Shown here: positions 1-60,433 of the stretch, in pieces
Layout of the letters: every line of letters starts with the position of its first letter
Numbering within the stretch: the first letter of the stretch is position 1
Assembly: GCA_028711705.1 (NCBI GenBank)
Contig: JAQTRS010000007.1
Location: forward strand, 1 to 60,433
Direction: 5' to 3'
Source: Candidatus Moraniibacteriota bacterium
Lineage (GTDB): Bacteria > Patescibacteriota > Minisyncoccia > Moranbacterales > UBA1568
DNA: 60,433 nt
Position numbers and translations under genes: made by a program
Notes under the pieces: generated by a model
What the model was told of the DNA's origin: nothing
The model's database searches: none
The model's input: the letters and a program-made list of their open reading frames with translations, nothing else

Positions 1-123
1 TTCCCCGTAATCTTTGGCTGCTTCTTTGCAGTCTTGGCATTCCGGCCTTTCGTCCGGCTCTCCCCAAACTTCGTAGCTCATCTTAATCTCCAGTGTCTAA
101 CCCTGCGCTCAACCGGAGCGCGG

Positions 124-315
124 TTATAATACGGTTTCATTGTTCATGGGTTTCCAGGCCGAATGGGTTTTTGGCATTCCGCATTGGTAAAATTTTGCTT
201 TTATGCTGGGCGCGTATTCCCATGTCCTGCCGCACTCCGGGCATTGCCATAAAGTAGCGGTAAATGTCGCGATATATCCGCAGGCGCATTCAATCGTTTT
301 TGTCGTGTCAGTCAT
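124..315 (-). CDS. Small zinc-ribbon-like protein
   Basis: 63 aa ORF with CxC and CPECG motifs. Confidence 0.6.
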   Translation of the reverse strand: MTDTTKTIECACGYIATFTATLWQCPECGRTWEYAPSIKAKFYQCGMPKTHSAWKPMNNETVL

Positions 316-349
316 TGGTTTCCCAAAAATCCAAAAAATTAACAGCTAG

Positions 350-367
350 TGATCCACTGGTGATCCA
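350..367. promoter_or_regulatory. Putative integrase arm-type site, copy 1 (TGATCCACTGGTGATCCA)
   Basis: 18-bp exact direct repeat with 567-584, flanking the tRNA-derived core and next to the integrase; overlaps the perfect inverted repeat TGATCCATT-c-AATGGATCA at 361-379. Confidence 0.6.
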
Positions 368-469
368 TTCAATGGATCAAACCATGCTACTACATGAGTA
401 AGCATAAAATATTTACTCATTATAATTCAAAGTCTTGTGAAATAAAGCATTGATTTTATTGGCTTGGCG

Positions 470-519
470 TGGGATTCATAACCCCAAGGTCGGTGGTTCG
501 ATCCCACCCATCGCCACCA
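470..519 (+). other. Putative attP core: 3' part of a tRNA gene (CAT anticodon to CCA)
   Basis: tgggattCATaaccccaaggtcggtggttcgatcccacccatcgccaCCA; anticodon arm, T-arm, acceptor 3' strand and CCA present, no D-arm or 5' acceptor strand upstream. Confidence 0.8.
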
Positions 520-566
520 AATAAATCAAAGACATATCAACTCTACAAAAACAATACCACGGCTTT

Positions 567-584
567 TGATCCACTGGTGATCCA
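567..584. promoter_or_regulatory. Putative integrase arm-type site, copy 2
   Basis: Exact repeat of 350-367. Confidence 0.6.
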
Positions 585-630
585 CCGATAAATATTGCCG
601 CTGATAAATTTATCATTATAATCCAGCCTT

Positions 631-1593
631 ATGGCAACTTTTACCAAACGCGGCGACTCTTGGTTTGTCCGCATCCGCAGAAAAGGGCACAGCAGCATCT
701 CGCGGTCGTTCAACACCCGTTCCGAGGCCGAACGCTGGGCGTTGACGATTGAATCCGGCATGGGCGTCGGCACCTATGTGGATAACCGGGAAACCCTGAC
801 CACCACGCTGCATGAATGCCTGGAGCGGTATGCCCGCGAAGTCATGCCGCTGAAAAAAGGCGCGGCCAGGGAAGCCTACCGGGTGAAAATGTGGCAGGCG
901 GACAAGCTCGCGGTAAAAGCCATCGGCGCGATCAAGCAAACGGATATGGCGCGGTGGCGTGATAGCAAGCTGGCTTCCGGCTTGAGCGGAACCAGCGTCA
1001 AGCTGGATTTGTCGCTGCTGTCTCATGTGTTTACTATTGCCATAAAAGAATGGGGGTTCCCTTTAACAAATCCGGTGGCCATGATTCGCAAGCCCAAATC
1101 CGGCATGGCCAGAAACAGGCGGTTTGAGTCCGGCGAAGAAGAACGATTATTGAAATCGTGCAGCCCTGAACTCAAAGCGTTTGTGATTCTGGCTCTACAA
1201 ACCGGAATGCGCCGGGGTGAGCTATGTAGTTTGCGCCGATCCTGGATAAAAGGCCGGGTGGCGTATTTGCCTGATACTAAAAACGGCATGCCAAGAGCTG
1301 TGCCGTTATCAACACGGGCGCTAGAAACCATTGCATCCCTGCCTTTGCGCATTGACGGCGTATTGTTCGGGTTGTTGCCGGATGCCTATACCAAAGGTTT
1401 TATGCGGGCCTGCCGGAAGGCGGAAATTGTTGATTTTCACTTGCACGACCTCAGACACGAGGCCACCAGCCGATTTTTCGAGAAAGGGCTTGACGTGATG
1501 CAGGTTAAGGAGATTACCGGCCATAAATCGCTGCAAATGTTGAGTCGCTATACGCATTTAAAAACGGATGACTTGGCGCAATTATTGTGCTAA
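631..1593 (+). CDS. int: Tyrosine recombinase / phage integrase
   Basis: 320 aa; TGMRRGEL, HDLRHEATS, GHKSLQMLSRYTH catalytic motifs. Confidence 0.95.
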   Translation: MATFTKRGDSWFVRIRRKGHSSISRSFNTRSEAERWALTIESGMGVGTYVDNRETLTTTLHECLERYAREVMPLKKGAAREAYRVKMWQADKLAVKAIGAIKQTDMARWRDSKLASGLSGTSVKLDLSLLSHVFTIAIKEWGFPLTNPVAMIRKPKSGMARNRRFESGEEERLLKSCSPELKAFVILALQTGMRRGELCSLRRSWIKGRVAYLPDTKNGMPRAVPLSTRALETIASLPLRIDGVLFGLLPDAYTKGFMRACRKAEIVDFHLHDLRHEATSRFFEKGLDVMQVKEITGHKSLQMLSRYTHLKTDDLAQLLC

Positions 1594-1814
1594 ACCGCCA
1601 GCCGTGGACGACCGCGCTTAGGCCTGTCGGCAATCCGGTCAGGCTCCTTCAAGCTTTCAGACCACGCTTCCAGATCCCGCACCCGCCAGGACTTGCGCCC
1701 GCCCAGGCGCACCGGCGCGGGGAATGTCCCGGCCTTGCACATGCGGTCGATGGTGGCCGGGCTGAGGTCTACGGCTTTCGCGGTATCGTTAATATCCAAG
1801 TGTAAAATTAGCAT
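1590..1814 (-). CDS. AlpA-like / excisionase-type HTH protein
   Basis: 74 aa; DINDTAKAVDLSPATIDRMCKAGTFPAPVRLGGRKSWRVRDLEAW. Confidence 0.8.
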   Translation of the reverse strand: MLILHLDINDTAKAVDLSPATIDRMCKAGTFPAPVRLGGRKSWRVRDLEAWSESLKEPDRIADRPKRGRPRLAV

Positions 1815-1873
1815 ACTAGTATCGAGGCCGTGCCGAACTCGGCCATCAGGCTGAAAAAGGTGGAGGTTTTCAT
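1814..1873 (-). pseudogene. Possible truncated PrtN-like N-terminus (MKTSTFFSLMAEFGTA...)
   Basis: Minus-strand reading gives MKTSTFFSLMAEFGTASILVC*, which resembles the N-terminus of pyocin-activator PrtN-like proteins and then stops. Confidence 0.35.
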
Positions 1874-1902
1874 GGTAATCCCCTCGTCAATAAATTCTTG
1901 AA

Positions 1903-2346
1903 TGGCTCGCTCAAAACTAATGTTTCTGTGTTTGGCTGCATGGCTCGCTCCCCTAGTCTGTTTCTGTTTTTTCCCATTGGCTCGCTAACAATATTTGTTT
2001 CTGATTTTTTTCAATGGCTCGCTACATTCTTATGTATCCGGTTGATTAATTGGCTCGCTAAGCATTATTGTTTCTGTTCGCATCCCTTGGCTCGCTAAGT
2101 TTAGCTGTTTCTGTTTTTTGTTTATGGCTCGCTAACTTTACCTGTTTCTGTTTGGGTTATATGGCTCGCTTGTTTTGAATGTTTCTGTTTTCCTATGATG
2201 GCTCGCTAAAAACGGCTGTTTCTGTTTGGTTTCATTGGCTCGCTAGGCTTTGCTGTTTCTGTTTTATTGACTTGGCACGCTAAATAATGCTGTTTCTGTT
2301 TATGAATTATGGCTCGCTAAGCAACAATGTTTCTGTTTTCTCAAAC
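1903..2346. repeat. Block U of bipartite 37-bp repeat array: 12 units of TGGCTCGCT-N9-TGTTTCTGT-N10
   Basis: R1 starts at 1903, 1941, 1978, 2015, 2051, 2088, 2125, 2162, 2199, 2236, 2273, 2310 (period 37; first interval 38, fourth 36). N9 segments all differ. Confidence 0.95.
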
Positions 2347-2359
2347 CGGCAAAATTCAA

Positions 2360-3247
2360 TCAGGCGGCTTTGCTGTGGACAAGGCCCAGCTTTTCCTCGG
2401 CGTAACGCGAGCGCACCGGCAAGCCTTCAATCGTGCGCCAGGTTGTCCAGCAATCCGCTAAAAACTCCTTGATCATATAGCGGGTCGCCATATTATGAAG
2501 ATGGCCCTTGGTCTTGTCTTGATGCTTCGGATGGTGTTGCAGGCGGTGTTTATAGCCGTCGTAAATGTCCCGGTACGGCCCGCCCAGTTTGATGAAACTC
2601 GCGCCTAACACGCCGACCATTTTGGTTTTCAAAAACGGATTAAAGGTAATGCCCACCGTGTCCACGGCAGCGCCGTCCCGGTTGACATAGGTTTTCGGCG
2701 TCAAGTGGTGTTTCTTACGGCAGCGGCCTTCTTCCAACGTGTCACCGTCAGCGTTTTCCGAGACCACGACATCGAGGCCCGCGTATTTCCACAGGGCGCT
2801 GATGGAATTGCATTTGTGAATATCGATTTCCGCAATCATCACCGCCGCCATCATCGGCCCCACGCCTCTTACGCCTTTCAGCCAGTCGTAAATCGGGTAG
2901 TTGTCCAGCTCGATTTCCAGCAGCCGGATATGGGATTTTTCCGAGTCGATTAGCTGCTCGTAGGATTTAATCAGCAGCACTTCGCCGCTCGAAGTCAGCA
3001 ACTGCGAGTCCGGCTTGAAGTGTTTGGTGACGCGCTTGACGCCGTCGGTGATCAGTTTATACTCGCCGCGCAACTGTTCCAGCACGGCGGCGGCTTTCTC
3101 GTTCTTCTCGCTGTCCTCGGCCTCCCCCGGCGCGATGCCCAGCTTGTCCCGAAAGGCCGCGACAATGCGGTTGCCGGACTGAATGCGTAGTTTTTGCAAT
3201 TGGTACAACGAATGCACCGATACTCTGAGCAAGGATTCGGTTTTCAT
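2360..3247 (-). CDS. IS110-family-like protein: C-terminal Tnp_20/HhH region without recognisable N-terminal DEDD domain
   Basis: 295 aa; LKGVRGVGPMMAAVMIAEIDIHKCNSISALWKYAGLDV and C-terminal GPYRDIYDGYKHRL...KGHLHNMATRYMIKEFLADCWTTWR. Confidence 0.8.
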   Translation of the reverse strand: MKTESLLRVSVHSLYQLQKLRIQSGNRIVAAFRDKLGIAPGEAEDSEKNEKAAAVLEQLRGEYKLITDGVKRVTKHFKPDSQLLTSSGEVLLIKSYEQLIDSEKSHIRLLEIELDNYPIYDWLKGVRGVGPMMAAVMIAEIDIHKCNSISALWKYAGLDVVVSENADGDTLEEGRCRKKHHLTPKTYVNRDGAAVDTVGITFNPFLKTKMVGVLGASFIKLGGPYRDIYDGYKHRLQHHPKHQDKTKGHLHNMATRYMIKEFLADCWTTWRTIEGLPVRSRYAEEKLGLVHSKAA

Positions 3248-3249
3248 AA

Positions 3250-3444
3250 GGTCTCGCTAATTAATTAAGGTTGTGGGTTGGGTTGAATGGCTCGCTGTCC
3301 GGGTGTGTTTCCGGTTGGCAATCCTGGCTCGCTCGTCATGCCTGTTTCTGTTTCCCTTGCCTGGCTCGCTGGATATTATTGTTTCTGTTCAAAGTCCCTG
3401 GCTCGCTAAATCAATATGTTTCCGGTTGGACGAATTGGCGCGGT
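3250..3444. repeat. Block V of the same 37-bp array: 4 clear units plus degenerate units at both edges
   Basis: R1 at 3288, 3325, 3362, 3399; degenerate R1 at 3250 (ggtctcgct) and 3436 (tggcgcggt); R2 TGTTTCTGT or TGTTTCCGG at fixed offset 18. Confidence 0.92.
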
Positions 3445-3446
3445 TT

Positions 3447-3929
3447 TCATTTGATCACCAAGGCCCAGCCGTTTTCGATATGCGCGCCGGGCACGTCGCC
3501 GGCGACCTTGATCGCCAGTTTGTTGATAAATTTGCTTTCCCGGATTTCGGTGAACGCGTCGGGTATCAAGGCCTCATCATCGATAATGACGCGGCCCGAG
3601 GTTTTACGCAGACTCACCTCGAATTCGGGGCAGCTTATTTTTGAGATGGCGCAGGCCAACATGTTTTCCTTTAAGTAGTCTTTTAGTCTTTCTGACTTGT
3701 TTTTTATCGCTTCCCTGCGTTTTCTCATTTTTTCCTCAGCCTCCTTAATCATGCGTTCTTCTGCATCGAGGTTTTGGAAATACCGGGCAATATTTTTCGC
3801 CTTCATTTCAATGTCACCTGACAAAGACTCCAAGGTATCACTAAGTGCTTGCGGATCAATATCTTCCATTTCGGATAATTCCAAAAATGCACGTTGGTAT
3901 TGGGCTGCCAATTCATATAAATTATTCAT
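3447..3929 (-). CDS. Siphovirus Gp157-like protein
   Basis: 160 aa; MNNLYELAAQYQ...KIKRLKDYL-type coiled coil then ISCPEFEVSLRKTSGRVIIDDEALIPDAF. Confidence 0.85.
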   Translation of the reverse strand: MNNLYELAAQYQRAFLELSEMEDIDPQALSDTLESLSGDIEMKAKNIARYFQNLDAEERMIKEAEEKMRKRREAIKNKSERLKDYLKENMLACAISKISCPEFEVSLRKTSGRVIIDDEALIPDAFTEIRESKFINKLAIKVAGDVPGAHIENGWALVIK

Positions 3930-4152
3930 CTGAAAAAACCTTTTCTTTGTAAGCTGCTGATAAGCTTTTCTGGATTTGAATCAACGGTTTCCCGCAGTAG
4001 CAACAAAATCGCATGCCATTGGCTTCAGGAGTAGCTTCGACGAGACAAAATGAATCGCCGCAAGCCGTGTTGTACACGTCAGCATTTTCCCAGTCGTCCT
4101 CCTGACGCCAGCAGCAGCAGCCGCCGCCTAAGTCGTTGTCTTCACCGCTCAT
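3922..4152 (-). CDS. Small Cys-rich protein
   Basis: 76 aa ORF overlapping its neighbours by a few bases; CCYCGKPL zinc-ribbon-like. Confidence 0.6.
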   Translation of the reverse strand: MSGEDNDLGGGCCCWRQEDDWENADVYNTACGDSFCLVEATPEANGMRFCCYCGKPLIQIQKSLSAAYKEKVFSDE

Positions 4153-4796
4153 GCGGGCTCCCCGAGGAGTTGCGCCTTCCTAGTGTTCTTTGTTTCTAAA
4201 CAAAGCGGCTGCAAGGCCTTTGGAATAGTGCGCCAAACTTCGGCCAGTTGCGCGATGTGGGTCACGGCCTCGAGCTTGCCGCGCCAGTCGGCGATGAGTT
4301 TGGCCGCCTGCGCCTGTTTTTCATCGGCGCTGGGCTCTTGCGCTTCCGGCTCAACATGCAGCTCGCCCTTGTGCCACAAATCCAGGGCCGCGCCAAAGCG
4401 CATGGCGGCATTGCGCAAGGCGTCGCCAATGCGCTCTTTCATCGCGTCGCCGCCGGTTTTGCCTTGGGCGTCGCCATAGCCTAAGCGAGTCACGCCGCAC
4501 ACCGTCAGCTTTATCCACATGCCGCCGTTGCCATCGATCACCGGATAACCCTTGTCATCCAGCGCCAAGGGCTCCCAAGTCCAGGCCGGATCGCAGTCCA
4601 GCAGCCTGTCTGTCAGGGCCGCATGGCCGACATAGGATAAGTGCACGGCAGGCAGGCCGTGATAGCCGCCACATTCCTTGCAATTGCCTTTTTGCGAGTC
4701 CTTTTTGTAGGGCTTGGGCAGCTTGGAAATCTGGTTGTCTGGAAACGGCTTGCGCAATAATGCCAAGCCGGTTAGTTGTTCGCTCATCACAGCCAC
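4149..4796 (-). CDS. Putative single-strand annealing protein, Rad52/Sak-like
   Basis: 215 aa; YVGHAALTDRLLDCDPAWTWEP...TRLGYGDA...MKERIGDALRNAAMRFGAALDLW. Confidence 0.65.
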   Translation of the reverse strand: MAVMSEQLTGLALLRKPFPDNQISKLPKPYKKDSQKGNCKECGGYHGLPAVHLSYVGHAALTDRLLDCDPAWTWEPLALDDKGYPVIDGNGGMWIKLTVCGVTRLGYGDAQGKTGGDAMKERIGDALRNAAMRFGAALDLWHKGELHVEPEAQEPSADEKQAQAAKLIADWRGKLEAVTHIAQLAEVWRTIPKALQPLCLETKNTRKAQLLGEPA

Positions 4797-4878
4797 TCCA
4801 AAAATACCGCCAGTAAAATAACCGGCGTCAGGATCACCAGGACGCCGTAGAAAAACATCAGTCTGAGTTCGCGGTTCA

Positions 4879-5088
4879 TCAGAACACCCCTTCCTCAGCC
4901 CACGCCTCGACGGCCTGCGCCCGTGCGCTTAACTGCTCCGAGCGTTCGTACTCTGCGGCATAGCCCAAGTCGTAAGCGATGCCCTGGGGCGTGTGCGGCA
5001 GGCCCCGCGCCGCGTCAAGACGGCCCCTGATATGGTCGTTTTTATAGCGCAACGCTTCTATCTGCATCTGTAGATATAAGTCGCTCAT
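4879..5088 (-). CDS. Hypothetical protein
   Basis: 69 aa ORF, 4-bp overlap with upstream gene. Confidence 0.6.
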   Translation of the reverse strand: MSDLYLQMQIEALRYKNDHIRGRLDAARGLPHTPQGIAYDLGYAAEYERSEQLSARAQAVEAWAEEGVF

Positions 5089-5354
5089 GCCGTCTCTCCC
5101 GGCGCGTTCAAGGCCAGCAGCTCCTGTTTGCGCTGGGCCAGTTGCTGAATCTCGACCATGGCCTGCTCCTGAATGGCCGCGATTTGCCGGTCCAGCACGG
5201 CCACCTCTTGCGTGATGACGGCGTCCTCCGGCAACGGCGGAAACTCAATGTCGACAAATTCCGTTAAGCGGACATAGTCGCGGTGCTCCGCGCACCAGTC
5301 GTCAGTAATGACTTCGTAATCCACGCGGATATTTTTATACTTGGCCAGTCTCAT
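5085..5354 (-). CDS. Hypothetical protein (start at MRLAKYKNIRVDYEV)
   Basis: C-terminal 89 aa of ORF 5085..5528; internal ATG fits the operon better. Confidence 0.55.
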   Translation of the reverse strand: MRLAKYKNIRVDYEVITDDWCAEHRDYVRLTEFVDIEFPPLPEDAVITQEVAVLDRQIAAIQEQAMVEIQQLAQRKQELLALNAPGETA

Positions 5355-5497
5355 TTCACACCTACCTGATAGGCCATAAAAAACCGATTCCGGCGCTTGT
5401 TGCGCCAGCATTGGGCGCGCGCCAGGCAGGTCTCCCGGCCCACCACCAGCGCCCGGCCGTCCACGAATTGTAAAAGTTGGTAATGCTTTTTGTTCAT
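5351..5497 (-). CDS. Small hypothetical protein (MNKKHYQLLQFVDGRALVVGRETCLARAQCWRNKRRNRFFMAYQVGVK)
   Basis: 48-aa ORF read on the minus strand, overlaps the next start by 4 bp. Confidence 0.55.
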   Translation of the reverse strand: MNKKHYQLLQFVDGRALVVGRETCLARAQCWRNKRRNRFFMAYQVGVK

Positions 5498-5682
5498 TTT
5501 CGTCCCCTTCTGTCTCGATTAAAGTCATATTCTTGTTGCGCCGCGTCCATCGCCTTATTCAGCGCGTCGGTGGCGTCGGTAATATGCCTGAAGCACAGCG
5601 AGCGCCCGCCCCCCGCGCGCCGCCGTAAGTCTTGCAGGCGCATTTTTGAGGCATACAGGTCATCCAGCAACGCTTTATCCAT
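5494..5682 (-). CDS. Hypothetical protein
   Basis: 62 aa ORF in the same tight operon. Confidence 0.55.
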   Translation of the reverse strand: MDKALLDDLYASKMRLQDLRRRAGGGRSLCFRHITDATDALNKAMDAAQQEYDFNRDRRGRK

Positions 5683-5962
5683 CCGTTCCTTCGCCGGTGG
5701 TTAAAATTAAGGTTCCCGCCTCGCACGGGATCGGCGGTTCAGTGAAGCTACGGTCTCCGCGACGCGAGAAGCACTACCGCTAAGATTCGGTTATTCCAGC
5801 GCCGCCGACAGCACCAGGTCGGCGAACTCCTCCAGCTTGACTTCGTTGTCGCGAAGCTGGAGGTAAGCCCGGCGCTGGGGCGTGATGTCGGCAATCTCGA
5901 TGTCGTCAACGTGTTCTACTAGCATGATTAGTCTCGGTTTAGGTGGATGTTTGGTCTAATAT

Positions 5963-5998
5963 AAACAAAAAGTTTGCACTTGTCAAACAATATGTTTG
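5963..5998. promoter_or_regulatory. Putative OL: AAACAAAAAGTTT (5963-5975) and CAAACAATATGTTTG (5984-5998)
   Basis: Palindromic AAACN5GTTT sites 22 bp apart; same motif found in the cI-cro intergenic region. Confidence 0.7.
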
Positions 5999-6016
5999 TT
6001 TATTTTTCAGCAGGCA

Positions 6017-6042
6017 TAAAAAAACCCGCGTTAGCGGGCTTG
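6017..6042 (-). terminator. Rho-independent terminator for the leftward repressor operon
   Basis: Minus strand: AAGCCCGCTAACGCGGGTTTTTTTATG. Confidence 0.75.
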
Positions 6043-6066
6043 ATGGGGTGAATTTTTTGGGGTGTT

Positions 6067-6282
6067 TTAGTCGTTTAGCTCTAACCGGCGCTCAATGTGA
6101 TCCAGGCGCTGTTCAACCAGCGCCTGCGCCTGCGCCTCGGTAAAACCGGCGTCGGTTAGTTTTTTAAACTGTTTCCACGTATCAAAAGGGAAAAAGGTCA
6201 TGGGAAAAACGCCTTCAACACGAGCGCCAGCATCCCGGCCATGAGCGACAACATACCCGCGACCAGGAAACCCAACAGCCAT
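6067..6282 (-). CDS. Small coiled-coil protein (…DHIERRLELND)
   Basis: ORF; real start probably the internal MTFFPFDTWKQFKKL. Confidence 0.55.
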   Translation of the reverse strand: MAVGFPGRGYVVAHGRDAGARVEGVFPMTFFPFDTWKQFKKLTDAGFTEAQAQALVEQRLDHIERRLELND

Positions 6283-6494
6283 TTGAAGGTCGTTGCGTCG
6301 GCTTTCAACACCGCGATATCGGTTTTTAAGGGCGCCAGCGCGAGATCCATATCCGGTTTGGTCGCCAGTTCCCTTAAGTTGACCGCCAGCGCTTCCGCCA
6401 GCGCATTAGCCTGGGCTTCCGCCTGGACAGCAGGCACGCCGCCCTCTTTTAAGGTATTGGAATATTTCAAGGTATCAAAAGTAAGGGTGCTCAT
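6198..6494 (-). CDS. DUF1640-like coiled-coil protein with C-terminal TM
   Basis: MSTLTFDTLKYSNTLKEGGVPAVQAEAQANALAEAL...; paralogous to 55346..55606. Confidence 0.75.
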   Translation of the reverse strand: MSTLTFDTLKYSNTLKEGGVPAVQAEAQANALAEALAVNLRELATKPDMDLALAPLKTDIAVLKADATTFKWLLGFLVAGMLSLMAGMLALVLKAFFP

Positions 6495-6497
6495 GGC

Positions 6498-6770
6498 TTA
6501 GTCTTTTATAAAATTGAGAAACGTCACGGTTACGCCGTTGTCGGCGATGATTACCGTATCAAACGGCAGGTAGAACTGATCAAACGGCAGGTAGACCTGC
6601 ATGTAAATTGAGGCCTTCCCGATTTGCAGACGCAGACTGGCCGGTTTGATTCTCGATCCGCGACGCTGTGCATGACGCTTCTCGGTTTCGGGTGTAACTC
6701 TGACTTCTCGACGCTCTTTTATACGCTTTTCAAAATATTCACTATAGAAATTATTATCGCCCGACATCAC
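6498..6770 (-). CDS. Hypothetical protein
   Basis: 90 aa ORF downstream of the cI-like gene. Confidence 0.5.
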   Translation of the reverse strand: MMSGDNNFYSEYFEKRIKERREVRVTPETEKRHAQRRGSRIKPASLRLQIGKASIYMQVYLPFDQFYLPFDTVIIADNGVTVTFLNFIKD

Positions 6771-7341
6771 GTTTAATCCTGTCAGCTTTCAGCGATTGTT
6801 CAGCATCCACTAGCCAGGCGTCTTTACGCAATAAAAAAATAATTCTTTCCGGCGCCGGCAGCACCAGGGTCTTTTTAAAAATGTCAGCGGCTTTTTTACC
6901 AGACAGGTTGTAAAGCGCTATCCTGCTCGCTTCATCGTCCGCGTACAGCCCTTCCTTGATTAATTTATCGCAACCATCGCCAAGCTTTTTCAAGTAGTCC
7001 TCCATGTCAGCCTTGGATTTTTCCCGCAGGATTACCATCAGCTCACCCATCTGAATTGTAGAATCAACGGGCCGGTCGGATTGGTCGGCTTGGGGCGCGT
7101 TATTGCCCCCCGGAGGCGGTTGTGTTGACGGGTATTTCGGTTGCGCTCCTGAATCCAGCCATTCCGGCATCACGCCTAATTCCTTGGCTAGAGGGATTAT
7201 TTTTTTTGCCGGAACACCTCGAGACCTCCAGTTTGTCCAGTCCTGGCTTCGTATGTTTATTTGCCTTTGGAAGTCCGCATATTTGATCTTTTTTTCTGCT
7301 AAAACTTCACAAAGTCTGTCAAATGCCGATTGCTCTCTCAT
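6754..7341 (-). CDS. CI-like phage repressor
   Basis: MREQSAFDRLCEVLAEKKIKYADFQRQINIRSQDWTNWRSRGVPAKKIIPLAKELGVMPEWL; divergent from the Cro-like gene. The longer ORF start (7428) would overlap the operators. Confidence 0.8.
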   Translation of the reverse strand: MREQSAFDRLCEVLAEKKIKYADFQRQINIRSQDWTNWRSRGVPAKKIIPLAKELGVMPEWLDSGAQPKYPSTQPPPGGNNAPQADQSDRPVDSTIQMGELMVILREKSKADMEDYLKKLGDGCDKLIKEGLYADDEASRIALYNLSGKKAADIFKKTLVLPAPERIIFLLRKDAWLVDAEQSLKADRIKRDVGR

Positions 7342-7414
7342 AAACAAAAAGTTTATATCAGAAAGATCAGGATTTAAACAAACATATTGTTTGCTTTTTA
7401 CAAACGATTCGTGT
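7342..7414. promoter_or_regulatory. Putative OR: sites at 7342-7354, 7379-7393 and a weaker one at 7402-7414
   Basis: AAACAAAAAGTTT; CAAACATATTGTTTG; AAACGATTCGTGT. The last two are 22 bp apart, as at OL. Confidence 0.7.
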
Positions 7415-7426
7415 ATTGTTGAATTC

Positions 7427-7627
7427 ATGACAAATATGCAACCTGCAATTGATTATTTCGGAACCCAAGCCGCCCTTGCCAAGGCCATCGGCGTTAACCC
7501 TATGTCGGTAACGCAATGGAAGCGGCGCGGGCTGCCCCCTAGGCGTGCCAAAGAAATTTCAGAGTTAACTCACGGCACCATAAAAGCTTCTGATCTGTTG
7601 CCTAACTTCTTTCATAGCCAACAATGA
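7427..7627 (+). CDS. Cro / YdaS-like regulator
   Basis: MTNMQPAIDYFGTQAALAKAIGVNPMSVTQWKRRGLPPRRAKEISELTHGTIKASDL. Confidence 0.85.
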   Translation: MTNMQPAIDYFGTQAALAKAIGVNPMSVTQWKRRGLPPRRAKEISELTHGTIKASDLLPNFFHSQQ

Positions 7628-7662
7628 CCCCTTTTCATATCTCCTCCTTGAGATACCCCCTC

Positions 7663-7691
7663 GCCGGTTTCTCCTGTCCGGCTTTTTTTAT
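7663..7691 (+). terminator. Rho-independent terminator after the cro-like gene
   Basis: GCCGG-N10-CCGGC followed by TTTTTTTATT. Confidence 0.65.
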
Positions 7692-7738
7692 TCGATTATA
7701 TCGCCGGGTTTACGCTCCGGCTATGGGCTTGATCAATA

Positions 7739-8050
7739 GTGTGTAAGCGCGTCGCCGCCACTTTGCTTAATCCGCTGACCTTGACGCCGCGGGAAGCCGA
7801 TGTGCTGCGCCTGTTGTGCGTCGGTTATGGCGATAAAGCCATCGCCCACGCCCTGGCTATCAGCGTTTGCACCGTGCAAAAGCACCTGCAGGCCATTTAC
7901 AAAAAACTCGAGGTCGATCAATACCAGGGCAACACCCGCGGGCTGACCTCCAGTCTGGCGATTGCGGGCGGCATGGTGCAAGTCCAGGTTGGCGGCGGCG
8001 ACCGAAGGCACGGGCGCGGCGGCGAGCGGCGGCTGAGGGCGGCAAGGTGA
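7739..8050 (+). CDS. LuxR/GerE-type HTH regulator
   Basis: LTPREADVLRLLCVGYGDKAIAHALAISVCTVQKHLQAIYKKLEV. Confidence 0.8.
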   Translation: MCKRVAATLLNPLTLTPREADVLRLLCVGYGDKAIAHALAISVCTVQKHLQAIYKKLEVDQYQGNTRGLTSSLAIAGGMVQVQVGGGDRRHGRGGERRLRAAR

Positions 8051-8439
8051 GGCAGTATTGCAGCACCCATCCCGATGGCGAGATGGAAATAATCGAATGG
8101 GGCTATGAGCCGGGCCGCCTGCTGGGCGACTGGTATCAATGCACGCACAGCGGCGGAAATGCTGATAGGTGCACCGTGACGCGGCTGATAGAGAGCCAAT
8201 CTCTGATTGAGTTTCACAAAACCGGCAAGTGGCCCGCATGACCCCCGGCGATAAACGCGCGCGCGCTTTGCAACTGAAGCCGGGACGCAAATGTTCAACA
8301 CCGTGGCGGCATTTTGTGATTGCGCCGCCGTTAACCGAGAATGAAATCGCCGCCCGGGACTGGTGGCGGCGAGTGAAATAAGTCAGCCGCACTTTGAGTT
8401 ATGGCCTTTATTCGGGGCTGAACGGCACGAAACCGGATA

Positions 8440-8640
8440 CCGAGACACCACGATCCACCAACTCTGGGCGCTGTCGACGACTGACAACCCAGGCCTCAGA
8501 TGCTCCTGATTACAGGAGTCGATTCGCTGACTGGAAGTCGGTCACGGGGGATTAATGAGTACCTTGCAGATTGTTGGTGATCAGTCTGCGCAGATGAGGG
8601 CAAGGGCCGAACAGCCCGGGGCAACCCCTCATCAGGGGGA
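8440..8640 (+). ncRNA. Candidate structured leader RNA
   Basis: CTCCTG-ATTA-CAGGAG hairpin (8503-8518) and GATGAGGG...CCCTCATC closing stem (8593-8633) with internal GGGC/GCCC. Confidence 0.3.
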
Positions 8641-8688
8641 AAAAGTCGACCTATGGGCAAAAGAAAATTTTACTACTGAGGGGGCGTT

Positions 8689-8886
8689 ATGGAATTACAA
8701 AAAGGCACGAAAGCGCACAGCGCCTATCAGGCCGGGGTCAATGCCTACGCGCAAGGGAAAGGCCGGAACGACAACCCTTACTTTTCAGGAAAATATATGG
8801 CTTTCAGTAACTGGTGGCTTAAAGGGTTCAACGAGATAGAGCGAGAAATGCAAGGCGTAAAAAAGCCCGGAAGAATCGCGAAATAA
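8689..8886 (+). CDS. Ribosome-modulation-factor-like (Rmf/CrpP-like) small protein
   Basis: AYQAGVNAYAQGKGRNDNPYFSGKYMAFSNWWLKGFNEIER. Confidence 0.65.
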   Translation: MELQKGTKAHSAYQAGVNAYAQGKGRNDNPYFSGKYMAFSNWWLKGFNEIEREMQGVKKPGRIAK

Positions 8887-8963
8887 GACCGGGCTTAGTG
8901 TTAGAAAAAACCAACTAACAGATATTTTTCAACCCATTAATTCTTAACTAACAGGTACAAATT

Positions 8964-9377
8964 ATGTCAGAAAATACGCAAGAAATCAACCAAAACCACG
9001 ATGACCAAGCCACGTTAAGCGGACCCGAATCGTTGATGCTATCAGCGAATTTGACCGCCTGCGAAGCCGCGATGAACTGGAATAACGATAACGTAGCCGT
9101 TTCCGTAGCGGAAATGGGCGCGGCGTTGGTGGACATGAAAAATTCGTCACCGTCCGCTTATGCTGAATTCATAAAAGACAAGAAAATGTCAGCGGATTCT
9201 CATGCGAAAGCCATCCGCTGGTATCGCGCCTTCCCGGAAATCCTGCTGCCCACGTTTGAGCCGGGCGCGAATGCGGCGGTCAATATCGCGCTCCGAAAAC
9301 ACCCGGACAATCCCGCCGATAAACTGCTCGATAACCTGCTTCATTCTATCGAAAACCACCCGGATTTTAAGGAGTAA
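8964..9377 (+). CDS. Hypothetical protein
   Basis: 137 aa ORF with upstream spacing typical of an RBS. Confidence 0.7.
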   Translation: MSENTQEINQNHDDQATLSGPESLMLSANLTACEAAMNWNNDNVAVSVAEMGAALVDMKNSSPSAYAEFIKDKKMSADSHAKAIRWYRAFPEILLPTFEPGANAAVNIALRKHPDNPADKLLDNLLHSIENHPDFKE

Positions 9378-9397
9378 AAAGGCCGCTGAGTCTAACG

Positions 9398-9425
9398 TGA
9401 AACTTGTGTTTTAGCACAAGTTTCA
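9398..9425 (+). promoter_or_regulatory. 11-bp perfect hairpin between two early genes
   Basis: TGAAACTTGTG-TTTTAG-CACAAGTTTCA, no following poly-T. Confidence 0.55.
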
Positions 9426-9456
9426 ACCCTAAAAAATCCGAGTGAGAGTATTTAAA

Positions 9457-10236
9457 ATGAACACCAATTTATCCAAAAACAGCAAGATTTCACAGTTTAA
9501 AAAGGTCTGGTTATCAGCAAAAGCGGACGCCAAAAGCGCCAATATCAAAGCGATGGAGGCTGGCCGAATTCTCAGCGAATTAAAAGCCGAAAATAACCGG
9601 GGCTGGGCTAGGTATGTTGAAACTGAGCTTAAAGGAATTATCGGATTAGTCCAGGCTGACAGTTTAATTAAGTGCTATGAAGGGCGCTATCTGGTCAGCC
9701 TGTTGTCTGATGGCGAATTTATGCCCATTAGCGACATTAAAAAGCTAATCAGCGAAGCCACGCCGGAGCAAATAGCCCAAGCCCGGCAACTGGAACTGGA
9801 AGAAGCCGAACAACTTGCGAAAGCGCAAGCCGAAAAAGCCGCCAAAGCGATCCCCGCGCCCAAGCCTGCGCCGGACATCATCGACGGCGAGTTTACCGAG
9901 GTCAAAGCCGTAAAGCCCGCGCCGGTCGTGGAGCCGGAAGCCAAAGCCGCGCCCGCGCCGGAGCCGGAGCCGGAAGATGAAACGCTGGCGCTGCTGGAAG
10001 AGTATGAAAGCCGGGTCAAGCATCTTGAAAAAGACAATGACCGGCTGGAAACAATACTTAACGAAGATGATCAACTGGCCGCCGCATTGCGGGAACTGAA
10101 ACGGGTCAATGCCGCCTGCCGGAGTCTGGAAGAACGTCTGGCCGGGGTGCAAAACCAACTGAACAGCAATATCAAGCTGGCTAATTACTGGAAAAAGAAA
10201 CACGACAAGCTGGAGAAAGCCCATGCTCCAGCTTAG
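9457..10236 (+). CDS. Hypothetical coiled-coil protein with Ala/Pro/Glu-rich linker
   Basis: MNTNLSKNSKISQFKKVW...; ORF 9442..10236. Confidence 0.75.
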   Translation: MNTNLSKNSKISQFKKVWLSAKADAKSANIKAMEAGRILSELKAENNRGWARYVETELKGIIGLVQADSLIKCYEGRYLVSLLSDGEFMPISDIKKLISEATPEQIAQARQLELEEAEQLAKAQAEKAAKAIPAPKPAPDIIDGEFTEVKAVKPAPVVEPEAKAAPAPEPEPEDETLALLEEYESRVKHLEKDNDRLETILNEDDQLAAALRELKRVNAACRSLEERLAGVQNQLNSNIKLANYWKKKHDKLEKAHAPA

Positions 10237-11740
10237 AGATTACCAGGAAAAAAGCCTGGACGGACTGCGGGCCGGATTCGCCGCCGGGCACCGGGCGCAA
10301 ATGCTGTATTTGCCCACCGGAGGCGGCAAGACTGAAATTGCTATTTCCATGCTACAAGCCGCTGCGGATAAAGGCCATCGTTCCGCGATGGTGATGGACA
10401 GGCGGGTATTGTGCAACCAGACCAGCGAACGGCTGGAAAAATACGACATCGACCACGGCGTTCTGATGGCCGGGCATCCGCGTTTTTTGACCTATAAAAG
10501 TATTCAGGTATGCAGCGCACAAACCCTGGAAAAGCGCGGCTCGTTTCCGGGCCTGAAACTCCTGATTGTTGACGAGGCGCACGGCGTTAGAAAATCCGTT
10601 GCCGACTTTATCCGCAATAATGAGCAGATTAAAGTCGTCGGGCTGTCGGCCTCGCCTTTTACCAAAGGGCTTGGCAACATTTATTCCAACGTGGTCAGCC
10701 GGTCAACGACTAAAGACCTGGTGGATACCGGACGCCTGGCGCCGCTGCGGGTGTTTATCGCGAAACAGATTGACATGACTGGGGCCAAAAAAGTCGCGGG
10801 CGAATGGTCGGCAGGAGAAGCCGGGACGCGCGGCATTGAAATCACCGGCGATATTGTTACTGAATGGCTGAAAAAGACGCTTGAAATATTCGGTGAGCCT
10901 AAGAAAACTATAGTGTTTTGTGCAGGGGTTGCTCATGGAAAGGATTTAGAGAGGCAGTTCAAAGCCTGCGGCTTTAACTTTGTCCCGGTTAGCTACAAGG
11001 ATGAGGATGAGTTTAAAAAACAAACCTTGATCGACTTCGCCAAGCCTGACAGCAAAATACAGGGCTTGATTGCTACGGACATTTTGTCAAAAGGCTTCGA
11101 TCAGGCCGATGTCATGATCGGCATTTCCGCCCGCCCCTTCACCAAATCCTTTTCCAGCCATGTTCAGCAACTGGGCCGCATCATGCGCCCGCATGAATCC
11201 AAGACAGCGGGCATCTGGCTTGACCATTCCGGCAATTATCTGCGATTTAAGGACGAGTGGGAAGCACTCTACGAGGGCGGCGTCACCGAGCTGGACGACG
11301 GCGCGGAAAAGCCCAAGGCGGAACCCTCCGACATCGAGAAGGAGCAGGCCAAGTGCCCGGAGTGCGGCAGCCTGTGGCAGTCTAAATCGGATATGTGCCC
11401 GCATTGCGGCCATGTCCGGGTTCGCCGCAACGAAGTCATCACCCTGCCGGGAGAGCTGCACGAAATCCGCATTGGCGGGGAGCTGGCCGCCGAAACCCCG
11501 CACCAACTGTATCAAATGTGCTGCTGGTACGCGCGCACCCACAGCGCCCCGGATAAACAGGCGGGCCGCGCCTATTATTTGTACAAAGGCATCACCGGCG
11601 CCAAGCCGGACTGGGACTATGAATCAACCCCCAGCGCGCTGCTGTCCAGGCCCGTGCAAAATAAGATCACGCAATTCAACGTGGCTTATTCGGCTTCTCT
11701 GAAGAAAAAAAGGATCAGGGCGTATGAAACTCATGCCTGA
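10223..11740 (+). CDS. SF2 DEAD/DEAH-box helicase with C-terminal zinc ribbon
   Basis: LRDYQEKSL...YLPTGGGKTEIAI, IVDEAHG, VGLSASP, QQLGRIMRP; CPECG...CPHCG. Confidence 0.92.
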   Translation: MLQLRDYQEKSLDGLRAGFAAGHRAQMLYLPTGGGKTEIAISMLQAAADKGHRSAMVMDRRVLCNQTSERLEKYDIDHGVLMAGHPRFLTYKSIQVCSAQTLEKRGSFPGLKLLIVDEAHGVRKSVADFIRNNEQIKVVGLSASPFTKGLGNIYSNVVSRSTTKDLVDTGRLAPLRVFIAKQIDMTGAKKVAGEWSAGEAGTRGIEITGDIVTEWLKKTLEIFGEPKKTIVFCAGVAHGKDLERQFKACGFNFVPVSYKDEDEFKKQTLIDFAKPDSKIQGLIATDILSKGFDQADVMIGISARPFTKSFSSHVQQLGRIMRPHESKTAGIWLDHSGNYLRFKDEWEALYEGGVTELDDGAEKPKAEPSDIEKEQAKCPECGSLWQSKSDMCPHCGHVRVRRNEVITLPGELHEIRIGGELAAETPHQLYQMCCWYARTHSAPDKQAGRAYYLYKGITGAKPDWDYESTPSALLSRPVQNKITQFNVAYSASLKKKRIRAYETHA

Positions 11741-12758
11741 GATAAAAGATCAGTGTCGCGGAAAATGGTCGTCGGTTCTTTTTGCCATCGGTTTTCCCGA
11801 TCAAGCACTGAACGGCAAACATCAAAAATGCCCATTTTGTAATGCGGGTAAAGATCGGTTTAGATGGGATAAAGCCAAAGAATTTAGTTACTGCAATCAA
11901 TGTGGGCCAAGGCAGCCAATGGAAATGGCTATGCAATGGCTCAACCTGCCCTTTAAACAAACCGCCGACTTACTACGCCCCACTGCCCGGACCGCCAAAA
12001 TGACAACAATAATACCTATCGATACCAAAGCTAACGAAGACCGCCTGCGCAAAATTCACGGCGGCCTGCAAAAACTGCATTCGAGCAACGCCGCCGGTCT
12101 GTATCTGATTAAACGCGGACTATCTACGCCGCCCAACAACGTGTTTTACCATCCGGGCCTGCCGTATTACGAGAACGGTGAGAAACTGGGCGTCTTTCCG
12201 GCTATGGTCAGCCGCTTCCAGACTGCCGCAGGCCTAACCGCCAGCTACCATATCACTTATCTGACCGAAGGCGGCCAAAAGGCCAGTGTGCCGACCCCGA
12301 AGAAGTTTCTGCCCACCGTCCATGACCTGGCCGGGGGCGCGATCCGCCTGGCCGAGGCCGGGGACGCATTAGGCATCGCCGAAGGCATTGAAACCGGCAT
12401 CGCCTTGATGGCCGGGGAAGGCCTGCCGGTCTGGGCTACGGGCAGCGCGTGGCTGATGGAAAAAGTGCAGGTGCCGGAATCCGTCAAGCGGGTCGTGATC
12501 GCCGCCGACAATGACAAGAGCTTTACCGGTCAAGCCTCGGCTTACGCGCTGGCGCGACGGCTCAAGAGCGCCGGTCATGACGTGCGCGTCATTAACCTGC
12601 TGGGCGACGGCAGCGGCATCCAGGCGCAGTGGGACGCCGGGCTGAATCTGGATTACTGGGACTACCGGCTGCTCGATACGGGCCACGCCCTCCGCACCGT
12701 GGAACAGTCATTCGGGACGCTGGCCCGCATTGACACGCAACTGGCGGGGGCTGTATGA
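11724..12758 (+). CDS. Primase: CHC2/P4-type zinc finger plus Toprim
   Basis: CPFCNAGKDRFRWD...CNQCG; GIAEGIETGIALMAG...VVIAADND. Confidence 0.9.
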   Translation: MKLMPEIKDQCRGKWSSVLFAIGFPDQALNGKHQKCPFCNAGKDRFRWDKAKEFSYCNQCGPRQPMEMAMQWLNLPFKQTADLLRPTARTAKMTTIIPIDTKANEDRLRKIHGGLQKLHSSNAAGLYLIKRGLSTPPNNVFYHPGLPYYENGEKLGVFPAMVSRFQTAAGLTASYHITYLTEGGQKASVPTPKKFLPTVHDLAGGAIRLAEAGDALGIAEGIETGIALMAGEGLPVWATGSAWLMEKVQVPESVKRVVIAADNDKSFTGQASAYALARRLKSAGHDVRVINLLGDGSGIQAQWDAGLNLDYWDYRLLDTGHALRTVEQSFGTLARIDTQLAGAV

Positions 12759-13060
12759 GCGCCGACCCCGAAGACTTCTTTTTCCGCTACGAAGAAACCC
12801 TGGACGCCATCATTCGGGAAACCGGCTTTTCCCCGCGCGCGCACTCCCGGCGCGAGTTTCAGTTAGCCGAAGAGTGCGCCCGCCAGCCGCGCGGCAGCAA
12901 CGGCAAAACCGAGCGGAAGGATTTGATGGAAGCGCGGGCGAAAACCAACACCGAATTATTGCGCCAGTCGTACATCAAGCGCATCCAGGAGTATTACCCG
13001 TTTATGGACGACCGGGCCAAGCGGATCGCCGCCATCACCATTAAAAAATTATCGACATGA
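12755..13060 (+). CDS. Hypothetical protein
   Basis: 101 aa ORF. Confidence 0.65.
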   Translation: MSADPEDFFFRYEETLDAIIRETGFSPRAHSRREFQLAEECARQPRGSNGKTERKDLMEARAKTNTELLRQSYIKRIQEYYPFMDDRAKRIAAITIKKLST

Positions 13061-13594
13061 GCGAAACCGCGCCGCCTTATCAGTGCCCGCATGTGTGGAT
13101 GGTGTTGCCGAGTCTGAACCTTCGGCTGTGCTATGACTGCCTGAAAACCGAAGCGCTGAACCCCCAAAAACCCGTTATCCCCTTACCGGAGCCCCGTTAT
13201 GCCAAGCCCCACTAAAGCTTTGATCCTCGCCGTCCTGATTGTCTGGGGCATTATTTACGTCAATGTGCTGTCGTTCACCGATCCGCCGTGCAGCAACTTT
13301 GCCGACCGCCCGCAAGACTGCCACTCGGATTTGAAGCGATGAGCTGGAATGACTGGATCGTGGGCCTGCTGCTGCTGATCGTGGTGCTGCTGCTGTCCGT
13401 CGGTGGTGAGCTTGCCGAACCATGCCTAGCGCATTGATCGCCGCCAACGCATTCCTGCCCGGTCTGGCCCTGGGCTTGTGGCTGCCCGCCTGGTACGGGG
13501 TCGATTGCCGCAGCGACGGCCTGGACGCCCCGGCGCTGCTTGAAATAGCGGCGATGCTGGCGGTGGCGGTGGGCGTATGGACGGGGCTGAGGCG

Positions 13595-13930
13595 ATGAGC
13601 GGGCGCTACGCGGCCTGCTATGCGAGGCGTAACGAGCCGTTGAACCAGATCGCGGCCCTGGAGTACCGGCATCAACACGGCTATCTAACCGCCTGGCCGC
13701 ACCTTATCGCCGCCCTGCCGGAAGCGAAACGCTTTTTCGAAGGCAAAAAACTACGCTTGAAAGAGATTGCCAAATTGACTTTCGCCTTTGACCCGGAGGC
13801 CACGCTGACTATCCCGATCGGCCCCGACTGGCATCCGGTGTATTCCAAACAGCAATATGAGCTGTTCAAGGACGAGTTGGCCGCGCTGATCCAGGCGCGC
13901 CTGAACCCGTTAACCGAGGTCCAGGCATGA
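13595..13930 (+). CDS. Hypothetical protein
   Basis: ORF 13577..13930, likely start MSGRYAACYARRNEPL. Confidence 0.6.
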   Translation: MSGRYAACYARRNEPLNQIAALEYRHQHGYLTAWPHLIAALPEAKRFFEGKKLRLKEIAKLTFAFDPEATLTIPIGPDWHPVYSKQQYELFKDELAALIQARLNPLTEVQA

Positions 13931-14373
13931 AATCCCGGGGCTATCTGATCCTGGACAGCGAGGCGCAAAAAGCCAAGGCGCGGCAGTGGCTGGAGTCATT
14001 GCCGCTGGAACCCGCGCAGATGCTGAGTATAAAGCGGTATGTGAAAAATAGAAGCCTTAGCCAAAACCGGCTGCTGCATCTGTGGATCAACTGCATTAAG
14101 GATTTTTGGTACGAAAGCACCGGCCAAAGCTTTACCGCCGAGGCCTGGAAGGAACAAGTAAAGCAGCAATTTTTAGGAATCGACTGCTTTAGCCTGCCGG
14201 ATGGCTCGATTGCCAACCGAACCCGCCGCACCCGTGATTTAAGCACGGCGGAATTCGCCGAATTTCTGAATCAGATTGAAATGTATTCGGCGACTGAACT
14301 GGGCTTGATTTTGCCGAACCCCGAGGATTTATATTACGAGGCGCTAATGAAAACAACCAAGGAAAATCAATAA
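13927..14373 (+). CDS. NinB-like recombination protein
   Basis: RSLSQNRLLHLWINCIKDF...AEWKEQVKQQFLG-type; STAEFAEFLNQIEMYSATELGLILPNPED. Confidence 0.75.
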   Translation: MKSRGYLILDSEAQKAKARQWLESLPLEPAQMLSIKRYVKNRSLSQNRLLHLWINCIKDFWYESTGQSFTAEAWKEQVKQQFLGIDCFSLPDGSIANRTRRTRDLSTAEFAEFLNQIEMYSATELGLILPNPEDLYYEALMKTTKENQ

Positions 14374-14768
14374 TGAGCAATGTAATGAGTTTTACCGGGA
14401 CTATTGTCAGAGACGCGGAAGTACGGCATTTATCATCCGGGCAGTCGGTTTTGAGCGTCACCGTCGCCACTAATCAGGGGTTTAAAGACAAGCAAACGAC
14501 GCTGTTTATCCGCGTGACCTTGTGGGGGAGGCGGGCCGAAGGCCAGTACGTGAGCTTTTTAACCAAGGGCGGCACGGTTTTTTGCAGCGGCGAACTCTCA
14601 CAAAGCGAGTATCAAAGCCAGGGCCAAACCAAAACCGGTCTGGAGCTGAACGCCGTGATTCTGGATTTAGTCGGCGGCAGAAAAGACAGCGCCGCGCCGC
14701 CTGCCAGAGCGCCGGAAACGGTCACCGACGCGAGCGGCTATGATGAATCAGACGATATTCCATTTTAA
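14373..14768 (+). CDS. ssb: Single-stranded DNA-binding protein
   Basis: OB-fold MSNVMSFTGTIVRDAEVRHLSSGQSVLSVTVATN...; acidic tail DESDDIPF. Confidence 0.92.
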   Translation: MSNVMSFTGTIVRDAEVRHLSSGQSVLSVTVATNQGFKDKQTTLFIRVTLWGRRAEGQYVSFLTKGGTVFCSGELSQSEYQSQGQTKTGLELNAVILDLVGGRKDSAAPPARAPETVTDASGYDESDDIPF

Positions 14769-14795
14769 ATCAACCATTTATGATATAATTAAGCG

Positions 14796-15254
14796 ATGAA
14801 ATTCGCCCTTGAAAAATCGCTAAAATCGAAGCCCAAGCGCAAAATATCGGCGCGCGCGATGGATAATTTGCGCGCGCCGAAAGCCAAATACGGCAATACC
14901 AAAGTGGCGGCGGTCGCCAACGGCGAGGACGTAGTGTTTGACTCCCGCGCCGAGCATGAGCGCTATCAGTATTTACGCTTGCTGGAAAAAGCCGGCGCGA
15001 TCGCCGCCCTGGGCTTGCAGCCGAAGTTTGAGCTGGAGCCGGGCTTTGTGCGCGACGGCAAGAAATACCGGCAGGAATGGTATATCGCCGATTTCAGCTA
15101 CCGGCGCGACGGCCGGGCCGTGATCGAGGATGTCAAGGGCAAAAAAACCGATCTGTACCTGTCCAAAGTCAAGCGCTTTCTGGCGCAAAACCCCGATCTG
15201 ATCTTTATCGAAGCGTATCGGGACGGCAAAGGCTGGCGCGAGGTCGTGAAATGA
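14796..15254 (+). CDS. DUF1064-like nuclease-fold protein
   Basis: KYGNTKV...FDSRAEHERYQYL...YIADFSYRRDGRAVIEDVKGKKTDLYLSKVKRFL. Confidence 0.85.
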   Translation: MKFALEKSLKSKPKRKISARAMDNLRAPKAKYGNTKVAAVANGEDVVFDSRAEHERYQYLRLLEKAGAIAALGLQPKFELEPGFVRDGKKYRQEWYIADFSYRRDGRAVIEDVKGKKTDLYLSKVKRFLAQNPDLIFIEAYRDGKGWREVVK

Positions 15255-15389
15255 AGCCGAAACTTTACTTTACCCGCGGCTGGTGGGTGTGCCAATGCCC
15301 ACCAGCGCTGCGCAAGGGCATTGGCCGCAGCCCGCACGAGGCCTATCGGATATGGGCGTCGTGACGCCTGGAGCCTTGAGCGGAGCCGG

Positions 15390-15581
15390 ATGAGCTCGCC
15401 GAGCCTGCTGGAGCGGATGCGCATGGATTTGCACGAGCGCCGCTACCGGCTCGTGCAAACCATGGCGCTGCTGCACCCGCTCAATCCCGACCGGGTGCAG
15501 CAGCAACAAGAGCATGACGAAATTGAGCGCACCATCTGGCGCGTGGACGACTGGATTATTGATGAGCGCCAAAAACCATGA
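15390..15581 (+). CDS. Hypothetical protein
   Basis: MSSPSLLERMRMDLHERRYRLVQ...; part of ORF 15321..15581. Confidence 0.55.
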   Translation: MSSPSLLERMRMDLHERRYRLVQTMALLHPLNPDRVQQQQEHDEIERTIWRVDDWIIDERQKP

Positions 15582-16039
15582 CTGACCCGCTGATTGAACA
15601 ACTGTGCAGGCATGAGGGGTTTTCGAAAACGCCGTATTTATGCACGGCGGGCTTTCAAACGTGTGGCTACGGCTATAACCTGATCGCCAACCCGCTGCGG
15701 CTGTCGGCGTTTGAACTGGCCGGCTACCGGCGCACCGGCATGACCCGGCCGCAGGCGCTGGCTTTGCTGATCCGGCAGGTGGCCGAACTGCGCACCACCC
15801 TGGCCGGTAAACTGCCGGTCTGGACGAAACTCAATGGCGCGCGCCAGGATGCTCTGTGCAATATGGCGCTGAACCTGGGCGTGAAAGGGCTGCTGAACTT
15901 TAAGCGGACCCTTAGCTTTCTGGAGCTGGGCGAGCACCAACAGGCCGCTGAAGAAATGCTGCAATCGAAGTGGGCCGGGCAGGTGAAAGGCCGCGCCATT
16001 GAGTTGTCCCGGCAGATCGCTACCGGGCGTTATGCGTGA
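15578..16039 (+). CDS. Endolysin, phage lysozyme (GH24-like)
   Basis: LIEQLCRHEGFSKTPYLCTAGFQTCGYGYN...LNGARQDALCNMALNLGVKGLLNFKRTL. Confidence 0.9.
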   Translation: MTDPLIEQLCRHEGFSKTPYLCTAGFQTCGYGYNLIANPLRLSAFELAGYRRTGMTRPQALALLIRQVAELRTTLAGKLPVWTKLNGARQDALCNMALNLGVKGLLNFKRTLSFLELGEHQQAAEEMLQSKWAGQVKGRAIELSRQIATGRYA

Positions 16040-16282
16040 GACGGCTTGAGGTTTTTCGCCGTGCGGCAGGCGCCACGGGCTTGCGGCTTTGCGAAAAACT
16101 TGGCAGACCATCCTGCGCACCGCCAGTGCGCGTGAAAGGATACCGGGGGGGGTGAGCCCCAGTTTTAACGCTCTTCTCTTGAAGCGCAAGAAAAGTATTT
16201 TTTTTATTTTTCTGTTCATTTTATGCTCCCGGTTTTTATTAAAAATAATTCAAAATCCGCTTTCGGCTTGACAGCCGTGGAT

Positions 16283-16293
16283 TCTGCTATAAT
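16283..16293 (+). promoter_or_regulatory. Promoter motif TCTGCTATAAT upstream of terminase
   Basis: Extended -10 TGnTATAAT; same 11-mer at 27071, 35978, 55700. Confidence 0.7.
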
Positions 16294-16331
16294 TGGACGA
16301 AAGTTTAACAAGAGATTGGACACCGGACATC

Positions 16332-16859
16332 GTGACACCGAAGTTGAGCGATAAGCAACGCGCATTTTGCGATGAGTATCTAATTGATTTTAACGGCACT
16401 CAAGCGGCTATCAGGGCCAAATACAGCGCAAAAACAGCACATCAAATGGGCGCTGAAAACCTGTCAAAACCTGTCATTCAGCAAGAAATCGCCCGATTAC
16501 AGTCGGTTAGAGCAAAACGCACCGAAGTTACTCAAGATCGTGTACTGCTGGAAATAGCGCGATTGGCGTTTAACGACCCGCGCAAGGCGTTTGCCGCGGA
16601 CGGGCAATTATTGCCGGTGCAGCAATGGCCGGATGAAGTGGCGGCGGCGATCAGCGCTATCAAAGTGACCGAACTGCGCGGCGAAGAAGGCGTCATCACT
16701 CAGCTCAAGGAAGTCAAATTTTGGGACAAGGGCAAGCAGTTGGATTTAGCGGCCCGGCATTTGGGCATGCTCACCGATAAAATATTATTGGCCCTGGTGA
16801 ATCCGGCGACTGAAATGGATAGACTGAAGCACAAAAAAGCCGATGCAACAGCACCCTGA
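16332..16859 (+). CDS. terS: Terminase small subunit
   Basis: LSDKQRAFCDEYLIDFNGTQAAIRAKYSAKTAHQMGAENLSKPVIQQEI. ORF starts at 16293 but that start overlaps the -10 box; GTG 16332 is more plausible. Confidence 0.88.
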   Translation: MTPKLSDKQRAFCDEYLIDFNGTQAAIRAKYSAKTAHQMGAENLSKPVIQQEIARLQSVRAKRTEVTQDRVLLEIARLAFNDPRKAFAADGQLLPVQQWPDEVAAAISAIKVTELRGEEGVITQLKEVKFWDKGKQLDLAARHLGMLTDKILLALVNPATEMDRLKHKKADATAP

Positions 16860-18276
16860 GATTGAGCGCTTCCTGATTCAGACCGCGCATGAATTCCGGC
16901 ATAGCCCGCTGGCGTTCGCGCAATTCGCCTGGGATGATCTGCGTCTGCACGACTGGCAGCGGGCTATTCTCAGCAGCATCGGCGATCAGCTCAAAACCGG
17001 CGCGATGACCACTCAGGCCGCGATTCAGGAAGCGATCGCCTCCGGTCACGGCATCGGCAAATCCTGTCTGGTGGCGATCATTATCCTGTTCTCACTGGCG
17101 ACCGAGGCGGACACGAAAGGCATTGTCACCGCCAATACCGAAACCCAGCTTAAAACGAAAACCTGGGCGGAATTGGCGAAGTGGTATCAGGGCTTTCGCT
17201 ACAAGCATTGGTTCAAATTCACCGCCACGGCCATTTATTCCGCTGACCCGGCCCATGAAAAGACCTGGCGCGTGGACATGATTCCCTGGAGTGAGCGCAA
17301 CACCGAAGCCTTTGCCGGTCTGCACAACGCCGGGCGGCGCGTTTTAGTCATCTTCGATGAAGCGTCGGCCATTCCCGACAATATCTGGGAAGTCACCGAA
17401 GGCGCGTTGACCGACGAGGATACCGAAATCCTCTGGCTGGCGTTCGGCAACCCAACCCGCAACACCGGCAGGTTTAGGGAATGTTTCGGCAGGCTCAAGC
17501 ACCGCTGGCGCACCCGGCAGATCGACAGCCGCACGGTGCCCGGCACCTCGAAAGAACAGATACAGCAGTGGATCAGCGATTACGGCGACGATTCGGATTT
17601 TGTGCGGGTGCGCGTCAAGGGCGAGTTCCCGCGCTCCGGCTCCCGGCAGTTCATCAGCTCGGAAGTGGTGGAAGCGGCGATCAAACGCACCGTCGAAGTG
17701 CCCTTCGGCGCCCCGAAGATCATGGCCGTGGATGTCGCGCGGTTTGGCGACGATCAAAGCGTTATCGCCCGGCGGCATGGCCGCAAGCTCGAGGATTTTA
17801 TCAAATACCGCGGCCTGGATTTAATGGCGCTGGCCTCCGAGATTGCCGCAGCGATCAAGAAATACCGGCCCGATGTGGTCTATGTCGATGGCGTCGGGGT
17901 AGGCGGCGGCGTGGTCGACCGGCTGCGGCAACTGGGCCATAACATTATCGAGGTCAACGCGGGCGCCGCGCCCGAACAACAAAACCGGGAAACCCACTAT
18001 AATAAGAGGGCGGAGATGTGGGACCGGATGAAAAACTGGCTCGATACCGGCGATATTCCCGATGACCGCGATCTTCGCGACGACCTGATCGGCATTGAGT
18101 ACAGCTATGACAATAAAATGCGCTTGCAACTGGAAAAAAAAGACGATATGAAAAAACGCGGCTTGAGTTCCCCCGACTGCGCCGACGCGCTATCACTGTC
18201 ATTCTACGCGGCTTTGCCGCCGGTCATTCACATTAACGAACACGACTGCTACCCGGAAGAGGCGTTTTTATCATGA
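16843..18276 (+). CDS. terL: Terminase large subunit
   Basis: ASGHGIGKSCLVAIIILFSLATE, VLVIFDEASAI, nuclease-domain MAVDVARFGDDQSVI. Confidence 0.92.
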   Translation: MQQHPEIERFLIQTAHEFRHSPLAFAQFAWDDLRLHDWQRAILSSIGDQLKTGAMTTQAAIQEAIASGHGIGKSCLVAIIILFSLATEADTKGIVTANTETQLKTKTWAELAKWYQGFRYKHWFKFTATAIYSADPAHEKTWRVDMIPWSERNTEAFAGLHNAGRRVLVIFDEASAIPDNIWEVTEGALTDEDTEILWLAFGNPTRNTGRFRECFGRLKHRWRTRQIDSRTVPGTSKEQIQQWISDYGDDSDFVRVRVKGEFPRSGSRQFISSEVVEAAIKRTVEVPFGAPKIMAVDVARFGDDQSVIARRHGRKLEDFIKYRGLDLMALASEIAAAIKKYRPDVVYVDGVGVGGGVVDRLRQLGHNIIEVNAGAAPEQQNRETHYNKRAEMWDRMKNWLDTGDIPDDRDLRDDLIGIEYSYDNKMRLQLEKKDDMKKRGLSSPDCADALSLSFYAALPPVIHINEHDCYPEEAFLS

Positions 18277-18440
18277 CTACTCCCGCCAAACTACCCCGAT
18301 TTCAGAGCCACACCTTCAAACAGGAATGCCAGATTGCCGACGGCCCGCAGCCGTTCGCCAAGCCGGTTGTGGGCTACGAGTTCAACGGCGGCAAGCGCAA
18401 ATTTGACGATAAAGTGAGCAAGACTAAACGTTATGACTAA
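18273..18440 (+). CDS. Small hypothetical protein
   Basis: 55-aa ORF overlapping the terL stop by 4 bp. Confidence 0.55.
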   Translation: MTTPAKLPRFQSHTFKQECQIADGPQPFAKPVVGYEFNGGKRKFDDKVSKTKRYD

Positions 18441-18756
18441 GATCGAACTGGAAGCCGCCAACCAAACCATCGCCCGCACCCTGGCGGAAACCCTGAACAA
18501 GCACTATCCGGGCCATGCCTGGGCGGTCAAGGCCGATGTCGAGCAAGGCGTCGCCAATGTCTTTAACCTGGCGCTGTCGGGCGAATGGGGTTTTGTGCTG
18601 CGCCTGGATGAGCTGATGAATGACCCGAACATGAAACTGACCATCCGCGCCGGCGGCGAACTGCTGGAACGCTACCGGCTGTCCCGTGGCAAGCTCAAGG
18701 AGCAGGACATGGCCGAACTCAGCTTTGATATTAAGGGCAACGCGCGGCCATGCTGA
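18433..18756 (+). CDS. Hypothetical protein
   Basis: 107 aa ORF. Confidence 0.7.
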   Translation: MTKIELEAANQTIARTLAETLNKHYPGHAWAVKADVEQGVANVFNLALSGEWGFVLRLDELMNDPNMKLTIRAGGELLERYRLSRGKLKEQDMAELSFDIKGNARPC

Positions 18757-20753
18757 TCGATGAGCCGGCCCACGCCGAACCGATGCTGGAGCCTGCTGCC
18801 GACTGGCTGAAGCTGGCCCAGGACGCCTATGCGTCATCCAAGCCCTACCTGGACTCGTACCTGCGCCCGCAGTGGGAGAAGAATCTGCGGCAATGGCAAG
18901 GCAAGCACCAGACCGATTCCAAGTACCAGAGCAACGATTACGGCAAGTCCCGGCTGTTTCGGCCCAGAACCCGCGCGGTCATCCGCAAGAATGAAGCGGC
19001 GGCGGCGGTGGCGTACTTGGCTACCGCTGACGTGGTGTCGGTGTCGCCGTCTGATGATTCGAACCCATTGGACTTGCTGACCGCCGAGATCGCCCAGGGC
19101 TTGCTCAATCAGCGCCTGCAAAAGACGATCCCCTGGTTCCATACCGTCATTGGCGCGTACCAGACCGCGCAGGTGTACGGCGAGGTGGTCAGCTACCAGT
19201 ACTGGGATAAGGCCAAAGACCAGCCCTGCATCGAGCTGGTGCCGCCGGAAAACTTCCGCATCGACCCGGCCGCCGACTGGGTTAACCCGATAGCCACCAG
19301 CCCGTACCTGATTCACCTGATCCCGATGTATGTGATGCAGGTCAGGGACTACGAGGGCTGGTTGCCGGTCGATGACAAAACCCTGCTGGCCGCCGGCAAC
19401 GAATATTACGACTCCACGCGCATTACCCGCGAGGACTCCACGGATTCCAAGTCCGGCAGCGACGCGCAAAGCAGCGAGTACGCGATTGTCTGGGTGCGCC
19501 GCTACATCGTCAAAAAAGACCGCCGCGACTGGCTGTTTTACACCTTGGGCGAGGAAACCATGCTGTCGGAGCCGGTGCCGATTGAGGAAGCCTACTGGCA
19601 CGGCGAACGGCCCTATGTCATGGGCTCGTGCATTATCGAGGCGTTCAAGCCGCACCCGTCCGGACTGCCGGAACTCACCAGTGATGTGCAGCAGGAAATC
19701 AACGATACCTGCAATCTGCGCATGGACAACGTCAAATTTGCCCTGAACAAGCGCTATTTCGTGCGCCGGGGCACCCAGGTTGATCTGCGCTCATTGACGC
19801 GCAACATCCCCGGCAGCGTGACGCTGATGAACGACCCGGCTAATGACGTGATTGTTCACTCGACCCAAGATGTCACGGCCTCGAGCTTCCAGGAGCAGGA
19901 CCGCCTGAACCTGGACTTTGACGATCTGGCCGGGACCTTCTCCGGCTCCAGCGTGCAGGCTAACCGCAAGCTCAATGAGACCGTGGGCGGCATGAACATG
20001 ATGAATCAGGGCGCTAACCAAGTCGCCGAGTATCAGCTTAAAACCTTCAACGAAACCTGGGCCGAGCCGGTGTTGCGGCAACTGGTTAAATTAGAGTTAT
20101 TGTACGAGACCGATCAGGCGATCTTGAAAGTGGCCGGGCAGAACTCCGAGACCTTCAAGCAAGCGGCGCTCGAGACCGTGACCCAGGACATGCTGGGCGG
20201 CGATTTCACGCTCAATGTCAATGTCGGCACCGGAGCCGCCAACCCGCAATCACAGGTCGAACGCTTTTTCTACGGCCTGCAAACCCTGGCGGCGGTAGAC
20301 CCGCAACTGGTGGCGGCGCTGAACACCGAGGAAATCATCAAGGAAGTGTTCGGCAAACTGGGCTACAAAGACGGCAAGCGTTTCTTTAATCTCGACGATG
20401 ACCCGCAAATCGGCCAATTGCAGCAACAAATCCAGCAATTGCAGCAGGAACTGGCGAACAAGCGCAATCCTGAAGTGGACGCCGCCACGGTCAAGAAAAT
20501 CAACGCCGAAACCACGGTCAAGAACATCGAGGGCATTTATTCAGCGATTAACGCGGCCAAGGAAGTCGCCATGATTCCGGCCATTGCGCCGATGGCCGAC
20601 AGCATCTATAAATCCGGCGGCGGCCAGGACTACAACGGCTATCCGATTGTCGATCATGTTCAGCAACAAACCCTGCCGGACCCTATCACGAATACCGACC
20701 CCCGCTTTCCGCCGAATCCGCAGGTCGGCATGATGGAGGGAATTGAGACGTGA
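18750..20753 (+). CDS. Portal protein
   Basis: 667 aa between terL and scaffold/capsid genes; podovirus-portal-like composition and length. Confidence 0.85.
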   Translation: MLIDEPAHAEPMLEPAADWLKLAQDAYASSKPYLDSYLRPQWEKNLRQWQGKHQTDSKYQSNDYGKSRLFRPRTRAVIRKNEAAAAVAYLATADVVSVSPSDDSNPLDLLTAEIAQGLLNQRLQKTIPWFHTVIGAYQTAQVYGEVVSYQYWDKAKDQPCIELVPPENFRIDPAADWVNPIATSPYLIHLIPMYVMQVRDYEGWLPVDDKTLLAAGNEYYDSTRITREDSTDSKSGSDAQSSEYAIVWVRRYIVKKDRRDWLFYTLGEETMLSEPVPIEEAYWHGERPYVMGSCIIEAFKPHPSGLPELTSDVQQEINDTCNLRMDNVKFALNKRYFVRRGTQVDLRSLTRNIPGSVTLMNDPANDVIVHSTQDVTASSFQEQDRLNLDFDDLAGTFSGSSVQANRKLNETVGGMNMMNQGANQVAEYQLKTFNETWAEPVLRQLVKLELLYETDQAILKVAGQNSETFKQAALETVTQDMLGGDFTLNVNVGTGAANPQSQVERFFYGLQTLAAVDPQLVAALNTEEIIKEVFGKLGYKDGKRFFNLDDDPQIGQLQQQIQQLQQELANKRNPEVDAATVKKINAETTVKNIEGIYSAINAAKEVAMIPAIAPMADSIYKSGGGQDYNGYPIVDHVQQQTLPDPITNTDPRFPPNPQVGMMEGIET

Positions 20754-21019
20754 CCGATGACCAAGCCTTACTCAAGCAGGCGCAACTGGGCATTGAGGCC
20801 GAAGCCTTTATTCATACCGACCTGGGCAAATTCCTGATTGACAAGGCCGATGACGACTTACAGCGCGGCTATGAAGGCTTTTTAAGCCTCACGCCGGGCG
20901 ATACCGATGGTTTGTTGATGCTGCAAAGCCAGTGCCAACGCGCCATTCATTTTAAAAGCTGGCTGTTGGAAGCGATTAGCAGCGGCCATTATGCAGAGAG
21001 CGAATTAAGCGATGACTGA
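20750..21019 (+). CDS. Hypothetical protein
   Basis: 89 aa ORF. Confidence 0.65.
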   Translation: MTDDQALLKQAQLGIEAEAFIHTDLGKFLIDKADDDLQRGYEGFLSLTPGDTDGLLMLQSQCQRAIHFKSWLLEAISSGHYAESELSDD

Positions 21020-21965
21020 CGAACTAGAGCCTACCGATGGCGGCGCTATTGAAGCTGAACCCAACGAAATAACCGAAACACCTGACCCTCAGGAAGCTGA
21101 GCAGCCGGTATCGGCCCGCGACCTGATACAAGCCAAGCGCGAGGCCGAATTGCTGGAAGAGGTGGCTGAAAAACCTGAATTGCCACAGGATTCCGATGAC
21201 GCCGGGCCCGTTAAAGCGCCCGGCCGCGTCAAGGTCAAGATTGACGGCGTGGAGGAAGAGCGCAGCCTGGACGATCTGGTCAAACATTACCAAAAATCCG
21301 AGTCCGGCGACCGCAAGCTGCAACAGGCCGCGTTATTGGCGAAGCAGGTGGAAACCGAACGCCTGCAACTGGCCGCCGAGCGCCAACTGTTTGAAGCCGA
21401 ACGCCAAGCGCCGCGCACCCAGGAAGCCGAGCCTGCCGGACGGTCTGATACCGACCTGGACGAACTGCGAGTGCAGCGCCGTGACGCCCTGGAAATTGGC
21501 GATTACGACGAATTTGACCGGCTCGATGAGGAAATCAACCGGGCCAGGTCACAGGCGTCCGTCAACCCGGAGCAGATCACCCGCGCGGCCACCGAACAGG
21601 TGCGCAACCAGCTTCAGTACGAGGCGGCGTTTGAACAATTCAAAAATGACAACTACACTCTCATGAGTGATGACGTGCTGTATAATCTCAGCATGAGCAC
21701 ATTTACTACGATGTGCAAAGAATCAGCCAGCTACGGGGAGGCGTTTGCCAAAACCGAGCGGGTGATGAAGGACTGGATTGGCAGTGTTGCGCAGGCTCAA
21801 GGGCCTGTCGATACCGCGATGACGGACCGGATCGACAAAAAGAAAGCTATCCCGGCAGAGCCGGGACGCCTGAATGCGCGATCGGCCCCACCAACAGCGA
21901 GTAAAGAAGAAACTGCATCCGAGATCATAATGAACATGCGCAAGGCCCGAGGTCTGCCCGTGTAA
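21012..21965 (+). CDS. Putative scaffold-like protein
   Basis: 317 aa, acidic coiled-coil, directly upstream of the capsid gene. Confidence 0.75.
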   Translation: MTDELEPTDGGAIEAEPNEITETPDPQEAEQPVSARDLIQAKREAELLEEVAEKPELPQDSDDAGPVKAPGRVKVKIDGVEEERSLDDLVKHYQKSESGDRKLQQAALLAKQVETERLQLAAERQLFEAERQAPRTQEAEPAGRSDTDLDELRVQRRDALEIGDYDEFDRLDEEINRARSQASVNPEQITRAATEQVRNQLQYEAAFEQFKNDNYTLMSDDVLYNLSMSTFTTMCKESASYGEAFAKTERVMKDWIGSVAQAQGPVDTAMTDRIDKKKAIPAEPGRLNARSAPPTASKEETASEIIMNMRKARGLPV

Positions 21966-22042
21966 GTTAATGATCCAGCTAGCCGCGTCGCGAGACGCCA
22001 TGATCCCGGCCCGTATGGGCTATACAATGCAGGAGTTTTTTT

Positions 22043-22819
22043 ATGGCAGGTCAAGTATGGGGGACTAACACCCTCGGCGGGTATATGTACTCGCTCAATT
22101 TATCCAAACATCTGCGTATGTCGTTGCAGACTTTGGTCAAGTTTCGTCAATTTGCGGATGCGCATGACGCCACCCAGCAAGGCAAGCACAAAGGCGATAA
22201 ATTTCATTGGAACGTTTTTTCCGATGTGGTTACGCAAGGCACGACGTTAGCCGAAACAGTGGTCATGCCGGAAACTAATTTTACGATCAGTCAAGGCGAG
22301 ATAACGATCACAGAGTTTGGAAATTCGGTTCCTTACACGGGCAAGTTAGACGATTTGTCTGAGCAGCCGGTCAAAGAAATCATCAACAAAGTGTTAAAGA
22401 ATGACGCGAAAAAAGCCTTTGATAAGGCTGTTTACGATCAATTTAATCTAACGCCGCTACAAGTAGCGCCTACCGGCGGAAACTCCGCCACAGCGGTGAC
22501 GCTGACTACCAGTGGCACGACCGCGACTACGAACAACATAGCGCTGAATAAAGACCATGTGAAAGCTATTGTTGATATTATGAAAGAGCGCAATATCCCC
22601 GGCTATCAGGGCGATGATTATTTTGCCATTGCGCATCCGTCCACGTTCCGCACTTTCAAGAACGAGCTGGAAACCATTCATCAATATGTCGAGTCCGGCC
22701 AGACCAAGATCATGAACGGCGAAATTGGCCGCTACGAGGGTGTGCGCTTTATCGAACAGACTAATATTCCTAAAGAAACCTGGTCTAACAACAAATCCAA
22801 CTGGGCGTTTTTCTTCGGT
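22043..22819 (+). CDS. Major capsid protein, exon 1 (N4-gp56-like)
   Basis: ...EGVRFIEQTNIPKETWSNNKSNWAFFFG; ends at U22819. Confidence 0.88.
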
Positions 22820-23138
22820 GAACAACTTTGCCGCGCTGCCTAGTAATAGGCAGATGATAATCTCGTGAATTGCTGGAAGGCTAAGGAGTAAAATCTATGC
22901 TAATCAGCAGCCAAGCGTTCAGGAAACTGAATGAAGGTTCAACGACTAACCGCGAAGGCGGGGTACAACTCAAGTGAGTTGGAAGTGCGAGACATCCTGT
23001 TATCAGGATGGTGATATAGTCTGAACATATAGGAAACTATATGCAGTCCATTTATTAATGGACGGTAAATAGAGAGAGTAAATTTAAGGACATGGAATCA
23101 TGTTTGATAGTTTACAACGCACATTTACGAACATATTG
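22820..23138 (+). ncRNA. Group I self-splicing intron in the capsid gene (319 nt, no internal ORF)
   Basis: P1 CGGU^GAA-CAAC-UUUGCCG with U·G at the splice site; P2 CUGCCUA-GUAA-UAGGCAG; P7 GACUA (22944-22948) / UAGUC (23017-23021) within ACGACTA...GATATAGTC; P8 CATCCTG-TTAT-CAGGATG; P9 CATATAG-GAAA-CTATATG; terminal G23138. Confidence 0.93.
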
Positions 23139-23309
23139 GAAGATACAGTTGCCGAAGCTATTGCAGTACCGGAAGAAATGCGCGGAAAGATACCCACGGA
23201 TTACGGTCGCAGTAAAGGGATCGCGTGGTATTTTCTAGGCGGTTTCGGGCTTGTGCATGGTAGTGACCAGACACAATCGCGCATCATCAAATGGGCTAGC
23301 GCAGCGTAG
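23139..23309 (+). CDS. Major capsid protein, exon 2
   Basis: EDTVAEAIAVPEEMRGKIPTDYGRSKGIAWYFLGGFGLVHGSDQTQSRIIKWASAA*, in frame with exon 1 after intron removal. Confidence 0.88.
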   Translation, partial: EDTVAEAIAVPEEMRGKIPTDYGRSKGIAWYFLGGFGLVHGSDQTQSRIIKWASAA

Positions 23310-23370
23310 GTCATTGTTATTTTGACACGTGTTATAGAAATTATTTAAACCTTAGTAAAGGAAAAAAATT

Positions 23371-23775
23371 ATGGCTTACGATAATCCAAGCCGCATGCAA
23401 TATACCATTGCGGCTAACGATTTCGGCGGCGGCGCAGATACTACGCAAATAGTGTCTGGCCCTGCCGGTAAGAGAGGTCGAGTTAAACACGTCCTCATTT
23501 ACGATGTAACGGAAACCTTTGTTGGCACCACGTCAGGCGGACAAGTACTGGTAGGCAAGAGTGGCGACACGGATGCGTATTTTGTATCGTCGGCTCCCGT
23601 TCTGGCCGGATCGTCACCGGCGGTCGGGGCATCGGTGGTGTTGGTTAACCAGTTAACACCGAGCGACGCTACTGAAATACCAGCCGATACGCCGGTGCAC
23701 ATCACTTGTGTTAAGACGGTGGGCGGTACGGTGACAGGCATTGCCTCAGTTGATGTAAGTATTGACTGGTATTGA
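23371..23775 (+). CDS. Hypothetical structural protein (possible decoration)
   Basis: 134 aa beta-rich ORF after the capsid gene. Confidence 0.65.
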   Translation: MAYDNPSRMQYTIAANDFGGGADTTQIVSGPAGKRGRVKHVLIYDVTETFVGTTSGGQVLVGKSGDTDAYFVSSAPVLAGSSPAVGASVVLVNQLTPSDATEIPADTPVHITCVKTVGGTVTGIASVDVSIDWY

Positions 23776-23817
23776 TAAAGCCAAGGGGTGTAATGCCCCT
23801 TGATTTTTTGGAGATGA

Positions 23818-24033
23818 ATGATGAATAAATTAAGAAATACCGAGGTGCGCGGCGATGATGCTATGTCGTTAGTCGATAAAGGCGGCGCGAGGGAAGGTGA
23901 CTATGCTAATTCACTGGGAGACTGTTCCCGGTCTGATTTGACCAAGGGATACCATGATATGGGCCCATTTGAAGGCCATACCAAAAGCGATGCAAGGGAA
24001 CGCACCAGAAATAACGGGGGAAATGACGTATGA
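23818..24033 (+). CDS. Hypothetical protein
   Basis: 71 aa ORF. Confidence 0.6.
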   Translation: MMNKLRNTEVRGDDAMSLVDKGGAREGDYANSLGDCSRSDLTKGYHDMGPFEGHTKSDARERTRNNGGNDV

Positions 24034-24200
24034 AACTCGATAAGTCCAAGCCGTACGGCTCCGTACATGGCGATAGTAAAGCCGCATTTGAGCAGGACGG
24101 CGTCTTATTTGACGCGGATGGCGAGGCATTGCAGGATGGGGATGCGGAAGAATCCGCCGTGGTTGAAACGCCTGCGCCGCTGAAGAAGCCCGGAAAATGA
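24030..24200 (+). CDS. Small hypothetical protein
   Basis: MKLDKSKPYGSVHGDSKAAFEQDGVLFDADGEAL...; 56 aa, 4-bp overlaps on both sides. Confidence 0.6.
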   Translation: MKLDKSKPYGSVHGDSKAAFEQDGVLFDADGEALQDGDAEESAVVETPAPLKKPGK

Positions 24201-24835
24201 CCCTGGCCGAACTCCTTAGCCAAGCGCGGATACGGCTGGGCGATACCGGCGTGGATTTGCTTTGGCCCAACGCGCAGTTGTCAGCCTGGGCCAATGAAGC
24301 GCATATGGAAGCTTGCCGGCGTTTGCGTTACTTGTCCGATGACTCGGTAACGCAGAGTTTGGTTGCCGGACAATCCGCCTATGCCTGGCCGGAAGGCGCT
24401 ATTTTTATCCGCCGCGCGCGGCTAACCGAGGAAGATCGGCCGTTGCAGTTCACCAGCTACAAAGCGCTGGACGAATTCTGTCCGGGCTGGGAAGATCACA
24501 GCGGTACGCCGACGCATATTTTTACCGATTTGAACAACACCACCTTCAATCTGTACCCAAGTCCCGATGCCGCCGGCGTGTTGAAAATGCTGATTATCAA
24601 GGAACCGGAACCGCTAACCGGCGACACCGACCTGCCGAGCCGTCTGGCCTATGGCCTGGTGGACTGGATCTGCGGGCGTGCCTATCAGGTTAATGACGCC
24701 GATACCTTTAATCCGCAAAAGTCGGCCGAGCATTTTGCCTTGTTTGACGCCGAATACGGGCCGCGCAGCAGCGCCAGGGACGAGGTATTTAATCTGAGAA
24801 ACCGGCCTTTCGACAACTTTGACGGCGACTATTGA
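24197..24835 (+). CDS. Head-tail adaptor/connector-like protein
   Basis: 212 aa; MTLAELLSQARIRLGDTGVDLLWPNAQLSAWANEAHMEACRRLRYL. Confidence 0.75.
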   Translation: MTLAELLSQARIRLGDTGVDLLWPNAQLSAWANEAHMEACRRLRYLSDDSVTQSLVAGQSAYAWPEGAIFIRRARLTEEDRPLQFTSYKALDEFCPGWEDHSGTPTHIFTDLNNTTFNLYPSPDAAGVLKMLIIKEPEPLTGDTDLPSRLAYGLVDWICGRAYQVNDADTFNPQKSAEHFALFDAEYGPRSSARDEVFNLRNRPFDNFDGDY

Positions 24836-24838
24836 CAC

Positions 24839-25111
24839 ATGACTACCGACGAGCCATTAATTTTCACCCTGAACGGCAATGTGCCCCTCTCCAGCCTCGA
24901 TTACCGGCATTTCTGGGAGGACGGCCTGGTGCTCAATGCCAAGCCCACCCTGGACGGCGGGCAGATGACCCTGGCGATTGAAAAGGACGGGCAGATGGCC
25001 TTTGTCGAGGAATACACCGACAAACAAACCGGCGAACTGGTCAAGCGCAGTGTCGCCATTTACCGCTTCAAGGGCTTAAGCCTGGGCGCCGACGCCGGAC
25101 AGTTGAGCTGA
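24839..25111 (+). CDS. Hypothetical protein
   Basis: 90 aa ORF in the structural operon. Confidence 0.65.
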   Translation: MTTDEPLIFTLNGNVPLSSLDYRHFWEDGLVLNAKPTLDGGQMTLAIEKDGQMAFVEEYTDKQTGELVKRSVAIYRFKGLSLGADAGQLS

Positions 25112-25153
25112 TTTATTCGTGTCGTAACGGCACTTAACCGATAGGGTATTTTT

Positions 25154-25609
25154 ATGAGTAATAGCGCGGGGATAGCCACCAGCTTTAAAACCGAATTACT
25201 GAACGGCGTCCACGCCTTCGGCGCCACCGTCGTGCGCGCCGGCACCACCAAAGACGTGTTTAAGGCCGCCCTGTTTCTGGCTTCGGCCACGATCAACGCC
25301 GCCACTACCGCCTATTCCACGACCGGCGAAGTCACCGGCACCGGTTATACGGCGGGCGGCGTCACCGTCACCAACGCGACCGCGCCCAGCGCCTCCGGCA
25401 CGACCGCGATCTGGACGCCCAGCGCCGCTTTTGCCTGGACCACCGTGACCTTAGCCACGGCCTTTGACGCGGTAGAACTGTACAACAGCACGCAGGGCGA
25501 CAAAACCGTGGCGGTGTTTACCTTCGGCTCGCAAACCGTGACCGCCGGTAATTTTTCGCTATCGATGCCGGTTAACGACGCATCCAACGCCTTATTGCGG
25601 ATAAGCTAA
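25154..25609 (+). CDS. Hypothetical structural protein
   Basis: 151 aa Thr/Ala-rich ORF. Confidence 0.65.
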   Translation: MSNSAGIATSFKTELLNGVHAFGATVVRAGTTKDVFKAALFLASATINAATTAYSTTGEVTGTGYTAGGVTVTNATAPSASGTTAIWTPSAAFAWTTVTLATAFDAVELYNSTQGDKTVAVFTFGSQTVTAGNFSLSMPVNDASNALLRIS

Positions 25610-25622
25610 GTCGCGTGACCGC

Positions 25623-26522
25623 ATGACCACTTACTCCCTCTGGGACGCTAGCTACGCACAATCGGCGGGGTTTATCGCCGACGGCGCGGTCGAACTGGGC
25701 GTCAAGTTCAGCTCCGATGTGGACGGCTTCATTACCGGCATTCGCTTTCATAAGAATGCGTCCGCTACCGGCGTCCATACCGGCAGTCTGTGGACGAATG
25801 CGGGAAGCCTGCTGGCGACCGTTACCTTTACCGGCGAAACCGCGTCCAACTGGCAGCAGATGCTGTTCGCCTCGCCGGTGGCGATCACCGCCGGGACCGT
25901 TTATGTAGCGAGCTATTACGCCGCGTCCGGCGGCTACTCTTACGAAGTCCCGTACTTTACCGCCGCGCGTGACAGCGGACCCTTGCACGCGCTGCAAAAC
26001 GGCGGCGCAGCGGGCGGCAACGGCGTATTTCGCTATGGCGGCGGCGGCGTCTTTCCGACCGGCACGTTTAATTCCGGCAACTACTGGGTCGATGTGCTGT
26101 TTGAGCCTGCCGTCAGCGACATCACCGTGGCCCTGACCGGCCAGGCGATGACCGCCGCGCAGGGCAGTCTTGCGCCGACCGCCGCCATCCCCTTGTCCGG
26201 GCAGGCGTTAAGCGCGGCGACCGGCAATTTGCAGCCCAGCCTGGCGCTGACCTTAACCGGCCACGCGATGACTTTGGCCCAAGGCTCATTGATCGCGGAT
26301 ATTTCGCGCCTGTTGTCCGGGCAGGGCCTGACCGTGGCCGCGGGCGCGCTGGCGGTATCCTTGACGATTAATTTAAGCGGTCTGTCGCTGACGTTGGCCT
26401 TGGGCTATCTCGGCACCGGCTTGATGCCGGATTCTATCGACTGGCTGATTGTCGAGCAATCCGCCAATACTCTGATTGTCGCAGGCGGCGCGACCACTCT
26501 CATTATTAATACGGCAGGCTAA
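25623..26522 (+). CDS. DUF4082-domain tail/adhesin-like protein
   Basis: YSLWDASYAQSAGFIADGAVELGVKFSSDVDGFITGIRFHKN...; C-terminal repeats LSGQxxTxAxGxLxxx. Confidence 0.75.
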   Translation: MTTYSLWDASYAQSAGFIADGAVELGVKFSSDVDGFITGIRFHKNASATGVHTGSLWTNAGSLLATVTFTGETASNWQQMLFASPVAITAGTVYVASYYAASGGYSYEVPYFTAARDSGPLHALQNGGAAGGNGVFRYGGGGVFPTGTFNSGNYWVDVLFEPAVSDITVALTGQAMTAAQGSLAPTAAIPLSGQALSAATGNLQPSLALTLTGHAMTLAQGSLIADISRLLSGQGLTVAAGALAVSLTINLSGLSLTLALGYLGTGLMPDSIDWLIVEQSANTLIVAGGATTLIINTAG

Positions 26523-26526
26523 CCTC

Positions 26527-27045
26527 ATGATTTACCCCGCACTGGCGAAAGGCCCCTATAAAATTCCCGGCGTTCACGACAAAGACTGCAAACGCCTGTT
26601 CGGGCTGATTTTACGCCCCGCTTCCTGGTCTGCGTCCACCGTTTACAGCGTTCGCGCCGAGGATGATTACGATGTGGTCATGCCGTCGGTATTCACCGGC
26701 TTGTATTATAAAGTGATCGCGCCCGGCAAGTCCGGCGCTCTGGAGCCTGCCTGGATCGCCACGGTGGCCGGGCAAACGGTGGACGGGACTACCGGGCTGA
26801 CTTGGGAAGCCGTGGCCTACAACTTAATGCCGGTGTCGGAGTCGATCAGCAGCGTGGTCTGTACGCCCACTAATAATGTCGTCCTATCCGGCGATTCCAA
26901 TACCGCCGGGACCTTGCAATTCATGATTGAGCCATTGCCCGCCGCCGCCATTGCCGCCGGGAGTTTTGAAATCGACTGTCTGATCACCAAAAACAATGCC
27001 GAAAAAGTAGCGGTAACACTTAAATTCAAGGTCGGGGAACGCTAG
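26527..27045 (+). CDS. Hypothetical structural protein
   Basis: MIYPALAKGPYKIPGVHDKD...; part of ORF 26476..27045. Confidence 0.65.
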   Translation: MIYPALAKGPYKIPGVHDKDCKRLFGLILRPASWSASTVYSVRAEDDYDVVMPSVFTGLYYKVIAPGKSGALEPAWIATVAGQTVDGTTGLTWEAVAYNLMPVSESISSVVCTPTNNVVLSGDSNTAGTLQFMIEPLPAAAIAAGSFEIDCLITKNNAEKVAVTLKFKVGER

Positions 27046-27070
27046 GCGCAGCCCTCAGCAACGCTGATTT

Positions 27071-27081
27071 TCTGCTATAAT
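27071..27081 (+). promoter_or_regulatory. Promoter motif TCTGCTATAAT
   Basis: Same 11-mer as at 16283, 35978, 55700. Confidence 0.7.
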
Positions 27082-27174
27082 GAAGGCGTAGGCGGTTTCC
27101 CCTTGTTTCCGTCCCGCCGTTCGCAGGCTCTCGGCCCTACCCAAAACCTGCACTCCCTTTTTCATGGATAAGAC

Positions 27175-28269
27175 ATGATTATCGACAGCTTTTTAGCCAT
27201 TCGCAACACCCAAACGGCCCGCTCCATCCCCAAGAACGCCCTGACTGCCGCCGTGGATGTCGATATTTCCGACACCGGGGTCTTGTCCGCGCGCGCCGGC
27301 TATGTCTTATCCCAAACTATCCCCATCAGCAGCGCCTACGGGACGCTGGACAGACGCGCGTTTATCGTCTCCGCCGGGGTTTTGTACGAAGTCCTGGCCG
27401 ATATGAGCCTGATCCCGATTGCGCCCTGCACGGCGGCTGAATTCGACGAATTTAAAGACGTATTGGTCACCGTGGACGGGCTGCTGGTGCAGGATCGCCT
27501 GGCCGTCAACCTGAAAATTCCCGTACCACAGGCCGCGCCCAACCTGACGTTAATCCAGGGCGGACTGCCCGCCGGAACCTACCGCGCGGTGAGCTGTTTT
27601 CGAACCGCTGCGGGCTTGGAAGGCGGCGCGTCGCCGTTAGCCGAGATGACGTTAACCGCGCCCGGCGCGTTTACGATTGCCGAACCTGGGCCCCCGGCGG
27701 GCTTTAGCGCCGTGACTTATGTGACCGAGGGCGACGGCAGTGTCTTTTATGACGCCTCCGGGGTGCAGATTAACCCCCTGCAACTGACTTCCGGGACCCT
27801 GCCGGACGGCGAACTGATCGCCTTTCATGACAGCCGCCTGTGGCTAAGCCTGAGCCTGCCGAATGGTTCCAGCGTCATTTATTTCAGCCAGCCGTTTCAC
27901 TACCACCTGTGGAACCTGGAAGCCGATTTTCTGATGATTCCGGGCCAGGTCCGGGCCATCAAATCCGCCGGAGCCGCGCTGATTATCGGCGCCCATAACG
28001 CTTTGTACGCTTATGCGGACACGTTGACGGTGCTGGCCGATTACGGCGTGGTTCCGGGCCGCCCGATGGTGAAAACCGAAACCGGCGGGGTGCTGATCTG
28101 GACGCAACGGGGCGTTTGTTCAGCGCTGCCGTTCGCCAATCTGACCGAAGCCAAGGCGTCGTTTGCGCCGGGAACGCAGTGTTCCACGGCGCTGATGGAC
28201 AGCAATGGCATTCGCCGCTTCGTGGCGCTGACGCCGGGCGACGGGGAGGCGTTCAATGCAAGAAGCTGA
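27175..28269 (+). CDS. Putative tail-associated structural protein
   Basis: 364 aa ORF downstream of the promoter motif. Confidence 0.7.
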   Translation: MIIDSFLAIRNTQTARSIPKNALTAAVDVDISDTGVLSARAGYVLSQTIPISSAYGTLDRRAFIVSAGVLYEVLADMSLIPIAPCTAAEFDEFKDVLVTVDGLLVQDRLAVNLKIPVPQAAPNLTLIQGGLPAGTYRAVSCFRTAAGLEGGASPLAEMTLTAPGAFTIAEPGPPAGFSAVTYVTEGDGSVFYDASGVQINPLQLTSGTLPDGELIAFHDSRLWLSLSLPNGSSVIYFSQPFHYHLWNLEADFLMIPGQVRAIKSAGAALIIGAHNALYAYADTLTVLADYGVVPGRPMVKTETGGVLIWTQRGVCSALPFANLTEAKASFAPGTQCSTALMDSNGIRRFVALTPGDGEAFNARS

Positions 28270-28282
28270 ATTCAACGACAGG

Positions 28283-28531
28283 TCACGCCGAACGCAGTTC
28301 TTCATGCAGAATCTGCCGCAAGGCGGCAGCGGTGAGGGGCGCGGACTCCGGCGACAAGCTCACGCGCAAGGCTTCATTAATCAGGGTTTGGTAGCCCATT
28401 CCCTGAGTAGCGGCCTGCTCCCTGAAGGCGTTCAGAATGTCGTCATCGATAAATATAGTGATGCGGGTTTTGCCGGCAGCTACTATCACTGCGCCACGTT
28501 TGCCTTGGGAAAAATCATAGTCTTTTTTCAT
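28283..28531 (-). CDS. brnA: BrnA-like antitoxin
   Basis: GKTRITIFIDDDILNAFREQAATQGMGYQTLINEALRVSL. Confidence 0.85.
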   Translation of the reverse strand: MKKDYDFSQGKRGAVIVAAGKTRITIFIDDDILNAFREQAATQGMGYQTLINEALRVSLSPESAPLTAAALRQILHEELRSA

Positions 28532-28534
28532 CGT

Positions 28535-28804
28535 CTAGCCTTCTTGGTAAGTGCGCTGCTCGTGTGGTTCAGCTTTGCGCGCGGAAATAACCCGAATTTC
28601 TTCCTCACTCCGATAATGGTAAGCAACTACCAACAAACGACCGAAGTTATCCATGCCAAGGGTCACAAAGCGTTCCTCGGTATGGTCTCGGTCTTCGATG
28701 GTAACAGCATAGTCATCGTAGAAAACCCCCTCGACATCATTCAAATCAATCTGGTGGCCTTTGATGTTGATGAGGTTTTTGATAGGGTCGAAAGTCAGTT
28801 TCAT
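28535..28804 (-). CDS. brnT: BrnT-like toxin
   Basis: MKLTFDPIKNLINIKGHQIDLNDVEGVFYDDYAVTIEDRDHTEERFVTLGMDNFGRLLVVAYHYRSEEEIRVISARKAEPHEQRTY. Confidence 0.88.
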   Translation of the reverse strand: MKLTFDPIKNLINIKGHQIDLNDVEGVFYDDYAVTIEDRDHTEERFVTLGMDNFGRLLVVAYHYRSEEEIRVISARKAEPHEQRTYQEG

Positions 28805-28903
28805 AGCCTACTATTATACATATTGAATATGTATAAGTAAAGTAAAGTAATGTCAATCCCCTTCGCGTCGTGACGACGCCTTACTCCCTTAGCAGGAAAC
28901 CCC

Positions 28904-29356
28904 ATGTTCAAATACTCCACCAAAGATTTTAACGCGATGTTGGCGGCGCTGGATACCCAGCATACCAACGGCGTCATCGAACTGTACACCGGCGCGCAAC
29001 CGGCCTCCCCGGATGACGCCGCCACCGGCACCTTGATCGGCACCGCTACCAAAGACGCCGGGGCGTTTACGCCGGGCACGGCAACTAACGGCCTGAATTT
29101 CGCCGCGCCGGTGTTAAATGCCATGTCTAAAGAAGCCGCCGAAACCTGGAAATTCACCGCCGTCGCCGCCGGAACCATCGGCTGGGGCCGTCTGAAGGGC
29201 AACGGCACTGACGCGGGCGGCTCATCCACCGCGCTGCCGCGCATTGATTTCACGGTCGGCATAACCAGCGGCGACGCCCGCACCAGCAAAGTCACCTATG
29301 CAATAGGCGAAATCGGCACCGTGGACAGCTTCACCATCACCCAAACCAACAACTAA
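28904..29356 (+). CDS. Hypothetical structural protein
   Basis: 150 aa; MFKYSTKDFNAMLAALDTQHTNGVIELYTGAQPASPDDAATGTLIG. Confidence 0.7.
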   Translation: MFKYSTKDFNAMLAALDTQHTNGVIELYTGAQPASPDDAATGTLIGTATKDAGAFTPGTATNGLNFAAPVLNAMSKEAAETWKFTAVAAGTIGWGRLKGNGTDAGGSSTALPRIDFTVGITSGDARTSKVTYAIGEIGTVDSFTITQTNN

Positions 29357-29396
29357 TTCGCGCTGTGAAGCGTCACACTCCTGAAAGGACAACGCC

Positions 29397-29837
29397 ATGT
29401 TAAAAGCATCCACCGCCCTGCGTAACGCCATGCTCGTTACCGGCAGCCTGAAAGCCCGGATGGACGGCGGCTTTTTGAAACTTTACTCCGGCGCGGTGCC
29501 TAGCGACGCCGACGCCGCGCTGGGTTCCGCCGTGCTGTTGTGCCTGATTACCAAGGACGGCGACGGCACGACCGGGCTGACCTTCGCGACTACGGCGACC
29601 GGCGGCGCGGTCACGAAAACCGTGGCCGAAGTGTGGGCGGGCGCCAATGTCGCCACCGGCACCGTGTCGTTCTGGCGCTTTGTCAAAACCGGCGACACCG
29701 GCGGCGCATCCACCACCGAAGAACGGGTGCAGGGGCAGGCGGCCCTGACCGGCTCGGAATTGCTGATGACCAGCCTGAGCCTGACTTCGGGGGCCCCGAA
29801 CCACATCGATTATTGCACCCTGGCGTTACCGGCATGA
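29397..29837 (+). CDS. Hypothetical structural protein, paralogue of 28904..29356
   Basis: Shared layout: xxAMLxxxx...LYxGAxPxxxDxAxGxxLxxxTKDxxxxxxGLTF. Confidence 0.7.
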   Translation: MLKASTALRNAMLVTGSLKARMDGGFLKLYSGAVPSDADAALGSAVLLCLITKDGDGTTGLTFATTATGGAVTKTVAEVWAGANVATGTVSFWRFVKTGDTGGASTTEERVQGQAALTGSELLMTSLSLTSGAPNHIDYCTLALPA

Positions 29838-30382
29838 TTGACTGCCATGTGCTTACCCTGCCGGACTCGCCTAAAGACTGGCTGGCACAGTGTCTGGATT
29901 CCATTTGCCATCCGCAAGTGACCGTGCATCGGGTGGATGGCGTGATCGGGCATGTCGGCGCCGGGCGTAAAATGGGCCTGGCACAGGGAACAGCGCCCTA
30001 TGTCACCTGGATTGACCCGGATGACTGGGCGGAACCGGGGGCTTTTGACCGGATTTTGGCGGAATTGCGGCCTGACGGCTTATGCACCGCCGAGACGGTG
30101 CGGCTTCCGGATGGCCGCAGTGAGCTACGGCAAGCGCCGGAACTCACCATTCATGCGCATAACTTTTTTATGGCGCATCACTTTATTGTCTTGCGCCGCG
30201 AGCTGGTAACGCCTTGGCTGGACGGACTGTTAGCGTGGCGCAGCCACGCGGAGTTCTGGCTGATGAAACAGATTACCCGCGCCACGCCGCTGCATTACCT
30301 GAAAGAACCGCTGTATAACTGGCGCATTCATCCCGGTCAATGGCACACGCGTTGTGAGCGGCGCGAACTATGTCTTTTGTAG
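29834..30382 (+). CDS. GT-A-fold glycosyltransferase-like protein
   Basis: MIDCHVLTLPDSPKDWLAQCLDSI...GRKMGLAQGTAPYVTWIDPDDWAEPGAFDRI. Confidence 0.8.
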   Translation: MIDCHVLTLPDSPKDWLAQCLDSICHPQVTVHRVDGVIGHVGAGRKMGLAQGTAPYVTWIDPDDWAEPGAFDRILAELRPDGLCTAETVRLPDGRSELRQAPELTIHAHNFFMAHHFIVLRRELVTPWLDGLLAWRSHAEFWLMKQITRATPLHYLKEPLYNWRIHPGQWHTRCERRELCLL

Positions 30383-30798
30383 ACCATACCGCTGATTTTA
30401 TCGCCGTCCAGGGAAGTGTTTCCTTCAGCGGCGGGCAATGGCAGATGCCCGGTTACGACGTTTTTTCCAAACTGTCCGCCTCCGGCTCCTGGCCCGACGG
30501 CTACCGGCCCGCGCAAATGCGCATCACCACCACCTGCGCCGCTGATATGCCGTTCGCCTTTATGCAAATCTGGAATGCGTCCGAGTATACCCAGATCGGC
30601 GGCGATGGCGGCTATGTCACTTATTTGGCCGGCACCCACGCGCATGTGTTCGATTTGACCTTCGCCGGTTCGGATTTAAAATATCTGCGCATCAGCGGCT
30701 ATTCCTATGTGGCGTTCTCGTTCACCATTGAATTTGGCGACGGCGTCATCCTGCCGTTCTGGACCGACCCGGTCAACGCCTCGGCGGACTTTGGCTAA
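30370..30798 (+). CDS. Hypothetical structural protein
   Basis: 142 aa ORF. Confidence 0.65.
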   Translation: MSFVDHTADFIAVQGSVSFSGGQWQMPGYDVFSKLSASGSWPDGYRPAQMRITTTCAADMPFAFMQIWNASEYTQIGGDGGYVTYLAGTHAHVFDLTFAGSDLKYLRISGYSYVAFSFTIEFGDGVILPFWTDPVNASADFG

Positions 30799-30800
30799 CC

Positions 30801-31592
30801 ATGGTTATCCAGGTTGAAGTGACGACGGTGTGTAATTTTGAGTGCGGGTATTGCACGATCCGCCATTACCCGCACAAGATGTTGTCCATGGCGGCCTTCA
30901 AAGCGCTGGTTGAGCCGCATTTAAGGTCCGCACAGGTTACCGAATTCCGGTTAAACGGCACCGGCGAGCCGCTGCTGCATCCTGAATTCTGGGACATGGC
31001 GCGGCACATCAAGGCGCGCTCGCCGCGGGCGGCAGTGACGACTATTTCCAATGGCTCGGTCATGACGAAACGGCATCAGGACGCTATTATCCGGTATTTA
31101 AGCTGGCTTTTTATTTCCATCGATACTACCGATGTGGCGCAGGCCGGGCAAATGGGCAGGCACGGCATCGATAAAGTCATACTCCATCTTCGTGAATTAG
31201 TCGCCAGAGGCTATCGGGCCATTACCCTGCTGGCAGTCGATTACGGACAGGATTACACGGACGTTCGGCAACTGGCGGAGGACTTGGGCATTCAGTTTGC
31301 CAGTAAACCGTTACAGCCGAAAAACGATTATCGGGAAGTTTATGACGATCGCCGGTTAACGCCTCAATTAGCGCCTGTCCCGGACCTGATTAATACCGTG
31401 ACGTGTCCGTTTATACAGCGCGACATCCTGCGTTTTTACACCATTGACGGCGTCGAAATGCCCTGTTGTTTTATCAGAGACACCACGGACTATGCCGGAC
31501 GGGACGCGTTAAAGACGGACATGGAGCAAGGCGTCATTCCCGGCTCATGCCGGGGCTGTGGTTTTTTAAGTTTCAATCAGCCGGGGCGCTGA
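30801..31592 (+). CDS. Radical SAM protein with SPASM-like C-terminal cysteines
   Basis: TTVCNFECGYC (CxxxCxxC); EFRLNGTGEPLLHPEFW; C-terminal CPFIQ...MPCCF...CRGCGF. Confidence 0.9.
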   Translation: MVIQVEVTTVCNFECGYCTIRHYPHKMLSMAAFKALVEPHLRSAQVTEFRLNGTGEPLLHPEFWDMARHIKARSPRAAVTTISNGSVMTKRHQDAIIRYLSWLFISIDTTDVAQAGQMGRHGIDKVILHLRELVARGYRAITLLAVDYGQDYTDVRQLAEDLGIQFASKPLQPKNDYREVYDDRRLTPQLAPVPDLINTVTCPFIQRDILRFYTIDGVEMPCCFIRDTTDYAGRDALKTDMEQGVIPGSCRGCGFLSFNQPGR

Positions 31593-31593
31593 C

Positions 31594-32865
31594 GTGATCC
31601 CCCGGCACCGCATTCTGTTTGACGGCGATACGGAAGCGTGCACGCGCTGGCTGCCGTTCGCCCTGAATTTGCTGGTTCAGGCCGCGCAGCAGAAGCTGCC
31701 GGTGCTGAAACGGCAGATGAACGAGTCCGACTGGCTCAGGGTGCAGTGGAATCCCAAAGGCATCAGCACGGTGTACATCAGCGCGGGCGCGGCCAGTTTG
31801 TTTGTCTGCGGCTTGAATAACTGGGGGCAGTTGGGCGTCGGCCATGAAGTGCCGGTAGCATGGGAGCCGTATATATTTCTGATCGGCGGCCTTTATATTC
31901 TGCTGTTGCCGATTCCTGCGCGGGTGAAAAAAAGCATGACGCAGATAGCCGCCGGGAAAGAACACAGTCTGGCGTTAACAGCCAACGGCGATTTGTACGC
32001 CTTCGGGCGCAACCAGCAAGGACAATTGGGACTAGGCGACACAACGTTACGGGATATTCCTGTGAAAGTTGGCGCGGGTTTTACCGCGATAGCGGCAGGC
32101 GATAGTCACAGTTTGGCGTTAAAAGGCGAGGATTTGTACGCCTTTGGCGCGTATCATTGGGCTAACGTGAGTTATGAAGTCATTTCGCACACGCCGTTAT
32201 TGATCGGCGCGGGCTTTCACAAGATAGCGGCGGGCGGCGGTCACGGCTTGGCGCTTAAAGCCGGCGGCGATCTGTACAGTTTCGGCGGCAATGGGGCCGG
32301 GCAACTAGGCTTGGGCGATGCCGTCAATCAATTCACGCCGACCTTCGTGGGGGCTGAGTATAAGGCGATAGCGGCTGGCTTTGCGCACAGTCTGGCGATT
32401 AAGGCCAACGGCGATCTGTACGCCTTCGGCAGTAATACCGACGGGCAACTGGGCCTTGGCGTGTTCGGCTATGTCGATGTAGATTATTCTTACCGCCTCG
32501 AACCGACACTGATTGGTGAAGATTTTAGCGCGGTTTCCGCCGGCAGCGCCTTCAGTCTGGCCTTGAAAACCAACGGCGATCTGTATGCCTTTGGCGGCGG
32601 GCAATTGGGGCAGTTGGGCTTAACCGATACCGACGGACGCGCTTCGCCTACGCTGGTTGCAGGCGGCTTTAAAAGCATTTCGGCGGGCGCATCGCACACC
32701 TTGGCAATCAAAAGCAACGGCGATTTGTACAGCTTCGGCAGCAATATCAACGGTGCGTTGGGGTTGGGCGATTACGACAACCGCGCCAGTCCCGTTAAAG
32801 TCGCCGTCAACGTCAGCGCCGTGGCAGGCGGCGGCGAATTCAGTCTGCTCTTGAAATCAGGATAG
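31594..32865 (+). CDS. RCC1-repeat beta-propeller protein
   Basis: Repeats of ISAGxxHSLALKxNGDLYAFGxNxxGQLGLGD. Confidence 0.93.
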   Translation: MIPRHRILFDGDTEACTRWLPFALNLLVQAAQQKLPVLKRQMNESDWLRVQWNPKGISTVYISAGAASLFVCGLNNWGQLGVGHEVPVAWEPYIFLIGGLYILLLPIPARVKKSMTQIAAGKEHSLALTANGDLYAFGRNQQGQLGLGDTTLRDIPVKVGAGFTAIAAGDSHSLALKGEDLYAFGAYHWANVSYEVISHTPLLIGAGFHKIAAGGGHGLALKAGGDLYSFGGNGAGQLGLGDAVNQFTPTFVGAEYKAIAAGFAHSLAIKANGDLYAFGSNTDGQLGLGVFGYVDVDYSYRLEPTLIGEDFSAVSAGSAFSLALKTNGDLYAFGGGQLGQLGLTDTDGRASPTLVAGGFKSISAGASHTLAIKSNGDLYSFGSNINGALGLGDYDNRASPVKVAVNVSAVAGGGEFSLLLKSG

Positions 32866-32868
32866 GTT

Positions 32869-35238
32869 ATGAGTAACTCTCTCGAAAAAACATTCCTGAC
32901 AGAATACACGCTGATCCCCGGCTACACCATCCGGCGCTGGCATCCGGCGGAAACCGTCACCACCACCCGCTATGTCACGACCACCAGCGCCGATCCGACG
33001 CCCCGACTGATTCCCGAAGGCGCGGATTTTAGCTATAGCCTGGGCGATACGGTGCTGACCGGCTACTGGAAGCCCAATGTCAATCCGTTGTTGCCGGATG
33101 AGTTTGTTTATTACCGCAGCGATCACGCCACCCTGGTCTATGGCCTGCGCACCGTCACCGAGGCGATTACCGAAACCCATACGATTCCGGGTTATTATAC
33201 CTATGACATCCAGCCGGACACCTATGCGCTAAGCTACAACCCGAACCTGGGCTGGAATGCCTCCGGGCGCTCGCTGGATGTCATCAACGGCGATGGAACC
33301 GCGTCTTTTTCGGTGCCGGTCAGTTCGGTGGGCGTGGTGGTCGGCCTCAATGAGCCTGGCGACAGTTCCGGCAGCGATTATTTTGAAATCACTTACGGCG
33401 TCTATTGCACGCGCGGCATTTATCGGGTGCTGGAAGCGGGCGCGGTCAAGTATGGCGGCCTGGCCTATAGCGAAGGCGACGTGTTCAGCATCACCCGCAC
33501 CGACGGCGAAGTGGTGTACGCGCTCAACGCTACGCCGTTTTACACCTCGCTGACCGAATCGACCGCGCCCTTATTGCTGGACGCCTCTCTGTACGCGGGC
33601 GGCGATGTCATCCTGGATGCGTCGTTAGTCGCCAGCGCCGCCAATCTGCACGCGCAAACCAACTTTGTCGGCGTCATTGCGGCGATCAGTTCCGGCGATA
33701 CCTTCACCTTCACCTATGACGGCGATCCTTACACCGCCACGATGGGTTCCATTGCCGGGGGACTGCTGGCGGCGATTCAGGCGGCGATTGATGCGCAGGT
33801 GGGCGCGGGACTGGTGCTTGCCAGTATCTCCGCCTCCGGTTTAAGCCTGATTCTGACGGCGGCGACGGCGGGCATACCCCTGGTCGGCGGGGTGTTTACC
33901 GATGTCGATAATGGCAGCGCCGAAACCGCCGCCATCGACGGCGATTTAACGGAACTGGTCGGCGCGTTTGGCCCCCTGTCCGCGCTGCTGACCAGCGGCT
34001 TTAGCGATTACGCGGCCATTAACGGCGGTTTCGCGCCGATGACCGCCCAATTGCGCGAGAGCGAACTGAGCAACAGCTACGCGGCCATTGCCGGGGCCTT
34101 CAGCCCGATGACGGCGGAAGCCCGCTGTCTGGTGGGCACGACGACGCTGAATACCGTGCAGGCGTTCGCGCCGATGATAGCGATTCTGGCCGATCACGCC
34201 CATCACGAAATCAACGGCAGTTTCCGTTCGATGGTCGCGGCATTAGGCTCCATTCCTCCGATTGTGGGCCTGAATGTTTACGGCGGCGCGTTCGCCACTA
34301 CCTTGACGGCGGAGCTTAGCGCGGCTGAAAACCTGCGCGTATCCGGCGGCGCGTTTCATACCTCGCTGTCGGCCCACTTCGGCGCAAACATCGCAGGCGG
34401 CGCGTTCCACACGGCGCTGACTGCCACGATCAGCGGCGCGCCGTCATTGTTTATTTCCGGCGGCAGTTTTACCTCCGCGCTCACGGCGACGATTACTAAC
34501 GCCGCCAAGGTCACGGTCGCGGGCGGCGCGTTCAGCACGGCCCTGGACTCCCACTTCGGCTGGCGGATAGCGGGCGGCGGCTTTGCCTCGTCACTGACGG
34601 CTACGCTTACCGGCTGGGCGTCGATGGCGGTGTCCGGCGGCGCGTTTCATACCGCTGTCGATATCGGCATTACCGGCTATCACCCGATGCACATAGCAGG
34701 CGGGGCGTTCCACTCGCAGTTATTGTGGATGGAGATAGCCGGGGGCGGTTTTCACACCGGCTTGCAGGCGACTATTTCAACGACGCTCGCCAACGCCGTG
34801 GCCTATGTGCTCAACATCCACAGCACCGAATCCACCCGGTACAGCAATTATCCGTTCCTGCACATCATCGCGATCGGCTCAAAATACTACGGCGTCACCG
34901 GTACCGGCCTGTACGAAATAAACGCAACGATAGCAACGGATGCCTTGCCGGTTGCAGGCACGGCCATTAACGGCAAGGTGACGCTGAAAGACACCGATTT
35001 CGGGGATTTTCACAGTAAGCATGTGCCTTATGTCTATCTGAATTCGGATACCGCCACGCGCGTGACGCCGATTGTCGATGGCGCGCGCAAAGGGACGTAC
35101 GCCAGTTCGTTTTCCGGAAAAAAGACCAAGCTCGGGAAGGGCAATTCGGGGCGCTATTGGACGTTCGAGATTGAGCATATTATCGAACTGCAAGGCGCGG
35201 AATTCTTGCCGGAATCCCGGCAACGGCGGGTTAAGTGA
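32869..35238 (+). CDS. Repeat-containing tail fibre/spike-like protein
   Basis: 789 aa; about nine copies of (I/V)xGGAFHTxLxAxI. Confidence 0.75.
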   Translation: MSNSLEKTFLTEYTLIPGYTIRRWHPAETVTTTRYVTTTSADPTPRLIPEGADFSYSLGDTVLTGYWKPNVNPLLPDEFVYYRSDHATLVYGLRTVTEAITETHTIPGYYTYDIQPDTYALSYNPNLGWNASGRSLDVINGDGTASFSVPVSSVGVVVGLNEPGDSSGSDYFEITYGVYCTRGIYRVLEAGAVKYGGLAYSEGDVFSITRTDGEVVYALNATPFYTSLTESTAPLLLDASLYAGGDVILDASLVASAANLHAQTNFVGVIAAISSGDTFTFTYDGDPYTATMGSIAGGLLAAIQAAIDAQVGAGLVLASISASGLSLILTAATAGIPLVGGVFTDVDNGSAETAAIDGDLTELVGAFGPLSALLTSGFSDYAAINGGFAPMTAQLRESELSNSYAAIAGAFSPMTAEARCLVGTTTLNTVQAFAPMIAILADHAHHEINGSFRSMVAALGSIPPIVGLNVYGGAFATTLTAELSAAENLRVSGGAFHTSLSAHFGANIAGGAFHTALTATISGAPSLFISGGSFTSALTATITNAAKVTVAGGAFSTALDSHFGWRIAGGGFASSLTATLTGWASMAVSGGAFHTAVDIGITGYHPMHIAGGAFHSQLLWMEIAGGGFHTGLQATISTTLANAVAYVLNIHSTESTRYSNYPFLHIIAIGSKYYGVTGTGLYEINATIATDALPVAGTAINGKVTLKDTDFGDFHSKHVPYVYLNSDTATRVTPIVDGARKGTYASSFSGKKTKLGKGNSGRYWTFEIEHIIELQGAEFLPESRQRRVK

Positions 35239-35575
35239 GCGCCAATAAACGCTTCAGGTTAGCGGTGAAGGCCGCTTGGTCAGCCGTCCCGAGCCTGCCC
35301 CAACGGGCCAGAATCAAGCGCTGATCCAGGGTAAACAGTTTCAGGCGGATAACCGAAGCCGCCGGTAGTCCGGCGTCCGTCCACGCGACGATCGGCGTAT
35401 CCAGCGGCCATTGGGAATGGTGCGCGGTGGTAATCATCGCCATCACGCTTTGACCGATGGCGTCATTAAACGCCGAGCCGTCGGACAACACTAAAGCCGG
35501 TCGTGTTTTGGCCGCCGGCCGGTCGGTAAACGGAAACGGCACTTTGACAATCTCAAAGCGCTCATAGGTTTCCAT
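35231..35575 (-). CDS. MazF/PemK-like toxin
   Basis: METYERFEIVKVPFPFTDRPAAKTRPALVLSDGSAFN...VIRLKLFTLDQRLI. Confidence 0.85.
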   Translation of the reverse strand: METYERFEIVKVPFPFTDRPAAKTRPALVLSDGSAFNDAIGQSVMAMITTAHHSQWPLDTPIVAWTDAGLPAASVIRLKLFTLDQRLILARWGRLGTADQAAFTANLKRLLALT

Positions 35576-35798
35576 AAGCCGCCTCGTCTTCCGGGCTATC
35601 CCATTCGGACAGCGTACGGCTGACGGCGGCAAGATACTCCAGATCTAAAGGCTCGAGACGGCGCACCCACAGCCGGCCATCGGCGTCCGTTTGCCACAGC
35701 AAGGTATCGCCGGTTTCCAGATGTAGGCTCTTACGGACGGCGGCGGGGATGGTGACCTGGCCTTTGCCGGTGATTTTAGCGGTGGCTGACATGGGCAA
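35562..35798 (-). CDS. AbrB/MazE-like antitoxin
   Basis: MSATAKITGKGQVTIPAAVRKSLHLETGDTLLW. Confidence 0.88.
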   Translation of the reverse strand: MPMSATAKITGKGQVTIPAAVRKSLHLETGDTLLWQTDADGRLWVRRLEPLDLEYLAAVSRTLSEWDSPEDEAAYGNL

Positions 35799-35977
35799 AC
35801 CTCAAAAGTAAGAAGTCCTTACAGTAAGGCATATTACTCGGAAAGTCAAGCTCAAAAGCTAACTCGGAGTTAGCTTTTGAATGGCGGAAAGCGAATAAAA
35901 ACCGGAACTTAGGCGTTTCAAATCGGAAATGGCATTTCCGATTTGCCCGCTGTCCTTAACCGCCGGACGCCGCGGTT

Positions 35978-35988
35978 TCTGCTATAAT
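35978..35988 (+). promoter_or_regulatory. Promoter motif TCTGCTATAAT
   Basis: Same 11-mer as at 16283, 27071, 55700. Confidence 0.7.
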
Positions 35989-36037
35989 GGACTGATAAAA
36001 CCCGCGTCGCGAGACGCCCTTCCTGTAAGGAAACGCT

Positions 36038-37966
36038 ATGGCTTCATCGCCCGATACCCTGATCGCCAATGCCGAACTGCGGGCGCTGGCTTTTTCCTCC
36101 GCAGTGGACACTCTCGTTACCGAACTGCGCACTTTTGTTCATGACTACGAGCCGTGGACGGTAGCGCCCTCGACCCTCAGCCTGAACCTCACCGACGTGG
36201 CCTTGCCCGCGTACGCAGCGCCCGCGCCGGAAACCTCGCCGCTGCCGGTGTACGAGCCGCCCAACGCGCTACTGCCCACGGCCCCGCAACTGGCCGATGT
36301 CGCCACCATAGACACGCCGAACTTCCCGACCGCCCCCACCATCACCACGACAGGCCTGTTCGCGCAAGTCGCCCCATCCGCCAATATCCCGGACTGGAAC
36401 AATAGCGAGCCGGATTTACGGGTGGACGCCCTGGTGGCCGAAATGGACGCCCTGACCGCGCCGGTATTGGCCGAGCTGGAGTTTCCCGAAATCGCCGCCC
36501 TGAACCTGGGGCCCGCGCCGACCTTGACCCTGCCCGGTTATGACGCGCCGCCGCCGCCGGACGCCCTGCGCGATCCAACGGATTACGCGGCCGCTTTGGA
36601 AGCCAAATACCACGCCATGCTGCCGTCCATGCAGGCCTTTATCGACGATAAGGTATCAGGCTGGATCAGCGCCTACGCGCCCGAATACGAAGCCGTGCGC
36701 GGGCAGTTGGCCGACAAAATCAGCGCCGGACTGACCGGGCAGGTATTGCCGGATCAATTTGAAGCGGCGTTGTTTTCCCGCGCCCGTGGCCGCGCCGAGA
36801 CCGAGTTCGCCGCCGCCGAGAGCAATCTGGCCGCTAACTACAGCAAGCGCGGCTTTTTCGCGCCTCCCGGTGCGCTCATGGCGGGTCTGCATCAAGGCCG
36901 CTTGAAAGGCGCGGAAGCGCTGGCGAATCAGGCCACCGATATTTACGTCAAGCGCCGGGAGATGGAAGTCCAGCACCTGCAATTCGTGCTGGGGCTGGCG
37001 TCATCGCAGGTTCAGGGCTTGCGCGGCATGGCGATTCAGTACGCCGGGGCGGTCGCCAACACCCAGCAGCAGGCGCTTAGCTTTGCCGGTCAGGTCTGCG
37101 ACATGGCGGTCAAGCTCTATGATCATTTAATCGCCCGCTCGAACCTCGCCATCGCCATCATGGGGGCGCTCAACAGTCAGTATGAAACCCGGCTGAAAGC
37201 GGCGTTGTCGGCGCTGGACGGCTTCAAGCTGCAACTGGAAACAGAGAAAGCCCGCAAGGACGTGGAACTGGCGCAGGTGCAGATCATCGAGGCCAAGATC
37301 AAGGCGCAGGAGCTGGGCATCCGCCGCTACAGCGCCATTATCGAGGCCATTTCCCGGAAAGCTGTGGTCGAAGAATTAAAACTCAAGGGCTACAGCACCC
37401 GCGCCGATGTGTTTAAAACCCAGATTCAGGCGCAGGTGGCCGGGTTTGATATTTACAAGGCGGCGCTGTCCGGCGATCAGTCCAAGCTGGACGGCGAGTT
37501 GTCCAAGCTGAAGATTTACGAAAGCCAGTTGCAGGCTATTGAGATGGAGCTTTCAGCCAATATCAAGTCCACCGAATCCACGGTCGCCTCCAACGACGCC
37601 AAGATCAAAATATTCCAGAGCCAGGGCGATGTCTACAAGCTCGACGCGCAGGCCGCGATCCAGAAGTTTTCCGCCTACGCGGAAGTGAAAAAGCTCGCGC
37701 AAACTATCCACGGGCAGGAATTGAGCAACGCCATCGAAAGCTTCAAGGCCAACCTGGAAGTGCCGAAAATCATGCTGGAAGCGCTGATTACCGAATACAA
37801 AACCCGTATTGACACCCTGCTCAAGGAAGCCGACCTTCGCATCCAGGCCATCAAGATCGGCGAAAGCGCGAGTGAAGCCGCCGTCGCCGCTTACGGCGGC
37901 ATGGCGAGCGCGGCCCTGGGCAGCTTGAACAGCATGGTGTCCTCTATCTCTAACGCCGACGGCTAA
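36038..37966 (+). CDS. Large structural/internal virion protein
   Basis: 642 aa, Pro-rich N-terminus then helical. Confidence 0.7.
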   Translation: MASSPDTLIANAELRALAFSSAVDTLVTELRTFVHDYEPWTVAPSTLSLNLTDVALPAYAAPAPETSPLPVYEPPNALLPTAPQLADVATIDTPNFPTAPTITTTGLFAQVAPSANIPDWNNSEPDLRVDALVAEMDALTAPVLAELEFPEIAALNLGPAPTLTLPGYDAPPPPDALRDPTDYAAALEAKYHAMLPSMQAFIDDKVSGWISAYAPEYEAVRGQLADKISAGLTGQVLPDQFEAALFSRARGRAETEFAAAESNLAANYSKRGFFAPPGALMAGLHQGRLKGAEALANQATDIYVKRREMEVQHLQFVLGLASSQVQGLRGMAIQYAGAVANTQQQALSFAGQVCDMAVKLYDHLIARSNLAIAIMGALNSQYETRLKAALSALDGFKLQLETEKARKDVELAQVQIIEAKIKAQELGIRRYSAIIEAISRKAVVEELKLKGYSTRADVFKTQIQAQVAGFDIYKAALSGDQSKLDGELSKLKIYESQLQAIEMELSANIKSTESTVASNDAKIKIFQSQGDVYKLDAQAAIQKFSAYAEVKKLAQTIHGQELSNAIESFKANLEVPKIMLEALITEYKTRIDTLLKEADLRIQAIKIGESASEAAVAAYGGMASAALGSLNSMVSSISNADG

Positions 37967-37990
37967 CCCTATTTATCACAGGAACTTATT

Positions 37991-39565
37991 ATGCAAGCAC
38001 CCGCTCTCTCTCAAACCGGCCCCGTCAAAGGCCCCGGCACGTCCACTTCCGACAGCATTCCGGCGAAACTCTCGGACGGCGAGTTCATTATTCCCGCCGC
38101 CGTGGTCAAGCAGTACGGCAAGGCCTTTTTCGAGAAGCTCATTGGCGGCCAGCCCGCGCCCAAGCTCAATGCCAAGGGCGTTCAGAAACTGAGCGCGGGC
38201 GGTTTTGTGGTGGACGAACTGCCTTTTGATGAAACCATTGAAGCGCAGCCGGTCAGTCCTGAACGTCAGACGTTTGCGAATCGGCCGGGGCCGGAGACGA
38301 TTGAAGCCGCGCCGGTTTCCGCCGAACGGCAGGCTTTTATGGAGCGCCCCGCGTCCGCTCTGAATGTAAAATCAATCGCCAAAGGTATCGGCAAAGCCGG
38401 TTTGCTCGGGCTGGCCGCCGAAGGCGCGAGCCGGGCCAACCAGTACCGAATCGGCGACAACCTTAAGAATGGCGGGTTTAGCGAGGACAGCAGCCGCGCC
38501 AAAGATGCCGAAACCGCGCTCAGGATGGGCGCGCAGGGCGTTTACAAGGGCCTGACGGATTTGCCCGGACTCTATGGCGCGCAAGGGGCTTATCAAGGGT
38601 CTCCGGCGCAAAAAACCGTGGATTACCTGTTCGCCCCCAAGAGCGGCAAACAGCCGCTCGCCGCCCCTGCCTTAACCACGCCTACCGCCTATCAGACGCC
38701 GCCGGTGATCAAGCCCAATCTACCGGCATTAAACGCCACCGCCATTGAAGCGCCGGATGCGAACGGCGTTTACCGGGGCCTGAACCGCAACGGCAATCCG
38801 GCCTACAGCGACCAACCCTTAGCCAATACCGGCATCCAGACGCCGGAACAGGTAGCCGCCCGTCAAGGCCGCGCCGGGGTTATGCAGCAACAGGCCGGAG
38901 CCGCGCAGTTAAGTCAGGCGCGTAACGGCACGCTAACGAATCCCGGTCAAGGCAATGGCATTGACGGAGCGCCGTCACAGGATTTCGGCGGCTCGAGTTA
39001 TTCAGCCCCGGTGTATGGCGATCAGATTGCCCAGGCCAAGGCCGAACTGGATCGCAATGTCATCGATTCCCACGACAGCTTAGGCACGGTCGCGGCCAAG
39101 TCCCGGCGCAACAAGGATTTGGGCAACTACATCAACCAGTTGGCGGGCGTCCAGGCGCACAGCTCCAGAAACAACGGCAGCGTCGGCGCGACCCCGCCCA
39201 GCCGCGCGCCGGAACTGGCGCGGCAGGCCCAACAGGATGACGCCGCCGCGACCCAGCAGGGCTTTGATAATAAGCTGGCGCAGGACGAGCTTGACTGGAA
39301 GAAGAGTCAGCCGCGCGAGATCAAGAATGTGCAGACGGAAAAGCTGGACACCGTGGACGCCAATAACAACCCGGTGCAAAGCCTGCTGGAACGCAACGCG
39401 CAGGGCGGCTGGAATACGGTGACGCCGAGTGTGCAGACGTCCGGCCCGGAACAAGCCGCGAAACGGACGCAAAACGCACAGGCCATTCTGCAAGACCCGA
39501 ACGCGACCCCCGCCCAAAAAGCGGCGGCGCAAGCCTGGATGCAGCAAAACCAACCTAAACGATAA
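37991..39565 (+). CDS. Large structural/internal virion protein
   Basis: 524 aa; GPGTSTSDSIPAKLSDGEFIIPAAVVKQYG. Confidence 0.7.
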   Translation: MQAPALSQTGPVKGPGTSTSDSIPAKLSDGEFIIPAAVVKQYGKAFFEKLIGGQPAPKLNAKGVQKLSAGGFVVDELPFDETIEAQPVSPERQTFANRPGPETIEAAPVSAERQAFMERPASALNVKSIAKGIGKAGLLGLAAEGASRANQYRIGDNLKNGGFSEDSSRAKDAETALRMGAQGVYKGLTDLPGLYGAQGAYQGSPAQKTVDYLFAPKSGKQPLAAPALTTPTAYQTPPVIKPNLPALNATAIEAPDANGVYRGLNRNGNPAYSDQPLANTGIQTPEQVAARQGRAGVMQQQAGAAQLSQARNGTLTNPGQGNGIDGAPSQDFGGSSYSAPVYGDQIAQAKAELDRNVIDSHDSLGTVAAKSRRNKDLGNYINQLAGVQAHSSRNNGSVGATPPSRAPELARQAQQDDAAATQQGFDNKLAQDELDWKKSQPREIKNVQTEKLDTVDANNNPVQSLLERNAQGGWNTVTPSVQTSGPEQAAKRTQNAQAILQDPNATPAQKAAAQAWMQQNQPKR

Positions 39566-39576
39566 GCGGACTTCTC

Positions 39577-42500
39577 ATGGCCGATAACTTTGCCGAACTG
39601 GACAACTACAGCGCCGATCCTTTTGGCGAACTGGACAGCTACGCGCCGCCCAAGCCATCCGGCACGCTGGGCGCTTACGGGCAAATGCTCAAGCAGGGCG
39701 TCAAAGGCATTCCGGCGTATGTCAATGCCGCCATTGAAGGCGACCGGCCATACACGACGCTGGATCGCGCCGATGAACAGATCGCTCAAAATGCGCTGGG
39801 CCAACGGGCCTTTATCGAGGGGCCGAACGCCGATGCGCCGGTTTTAGGCGGGCTGGCTAAAGAGCGGGACATCCGGCAGGGCGCAGACAGTGCGTCAGGC
39901 ACCCTGGCGACTTTAGCCCCGGCCTTGGCGGGCAGCGCCTATGGTTCGCTGTTCGGGCCGGTCGGCACGGTGGTGGGCGGCTTGGCCGGGGCTGGATTAG
40001 GACTTTACGGCATGAAGCGTTATGATGAAAACCGCTTCATCCGCGAGAATGTCGAGAAAGCCAATGCCGACCGAGCCGCCGCGGGTCAACCGGAGCTCAG
40101 CCAGCCGGAAGCGGTAGCTTTACAGGATAAACTGGTGGCGACCGGCGACCCGCAAGCGCGCGGCTTATGGGAAGCCGGTAGTGAAACCCTGGGCACGGCG
40201 GCGGAACTGGCGATTGCCCTAAGCCCCTTGAAGGCGGCAAAGTTGTTGAAGCCGATAGCATCCCCCCTGGCACGGGCGGCGCTGGTGGGAACCGGCAAAG
40301 CACTAGGGATAGCCGGAACCGAAGTGGGCGAGGAAGAAGTCACCCGGCGCGGGCAAAATCCTATTCAGGCCAAGTACGGCTTGCCGGAAGCCACAGCCGG
40401 GGAAACCGCCAAGCAAACGCTGATTCAAATGTTGCCGCTGGCAGGCGCGGGCGGCGCGGTCGGCAGTTATCAAGGCTATAAATATCAGCCGCCATCAGGC
40501 CCCTTAACCAACGCCGCCGCTGCCGCCGGCGTCAACACCCAACCCGAAGTTATCAATGAACCGCAACCAACCAGCCCTGATGAGGGACAAGATGGACTTT
40601 TACAGGGCGCAGGTAGACCTCTACCGGAGGCAACTGGAGGCGCAGATACTGATCTTCAAGGCGCAGGCGAAATACAAAACGCCGCTGCCGGACAACCCGG
40701 CGTCGGGCCTGTCTTTCCGCCATTGGCAAACGGCGCAGACCCAAACGCAGTTGATTCTGAACCGGCTACAGGAACAGGCGAAACCGTAGCCGGTTCGACA
40801 GACTCACGGCCAGTACCGGATAGCCGCGCCATAAAATTAGGCCAGGACACTTACGCCGCCGATGACTTCATTACCGAGCAAATGGACAGCGGCCTTAGCC
40901 ACGCTGACGCTGTCCGGCTTTTTGATGACCTTTTTAATGCCCAAAACAATAACAATAATGCCCGAACCGAAGCCCCATTACCTGGCCCTGGAACAGCTCG
41001 TCCTGGCGCAAGCGGACGCCCTGAGCCGGATGCACGAACAACTGCAACAGCTAGTGAAGCGGATACAACAACTGGAGCAACGCCTCCCGGAGACCTGAAT
41101 GTTCAACCACAAACTGAAACAGCTACTGGAACTGCAACAGGCGCAACTGAATCAGCACAAAGAAATGATTCTGATGTTGCTGAACCTGCTGCAAACCCTG
41201 CCGCAGCGGATGCAACCAGCGAGCGCGCCGGATTACGAACTGCCGGAACCGGACTTGCTGACGATGGCGCTGGACTGGCAGAGCCGCCACCCGGAGCAGG
41301 ACATCCTGCTGCCGCAGGCGGCGTTCAACCGGCATTAACGCCGTTTACGCCCACCCATGAACTCAGCGACGGCACGAAAGTGGTCGCCGTTGACGATGCC
41401 GGGGATACCTGGCGCGATAAGGACGGCGGCGAATGGCGGGAGTCCGATGTCCGGCCATTAACGCCGCCGCCAGCCGCTAAGCCGGTCAAAACCCAGGATG
41501 CGGAAAAACCTGTGTCTACGGCGGCGCAGACTGAACCGCCCGCGCAAGCTACACCGCAATCGCCGCTTGAAAATACGTTAAAAAGAAAGGTGCTGAGCCG
41601 TCAATTTAACAATCGCTATCCACACGACAAAGAATTTGCTAAAAAAATAGTTGATTCAAAACTGTCTGGAAATATCCATTTAGATGATATTGGCAATCAA
41701 GTCGAATTGAACCAAGGAAAACACATACAGTACATCAACAACGAAAAGGAATCAGGCGTTATCGTAACCAGAACCAATGCCGGCGAGGTATTGGTGAAAT
41801 GGGATTCCGATGAATCGGCAAAACATAACCATGCGGACGCAATATTATCAAAACGAGGAGAAGTAATTGGCTATAAACCCTCATGGGTGCTTAAAGCGGA
41901 GCTTAATCAGTATTACTTTACCAATAAAAAAACACCCCCCGCGCTAACCGAAGCCCAAGCCGTCAAGCAGGCGCGTAAGGAAGCCGGGCAGAAAGCCAAA
42001 GCCGCCGGAGCGCCGTTAGGCTCGACCGCGATGGCGAAGGCTATGAATGACGCGGAAGCTAAGGTCAAGGCGGAGCATGGGCTGGCGCAAGCAGCCGAGA
42101 CGGCCCAGCCGCCGTCAGCGCCGGATAAAAGCGCCGTTTATCACTATACCGTAGGCGAGTTGGGCATGACCTCCAGCAGTGCTATGACCCGCGATAAATC
42201 CAGATGGATAACCTTCGATCATGACTATGTAAGCCGTCTGTCAGGTCTGGCTGATAATCGTCCTTATGGCGCGACTAAAGCCGGACTCTACACCAACGCT
42301 GAGACGGGCGTCAGCTTTAAAGCCAACGAAACCCCTACCACTAAACTAGCACCCGATGAGCAAACGCACCCAGCGCCAAAAACAGAAAACCCGGCGCAAA
42401 CGGCAGGAACGCAAGCAGGCGTAGCGCCGGCATTCGTCAAAGTCACCGATACCCACGGCACTAGCCATAGCGTGCTGAAGTCCGAACTGGATTCAGGCCG

Positions 42501-45500
42501 AACGATGCTTAAGCGCTTTAACCGTCAGGGCGATAAGATGGACGGGCTGCTGCACCGGGACAATATCGACGCGGACGGCGCGAAACGCAGCGAAGCCTGG
42601 CAGGATTTGCCGACCATCGAAGGGCGAGGCGGCAAGCCGTTTATGACCCGGAAGGCGGCGGTTGATAAAATCCGTTTGCTGGGACAAAAAGCGGATGACT
42701 TCGAAATAAAGCCGGTATCGGGCGGCTTTGTCGGGGTGCGGAAAAGCCTGCTGCAAGCAAAGCAAAAAGCCGACGACGAGAAGGCGACCTATCAGCCCGG
42801 CACGCGCGTGGATTTGACGCCAAGCCGCACCTGGCCGGATGCCGTGGTGGTTAAAACCGAGTTTATCAACAGCATGGGGCTACCCGTGGAACGGGTGACG
42901 GTACGCCAGCCGGACGGCAAGGAGCTTCAGGTTAATGCGTCGGAAATCAGCCGGGTTCTGAAGCCGGAAGCCAAGGCCGCCGAGGACAAATCCGATTGGG
43001 AAATTAACCGATGGGAAAAAATTATTGTTAAGCCAGGCGGCAAGGAAAGACTTCGCAGTTACTTGATAAGCCGTTCAATGGGGCGTGAGTTTGGCGAGGA
43101 TGCCGAAGCGTTTTACCAACGATCCGGTTTGACCCCGTTTAAGGACTGGGCAAGATCGGCTTTGCAGAACACGCCGGGCGCGATACCGGTTAAAACCGAA
43201 TCGGAAGCGCCGGAAGCCGCCGAAAAGCCCACCGACGTAAAACCCAAAGTCCCGCCGAAAACTCGTTTTCTCGCGCCGCCAACCGGCCTTGAGGAATTGC
43301 AGTCCGCCATTAAAAAACTGGGCGGCATTATTCGCGCTCACGCCGATAGAGCCGGATTTTCCGACTTTAAGGGCCGCCGCTATCAATTGCTGTTTAACAA
43401 CGGCGTTAACTCGCAGCCCTTTGACGGCATGGCCGAAGCCTTGCGCCAGTACGGGTATGATGTGGACGGCGAGAATGCGCTGATTGAACAACTGGATAGC
43501 TCCTTGCGCGGCCACGGCGTCTATACGCCGTCCGGCCATGAGGCGCTACTGGAAGTGCAGCAGCAGGAACGCGTTAATGAGGAAACGGCGCGCCATGCGC
43601 TGCGTATCGAAAGCTTGCTGGAAACCGCGCAACAGCATGATAATGACTTCGGCACCCCGTATTATCAAACGCTGTTAGCCAAAAATGACTTGTCCGATGA
43701 AGATATTCAAGCCTGGGAGCAAGACTTACATGACGACCGAGAAGATCGACACCAAGAAAGCCTTCGAAATAGCCAAGCGCCGTCATCTGGCGAAGCAGGA
43801 CTTACCGGCTACACCGAACAAGACCTTGCCGAGCGCGAGCGAGAACAAAAGCAGCGAGCCAAGGACGCCGCCCAAGCCGAGCTAAAGGCCAAACAGAAAG
43901 CCCAGGCCGACAAGGAAGTCGAACCCAAAGCCGAGGCGGAAGCGCCCAAAGCACCGGAAACCGACCGGAAAGACCTTGCCAAATCCCCGGAAATGACGGC
44001 GCTGGACGCGGAAATCGATGATGTGCTGGGCGACATTGGCCGCGCGTTAATGTCCCGGCTGTCATTGAAAGCCGCGCCGGAGCAGAATGTCGATTTGCTG
44101 CCGCTGATGTCCAAGTTAATGGGCTTGGCGGCGAAGAAGGGCTATCTGACCTTTCAGGAAAACGCCCGCTATGTGCTGAATCTGATCCGGGAAAAGTTTG
44201 GCGACAAAATAGCCGACACCCTGGATATTGACGACTTGCAGGGCGGCTATATCGCCATGAAGAAAGGCAGCACCCCGAAAAAAGACGTGGTGCAGTTTGA
44301 GTCCATTGATGACTTGCTGGCTCCCGACCCGTCCGCGCAGACAGCCGCTGCGCCCGAGCCGGGCGACGCGATTGATTTCAATGCCTCGCAAGCCTTTGCC
44401 GAACGTCTGTTAAAGGGCGAGTCGTTCAAAACCATTATCCAGGCCCGCAAAGCCTTGACCAGCCAGCCGATTGAACCCGGCACGGCGGCGGCGAAACAGG
44501 CCGATGAAGCGATTGAACTGGCCGGGGTGCTGGCGGGTCGGCGCATTATCGAGCAAGGGTTAAGCGCGGCGGCGACCTATGACGCGCTGGTAAAGCTGGC
44601 CGAGCAAATGCCGTCGCTGAATGTCCGCAGCAGCACCAGTATCAGCGAACAAGCCTATTCGACGCCGCTGCCGATTGCTTACGTGGCTTCCGTGCGCGCC
44701 GGGATTACCCAAAATACCACGGTACTGGAGCCAAGCGCCGGTAATGGCGCGTTGGTAATGGCCGCCAAGCCCGCCAACGTGGTCGCCAATGAATTTAATA
44801 AAGACCGGCTGACCAGCCTGAAAGCGCAAGGTTTTGACGCGCTTAACTTTGATGCGGCCCACTATGACTTTGCCGGGCAGGAAAAGAAATTTAAGGTCGT
44901 GATCGCCAACCCGCCCTTTGGCGTCGTCAAGGGCGCTAACGGCGAATCCCTGACCTTTGACATCAGCAAGGAGTATAAGACCAACGAAATTGACCACGCC
45001 ATCGCCCTGAACGCCTTAAAAGCCATGAAGGATAACGGCAAGGCCGTTCTGATTGTCGGCGGCCCGGCCAAAACCTTATCGACGGAAGGCCGTTCCGACG
45101 CCTATAATGGCAAGGCCAAACGCGCGTTTTACTATACGCTGTATAACGCCTATAACGTCACTGACCACTTTACCGTGGCCGGGGAATTATACGCCAAGCA
45201 GGGCGCGGCTTGGCCGGTGGATGTCATTGTCATAGAAGGCCGTGGCAAATCGGCGCTGCGGCTGCCGGCCGCCGATTTGCCCCGATTGATTACTAACCTT
45301 GCGGAACTGAAAAATGAACTACAAGACCATCGAACTGGCGTGCCGGAAGATAGAACGGCTGCTGTACAAGGAGACGCCGGAGGAACAGCAGGCGATCATG
45401 AGGCAGGCGGCGTTCGACCTGCAACAAGCCGACCTGACCGACCAGATCAGGACGGACCGCCCGATGGACTTTTGCGCCGATCTGGAAGCGGCCTTGAGGA

Positions 45501-48500
45501 TGATACCGGAGGATTGCCGGGCGCAAGTGCTGCCGGAGGAAATTCAGCAACAGACCGAGCCGCTGCTGGCGATCGAGCGCCTGATAAAAAGGCCGTAACC
45601 AACGCCTTTCAATCGCCTTATCAGCCCGGCAGTTCCGCCGCCGCCATTGGCACGCTGGTGCCGGTTAATATGCAAGGCCCCATCGAGAGCGCCCTGCAAG
45701 CCATTAAAGACGAGCATGGCGGTATCGACGCCTATGTCGCCGGGCAACTGGACTATAAACCGGCTGACATCGGCCGGTATTTCAGCGCCGAACAGGTGGA
45801 CGCGATCGCGCTGGCGCTGAATAACATCAATAACAACAAGGGCTTCATCATAGGCGACCAGACCGGCGTCGGCAAGGGCCGGGTCAATGCGGCGATGATT
45901 AAATACGCCTTGCTGAACAAAATCACGCCCATTTTCGTGACCGTGCAGGATAATCTGTACGGCGACATGATTCGGGATTTAAACGATATCGGCGTCACCG
46001 GCATCAAGCCGCTGGCGACCAACCCAGGCTTCAGCATCCCGATTGATGAAGCCGCCAATGAATGGTGCGCGGAAGCGGAGAAAGCCAAGGAAAATGGCGA
46101 CAAAGCGCCGCCCCGCTATGGCGAATTTATCTCTACCCCAGGTTCCGCCTTGCATACCAAGGCGCTCATGGCGATGAAAGCCGACGGCGATCTGGGCGGC
46201 TATAACGTGATTTTCACCACCTATAGCCAGATGCAGACCATTAAGGGCGAGTCCACGGCGCGGATGGATTTCCTGGAGGCTTTCGGCAACGGCGGCCTGT
46301 TAATTCTGGATGAAAGCCACAATGCCGGCGGCACGACTTTATCCGCCCGCAAAGGCGGCAACGGCGCGGCCACGGTGGAGGAAGGCGCTAAAGGCGGTCG
46401 CGCCGGCTTCACGCGCAAGCTGGTCAATATTTCCAAAGGCGTCTTTTATTCGTCCGCCACCTACGCGAAACGCCCGGACGTGCTGGATTTGTATGCCAAA
46501 ACCGATATGGGACTGGTGGCCGACCCGGAAGCCTTAAAAACGTCACTGATGGCCGGCGGCGTGCCCTTGCAGCAGGCGGTCGCCGCCATGCTGGCTAAAT
46601 CCGGTCAATATATCCGCCGGGAAAAGTCGTTTGAAGGCATAGACTACGCCACCCGCGTCGTGGAAGTGGATCGGCAGTTCGCTGAAAATGCGTCCACCAT
46701 CATGCGCGACATCATGCGCCTTGACAACCTGAAAAAAGCCGCCATCAAAGCCCTGGATAATGACCTGAAAGCCGGTGGCAGGCAATTGAGCGGCGATCGC
46801 TCCACCGGCGGCGCGGGCGCGACCAGCACTAATTTCACCAGCGTCATGCACAACATGATCGGGCAGATGCTGCTGATGCTGAAAGTGCAGCCGACCATTG
46901 ATGAGGCGTTGAGCGCCTTAAAGCGCGGCGAGAAGCCGGTGATTACCCTGGCGAATACGATGGGTTCCGCCATTGATGAATACGCCGACGATGCCGGTCT
47001 AAACCCAGGCGACGCCATCAGCCTGCACTTTGGCGACTTGCTGAAGCGGTATTTAAGAAAATCGCGGCGGGTGACGGAAGGCAATCCGTTCGGCAAAAAG
47101 GAATCCCGGTACTTAACCGATGCGGAACTGGGCCCGGCGGCGGTCAAGTTCTATCAGGCCATTGAGAAAAAGATTGACGGCTTCCACTTTGACGCCTATC
47201 CGATTTCACCGATAGACGCCATTCACGACGCCCTGCATAAAGCCGGTTACCAGACCGGCGAGATTACCGGGCGCAGTTCGGTCATCGATTATTCCGGCGC
47301 CTTGCCGCTCTATAAAAAGCGTTCCGGCAGCCAGAAAAACGCAGCGGGCAAGCGCAAAACCATCAGCGACTTTAACCATGGCGTCATTGACGCGGTGATT
47401 TTAAATCAATCCGGTTCGACCGGCCTGTCCCTGCATTCCAGCCCGAAAGTCGGCAAGGACACGCGCAAGCGCTATATGATTCTCGCGCAGCCGGAAGCCA
47501 ATATCGACACCCACATGCAGATGCTGGGGCGGGTCAACCGCACCGGCCAAACCGTGCTGCCCGCCTACGCGCAGATGACCGCCAATATCCCGGCGGAAAA
47601 GCGCCCGTCAGCGATCCTGGCGAAGAAGATGGCGATGCTCAACGCCAACACCACGGGGGGCAAGGAATCGGCCGTCAAAGCCAAGGACACGCCGGATTTC
47701 ATGAACGCCTATGGCGATGAGGTCGCTGCGGCGCTGATGAACGACAACCGCGAAATTCATCAGAAACTGGGCAAACCCCTGACCGAATCGCAGACCACCG
47801 GCTTTGATGTCGAGGACGCGATGCGCAAGGTCACCGGGCGTATTCCGGTGCTGCCGCTGAAAGAGCAGGAAGCCCTGTACGCGGCCATCGAGGACGCCTA
47901 CGACGAGTACATCGACATGCTCAACAAGACCGGCCAGAACCAGCTGGAAGCGGCGGCGCTGAAGCTGGACGCCCGGCTGGTTGAGACCAGGGAAGTGGTC
48001 GCGCCGCTGTCGCAAAGCGCCTCGCCGTTCGCGCAGGGCGTTAATGCGGAAACCGTCGATGTCAAGCGTTTGGGCAAGCCGTACACGCTGGATCAAGTCA
48101 AGGAGTTGCTGGCCAAACGCGGCATTACCGACGATAACAGCCGCGCGGCCTGGGATGGCGCGCTTACCGCCAAAATAGAGGCCGCCGCCGCGCAAGCGCA
48201 AGCGGCTATTGAGGCGCTGCCGGAAGAAGATGACAAGCAAGCCCAGGTGAAACGCGGACAGACTGACCGGCTGGCGCAACAGGCGGCGGCGATCAAGGAT
48301 ACGTTAGCCCGGTTCGGGCCGGGAACTTCAATCAATCTGCTTTCACCCAATGGCGCGGAATACCTGGGCTATGTGGGCAATCTCGAGCGCAAGGGCGATG
48401 CCAAAAACTTTTTCGCGCTCGGTCAATGGAAGCTGACGGTGTATGTCGCGGATGCCGCCAAGCAGTTTGTGCTGCCGTTGTCAAGACTCAGCGAAGGCGG

Positions 48501-51500
48501 CGATACCGGCTGGGCGCTTCGGGCCGTGAGCAATAAGGCGGTAAACGAGGCGCTGGCAGAAGGCCAGTCCACCACCCGCGAGCGCCGCGTGATCCTGACC
48601 GGCAATATGCTGTCGGCTTACGGCTTCAACAAATCCGGGCAGATTATCAGCTACACCACGGACAGCGGCGATACCCGTCAAGGCGTGTTGATGCCGAGGA
48701 AATTTGACTTAAAAACCGCCATCGACGCCCAGCCGGTGATCATGACCACGCCGGAACTGGCAATCGGCTATCTACAGCAAGCCAACGACCCCGCCCTGGC
48801 GTTGCGTTCCGCCGGCAATGAAGCGCGGCTGATTCCGCAGCACAAAGGCCATGCCGTCCTGTACGTGCCGGCGTCAAAAGCCAAGGGCGGCGCTATTTAC
48901 CTGAACCGGGCGCTGACCGCGTTGACCGGCGATTTCTATAAGTCCGGCCATGACATGTCGGCGCCCATCGCGCAGGAAAAAATACCGGCGGTGATCCGCC
49001 TGCTGTACCCGCTAACCGGGCCCTTGCAACCGGTGAGCAAAGACCGGGGCAAGCAATTCCTCGCAGACCAAGGCGTTAAATTCAGCCAAGCCGGTAATGC
49101 CGCCACAGCCGCCAACCCGCACAGCAAAGCCACGCTGACCGCCGCCATCACGCGGGTGCTGGACAAGCAGTTCGGCAACGGCTGGACGCAGGCGCTATTC
49201 CAGAGCGGCAGGTTCCGGGTGATTGACCTCAACCAGGCGCGGCTGCTCGATGCCAAAGCCGGGGACGCCAAGGGCTTCTACAATCCCGGCGATAAAACCA
49301 CCTACCTCGTGGCCAATAATCTGTCCAAGGACATGACCGATGACGAGATCACCGGGCTTTTGAGTCACGAGATTGCCGTCCATGCGCTCCAGCTTAACAA
49401 GAGCGCGCCTGAATTTCAGGCCATTCTCGCCACCATCCAGCGCCTGAAAGACGCCGGTAACGCCAAAGTCCTTGCGGCTTATGCGCGGGTGCCCAAGAAA
49501 ACCAAAGCGCATTTGGTGGACGAGGAAGCCTTGGGTTATCTGATTGAAGCCCATCCGCAGTTGCCGATAGTCAGAAAGCTGATCGCCTGGCTCAGAAAGC
49601 AAATACGGGCGCTGGCGAAACTGTTCCCCGTGACGACGCGCTTTAAGTTCGTGCAGTGGGCCGAAAACTTGCAGCCGGATGACATGATAGCGATGGCAAG
49701 GGAAGCGTTAAGATCAGCGCCGATGCAATTACAGGATGCTGCTGTTCATGGCAACACCGCTATCCTTCAATCCGCCCAAGCACAAGGCTATAAAGGTGAA
49801 GATACCGGCGAGGCCAAGGAATGGCTTAGGGCCAAGGCTAAAGGCCTGGATATGTCCAGGGAAGCCAGAATGGAACGGGCTAAGGCAATGGGGTACACAA
49901 TAAAAGCATTTAAAGCAATGTATCCTTACGATAATGAAGGAAATTTAATAGCAACAATTAAATCAACCGGGGCAAAAAACTTTCCTGAATATGCGGGTAG
50001 ACATGGCGGGTTTTCTGGATTCTTTTCTGATTCAACAGAAGCGTCAAATAAATTCGGCATGAGAGGATGGGCTTCATATCCTGTTATTTTGAATATGAAT
50101 AATGCTATTACTATTGATGCTAAAAATAAATATGCAGCAGATTTTCAATTTGATGACGGGACAAACAACAAAAACGATTTATTAAAATTTGAATCTGCAA
50201 TTTATGATAAATCAAAAGGTGGCGTCATCTTAAAGAATACTCGAGATGAAGGAACCGTATTTGTCCCAAGCAAGCCTAATCAAGTTAGGTCAATAAACGC
50301 AGCCTTTGACCCGGACTACCAGGACAGCGGCAATATCCTGGCAAGCTTCGCCGGAGCCAAATCCGCTACCGCCAATATCCACGAGCTGAACACCGCACAG
50401 GAACGCCTGGCCGCGGGGGATAACCCGGAGGACGTGCGCCAGGAAACCGGCTGGCATATCGGCGTGGACGGGAAATGGCGCTATGAAATCGATGACAGCG
50501 AAGCGGGCTTAACGGCAGACTACGAAAACTATAAGGGGCAGCCGTGGGGCGTCGATAAGACCCTGAACCATCCCAAGTTATTCGCCGCCTACCCGCAGCT
50601 AAAAAAGACGCTGTTGTTCTTATCCATTGCTGACAGCTATAAAGGCAATGGCAGTTACAATCCCGTCCGTAATGAAATTATCGTCAACGCCCCGTCCGAG
50701 GACGCCGCCTTGTCGATACTTTTACACGAATTGCAACACGCGGTGCAAAACGCCGAGGGCTTTGCCCGGGGCGGCAGTCCGACCGGCTCCGTGTACCGGC
50801 AGAAAGGCTTCGCCAATGCGCAGGAATTCCAGGCCGCCATCACCGACTTGCGCAAGCTGGCCGTCAAAACGCAACGCGACTTTGAAGCCAAATCGCAGGC
50901 CAAACGCTATTCCGGGCAAGTCCACGAAACCCGCAATCTGCTGACCCAGGTGAATAACCTGGAGCGTAAGATCAAGGAATTGGAAACCTACGACTCGGCG
51001 CAGGCGTTTTCCGACTACAAACGCTTGTACGGCGAAGTCGAGGCCCGCAACACCCAGGCGCGCATGAAGATGACCGCCCGCGACCGGGAAAATATGCCGC
51101 CGGATTTGACCCAGGACACACCCGACCGGCAGGTGATTGTCGTTTGGCACGGGCAGGAGATGGCGATGGCCCCGGACAATGCGGAAACTCAAGGCAGCTT
51201 AGCCAGGCATCAGCTTGAGCAGTGGGCTAATGGCAGACTGCCCGGCGGCGCTATTGTCAAGCTAGGCAATCCTTCGGCGCTCCTGCAAAGTTTCGGGATG
51301 GATGAGTTGCCTATTCATTTAACAACATCCGTCCTGAATAAGGCCAAAAATAAACACGCGGTTGATCCGGCTGATTTAATTAATCTGGCGGCTGCCGTGC
51401 AGCGCCCGATTGCGATTTTTGCTTCAAAACAAGGCGACGGTCATTTAGTGCTGGTGACGGAACTAAGCCACAAGGAGGGCAATATCGTAGCGGCGCTTGA

Positions 51501-54456
51501 ATTAAACAAGTTGCGCGATCATTTTGAAGTGCATGATATTCGCAGTCTGTATCCCAAAAATACCGATAATATCATGAGATGGATAGAGAATGGGTTGCTA
51601 CTGGGCTTGGAAAAAACCAAGGGCCGCCAATGGCTTGAGCGCGACTCCGAGTCCAATTCCCGGCGCGGTCAAATCAAAGCAGCCCTTGATAGAGCCAGAT
51701 TATATGAAGCCCGTGAAGAAAGCAACCCCCAAAACAACGACATCCGCTATTCCCGCGCAACCCCCTTATCCGACAGCCCCCTGGCGCAGCGCCTGAACAC
51801 CGCGGCGAAGAAACTGGGCAAGCTGGATGAAGGCATCCTGAACGAAGTGTCGGAGCATTACGGCCTGTTCGCCAAGCACCTGTCCACCCTGGATAACTTG
51901 GTGCGGCGCAACCCGGACGCCAAGGTCAAGCCGTTCTATGATCTGGGTAAGGATATGCAGATGGAGAAAGACCGGCTGCTGTCGGCCACTAACAGCGCCG
52001 TCAAAGTCTATAACGACCTGGGCGGCGGCCTTCGCGCCACGGCCCGTGGCCTGCTCGACCCGGAACAAGGCAAGACCGCCATGCAGAAGGCCCTGGATAC
52101 GGCCCTGTACGAGGGCACCCTGGCCACTACCGTCTACGGCGCGGATGAATTGCGTGATCAGTTTCACCTGGACGACCAAGCCATTGCCGCCTATCAGTCC
52201 CTCCGCGCCTATATGGACGCCATGACCGATGACTATAAAACCGCGATCCTGCAACGCATGGGCCTGAACCCGGATTTATCGCTGATCGAGCCGTACACCG
52301 GCAACAACCCCGCTAAAATGCTGGCGGCGGCGGAGAAAATCGCGGCGGGCAAACAGGTACTGAAAGACTTCAAGACCCTGAAAGGCTATTTCCCCTTGAT
52401 GCGCTTTGGCGATTACACGATTGCCGTGAAGGATTCAGAGGGTAATTTGGTGTATTTCGCCGCCGAAGCCAATACCGCGAAACGCAACGCCCATGCCAAC
52501 CGGATCAAGGCGCAGTTTGACGCCGGCCATCAAGTCAGCGTCGGCAAATTGTCCAACAAGGCGCGCGAGGATTTGGCGTTTGACCCGCGCATGTTGAACC
52601 TGCTGGGCGAGTATGCCGAGAAAGTGCCGGGCTTCGCCGCTACCTTTGATGAAATCGAACAGAAGATATTGCGTGACTTTTCGTCCAGCGCCTTCAAGCA
52701 GCGTTTTATCCACCGGAAAGGCATGGAGGGCTTCAGCCGCGACACCACGCGCACCCTGGCGAGCTACGGCTGGTCCTCAAGCAATTACCTGTCAAAACTC
52801 CAATTCGTGCCGAAGATGCAGAGCTTCATTGATAAAATGGACCGGCACAAGCACCCGAAATTGGCCGAGCATTTTCAGGCGACCCTGGATTACATCAAGA
52901 CCCCGCGCGAGGAATTTCAGGCCATCAAGTCGTTCACCTTCATGTATTACATGGGTTTCAATGTCAAGTCCGCCGCCGTCAACCTGACCCAGATTCCGAC
53001 CGTGCTGGGGCCGTTCCTGGCCGCCAAGTTCGGCGACAAAGCCGCCTTTGGCGCGATTAACCGGGCCCTGGTCGCCGCGGCCAAGAACCCCGGCGGCGAG
53101 TTGGGGGCCTTGCTGGATTGGGCGCAAGTGGAAGGGCTGACCATGGACGCTTATCTCGGGGAGTTGATCGGCGCGGCCTCGGGATCGTGGGGCGCGAAAG
53201 CCCGCTTAGCCAGTCAGACCCTGGAAGCGGCGACGCTGCTGTTTTCCCATGCCGAACGCTTTAACCGGCGGGTGTCGGTGGCGGCGGCCTGGCAGTTGGT
53301 TAACGGCAAGTCGTTGGCTGAAATCAATCAATTACTGGCGAAAGCGGGCTATGCCGAACAGGATAACAAAGGCGATGCGATCAAGGAATTCGCCAAGCTG
53401 ACGGTCACCAAAACCCAGTTCGACTACGGCAAGTTCAATAGAGCCGCGGCGTTTCGGGGCTGGGCGTCGGTGCCGTTGCAGTTTCACCAGTATATGCTCA
53501 ACTACCTGCAATTTATCAGCGGCAACGGCGGCGATAAAGGCGCGGCCATCCGTTCATTAGGGATGATCCTGGTATTCGCCGGATTGATGGGGGCGCCGGG
53601 GGCCGATGACTTGCGGGCCGCCCTGGAATACCTGTACACCAAGCTAACCGGCCTGCATGTGGATATTCAGCAGGAATTGCGCAAAGCCCTGGTGGAAGCG
53701 GCGAGTACCTTCCTGGATGACGACAACGCCCGCGAGCTGGCGGAACTGGCGCTGTACGGCGGCTTCGCGCAAACGCCGCTGGATATATCCGGCAGTTTGA
53801 GCGCCGGGCGCGTGGTGCCGGGGCTGGCGGATTTCTTCGATACCAGTAAGGACAAGGGCGAGCTGGCGGGACTTTCGGAAGGCTTGCAGAGCGCGTCCGG
53901 GGCCGCCGTTGGCATCGCCCGCAAAACCCTGATGGGCGTGGAGGAGTACGAAAAGTCCGGCGATGTCAGCCGCCTGGCCGAGAAAGCGGTGCCGAACGTG
54001 GCGATTCAGAACTTGGTTAAGGCGCTGCGCATGGGGGTTCAGGGCGTGGATCGGAATTACGCCGGGAAAGTCTCGGTGGACTACACGCCGGAGGCGATGG
54101 ATACGATTGCCCAAGCGCTATCGTTCACGCCTGGGGAGAGAAAACGCCTGTACCGGCAAAAAGACAGCGAATATAGGGAGAGCCAGTTCCTCATATTAGC
54201 CCACCAGAAGCTGTTGACCCGGCTGGCGGCGGCGACGGCTGATAAAGACCCGGAAGCGATCACCGAAGCCCGCTCTGAAATCCGCGCCTGGAACCTGAAT
54301 GTCCCGGCCAAGTGGCGCTTGACCAGTGAAAAGGTTAGGCGTAGCATGAAGGCCCGCCAAAAACATTTTGGTATTACCGACGATACGGGGAAAGGCTCCA
54401 TGAGTAAACAACTGCAAGCCTCATTCGCCGAAAACCGCAGCTTCCAGCCGCAATGA
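39577..54456 (+). CDS. Giant polyvalent (DarB-like) protein: adenine-methylase-like fold, SF2/Strawberry-notch-like helicase, metallopeptidase and toxin-like domains
   Basis: 4,959 aa; VLEPSAGNGALVMAA...VIANPPFGVV; GDQTGVGKGRVNAAMIKYAL, LLILDESHNAG, QMLGRVNRTGQ; SHEIAVHALQ; LLHELQHAVQNAEGFA. Confidence 0.92.
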   Translation: MADNFAELDNYSADPFGELDSYAPPKPSGTLGAYGQMLKQGVKGIPAYVNAAIEGDRPYTTLDRADEQIAQNALGQRAFIEGPNADAPVLGGLAKERDIRQGADSASGTLATLAPALAGSAYGSLFGPVGTVVGGLAGAGLGLYGMKRYDENRFIRENVEKANADRAAAGQPELSQPEAVALQDKLVATGDPQARGLWEAGSETLGTAAELAIALSPLKAAKLLKPIASPLARAALVGTGKALGIAGTEVGEEEVTRRGQNPIQAKYGLPEATAGETAKQTLIQMLPLAGAGGAVGSYQGYKYQPPSGPLTNAAAAAGVNTQPEVINEPQPTSPDEGQDGLLQGAGRPLPEATGGADTDLQGAGEIQNAAAGQPGVGPVFPPLANGADPNAVDSEPATGTGETVAGSTDSRPVPDSRAIKLGQDTYAADDFITEQMDSGLSHADAVRLFDDLFNAQNNNNNARTEAPLPGPGTARPGASGRPEPDARTTATASEADTTTGATPPGDLNVQPQTETATGTATGATESAQRNDSDVAEPAANPAAADATSERAGLRTAGTGLADDGAGLAEPPPGAGHPAAAGGVQPALTPFTPTHELSDGTKVVAVDDAGDTWRDKDGGEWRESDVRPLTPPPAAKPVKTQDAEKPVSTAAQTEPPAQATPQSPLENTLKRKVLSRQFNNRYPHDKEFAKKIVDSKLSGNIHLDDIGNQVELNQGKHIQYINNEKESGVIVTRTNAGEVLVKWDSDESAKHNHADAILSKRGEVIGYKPSWVLKAELNQYYFTNKKTPPALTEAQAVKQARKEAGQKAKAAGAPLGSTAMAKAMNDAEAKVKAEHGLAQAAETAQPPSAPDKSAVYHYTVGELGMTSSSAMTRDKSRWITFDHDYVSRLSGLADNRPYGATKAGLYTNAETGVSFKANETPTTKLAPDEQTHPAPKTENPAQTAGTQAGVAPAFVKVTDTHGTSHSVLKSELDSGRTMLKRFNRQGDKMDGLLHRDNIDADGAKRSEAWQDLPTIEGRGGKPFMTRKAAVDKIRLLGQKADDFEIKPVSGGFVGVRKSLLQAKQKADDEKATYQPGTRVDLTPSRTWPDAVVVKTEFINSMGLPVERVTVRQPDGKELQVNASEISRVLKPEAKAAEDKSDWEINRWEKIIVKPGGKERLRSYLISRSMGREFGEDAEAFYQRSGLTPFKDWARSALQNTPGAIPVKTESEAPEAAEKPTDVKPKVPPKTRFLAPPTGLEELQSAIKKLGGIIRAHADRAGFSDFKGRRYQLLFNNGVNSQPFDGMAEALRQYGYDVDGENALIEQLDSSLRGHGVYTPSGHEALLEVQQQERVNEETARHALRIESLLETAQQHDNDFGTPYYQTLLAKNDLSDEDIQAWEQDLHDDREDRHQESLRNSQAPSSGEAGLTGYTEQDLAEREREQKQRAKDAAQAELKAKQKAQADKEVEPKAEAEAPKAPETDRKDLAKSPEMTALDAEIDDVLGDIGRALMSRLSLKAAPEQNVDLLPLMSKLMGLAAKKGYLTFQENARYVLNLIREKFGDKIADTLDIDDLQGGYIAMKKGSTPKKDVVQFESIDDLLAPDPSAQTAAAPEPGDAIDFNASQAFAERLLKGESFKTIIQARKALTSQPIEPGTAAAKQADEAIELAGVLAGRRIIEQGLSAAATYDALVKLAEQMPSLNVRSSTSISEQAYSTPLPIAYVASVRAGITQNTTVLEPSAGNGALVMAAKPANVVANEFNKDRLTSLKAQGFDALNFDAAHYDFAGQEKKFKVVIANPPFGVVKGANGESLTFDISKEYKTNEIDHAIALNALKAMKDNGKAVLIVGGPAKTLSTEGRSDAYNGKAKRAFYYTLYNAYNVTDHFTVAGELYAKQGAAWPVDVIVIEGRGKSALRLPAADLPRLITNLAELKNELQDHRTGVPEDRTAAVQGDAGGTAGDHEAGGVRPATSRPDRPDQDGPPDGLLRRSGSGLEDDTGGLPGASAAGGNSATDRAAAGDRAPDKKAVTNAFQSPYQPGSSAAAIGTLVPVNMQGPIESALQAIKDEHGGIDAYVAGQLDYKPADIGRYFSAEQVDAIALALNNINNNKGFIIGDQTGVGKGRVNAAMIKYALLNKITPIFVTVQDNLYGDMIRDLNDIGVTGIKPLATNPGFSIPIDEAANEWCAEAEKAKENGDKAPPRYGEFISTPGSALHTKALMAMKADGDLGGYNVIFTTYSQMQTIKGESTARMDFLEAFGNGGLLILDESHNAGGTTLSARKGGNGAATVEEGAKGGRAGFTRKLVNISKGVFYSSATYAKRPDVLDLYAKTDMGLVADPEALKTSLMAGGVPLQQAVAAMLAKSGQYIRREKSFEGIDYATRVVEVDRQFAENASTIMRDIMRLDNLKKAAIKALDNDLKAGGRQLSGDRSTGGAGATSTNFTSVMHNMIGQMLLMLKVQPTIDEALSALKRGEKPVITLANTMGSAIDEYADDAGLNPGDAISLHFGDLLKRYLRKSRRVTEGNPFGKKESRYLTDAELGPAAVKFYQAIEKKIDGFHFDAYPISPIDAIHDALHKAGYQTGEITGRSSVIDYSGALPLYKKRSGSQKNAAGKRKTISDFNHGVIDAVILNQSGSTGLSLHSSPKVGKDTRKRYMILAQPEANIDTHMQMLGRVNRTGQTVLPAYAQMTANIPAEKRPSAILAKKMAMLNANTTGGKESAVKAKDTPDFMNAYGDEVAAALMNDNREIHQKLGKPLTESQTTGFDVEDAMRKVTGRIPVLPLKEQEALYAAIEDAYDEYIDMLNKTGQNQLEAAALKLDARLVETREVVAPLSQSASPFAQGVNAETVDVKRLGKPYTLDQVKELLAKRGITDDNSRAAWDGALTAKIEAAAAQAQAAIEALPEEDDKQAQVKRGQTDRLAQQAAAIKDTLARFGPGTSINLLSPNGAEYLGYVGNLERKGDAKNFFALGQWKLTVYVADAAKQFVLPLSRLSEGGDTGWALRAVSNKAVNEALAEGQSTTRERRVILTGNMLSAYGFNKSGQIISYTTDSGDTRQGVLMPRKFDLKTAIDAQPVIMTTPELAIGYLQQANDPALALRSAGNEARLIPQHKGHAVLYVPASKAKGGAIYLNRALTALTGDFYKSGHDMSAPIAQEKIPAVIRLLYPLTGPLQPVSKDRGKQFLADQGVKFSQAGNAATAANPHSKATLTAAITRVLDKQFGNGWTQALFQSGRFRVIDLNQARLLDAKAGDAKGFYNPGDKTTYLVANNLSKDMTDDEITGLLSHEIAVHALQLNKSAPEFQAILATIQRLKDAGNAKVLAAYARVPKKTKAHLVDEEALGYLIEAHPQLPIVRKLIAWLRKQIRALAKLFPVTTRFKFVQWAENLQPDDMIAMAREALRSAPMQLQDAAVHGNTAILQSAQAQGYKGEDTGEAKEWLRAKAKGLDMSREARMERAKAMGYTIKAFKAMYPYDNEGNLIATIKSTGAKNFPEYAGRHGGFSGFFSDSTEASNKFGMRGWASYPVILNMNNAITIDAKNKYAADFQFDDGTNNKNDLLKFESAIYDKSKGGVILKNTRDEGTVFVPSKPNQVRSINAAFDPDYQDSGNILASFAGAKSATANIHELNTAQERLAAGDNPEDVRQETGWHIGVDGKWRYEIDDSEAGLTADYENYKGQPWGVDKTLNHPKLFAAYPQLKKTLLFLSIADSYKGNGSYNPVRNEIIVNAPSEDAALSILLHELQHAVQNAEGFARGGSPTGSVYRQKGFANAQEFQAAITDLRKLAVKTQRDFEAKSQAKRYSGQVHETRNLLTQVNNLERKIKELETYDSAQAFSDYKRLYGEVEARNTQARMKMTARDRENMPPDLTQDTPDRQVIVVWHGQEMAMAPDNAETQGSLARHQLEQWANGRLPGGAIVKLGNPSALLQSFGMDELPIHLTTSVLNKAKNKHAVDPADLINLAAAVQRPIAIFASKQGDGHLVLVTELSHKEGNIVAALELNKLRDHFEVHDIRSLYPKNTDNIMRWIENGLLLGLEKTKGRQWLERDSESNSRRGQIKAALDRARLYEAREESNPQNNDIRYSRATPLSDSPLAQRLNTAAKKLGKLDEGILNEVSEHYGLFAKHLSTLDNLVRRNPDAKVKPFYDLGKDMQMEKDRLLSATNSAVKVYNDLGGGLRATARGLLDPEQGKTAMQKALDTALYEGTLATTVYGADELRDQFHLDDQAIAAYQSLRAYMDAMTDDYKTAILQRMGLNPDLSLIEPYTGNNPAKMLAAAEKIAAGKQVLKDFKTLKGYFPLMRFGDYTIAVKDSEGNLVYFAAEANTAKRNAHANRIKAQFDAGHQVSVGKLSNKAREDLAFDPRMLNLLGEYAEKVPGFAATFDEIEQKILRDFSSSAFKQRFIHRKGMEGFSRDTTRTLASYGWSSSNYLSKLQFVPKMQSFIDKMDRHKHPKLAEHFQATLDYIKTPREEFQAIKSFTFMYYMGFNVKSAAVNLTQIPTVLGPFLAAKFGDKAAFGAINRALVAAAKNPGGELGALLDWAQVEGLTMDAYLGELIGAASGSWGAKARLASQTLEAATLLFSHAERFNRRVSVAAAWQLVNGKSLAEINQLLAKAGYAEQDNKGDAIKEFAKLTVTKTQFDYGKFNRAAAFRGWASVPLQFHQYMLNYLQFISGNGGDKGAAIRSLGMILVFAGLMGAPGADDLRAALEYLYTKLTGLHVDIQQELRKALVEAASTFLDDDNARELAELALYGGFAQTPLDISGSLSAGRVVPGLADFFDTSKDKGELAGLSEGLQSASGAAVGIARKTLMGVEEYEKSGDVSRLAEKAVPNVAIQNLVKALRMGVQGVDRNYAGKVSVDYTPEAMDTIAQALSFTPGERKRLYRQKDSEYRESQFLILAHQKLLTRLAAATADKDPEAITEARSEIRAWNLNVPAKWRLTSEKVRRSMKARQKHFGITDDTGKGSMSKQLQASFAENRSFQPQ
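40556..40789 (+). CDS. Candidate nested gene in frame 2 of the giant ORF (77 aa)
   Basis: MNRNQPALMRDKMDFYRAQVDLYRRQLEAQILIFKAQAKYKTPLP...; host frame low-complexity here. Confidence 0.45.
   Translation: MNRNQPALMRDKMDFYRAQVDLYRRQLEAQILIFKAQAKYKTPLPDNPASGLSFRHWQTAQTQTQLILNRLQEQAKP
40862..41098 (+). CDS. Candidate nested gene in frame 2 (78 aa)
   Basis: TM-like N-terminus LATLTLSGFLMTFLMP then HEQLQQLVKRIQQLEQRLPET coiled coil. Confidence 0.4.
   Translation: MTSLPSKWTAALATLTLSGFLMTFLMPKTITIMPEPKPHYLALEQLVLAQADALSRMHEQLQQLVKRIQQLEQRLPET
41099..41338 (+). CDS. Candidate nested gene in frame 2 (79 aa)
   Basis: MFNHKLKQLLELQQAQLNQHKEMILMLLNLLQTLPQRMQ...; TGA-ATG directly abutting the previous ORF. 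Confidence 0.45.
   Translation: MFNHKLKQLLELQQAQLNQHKEMILMLLNLLQTLPQRMQPASAPDYELPEPDLLTMALDWQSRHPEQDILLPQAAFNRH
45314..45598 (+). CDS. Candidate nested gene in frame 2 (94 aa)
   Basis: MNYKTIELACRKIERLLYKETPEEQQAIMRQAAFDLQQADLTDQIR...; host frame is a Gly/Asp/Arg linker between methylase and helicase domains. Confidence 0.5.
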   Translation: MNYKTIELACRKIERLLYKETPEEQQAIMRQAAFDLQQADLTDQIRTDRPMDFCADLEAALRMIPEDCRAQVLPEEIQQQTEPLLAIERLIKRP

Positions 54457-54545
54457 TGCCGCCGTGGCTGACTGTTTATCTGGCCTTGGCGCCGGTGCTG
54501 GGGCTGCTCGTGATGCTGCTGGTGATCTGGGAGAACGGGGGCTAG
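54453..54545 (+). CDS. Small membrane protein
   Basis: MMPPWLTVYLALAPVLGLLVMLLVIWENGG. Confidence 0.5.
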   Translation: MMPPWLTVYLALAPVLGLLVMLLVIWENGG

Positions 54546-54976
54546 TCCGGCAAAAAGCCGTCATCGATAATCTGCTCGAAGCTCCAGGGACAATCATCCG
54601 GGAAAACATCCAGGCCTGTTTCGGTAATGGCTAGGGTAAGCGTATCCGCCCAGACGCCTTCCAGCCATTCCGGATCAGTCAGTTTTGGTTTTAAACTGGG
54701 GACTCGTTTTAAATGTATCTTTATCGCTTTGCGTTGGGTTCGAATAGTGTTTTGCCAACTACTTCCCTTCCTGTCCGGTTGGTATTGATACTTAAGTAGA
54801 TGCGCCATAAGTACCGCCATCCTGCTTGCTAATTCACGTTGCTCGCTTTTCCCCACGTCGTCAATCTCGTCAGCCAGATGTTCAATATCAAGCAGTTCAA
54901 ACCGGCGCTCGCGCAAAAACCTGGCTTGGTCTATTGACCAGGCAAGCACATCGCTGTCATAACTGGAATTGGTCAA
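54542..54976 (-). CDS. DUF29-family protein
   Basis: DVLAWSIDQARFLRERRFELLDIEHLADEIDDVGKSEQRELASRMAVLMAHLLKYQYQP. Confidence 0.88.
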   Translation of the reverse strand: MTNSSYDSDVLAWSIDQARFLRERRFELLDIEHLADEIDDVGKSEQRELASRMAVLMAHLLKYQYQPDRKGSSWQNTIRTQRKAIKIHLKRVPSLKPKLTDPEWLEGVWADTLTLAITETGLDVFPDDCPWSFEQIIDDGFLPD

Positions 54977-55112
54977 CTTCGTTTCCTGAGTTTATCCTGG
55001 CATTTCTTGCAGCGATCCTGCGCCCTGATCACGGCAACCCGCGTCGCGCCGCAGTCCGGGCAGGTTTTGGGTTCGGTCTTGCGCAAGGCGGCGAGTTGTT
55101 GGCCGGGGCTGG

Positions 55113-55439
55113 TCATTCGTTCAACTCCAGCCGCCGCTCGATGCGGTCAATGCGCTCGGACAGCCTGTCCAGTGATAGCTGCTGTCTGGCGTCAGTTTCG
55201 GCGCAATGGGCGACTTCATACTTGACCGATGCCATAACCACTTCCAGGCTGGTCATGCGCTGTTTTAAATCCGTTATGTCATCGCCCATCTTATCCACTT
55301 TTCCGCGAATATGGCGCAGGTGCTCTAATATAATGTTATCGGTCATCACAACCGCGCCTTTAGCAACAATAAAAGGATCGATGCGATGCCCGCCAAGCCA
55401 AAGCCCGTCATCCATTTTAACACCGCCAGTTCCGTCCAT
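55113..55439 (-). CDS. Coiled-coil protein
   Basis: 108 aa; ends LSERIDRIERRLELNE, like 6067..6282. Confidence 0.6.
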   Translation of the reverse strand: MDGTGGVKMDDGLWLGGHRIDPFIVAKGAVVMTDNIILEHLRHIRGKVDKMGDDITDLKQRMTSLEVVMASVKYEVAHCAETDARQQLSLDRLSERIDRIERRLELNE

Positions 55440-55606
55440 AACGGCGCTAAGGCTATTGCCAAATCCTGTTTGGTGACGAGTTCTTCAAAGTTGACTTCCA
55501 GGACTTCCGAAAGGGCGGCGGCTTCCGCTTCCGCTTGCGCCGAAGGCACGCCGCCGGCTTTCAAGGCATTGGCGTATTTCAAGGTATCAAAGCTAAGGGT
55601 TGACAT
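55346..55606 (-). CDS. DUF1640-like protein, paralogue of 6198..6494
   Basis: MSTLSFDTLKYANALKAGGVPSAQAEAEAAALSEVLEVNFEELVTKQDL. Confidence 0.75.
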   Translation of the reverse strand: MSTLSFDTLKYANALKAGGVPSAQAEAEAAALSEVLEVNFEELVTKQDLAIALAPLWTELAVLKWMTGFGLAGIASILLLLLKARL

Positions 55607-55699
55607 AGTTTATCCGGGTTTTTTCTCGTCAGCCATGCTAACACAACACCCGCGCTAACGCAACGGCGGAAGCCTTGTCACCCCGCTAAACCCCCATAA

Positions 55700-55710
55700 T
55701 CTGCTATAAT
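55700..55710 (+). promoter_or_regulatory. Promoter motif TCTGCTATAAT
   Basis: Same 11-mer as at 16283, 27071, 35978. Confidence 0.7.
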
Positions 55711-55919
55711 TAACCCAGTTCCGGGGTTCCCCGGCCTGTCAACACTTTATTGTCGTGAGACAACAATGAGCCTACTCCTTATTATCTACGCCCTGGCTTG
55801 GCTGTACGCCGCCGTGGTCAGCCCCCGCTTACAATTTAAACGGTGTTTGAGAAATGACCGAAACCCCCAGACAGCGCATTGACCGGCTGGAGCGTAACGT
55901 GTCAGGCGGAAAAATAAAG

Positions 55920-56564
55920 CTAAAACAAAAAGCCTCGGCTTTGCATAAAGTCAACCGGATGCTTTGCCTGCTTTTGGAGATTACATGTTTTTCTTAATAG
56001 CTGGATATTTGAATCTTCATTGCTACCGCCCAAAGCCAGCGGCATTATGTGATCCATGTGGAAATCTTTGCCCAGAGGTTGACGGCAGCAAGGACATTTA
56101 CCGCGCTGTAGCTGGTAAAGTTTTTCAGGCAAGCCTTTGGATAAAGTGCCACCGGATTGCTGTTTTAGAGCGCGGCGTTTATGCCAGGCTCTCTTACATG
56201 CTTCTTTGTGGGCCTCTTTGTTGGATTGCTGCCACGCCTTGCCATAAGTCGATATCTGTTGTCCGTGGGCTTCGCGGTACTCCTTTTTGCGCGCTAATAT
56301 TTCTTCTTTATTGGACGATCTCCAAGCCTTTTGTCGCGCAGCTATCTTATCTTTATTGACGGCTCGATAGGCCTTCTTTTGCTCCGCTTTTCTCATTTTG
56401 TTGGCGGCGTCATAAGCCGCTATTTCCGCTTTATGGGCAGCTCGGTAGGCTTTGTGGTACGCAGACCTGTCTTCTGTTGTCATGGGACACCCTTTATCAG
56501 TAGGTTTATCGAAGGAATGTGGCAACAGGTGATAAGCCCGCTTTCGGATGCGCATCCTAGCCAC
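55920..56564 (-). CDS. HNH endonuclease
   Basis: RGKCPCCRQPLGKDFHMDHIMPLALGGSNEDSNIQLLRKTCNLQK. Confidence 0.92.
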   Translation of the reverse strand: MARMRIRKRAYHLLPHSFDKPTDKGCPMTTEDRSAYHKAYRAAHKAEIAAYDAANKMRKAEQKKAYRAVNKDKIAARQKAWRSSNKEEILARKKEYREAHGQQISTYGKAWQQSNKEAHKEACKRAWHKRRALKQQSGGTLSKGLPEKLYQLQRGKCPCCRQPLGKDFHMDHIMPLALGGSNEDSNIQLLRKTCNLQKQAKHPVDFMQSRGFLF

Positions 56565-56588
56565 TGCCTATTATACTATAATAATATT

Positions 56589-56744
56589 ATGAAAAATACA
56601 TTGAAAATCTTATGTGCAGCGCATCGTCGAAGCCCTGGGTCGCGCGATATTGAGCGCATTGTCGGGGCCTTAATCGACGCCGGTTTTATTGACAAACTGG
56701 CGGCGGCGGTTGTCCGGCGCCAAGTTCAGGATGATCTCAAATGA
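56589..56744 (+). CDS. Small hypothetical protein
   Basis: MKNTLKILCAAHRRSPGSRDIERIVGALIDAGFIDKLAAAVVRRQ; internal ATG of ORF 56331..56744. Confidence 0.55.
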   Translation: MKNTLKILCAAHRRSPGSRDIERIVGALIDAGFIDKLAAAVVRRQVQDDLK

Positions 56745-57070
56745 ATGACTATGTGAATGCCTTAATCTACATCGGCTTTGGCTTAATCGGAGCCGGATTC
56801 CACTATGGCAAAAAACGCTGGGTGGACAAGACCACCAATGATACGGTCAGCCAGTACCTGTTTGCGCACCTGCCGTCCACTTTTTATTCATTAGCGGGCA
56901 TGGCCTTTGCCGAGGCCAATCTCAGTTTGCTGCAAACCTCAAGCGCCTTGAGTCTGGCCAATGTCATCGGCGCGCTGACGCTGGGGTACGCCGCCGACTC
57001 CGGCATCAACCGCAGTACGGAAGCGCCGATTGTCGCGCAAACGGTCGAGCTGGTGAAGGAGTCAAAATGA
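56741..57070 (+). CDS. Hypothetical membrane protein
   Basis: 109 aa with hydrophobic segments. Confidence 0.65.
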   Translation: MNDYVNALIYIGFGLIGAGFHYGKKRWVDKTTNDTVSQYLFAHLPSTFYSLAGMAFAEANLSLLQTSSALSLANVIGALTLGYAADSGINRSTEAPIVAQTVELVKESK

Positions 57071-57131
57071 CGCCATTATTTTTGTACGCGCTATATTACC
57101 TGATTTACTTTTTACTGACTTAGGAATCCCC

Positions 57132-57317
57132 GTGAATTTAATAAACCTGCTTCTCGTGATCGTCGTCATCGGTTTTTTGCTCTGGGTTTGCAATACGCTG
57201 ATCCCGATGGAGCCGCGCGTTCAGCAAATCCTTAACGCCGTGGTCATCGTGGTGCTGGTGTTGTGGCTGCTGGGCGTGTTTTTAGGGCCGCTGCCGAACA
57301 TCCACATTGGCCGATGA
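57132..57317 (+). CDS. Small membrane protein (Thivi_2564-like; possible holin)
   Basis: Two TM segments, MNLINLLLVIVVIGFLLWVCNTLIPMEPRVQQILNAVVIVVLVLWLLGVF. Confidence 0.65.
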   Translation: MNLINLLLVIVVIGFLLWVCNTLIPMEPRVQQILNAVVIVVLVLWLLGVFLGPLPNIHIGR

Positions 57318-57538
57318 GCAACGTTGTTAACTTGCATGAATACACGCGCCTTGCTATTGATCCCGATAATGTGCTGGAAGGCGCAAAAGGGGAATTAGCG
57401 GAGGTGCTGGTGATCGGCCATTGCAAAGACGGCAGCGACTGGTTTGCGGCCAGCACGAGCGACGGCGGCAAACTGCTTTGGCTGCTGGAACTGTTTAAGC
57501 ACAAGCTGATGCGCGGGGACTTCGGCGAGGATGATTAA
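57314..57538 (+). CDS. Hypothetical protein
   Basis: MSNVVNLHEYTRLAIDPDNVLEGAKGELAEVLVIGHCKDGSDWFA. Confidence 0.7.
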   Translation: MSNVVNLHEYTRLAIDPDNVLEGAKGELAEVLVIGHCKDGSDWFAASTSDGGKLLWLLELFKHKLMRGDFGEDD

Positions 57539-57541
57539 GCG

Positions 57542-58027
57542 GTGATTTACGCCCTGATCGCCGTCTTGCTGGCCGGTTTCGGCGCCGGTTTCGGCCTGGA
57601 GCACACGCTCGCCGAGGCCAAAGTCCGGCGCCTGGAAAGCGCCATTCAGCGGCAGAAAACCGAGGCGCAAAGCGTGCTCAAGGCTGTTGTTGAAAAAGTG
57701 GCGCAACAGCAACAACACCAATTACGCGCCAATCAGGAGCTGGAAGATGCCCGAACCTCATCGATTCACACTATTAACGCTTATCATGACCGGCTGGCTG
57801 CTGTCCGCCTGCGCGTCCCCGTCGCCCGGCGTGGTAGTCCGGGCCCCGTGTCCGCAGGTCCGGATACCGCCCAGCTTCACCACGATGACGCCGACGCCGC
57901 CGACTTTTCAGCGGCGTTTGCTCGATACCTTACCGAAGAATCTTTCCGGGCCGACCGGTGCGCGGTAGACAAGAACGCCTTATTGCAGTTCGTGCGCGCC
58001 GGATGCGGCCTTGACCGAGCCGACTGA
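57542..58027 (+). CDS. Rz-like inner-membrane spanin
   Basis: N-terminal TM then coiled coil. Confidence 0.75.
   Translation: MIYALIAVLLAGFGAGFGLEHTLAEAKVRRLESAIQRQKTEAQSVLKAVVEKVAQQQQHQLRANQELEDARTSSIHTINAYHDRLAAVRLRVPVARRGSPGPVSAGPDTAQLHHDDADAADFSAAFARYLTEESFRADRCAVDKNALLQFVRAGCGLDRAD
57747..57968 (+). CDS. Rz1-like outer-membrane spanin lipoprotein nested in Rz
   Basis: MPEPHRFTLLTLIMTGWLLSACASPSP lipobox LLSAC; different frame inside Rz. Confidence 0.85.
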   Translation: MPEPHRFTLLTLIMTGWLLSACASPSPGVVVRAPCPQVRIPPSFTTMTPTPPTFQRRLLDTLPKNLSGPTGAR

Positions 58028-58499
58028 GCGCCGCGAGGATTCGGCCACCCGGCTGATTGTCCGGATTGCGGTGCTGGAGGCCAAGCACGAGGAAGCCTTG
58101 CGCATCCGCGTCTATCAGGAGGCGGAATTAAGCCGCCTGGGCGCGCAGGACAGCAAAATGGCGGACGCCTTGAATGAGATCAACGGCAAATTCGACAGCC
58201 TGATCGCCAAGTTTTCCATTGGCTATAAAGTGCTGGCCGTCGGCGCTACGGTGCTGGTGGCGAGTATCGGCGGCTTTACCGCCTATAACGCCATGCTGGA
58301 CGCCAAGTACAAGCCCAAAATCGACTACGCCATCGATCAGGTCAACGCCAACCGGGACCATTCCGACCAGGCCAAGGCGCAGGTGCGGCTGCAGGCGGAA
58401 CTCCTGAAGCAGCAGCAGGAGGCGGTCGAGGACGTGGCGGACAAGGTCGAACGGATTAAAAAACTGAAAGTGATCCGCGCCTCGAGGACGGTTAAATGA
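58011..58499 (+). CDS. Hypothetical coiled-coil/TM protein
   Basis: 162 aa ORF. Confidence 0.65.
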   Translation: MTEPTERREDSATRLIVRIAVLEAKHEEALRIRVYQEAELSRLGAQDSKMADALNEINGKFDSLIAKFSIGYKVLAVGATVLVASIGGFTAYNAMLDAKYKPKIDYAIDQVNANRDHSDQAKAQVRLQAELLKQQQEAVEDVADKVERIKKLKVIRASRTVK

Positions 58500-58674
58500 G
58501 CGACATCAAAAGCCTGGAAACCCTGCTGTACAAGCTGCATGACGAGCGCGTTCGCTGCGAGGCCGACAGCGAGCGCAGTCAGGCGCAACTGGAGTCTCTC
58601 TGGCAGCGCATCATTATTTACGAAGCCGAACTGGAGGCGGCGCGGCTGGCGGCGGGCTGGCGGCGGCCCGGCTG

Positions 58675-58950
58675 ATGCAGTTTCGCGTCGAACCCATCAG
58701 CGATGCCTGGCATATCCGCGCGTATCCGAATGCCCTGCATGTCAGCAAAGGCGATCACCGGGACACCGGCGCGCCCTATCTGTGGCACGCCCTGATCATT
58801 GCCGTGGGCAACGGCGAGTGCTTTGCCTACGGCCTGGACGACAAAATCAGCCAGCCGCAGTTTTTGGGGCTGTGCGATGAGTTGCGCCGCTTGCGCTTTA
58901 CCGGCGTCGGCTGGCATCAGGGCGGCGTGGTCAGGCGGCAGGCGCTGTAG
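58675..58950 (+). CDS. Hypothetical protein
   Basis: 91 aa ORF. Confidence 0.6.
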   Translation: MQFRVEPISDAWHIRAYPNALHVSKGDHRDTGAPYLWHALIIAVGNGECFAYGLDDKISQPQFLGLCDELRRLRFTGVGWHQGGVVRRQAL

Positions 58951-58971
58951 GGGCCTATTTAGCGTTAGGCA
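58924..58971. repeat. Short repeat module copy 1
   Basis: cgctgtaggggcctatttagcgttaggca identical to copy 3; gcggcaggcgctgtagggg identical to copy 2. Confidence 0.8.
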
Positions 58972-59169
58972 TCGTTGAATCAATTTTCGCACGGTGCATT
59001 GCTAAGTAGTTGTCACATTCTACGCCGCGTGCAGACACGGTGTAGTTAAACGTCGCCATGCTCTGCCATGAGCTAGGCGCGGCCTGTATCCGGCGGCAAT
59101 GCCCGGCGTTAGGGCAAAGCGTCTGTGTGCACATCGTTATATCTGCCATTCAATATCTTTATTAAAAAA

Positions 59170-59499
59170 CTAATTAAATACGCCATGTCTTATCGGTCTG
59201 GCATTGTACATAATTTGTTCACGGTTTTGCTGCTGCTGCTCCAGCTGAATCATTTGCTGTTGATTGCGTAATACTTGAATTAGTGAACGGCGTGGTGCGG
59301 CGGCAGGCGCTGTAGGGGTATATTCTGCGTTAACCATGCATTCCCCATTCCAAATGAGACGTATGTTCCCTTTTTCTCTTCCGCATTTAAGGCATTTAAG
59401 GCATATATGAAATTCTGTGACTATAGGTGCTTTAATGTCCGGTATCCAATTCTGGATAACTTTAAACTTATGGATTCCTATCTTGCATAATATATTCAT
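59170..59499 (-). CDS. Small zinc-binding-like protein
   Basis: 109 aa, CLKCLKCGREKG. Confidence 0.55.
   Translation of the reverse strand: MNILCKIGIHKFKVIQNWIPDIKAPIVTEFHICLKCLKCGREKGNIRLIWNGECMVNAEYTPTAPAAAPRRSLIQVLRNQQQMIQLEQQQQNREQIMYNARPIRHGVFN
59289..59336. repeat. Short repeat module copy 2 (within ORF 59170..59499)
   Basis: ggcgtggtgcggcggcaggcgctgtaggggtatattctgcgttaacc. Confidence 0.75.
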
Positions 59500-59550
59500 T
59501 TTTAATCTCCAAAAAAATGCCCGCCTGGAATTCAGCCAACTTCATGCCGC

Positions 59551-59579
59551 CGCTGTAGGGGCCTATTTAGCGTTAGGCA
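59551..59579. repeat. Short repeat module copy 3
   Basis: 29 bp identical to copy 1. Confidence 0.8.
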
Positions 59580-59591
59580 CTTACCATGCCT

Positions 59592-59819
59592 TTAAGTTGT
59601 GCTAGTGTTTCCGGGATTGCCTGCATGGCTCCCATCCATCATACGAATTACTTCATTGAATTTTTTATCCACATTTCTTTGCCTGATGAGCATCACTAAT
59701 AAGAGGACAAAAAATGCGCATGGAATAGAGAGCGGCCATAAATCAGATAAAAAAAACGTGATTCCAAAGATTTCAAAGATTTGCATTTGTTTTCTCCACA
59801 TGCTTAACCCGTAAATCAA
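59592..59819 (-). CDS. Small membrane protein
   Basis: 75 aa, one TM. Confidence 0.5.
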   Translation of the reverse strand: MIYGLSMWRKQMQIFEIFGITFFLSDLWPLSIPCAFFVLLLVMLIRQRNVDKKFNEVIRMMDGSHAGNPGNTSTT

Positions 59820-59848
59820 CGGGAAGCGGTTTCAATCTATCGTTAAAA

Positions 59849-60100
59849 TTACAACGCGTCGCCGCGTCCCGTTATTATTGCGTTATACACATAAGCTGTG
59901 GCGATTATAAAATGACATTGTTTGCAAACAATGTCGCCACCGACAAATGTTTCCGATACATCGTTGTTATGAGCGCCTTCAAAAAATGTTGGCTGTATCT
60001 TGTCACAAATTTCACACCAAAAATGCGTCATTGTATCTAACCCGTCATTCAACGCAGACCCGCCGACCTGTGGCGTTTTCGTAGTTTCGTTTGTGTTCAT
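59849..60100 (-). CDS. Small zinc-ribbon protein
   Basis: 83 aa; CEICDKI...CKQCHF. Confidence 0.55.
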   Translation of the reverse strand: MNTNETTKTPQVGGSALNDGLDTMTHFWCEICDKIQPTFFEGAHNNDVSETFVGGDIVCKQCHFIIATAYVYNAIITGRGDAL

Positions 60101-60151
60101 AGTTCCTCGCTTCGTTTAAGTTCTTCGCACGGCGGGCTGGTTAATTTTGCG

Positions 60152-60412
60152 TTAGGCACACTCAAAAACATTCATTTTTGGTGGCTCTTTAAAAACGCTT
60201 CGGTTCTCGTAGGTTTCATCAATCCAGTATCTACACTCAGTTAATGTTTCGCGCAAACTGGCGAGTTCAAGCGCTTGTTCGTCAAGACGCAAAGCGGCCT
60301 CTCTTATTAGGTAGCCCAGTGCTTTTTCTGATAGGTCATTGTCTGGCGCGGCTTTCCGTAGCGAGCGGGCGAGTCGTTTCACCAATTGCGCTAAATCGTC
60401 CACTACTTTCAA
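60152..60412 (-). CDS. Hypothetical protein; C-terminal part of the ORF that starts at 81(-) across the circular junction
   Basis: Reading frame continuous with 81..1 (minus). Confidence 0.75.
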   Translation of the reverse strand: MKVVDDLAQLVKRLARSLRKAAPDNDLSEKALGYLIREAALRLDEQALELASLRETLTECRYWIDETYENRSVFKEPPKMNVFECA

Positions 60413-60433
60413 TTCCCCGTAATCTTTGGCTGC

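What the first reader, a model, noticed from the sequence alone, without database searches (positions are those of the whole stretch)
2360..3247. IS110-like protein without a DEDD catalytic domain, embedded in a phage early operon
The C-terminal half carries the IS110 Tnp_20/HhH signature (GVRGVGPMMAAVMIAEIDIHKCNSISALWKYAGLDV). The protein starts directly in the linker-like helical region (SLYQLQKLRIQSGNRI), and no RuvC-like DEDD module is upstream; the array lies immediately before the ATG. It is a single-copy gene in line with the Gp157/Sak-like early operon and shows no obvious IS ends. That suggests a domesticated, possibly RNA- or DNA-guided binding protein rather than a transposon.
Basis: partly seen in the sequence, partly recalled or inferred. 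Interest (0 to 1): 0.75.

Follow-up and report, generated by a model that had tools for sequence, protein, structure and literature searches.

The report
Phage RNA-guided DNA-binding system (TIGR-TasA)
The gene is not a broken transposase but the protein half of a TIGR-Tas system, a recently described CRISPR-like RNA-guided DNA-binding system of bacterial viruses; its guide array lies on both sides of the gene, and what it targets is still unknown.

Summary
The ORF (2360-3247, minus strand, 295 aa) is real and complete, and has no DEDD/RuvC or HNH domain. It is a TasA, the nuclease-less effector of the TIGR-Tas family (Faure et al. 2025, PMC12045711). It passes NCBIfam's TIGR-Tas model (148 bits, cut-off 100) and fails the IS110 model (24 bits, cut-off 140). 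A family profile finds TasR (4e-26) and TasH (2.5e-19) in the PDB, with IS621 only at 0.22. The AlphaFold model matches TasH/TasR complexes first. The neighbouring array is a TIGR dual-repeat array on both sides of the gene: edge AGCGAGCCA, 9-nt spacer A, loop AACAGAAACA, 9-nt spacer B. It has 15 complete units of about 37 bp; 16 motif matches were found where 0.02 are expected. Relatives in 55 viral contigs mostly carry the same layout, always on the tas strand. One departure: this loop repeat ends in ACA, whereas relatives' loops keep AG...CCA. Target searches (own phage, related loci, IMG/VR) gave nothing above mismatched-pair controls. The window is a circular temperate phage genome, probably mis-binned into a small MAG. 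New member of a known kind; function unresolved.

The parts
2360..3247 (-). tasA-like gene, 295 aa solo Nop-domain protein (NCBIfam NF052498 TIGR_Tas; PHROG 4285 'transposase'), no nuclease domain
3250..3442 (-). Upstream TIGR array: truncated first edge repeat (CGCGCCA, 3442-3436), 4 complete 37-bp units, then a degenerate unit whose last edge remnant (AGCGAGACC, 3258-3250) lies at the ribosome-binding position of tas
   Evidence: sequence
1903..2346 (-). Downstream TIGR array: one 5'-incomplete unit, then 11 complete units between the edge repeats at 2318 and 1911 (one unit 36 bp, one 38 bp, the rest 37 bp)
1590..1814 (-). HTH_17/AlpA-like excisionase-type protein, the next gene downstream of the array on the same strand
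631..1593 (+). Tyrosine integrase, convergent with the array operon
488..519 (+). Candidate attP: 3' end of a tRNA (CAT anticodon region just upstream) next to the integrase
   Evidence: sequence; no full tRNA in the window
3447..3929 (-). Sipho_Gp157 protein, the gene immediately upstream of the array in the same direction
5958..5986 (-). Predicted sigma-70-like promoter (TTGACA-17-TATATT) of the leftward operon; consensus match only

Best explanation
This is a TIGR-Tas system of the TasA (nuclease-less) type in a temperate tailed phage. Inferred working: the leftward early operon is transcribed through Gp157, the first array, tas and the second array. Host enzymes, with Tas present, cut the transcript within edge repeats into ~37-nt tigRNAs. 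A Tas dimer binds one tigRNA through its edge and loop repeats. Spacer A then pairs with one strand of a target DNA and spacer B with the other strand of the adjacent 9 bp; the DNA is opened and sharply bent but not cut. The most likely use is to block transcription or replication at chosen sites of competing mobile elements or of the host. Shown here: the protein family, the absence of a nuclease domain, the array, its layout, shared strand and position. Taken from published relatives: processing, dual-strand pairing and DNA bending. Inferred without a test: the biological role (about 0.5 for a roadblock against other elements or host loci). The confidence below is for the TIGR-TasA identification, not for the role.
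For: NCBIfam TIGR_Tas 148 bits over the full profile against IS110 24 bits. Profile search of the PDB: TasR 4.1e-26, TasH 2.5e-19, IS621 0.22, ISCro4 0.41. Foldseek: the top 11 hits are all TasH/TasR ribonucleoprotein structures (E 8e-9 to 4e-6); IS621 follows at 0.036. Dual-repeat array: 16 matches where 0.02 are expected, with 9-nt variable spacers in both positions. Relatives: 46 array chains with 588 units in 36 of 55 viral contigs, all on the tas strand, and six further loci with arrays by a looser detector. Published TIGR definition and mechanism: PMC12045711.
Against: No expression, processing or binding data for this locus. The loop repeat does not keep the box pair (AG...CCA) seen in this array's own edge repeat and in most relatives' loops (514/587 start AG, 527/587 end CCN), whereas the published systems almost always covary these boxes. 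No target of its 16 spacer pairs was found in what was searched. No strong terminator follows the array.
Confidence: 0.93

Rival explanations
1. A domesticated or truncated IS110-family transposase that lost its DEDD domain and acquired an unrelated repeat array.
For: Pfam Transposase_20 match just above its cut-off; PHROG 4285 and 2199 are labelled transposase.
Against: Fails the IS110 model by a wide margin while passing the Tas model; nearer to TasR/TasH than IS621 in sequence and fold; relatives start at about the same residue and nearly all have stop-to-stop frames of about 250-390 aa; arrays co-occur in most relatives.
Confidence: 0.03
2. Same TasA system, but its job is to help phage integration or excision: RNA-guided bending of attachment-site DNA beside the integrase.
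For: The array ends next to an AlpA/excisionase-like gene, a tyrosine integrase and an attP-like tRNA end. PMC12045711 proposes this role in its discussion.
Against: No spacer pair matches the attP region or any other site of the own genome better than 3 mismatches, not above mismatched pairs. Neighbouring genes including the integrase are not conserved beside tas in relatives.
Confidence: 0.1
3. Same TasA system acting on the phage's own genes as a programmable repressor (lysis-lysogeny or early-late switch).
For: Position in the early operon, downstream of a CI/HTH-like gene.
Against: Own-genome matches of the 16 spacer pairs are no better than mismatched pairs (2 versus mean 3.0 at 3 mismatches or fewer).
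Confidence: 0.08
4. A decaying, non-functional TIGR locus: the aberrant loop repeat and degenerate units mean the array no longer makes usable guides.
For: Loop boxes differ from the edge boxes and from nearly all relatives; the units next to tas are degenerate.
Against: The loop is itself well conserved over 16 units (most exact, three with a shared CCGG variant), spacers keep 9 nt, and the tas frame is intact and shares the family's 26 invariant columns.
Confidence: 0.1

Closest known systems
TIGR-TasA (solo Nop-domain Tas, e.g. Flavonifractor plautii FpTIGR; Faure et al. 2025, PMC12045711)
   Same: Solo Nop-type protein; dual-repeat array upstream and downstream of the gene on the same strand; two 9-nt spacers per unit; truncated or degenerate edge repeats at array ends; phage location.
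   Different: 37-bp rather than 36-bp unit; 10-nt loop repeat ending ACA while the edge repeat ends CCA, so the box motifs of edge and loop do not match each other.
TIGR-TasR (PDB 9mty) and TIGR-TasH (PDB 21kl, 9w02-9w04, 9vzx)
   Same: Nop-domain core by sequence profile and predicted fold.
   Different: They carry N-terminal RuvC or HNH nuclease domains; this protein has none.
IS110-family RNA-guided transposases (IS621, PDB 8wt6-8wt9; ISCro4, 9t56)
   Same: Distantly shared Nop-like/Transposase_20 RNA-binding core; weak fold match.
   Different: No DEDD domain, not recognised by the IS110 model, guide array instead of a single bridge RNA.
PHROG 4285 ('transposase')
   Same: Full-length match (139 bits), so this phage family already contains such proteins.
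   Different: The label is misleading: members like this one are Tas proteins.

Membership tests
TIGR-Tas | Nop-domain Tas protein recognised by the curated family model | tested here: met
   NF052498 148 bits, cut-off 100, profile 1-215/215; PDB TasR/TasH best by profile and fold
TIGR-Tas | Adjacent array of two alternating 8-12-nt repeats separated by ~9-nt spacers | tested here: met
   edge 9 / spacer 9 / loop 10 / spacer 9, 15 complete units; 16 motif matches, 0.02 expected
TIGR-Tas | Box C/D motifs that covary between edge and loop repeats (usual, 'almost always', not an absolute criterion in PMC12045711) | tested here: inconclusive
   edge AG...CCA; loop AACAGAAACA or AACCGGAAACA, so the plain reading does not match, but the box boundaries in this loop cannot be fixed from sequence alone
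TIGR-Tas | Array processed into 36-nt tigRNAs bound by Tas | not testable with these tools
   no RNA data
TIGR-Tas | Tandem-spacer, two-strand DNA targeting | not testable with these tools
   no natural target found; mechanism published for TasR and TasH
TIGR-Tas, subtype TasA | No RuvC or HNH domain | tested here: met
   no nuclease-domain family hit; model has no beta strand before residue 160
IS110 transposase | N-terminal DEDD (RuvC-like) domain | tested here: not met
IS110 transposase | Passes the IS110 family model | tested here: not met
   NF033542 24.1 bits, cut-off 140
IS110 transposase | Catalytic serine in the C-terminal Tnp domain | tested here: inconclusive
   the profile alignment with IS621 stops about where the serine motif begins (motif position from memory); in the nearby conserved G-R-S of relatives this protein has Cys176
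IS110 transposase | Element ends and a single bridge RNA | not tested
   gene is bounded on both sides by array units; Rfam gave nothing in 1-8000

The most novel reading that the evidence does not exclude
The mismatch between edge and loop repeats is real biology: a TIGR subtype whose symmetric Tas dimer reads two different box C/D motifs, giving an oriented (asymmetric) guide complex, used by a temperate phage as a cutting-free roadblock early in infection.
Probability: 0.12. Interest if true: 0.6.

Novelty: new member of a known kind. Interest (0 to 1): 0.42.

Why it matters
TIGR-Tas has been described only since 2025, its natural targets are unknown, and the role of the nuclease-less TasA form is the least understood. 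This locus places a TasA with two arrays in a complete circular temperate phage genome. The relatives gathered here give more than 580 guide units for target searches. It also shows that 'transposase' labels in phage databases (PHROG 4285) hide RNA-guided systems.

Tried and rejected
Natural targets: spacer pairs were searched as A + 0-2 nt + reverse complement of B, the geometry I derived from the published 8-nt 3' overhangs and C-5 rule. Searched were the own phage and 55 related loci, against shifted A/B pairings and the opposite geometry; nothing exceeded the controls. Three IMG/VR pattern scans, one of them with a guide of this window, gave 3, 0 and 1 hits. One pair shared by the arrays of L008 and L010 (TGTAGTTTG/GCATTACAA) gave 24 contigs, 13-14 of them at one site of a phrog_13704 virion protein gene. 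An unrelated array (L004/L005) has a 1-mismatch match in the same gene. I do not claim it: the gene family is very abundant (600+ loci), and over 0.94 Mb of that family with flanks the real pairs (10 of 515 at 1 mismatch or fewer) are not clearly above the controls (4-8). Host: the window belongs to a small MAG, but that genome has 40 tRNAs and none with the phage's tRNA-end sequence, and GC differs (0.56 versus 0.49-0.50 for the larger stretches checked), so I rejected it as the likely host. Rfam and PADLOC: no matches. Gene-neighbour conservation: essentially none in relatives. A tree with IS110 outgroups was not built.

Full report
Observation. The ORF at 2360-3247 (minus) encodes 295 aa. 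Pfam sees only a short Transposase_20 match at residues 123-167. Relatives in viral contigs align over the whole length, at 39-52% identity to the window protein, and begin at about the same residue. The AlphaFold model is helical with no strand before residue 160. There is therefore no DEDD or RuvC domain and no truncation. The gene is single copy.

The array. On the minus strand the sequence around the gene reads edge AGCGAGCCA, 9 nt, loop AACAGAAACA, 9 nt, repeated every 37 bp. Four complete units lie between the Gp157 gene and tas, and eleven complete units (plus one partial) between tas and an excisionase-like gene. Sixteen matches to the dual motif were found where 0.02 are expected. The last remnant of an edge repeat sits at the ribosome-binding position of tas; something similar is visible in some relatives (sequence; inference).

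Identity. This is the layout of TIGR-Tas systems: alternating 8-12-nt repeats, 9-nt spacers, array up- and/or downstream of a Nop-domain gene, solo Nop protein = TasA (PMC12045711). Membership was tested. NCBIfam TIGR_Tas gives 148 bits (cut-off 100) against IS110 24 bits (cut-off 140). A profile of the window protein and 27 relatives finds TasR at 4.1e-26 and TasH at 2.5e-19 in the PDB, IS621 only at 0.22. Foldseek ranks eleven TasH/TasR chains first, then IS621. NCBI's model name says endonuclease, but no nuclease domain is present here.

Relatives. 36 of 55 viral-contig loci have clear arrays, 588 units in 46 chains, every one on the tas strand. A looser half-unit detector adds six loci, with chains of 9 or more on the tas strand and at most 3 on the other strand or in shuffles. 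Nine bacterial metagenome-assembled contigs carry relatives, eight with arrays. Arrays of close relatives share some spacers in order and differ in others, so spacer content turns over. Neighbouring genes are not shared, so tas and array appear to move as a unit (inference).

A departure. Relatives' loop repeats start AG in 514 of 587 units and end CCN in 527. The window's loops end ACA and start AAC, though its edge repeats are AG...CCA, and no other fetched locus has this loop. In the published systems the two repeats almost always covary because a symmetric dimer reads them. Either this is a variant reading mode, or the box boundaries are set differently (a 7-nt loop AGAAACA with a longer first spacer), or the array is decaying. 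These were not separated.

Context. The window is a whole circular contig (21-bp terminal overlap) of a tailed phage with a large terminase related to that of epsilon15, a major head protein and portal, a tyrosine integrase and a tRNA 3' end as candidate attP. It is filed in a 1.16-Mb MAG that lacks a matching tRNA and differs in GC, so the true host is unknown. The leftward operon has a predicted promoter at 5986-5958.

Function. By analogy with TasR and TasH, the complex should open and bend a target of two adjacent 9-bp halves, one strand each; without a nuclease it should act by occupancy. No target was found in the own phage or related loci, nor clearly by four pattern scans. One cluster of exact hits in an abundant virion-protein gene is recorded as a lead but is not above controls in a wider test.

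Verdict. A genuine TIGR-TasA system in a temperate phage. It is a new member of a known kind, with an odd loop repeat worth an experiment.

Noticed in passing
window 1-21 and 60413-60433: The contig ends share 21 identical bases, so the window is a complete circular phage genome; it is probably mis-binned in its MAG (no matching tRNA, different GC).
   Followed up: partly
L008:4316, L010:1235; L071 889-2307 (-) and homologues: A tigRNA shared by two related arrays matches exactly, with a 1-nt gap, one site of a very abundant phrog_13704 virion protein gene in 13-14 contigs; a guide of an unrelated array (L004/L005) matches the same gene with 1 mismatch. Not above controls in a wider test, but worth a same-sample test.
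   Followed up: partly
about 1800-1875, minus strand: A 21-aa frame (MKTSTFFSLMAEFGTASILVC) just after the array resembles, from memory, the start of PrtN-type pyocin activators; no Pfam hit, possibly a remnant.
   Followed up: partly
30801-31592 and 31594-32865, plus strand: A radical SAM enzyme followed by an RCC1-repeat protein inside the phage's late gene block.
   Followed up: partly
39577-54456, plus strand: A single 4959-aa open reading frame making up about a quarter of the phage genome.
   Followed up: no
35231-35632 (-), 54542-54976 (-), 55920-56564 (-): PemK/MazF-like, DUF29 and HNH proteins on the opposite strand to the late genes.
   Followed up: partly
PHROG 4285: This phage family, labelled transposase, matches the Tas protein over its full length and is probably largely Tas.
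   Followed up: no
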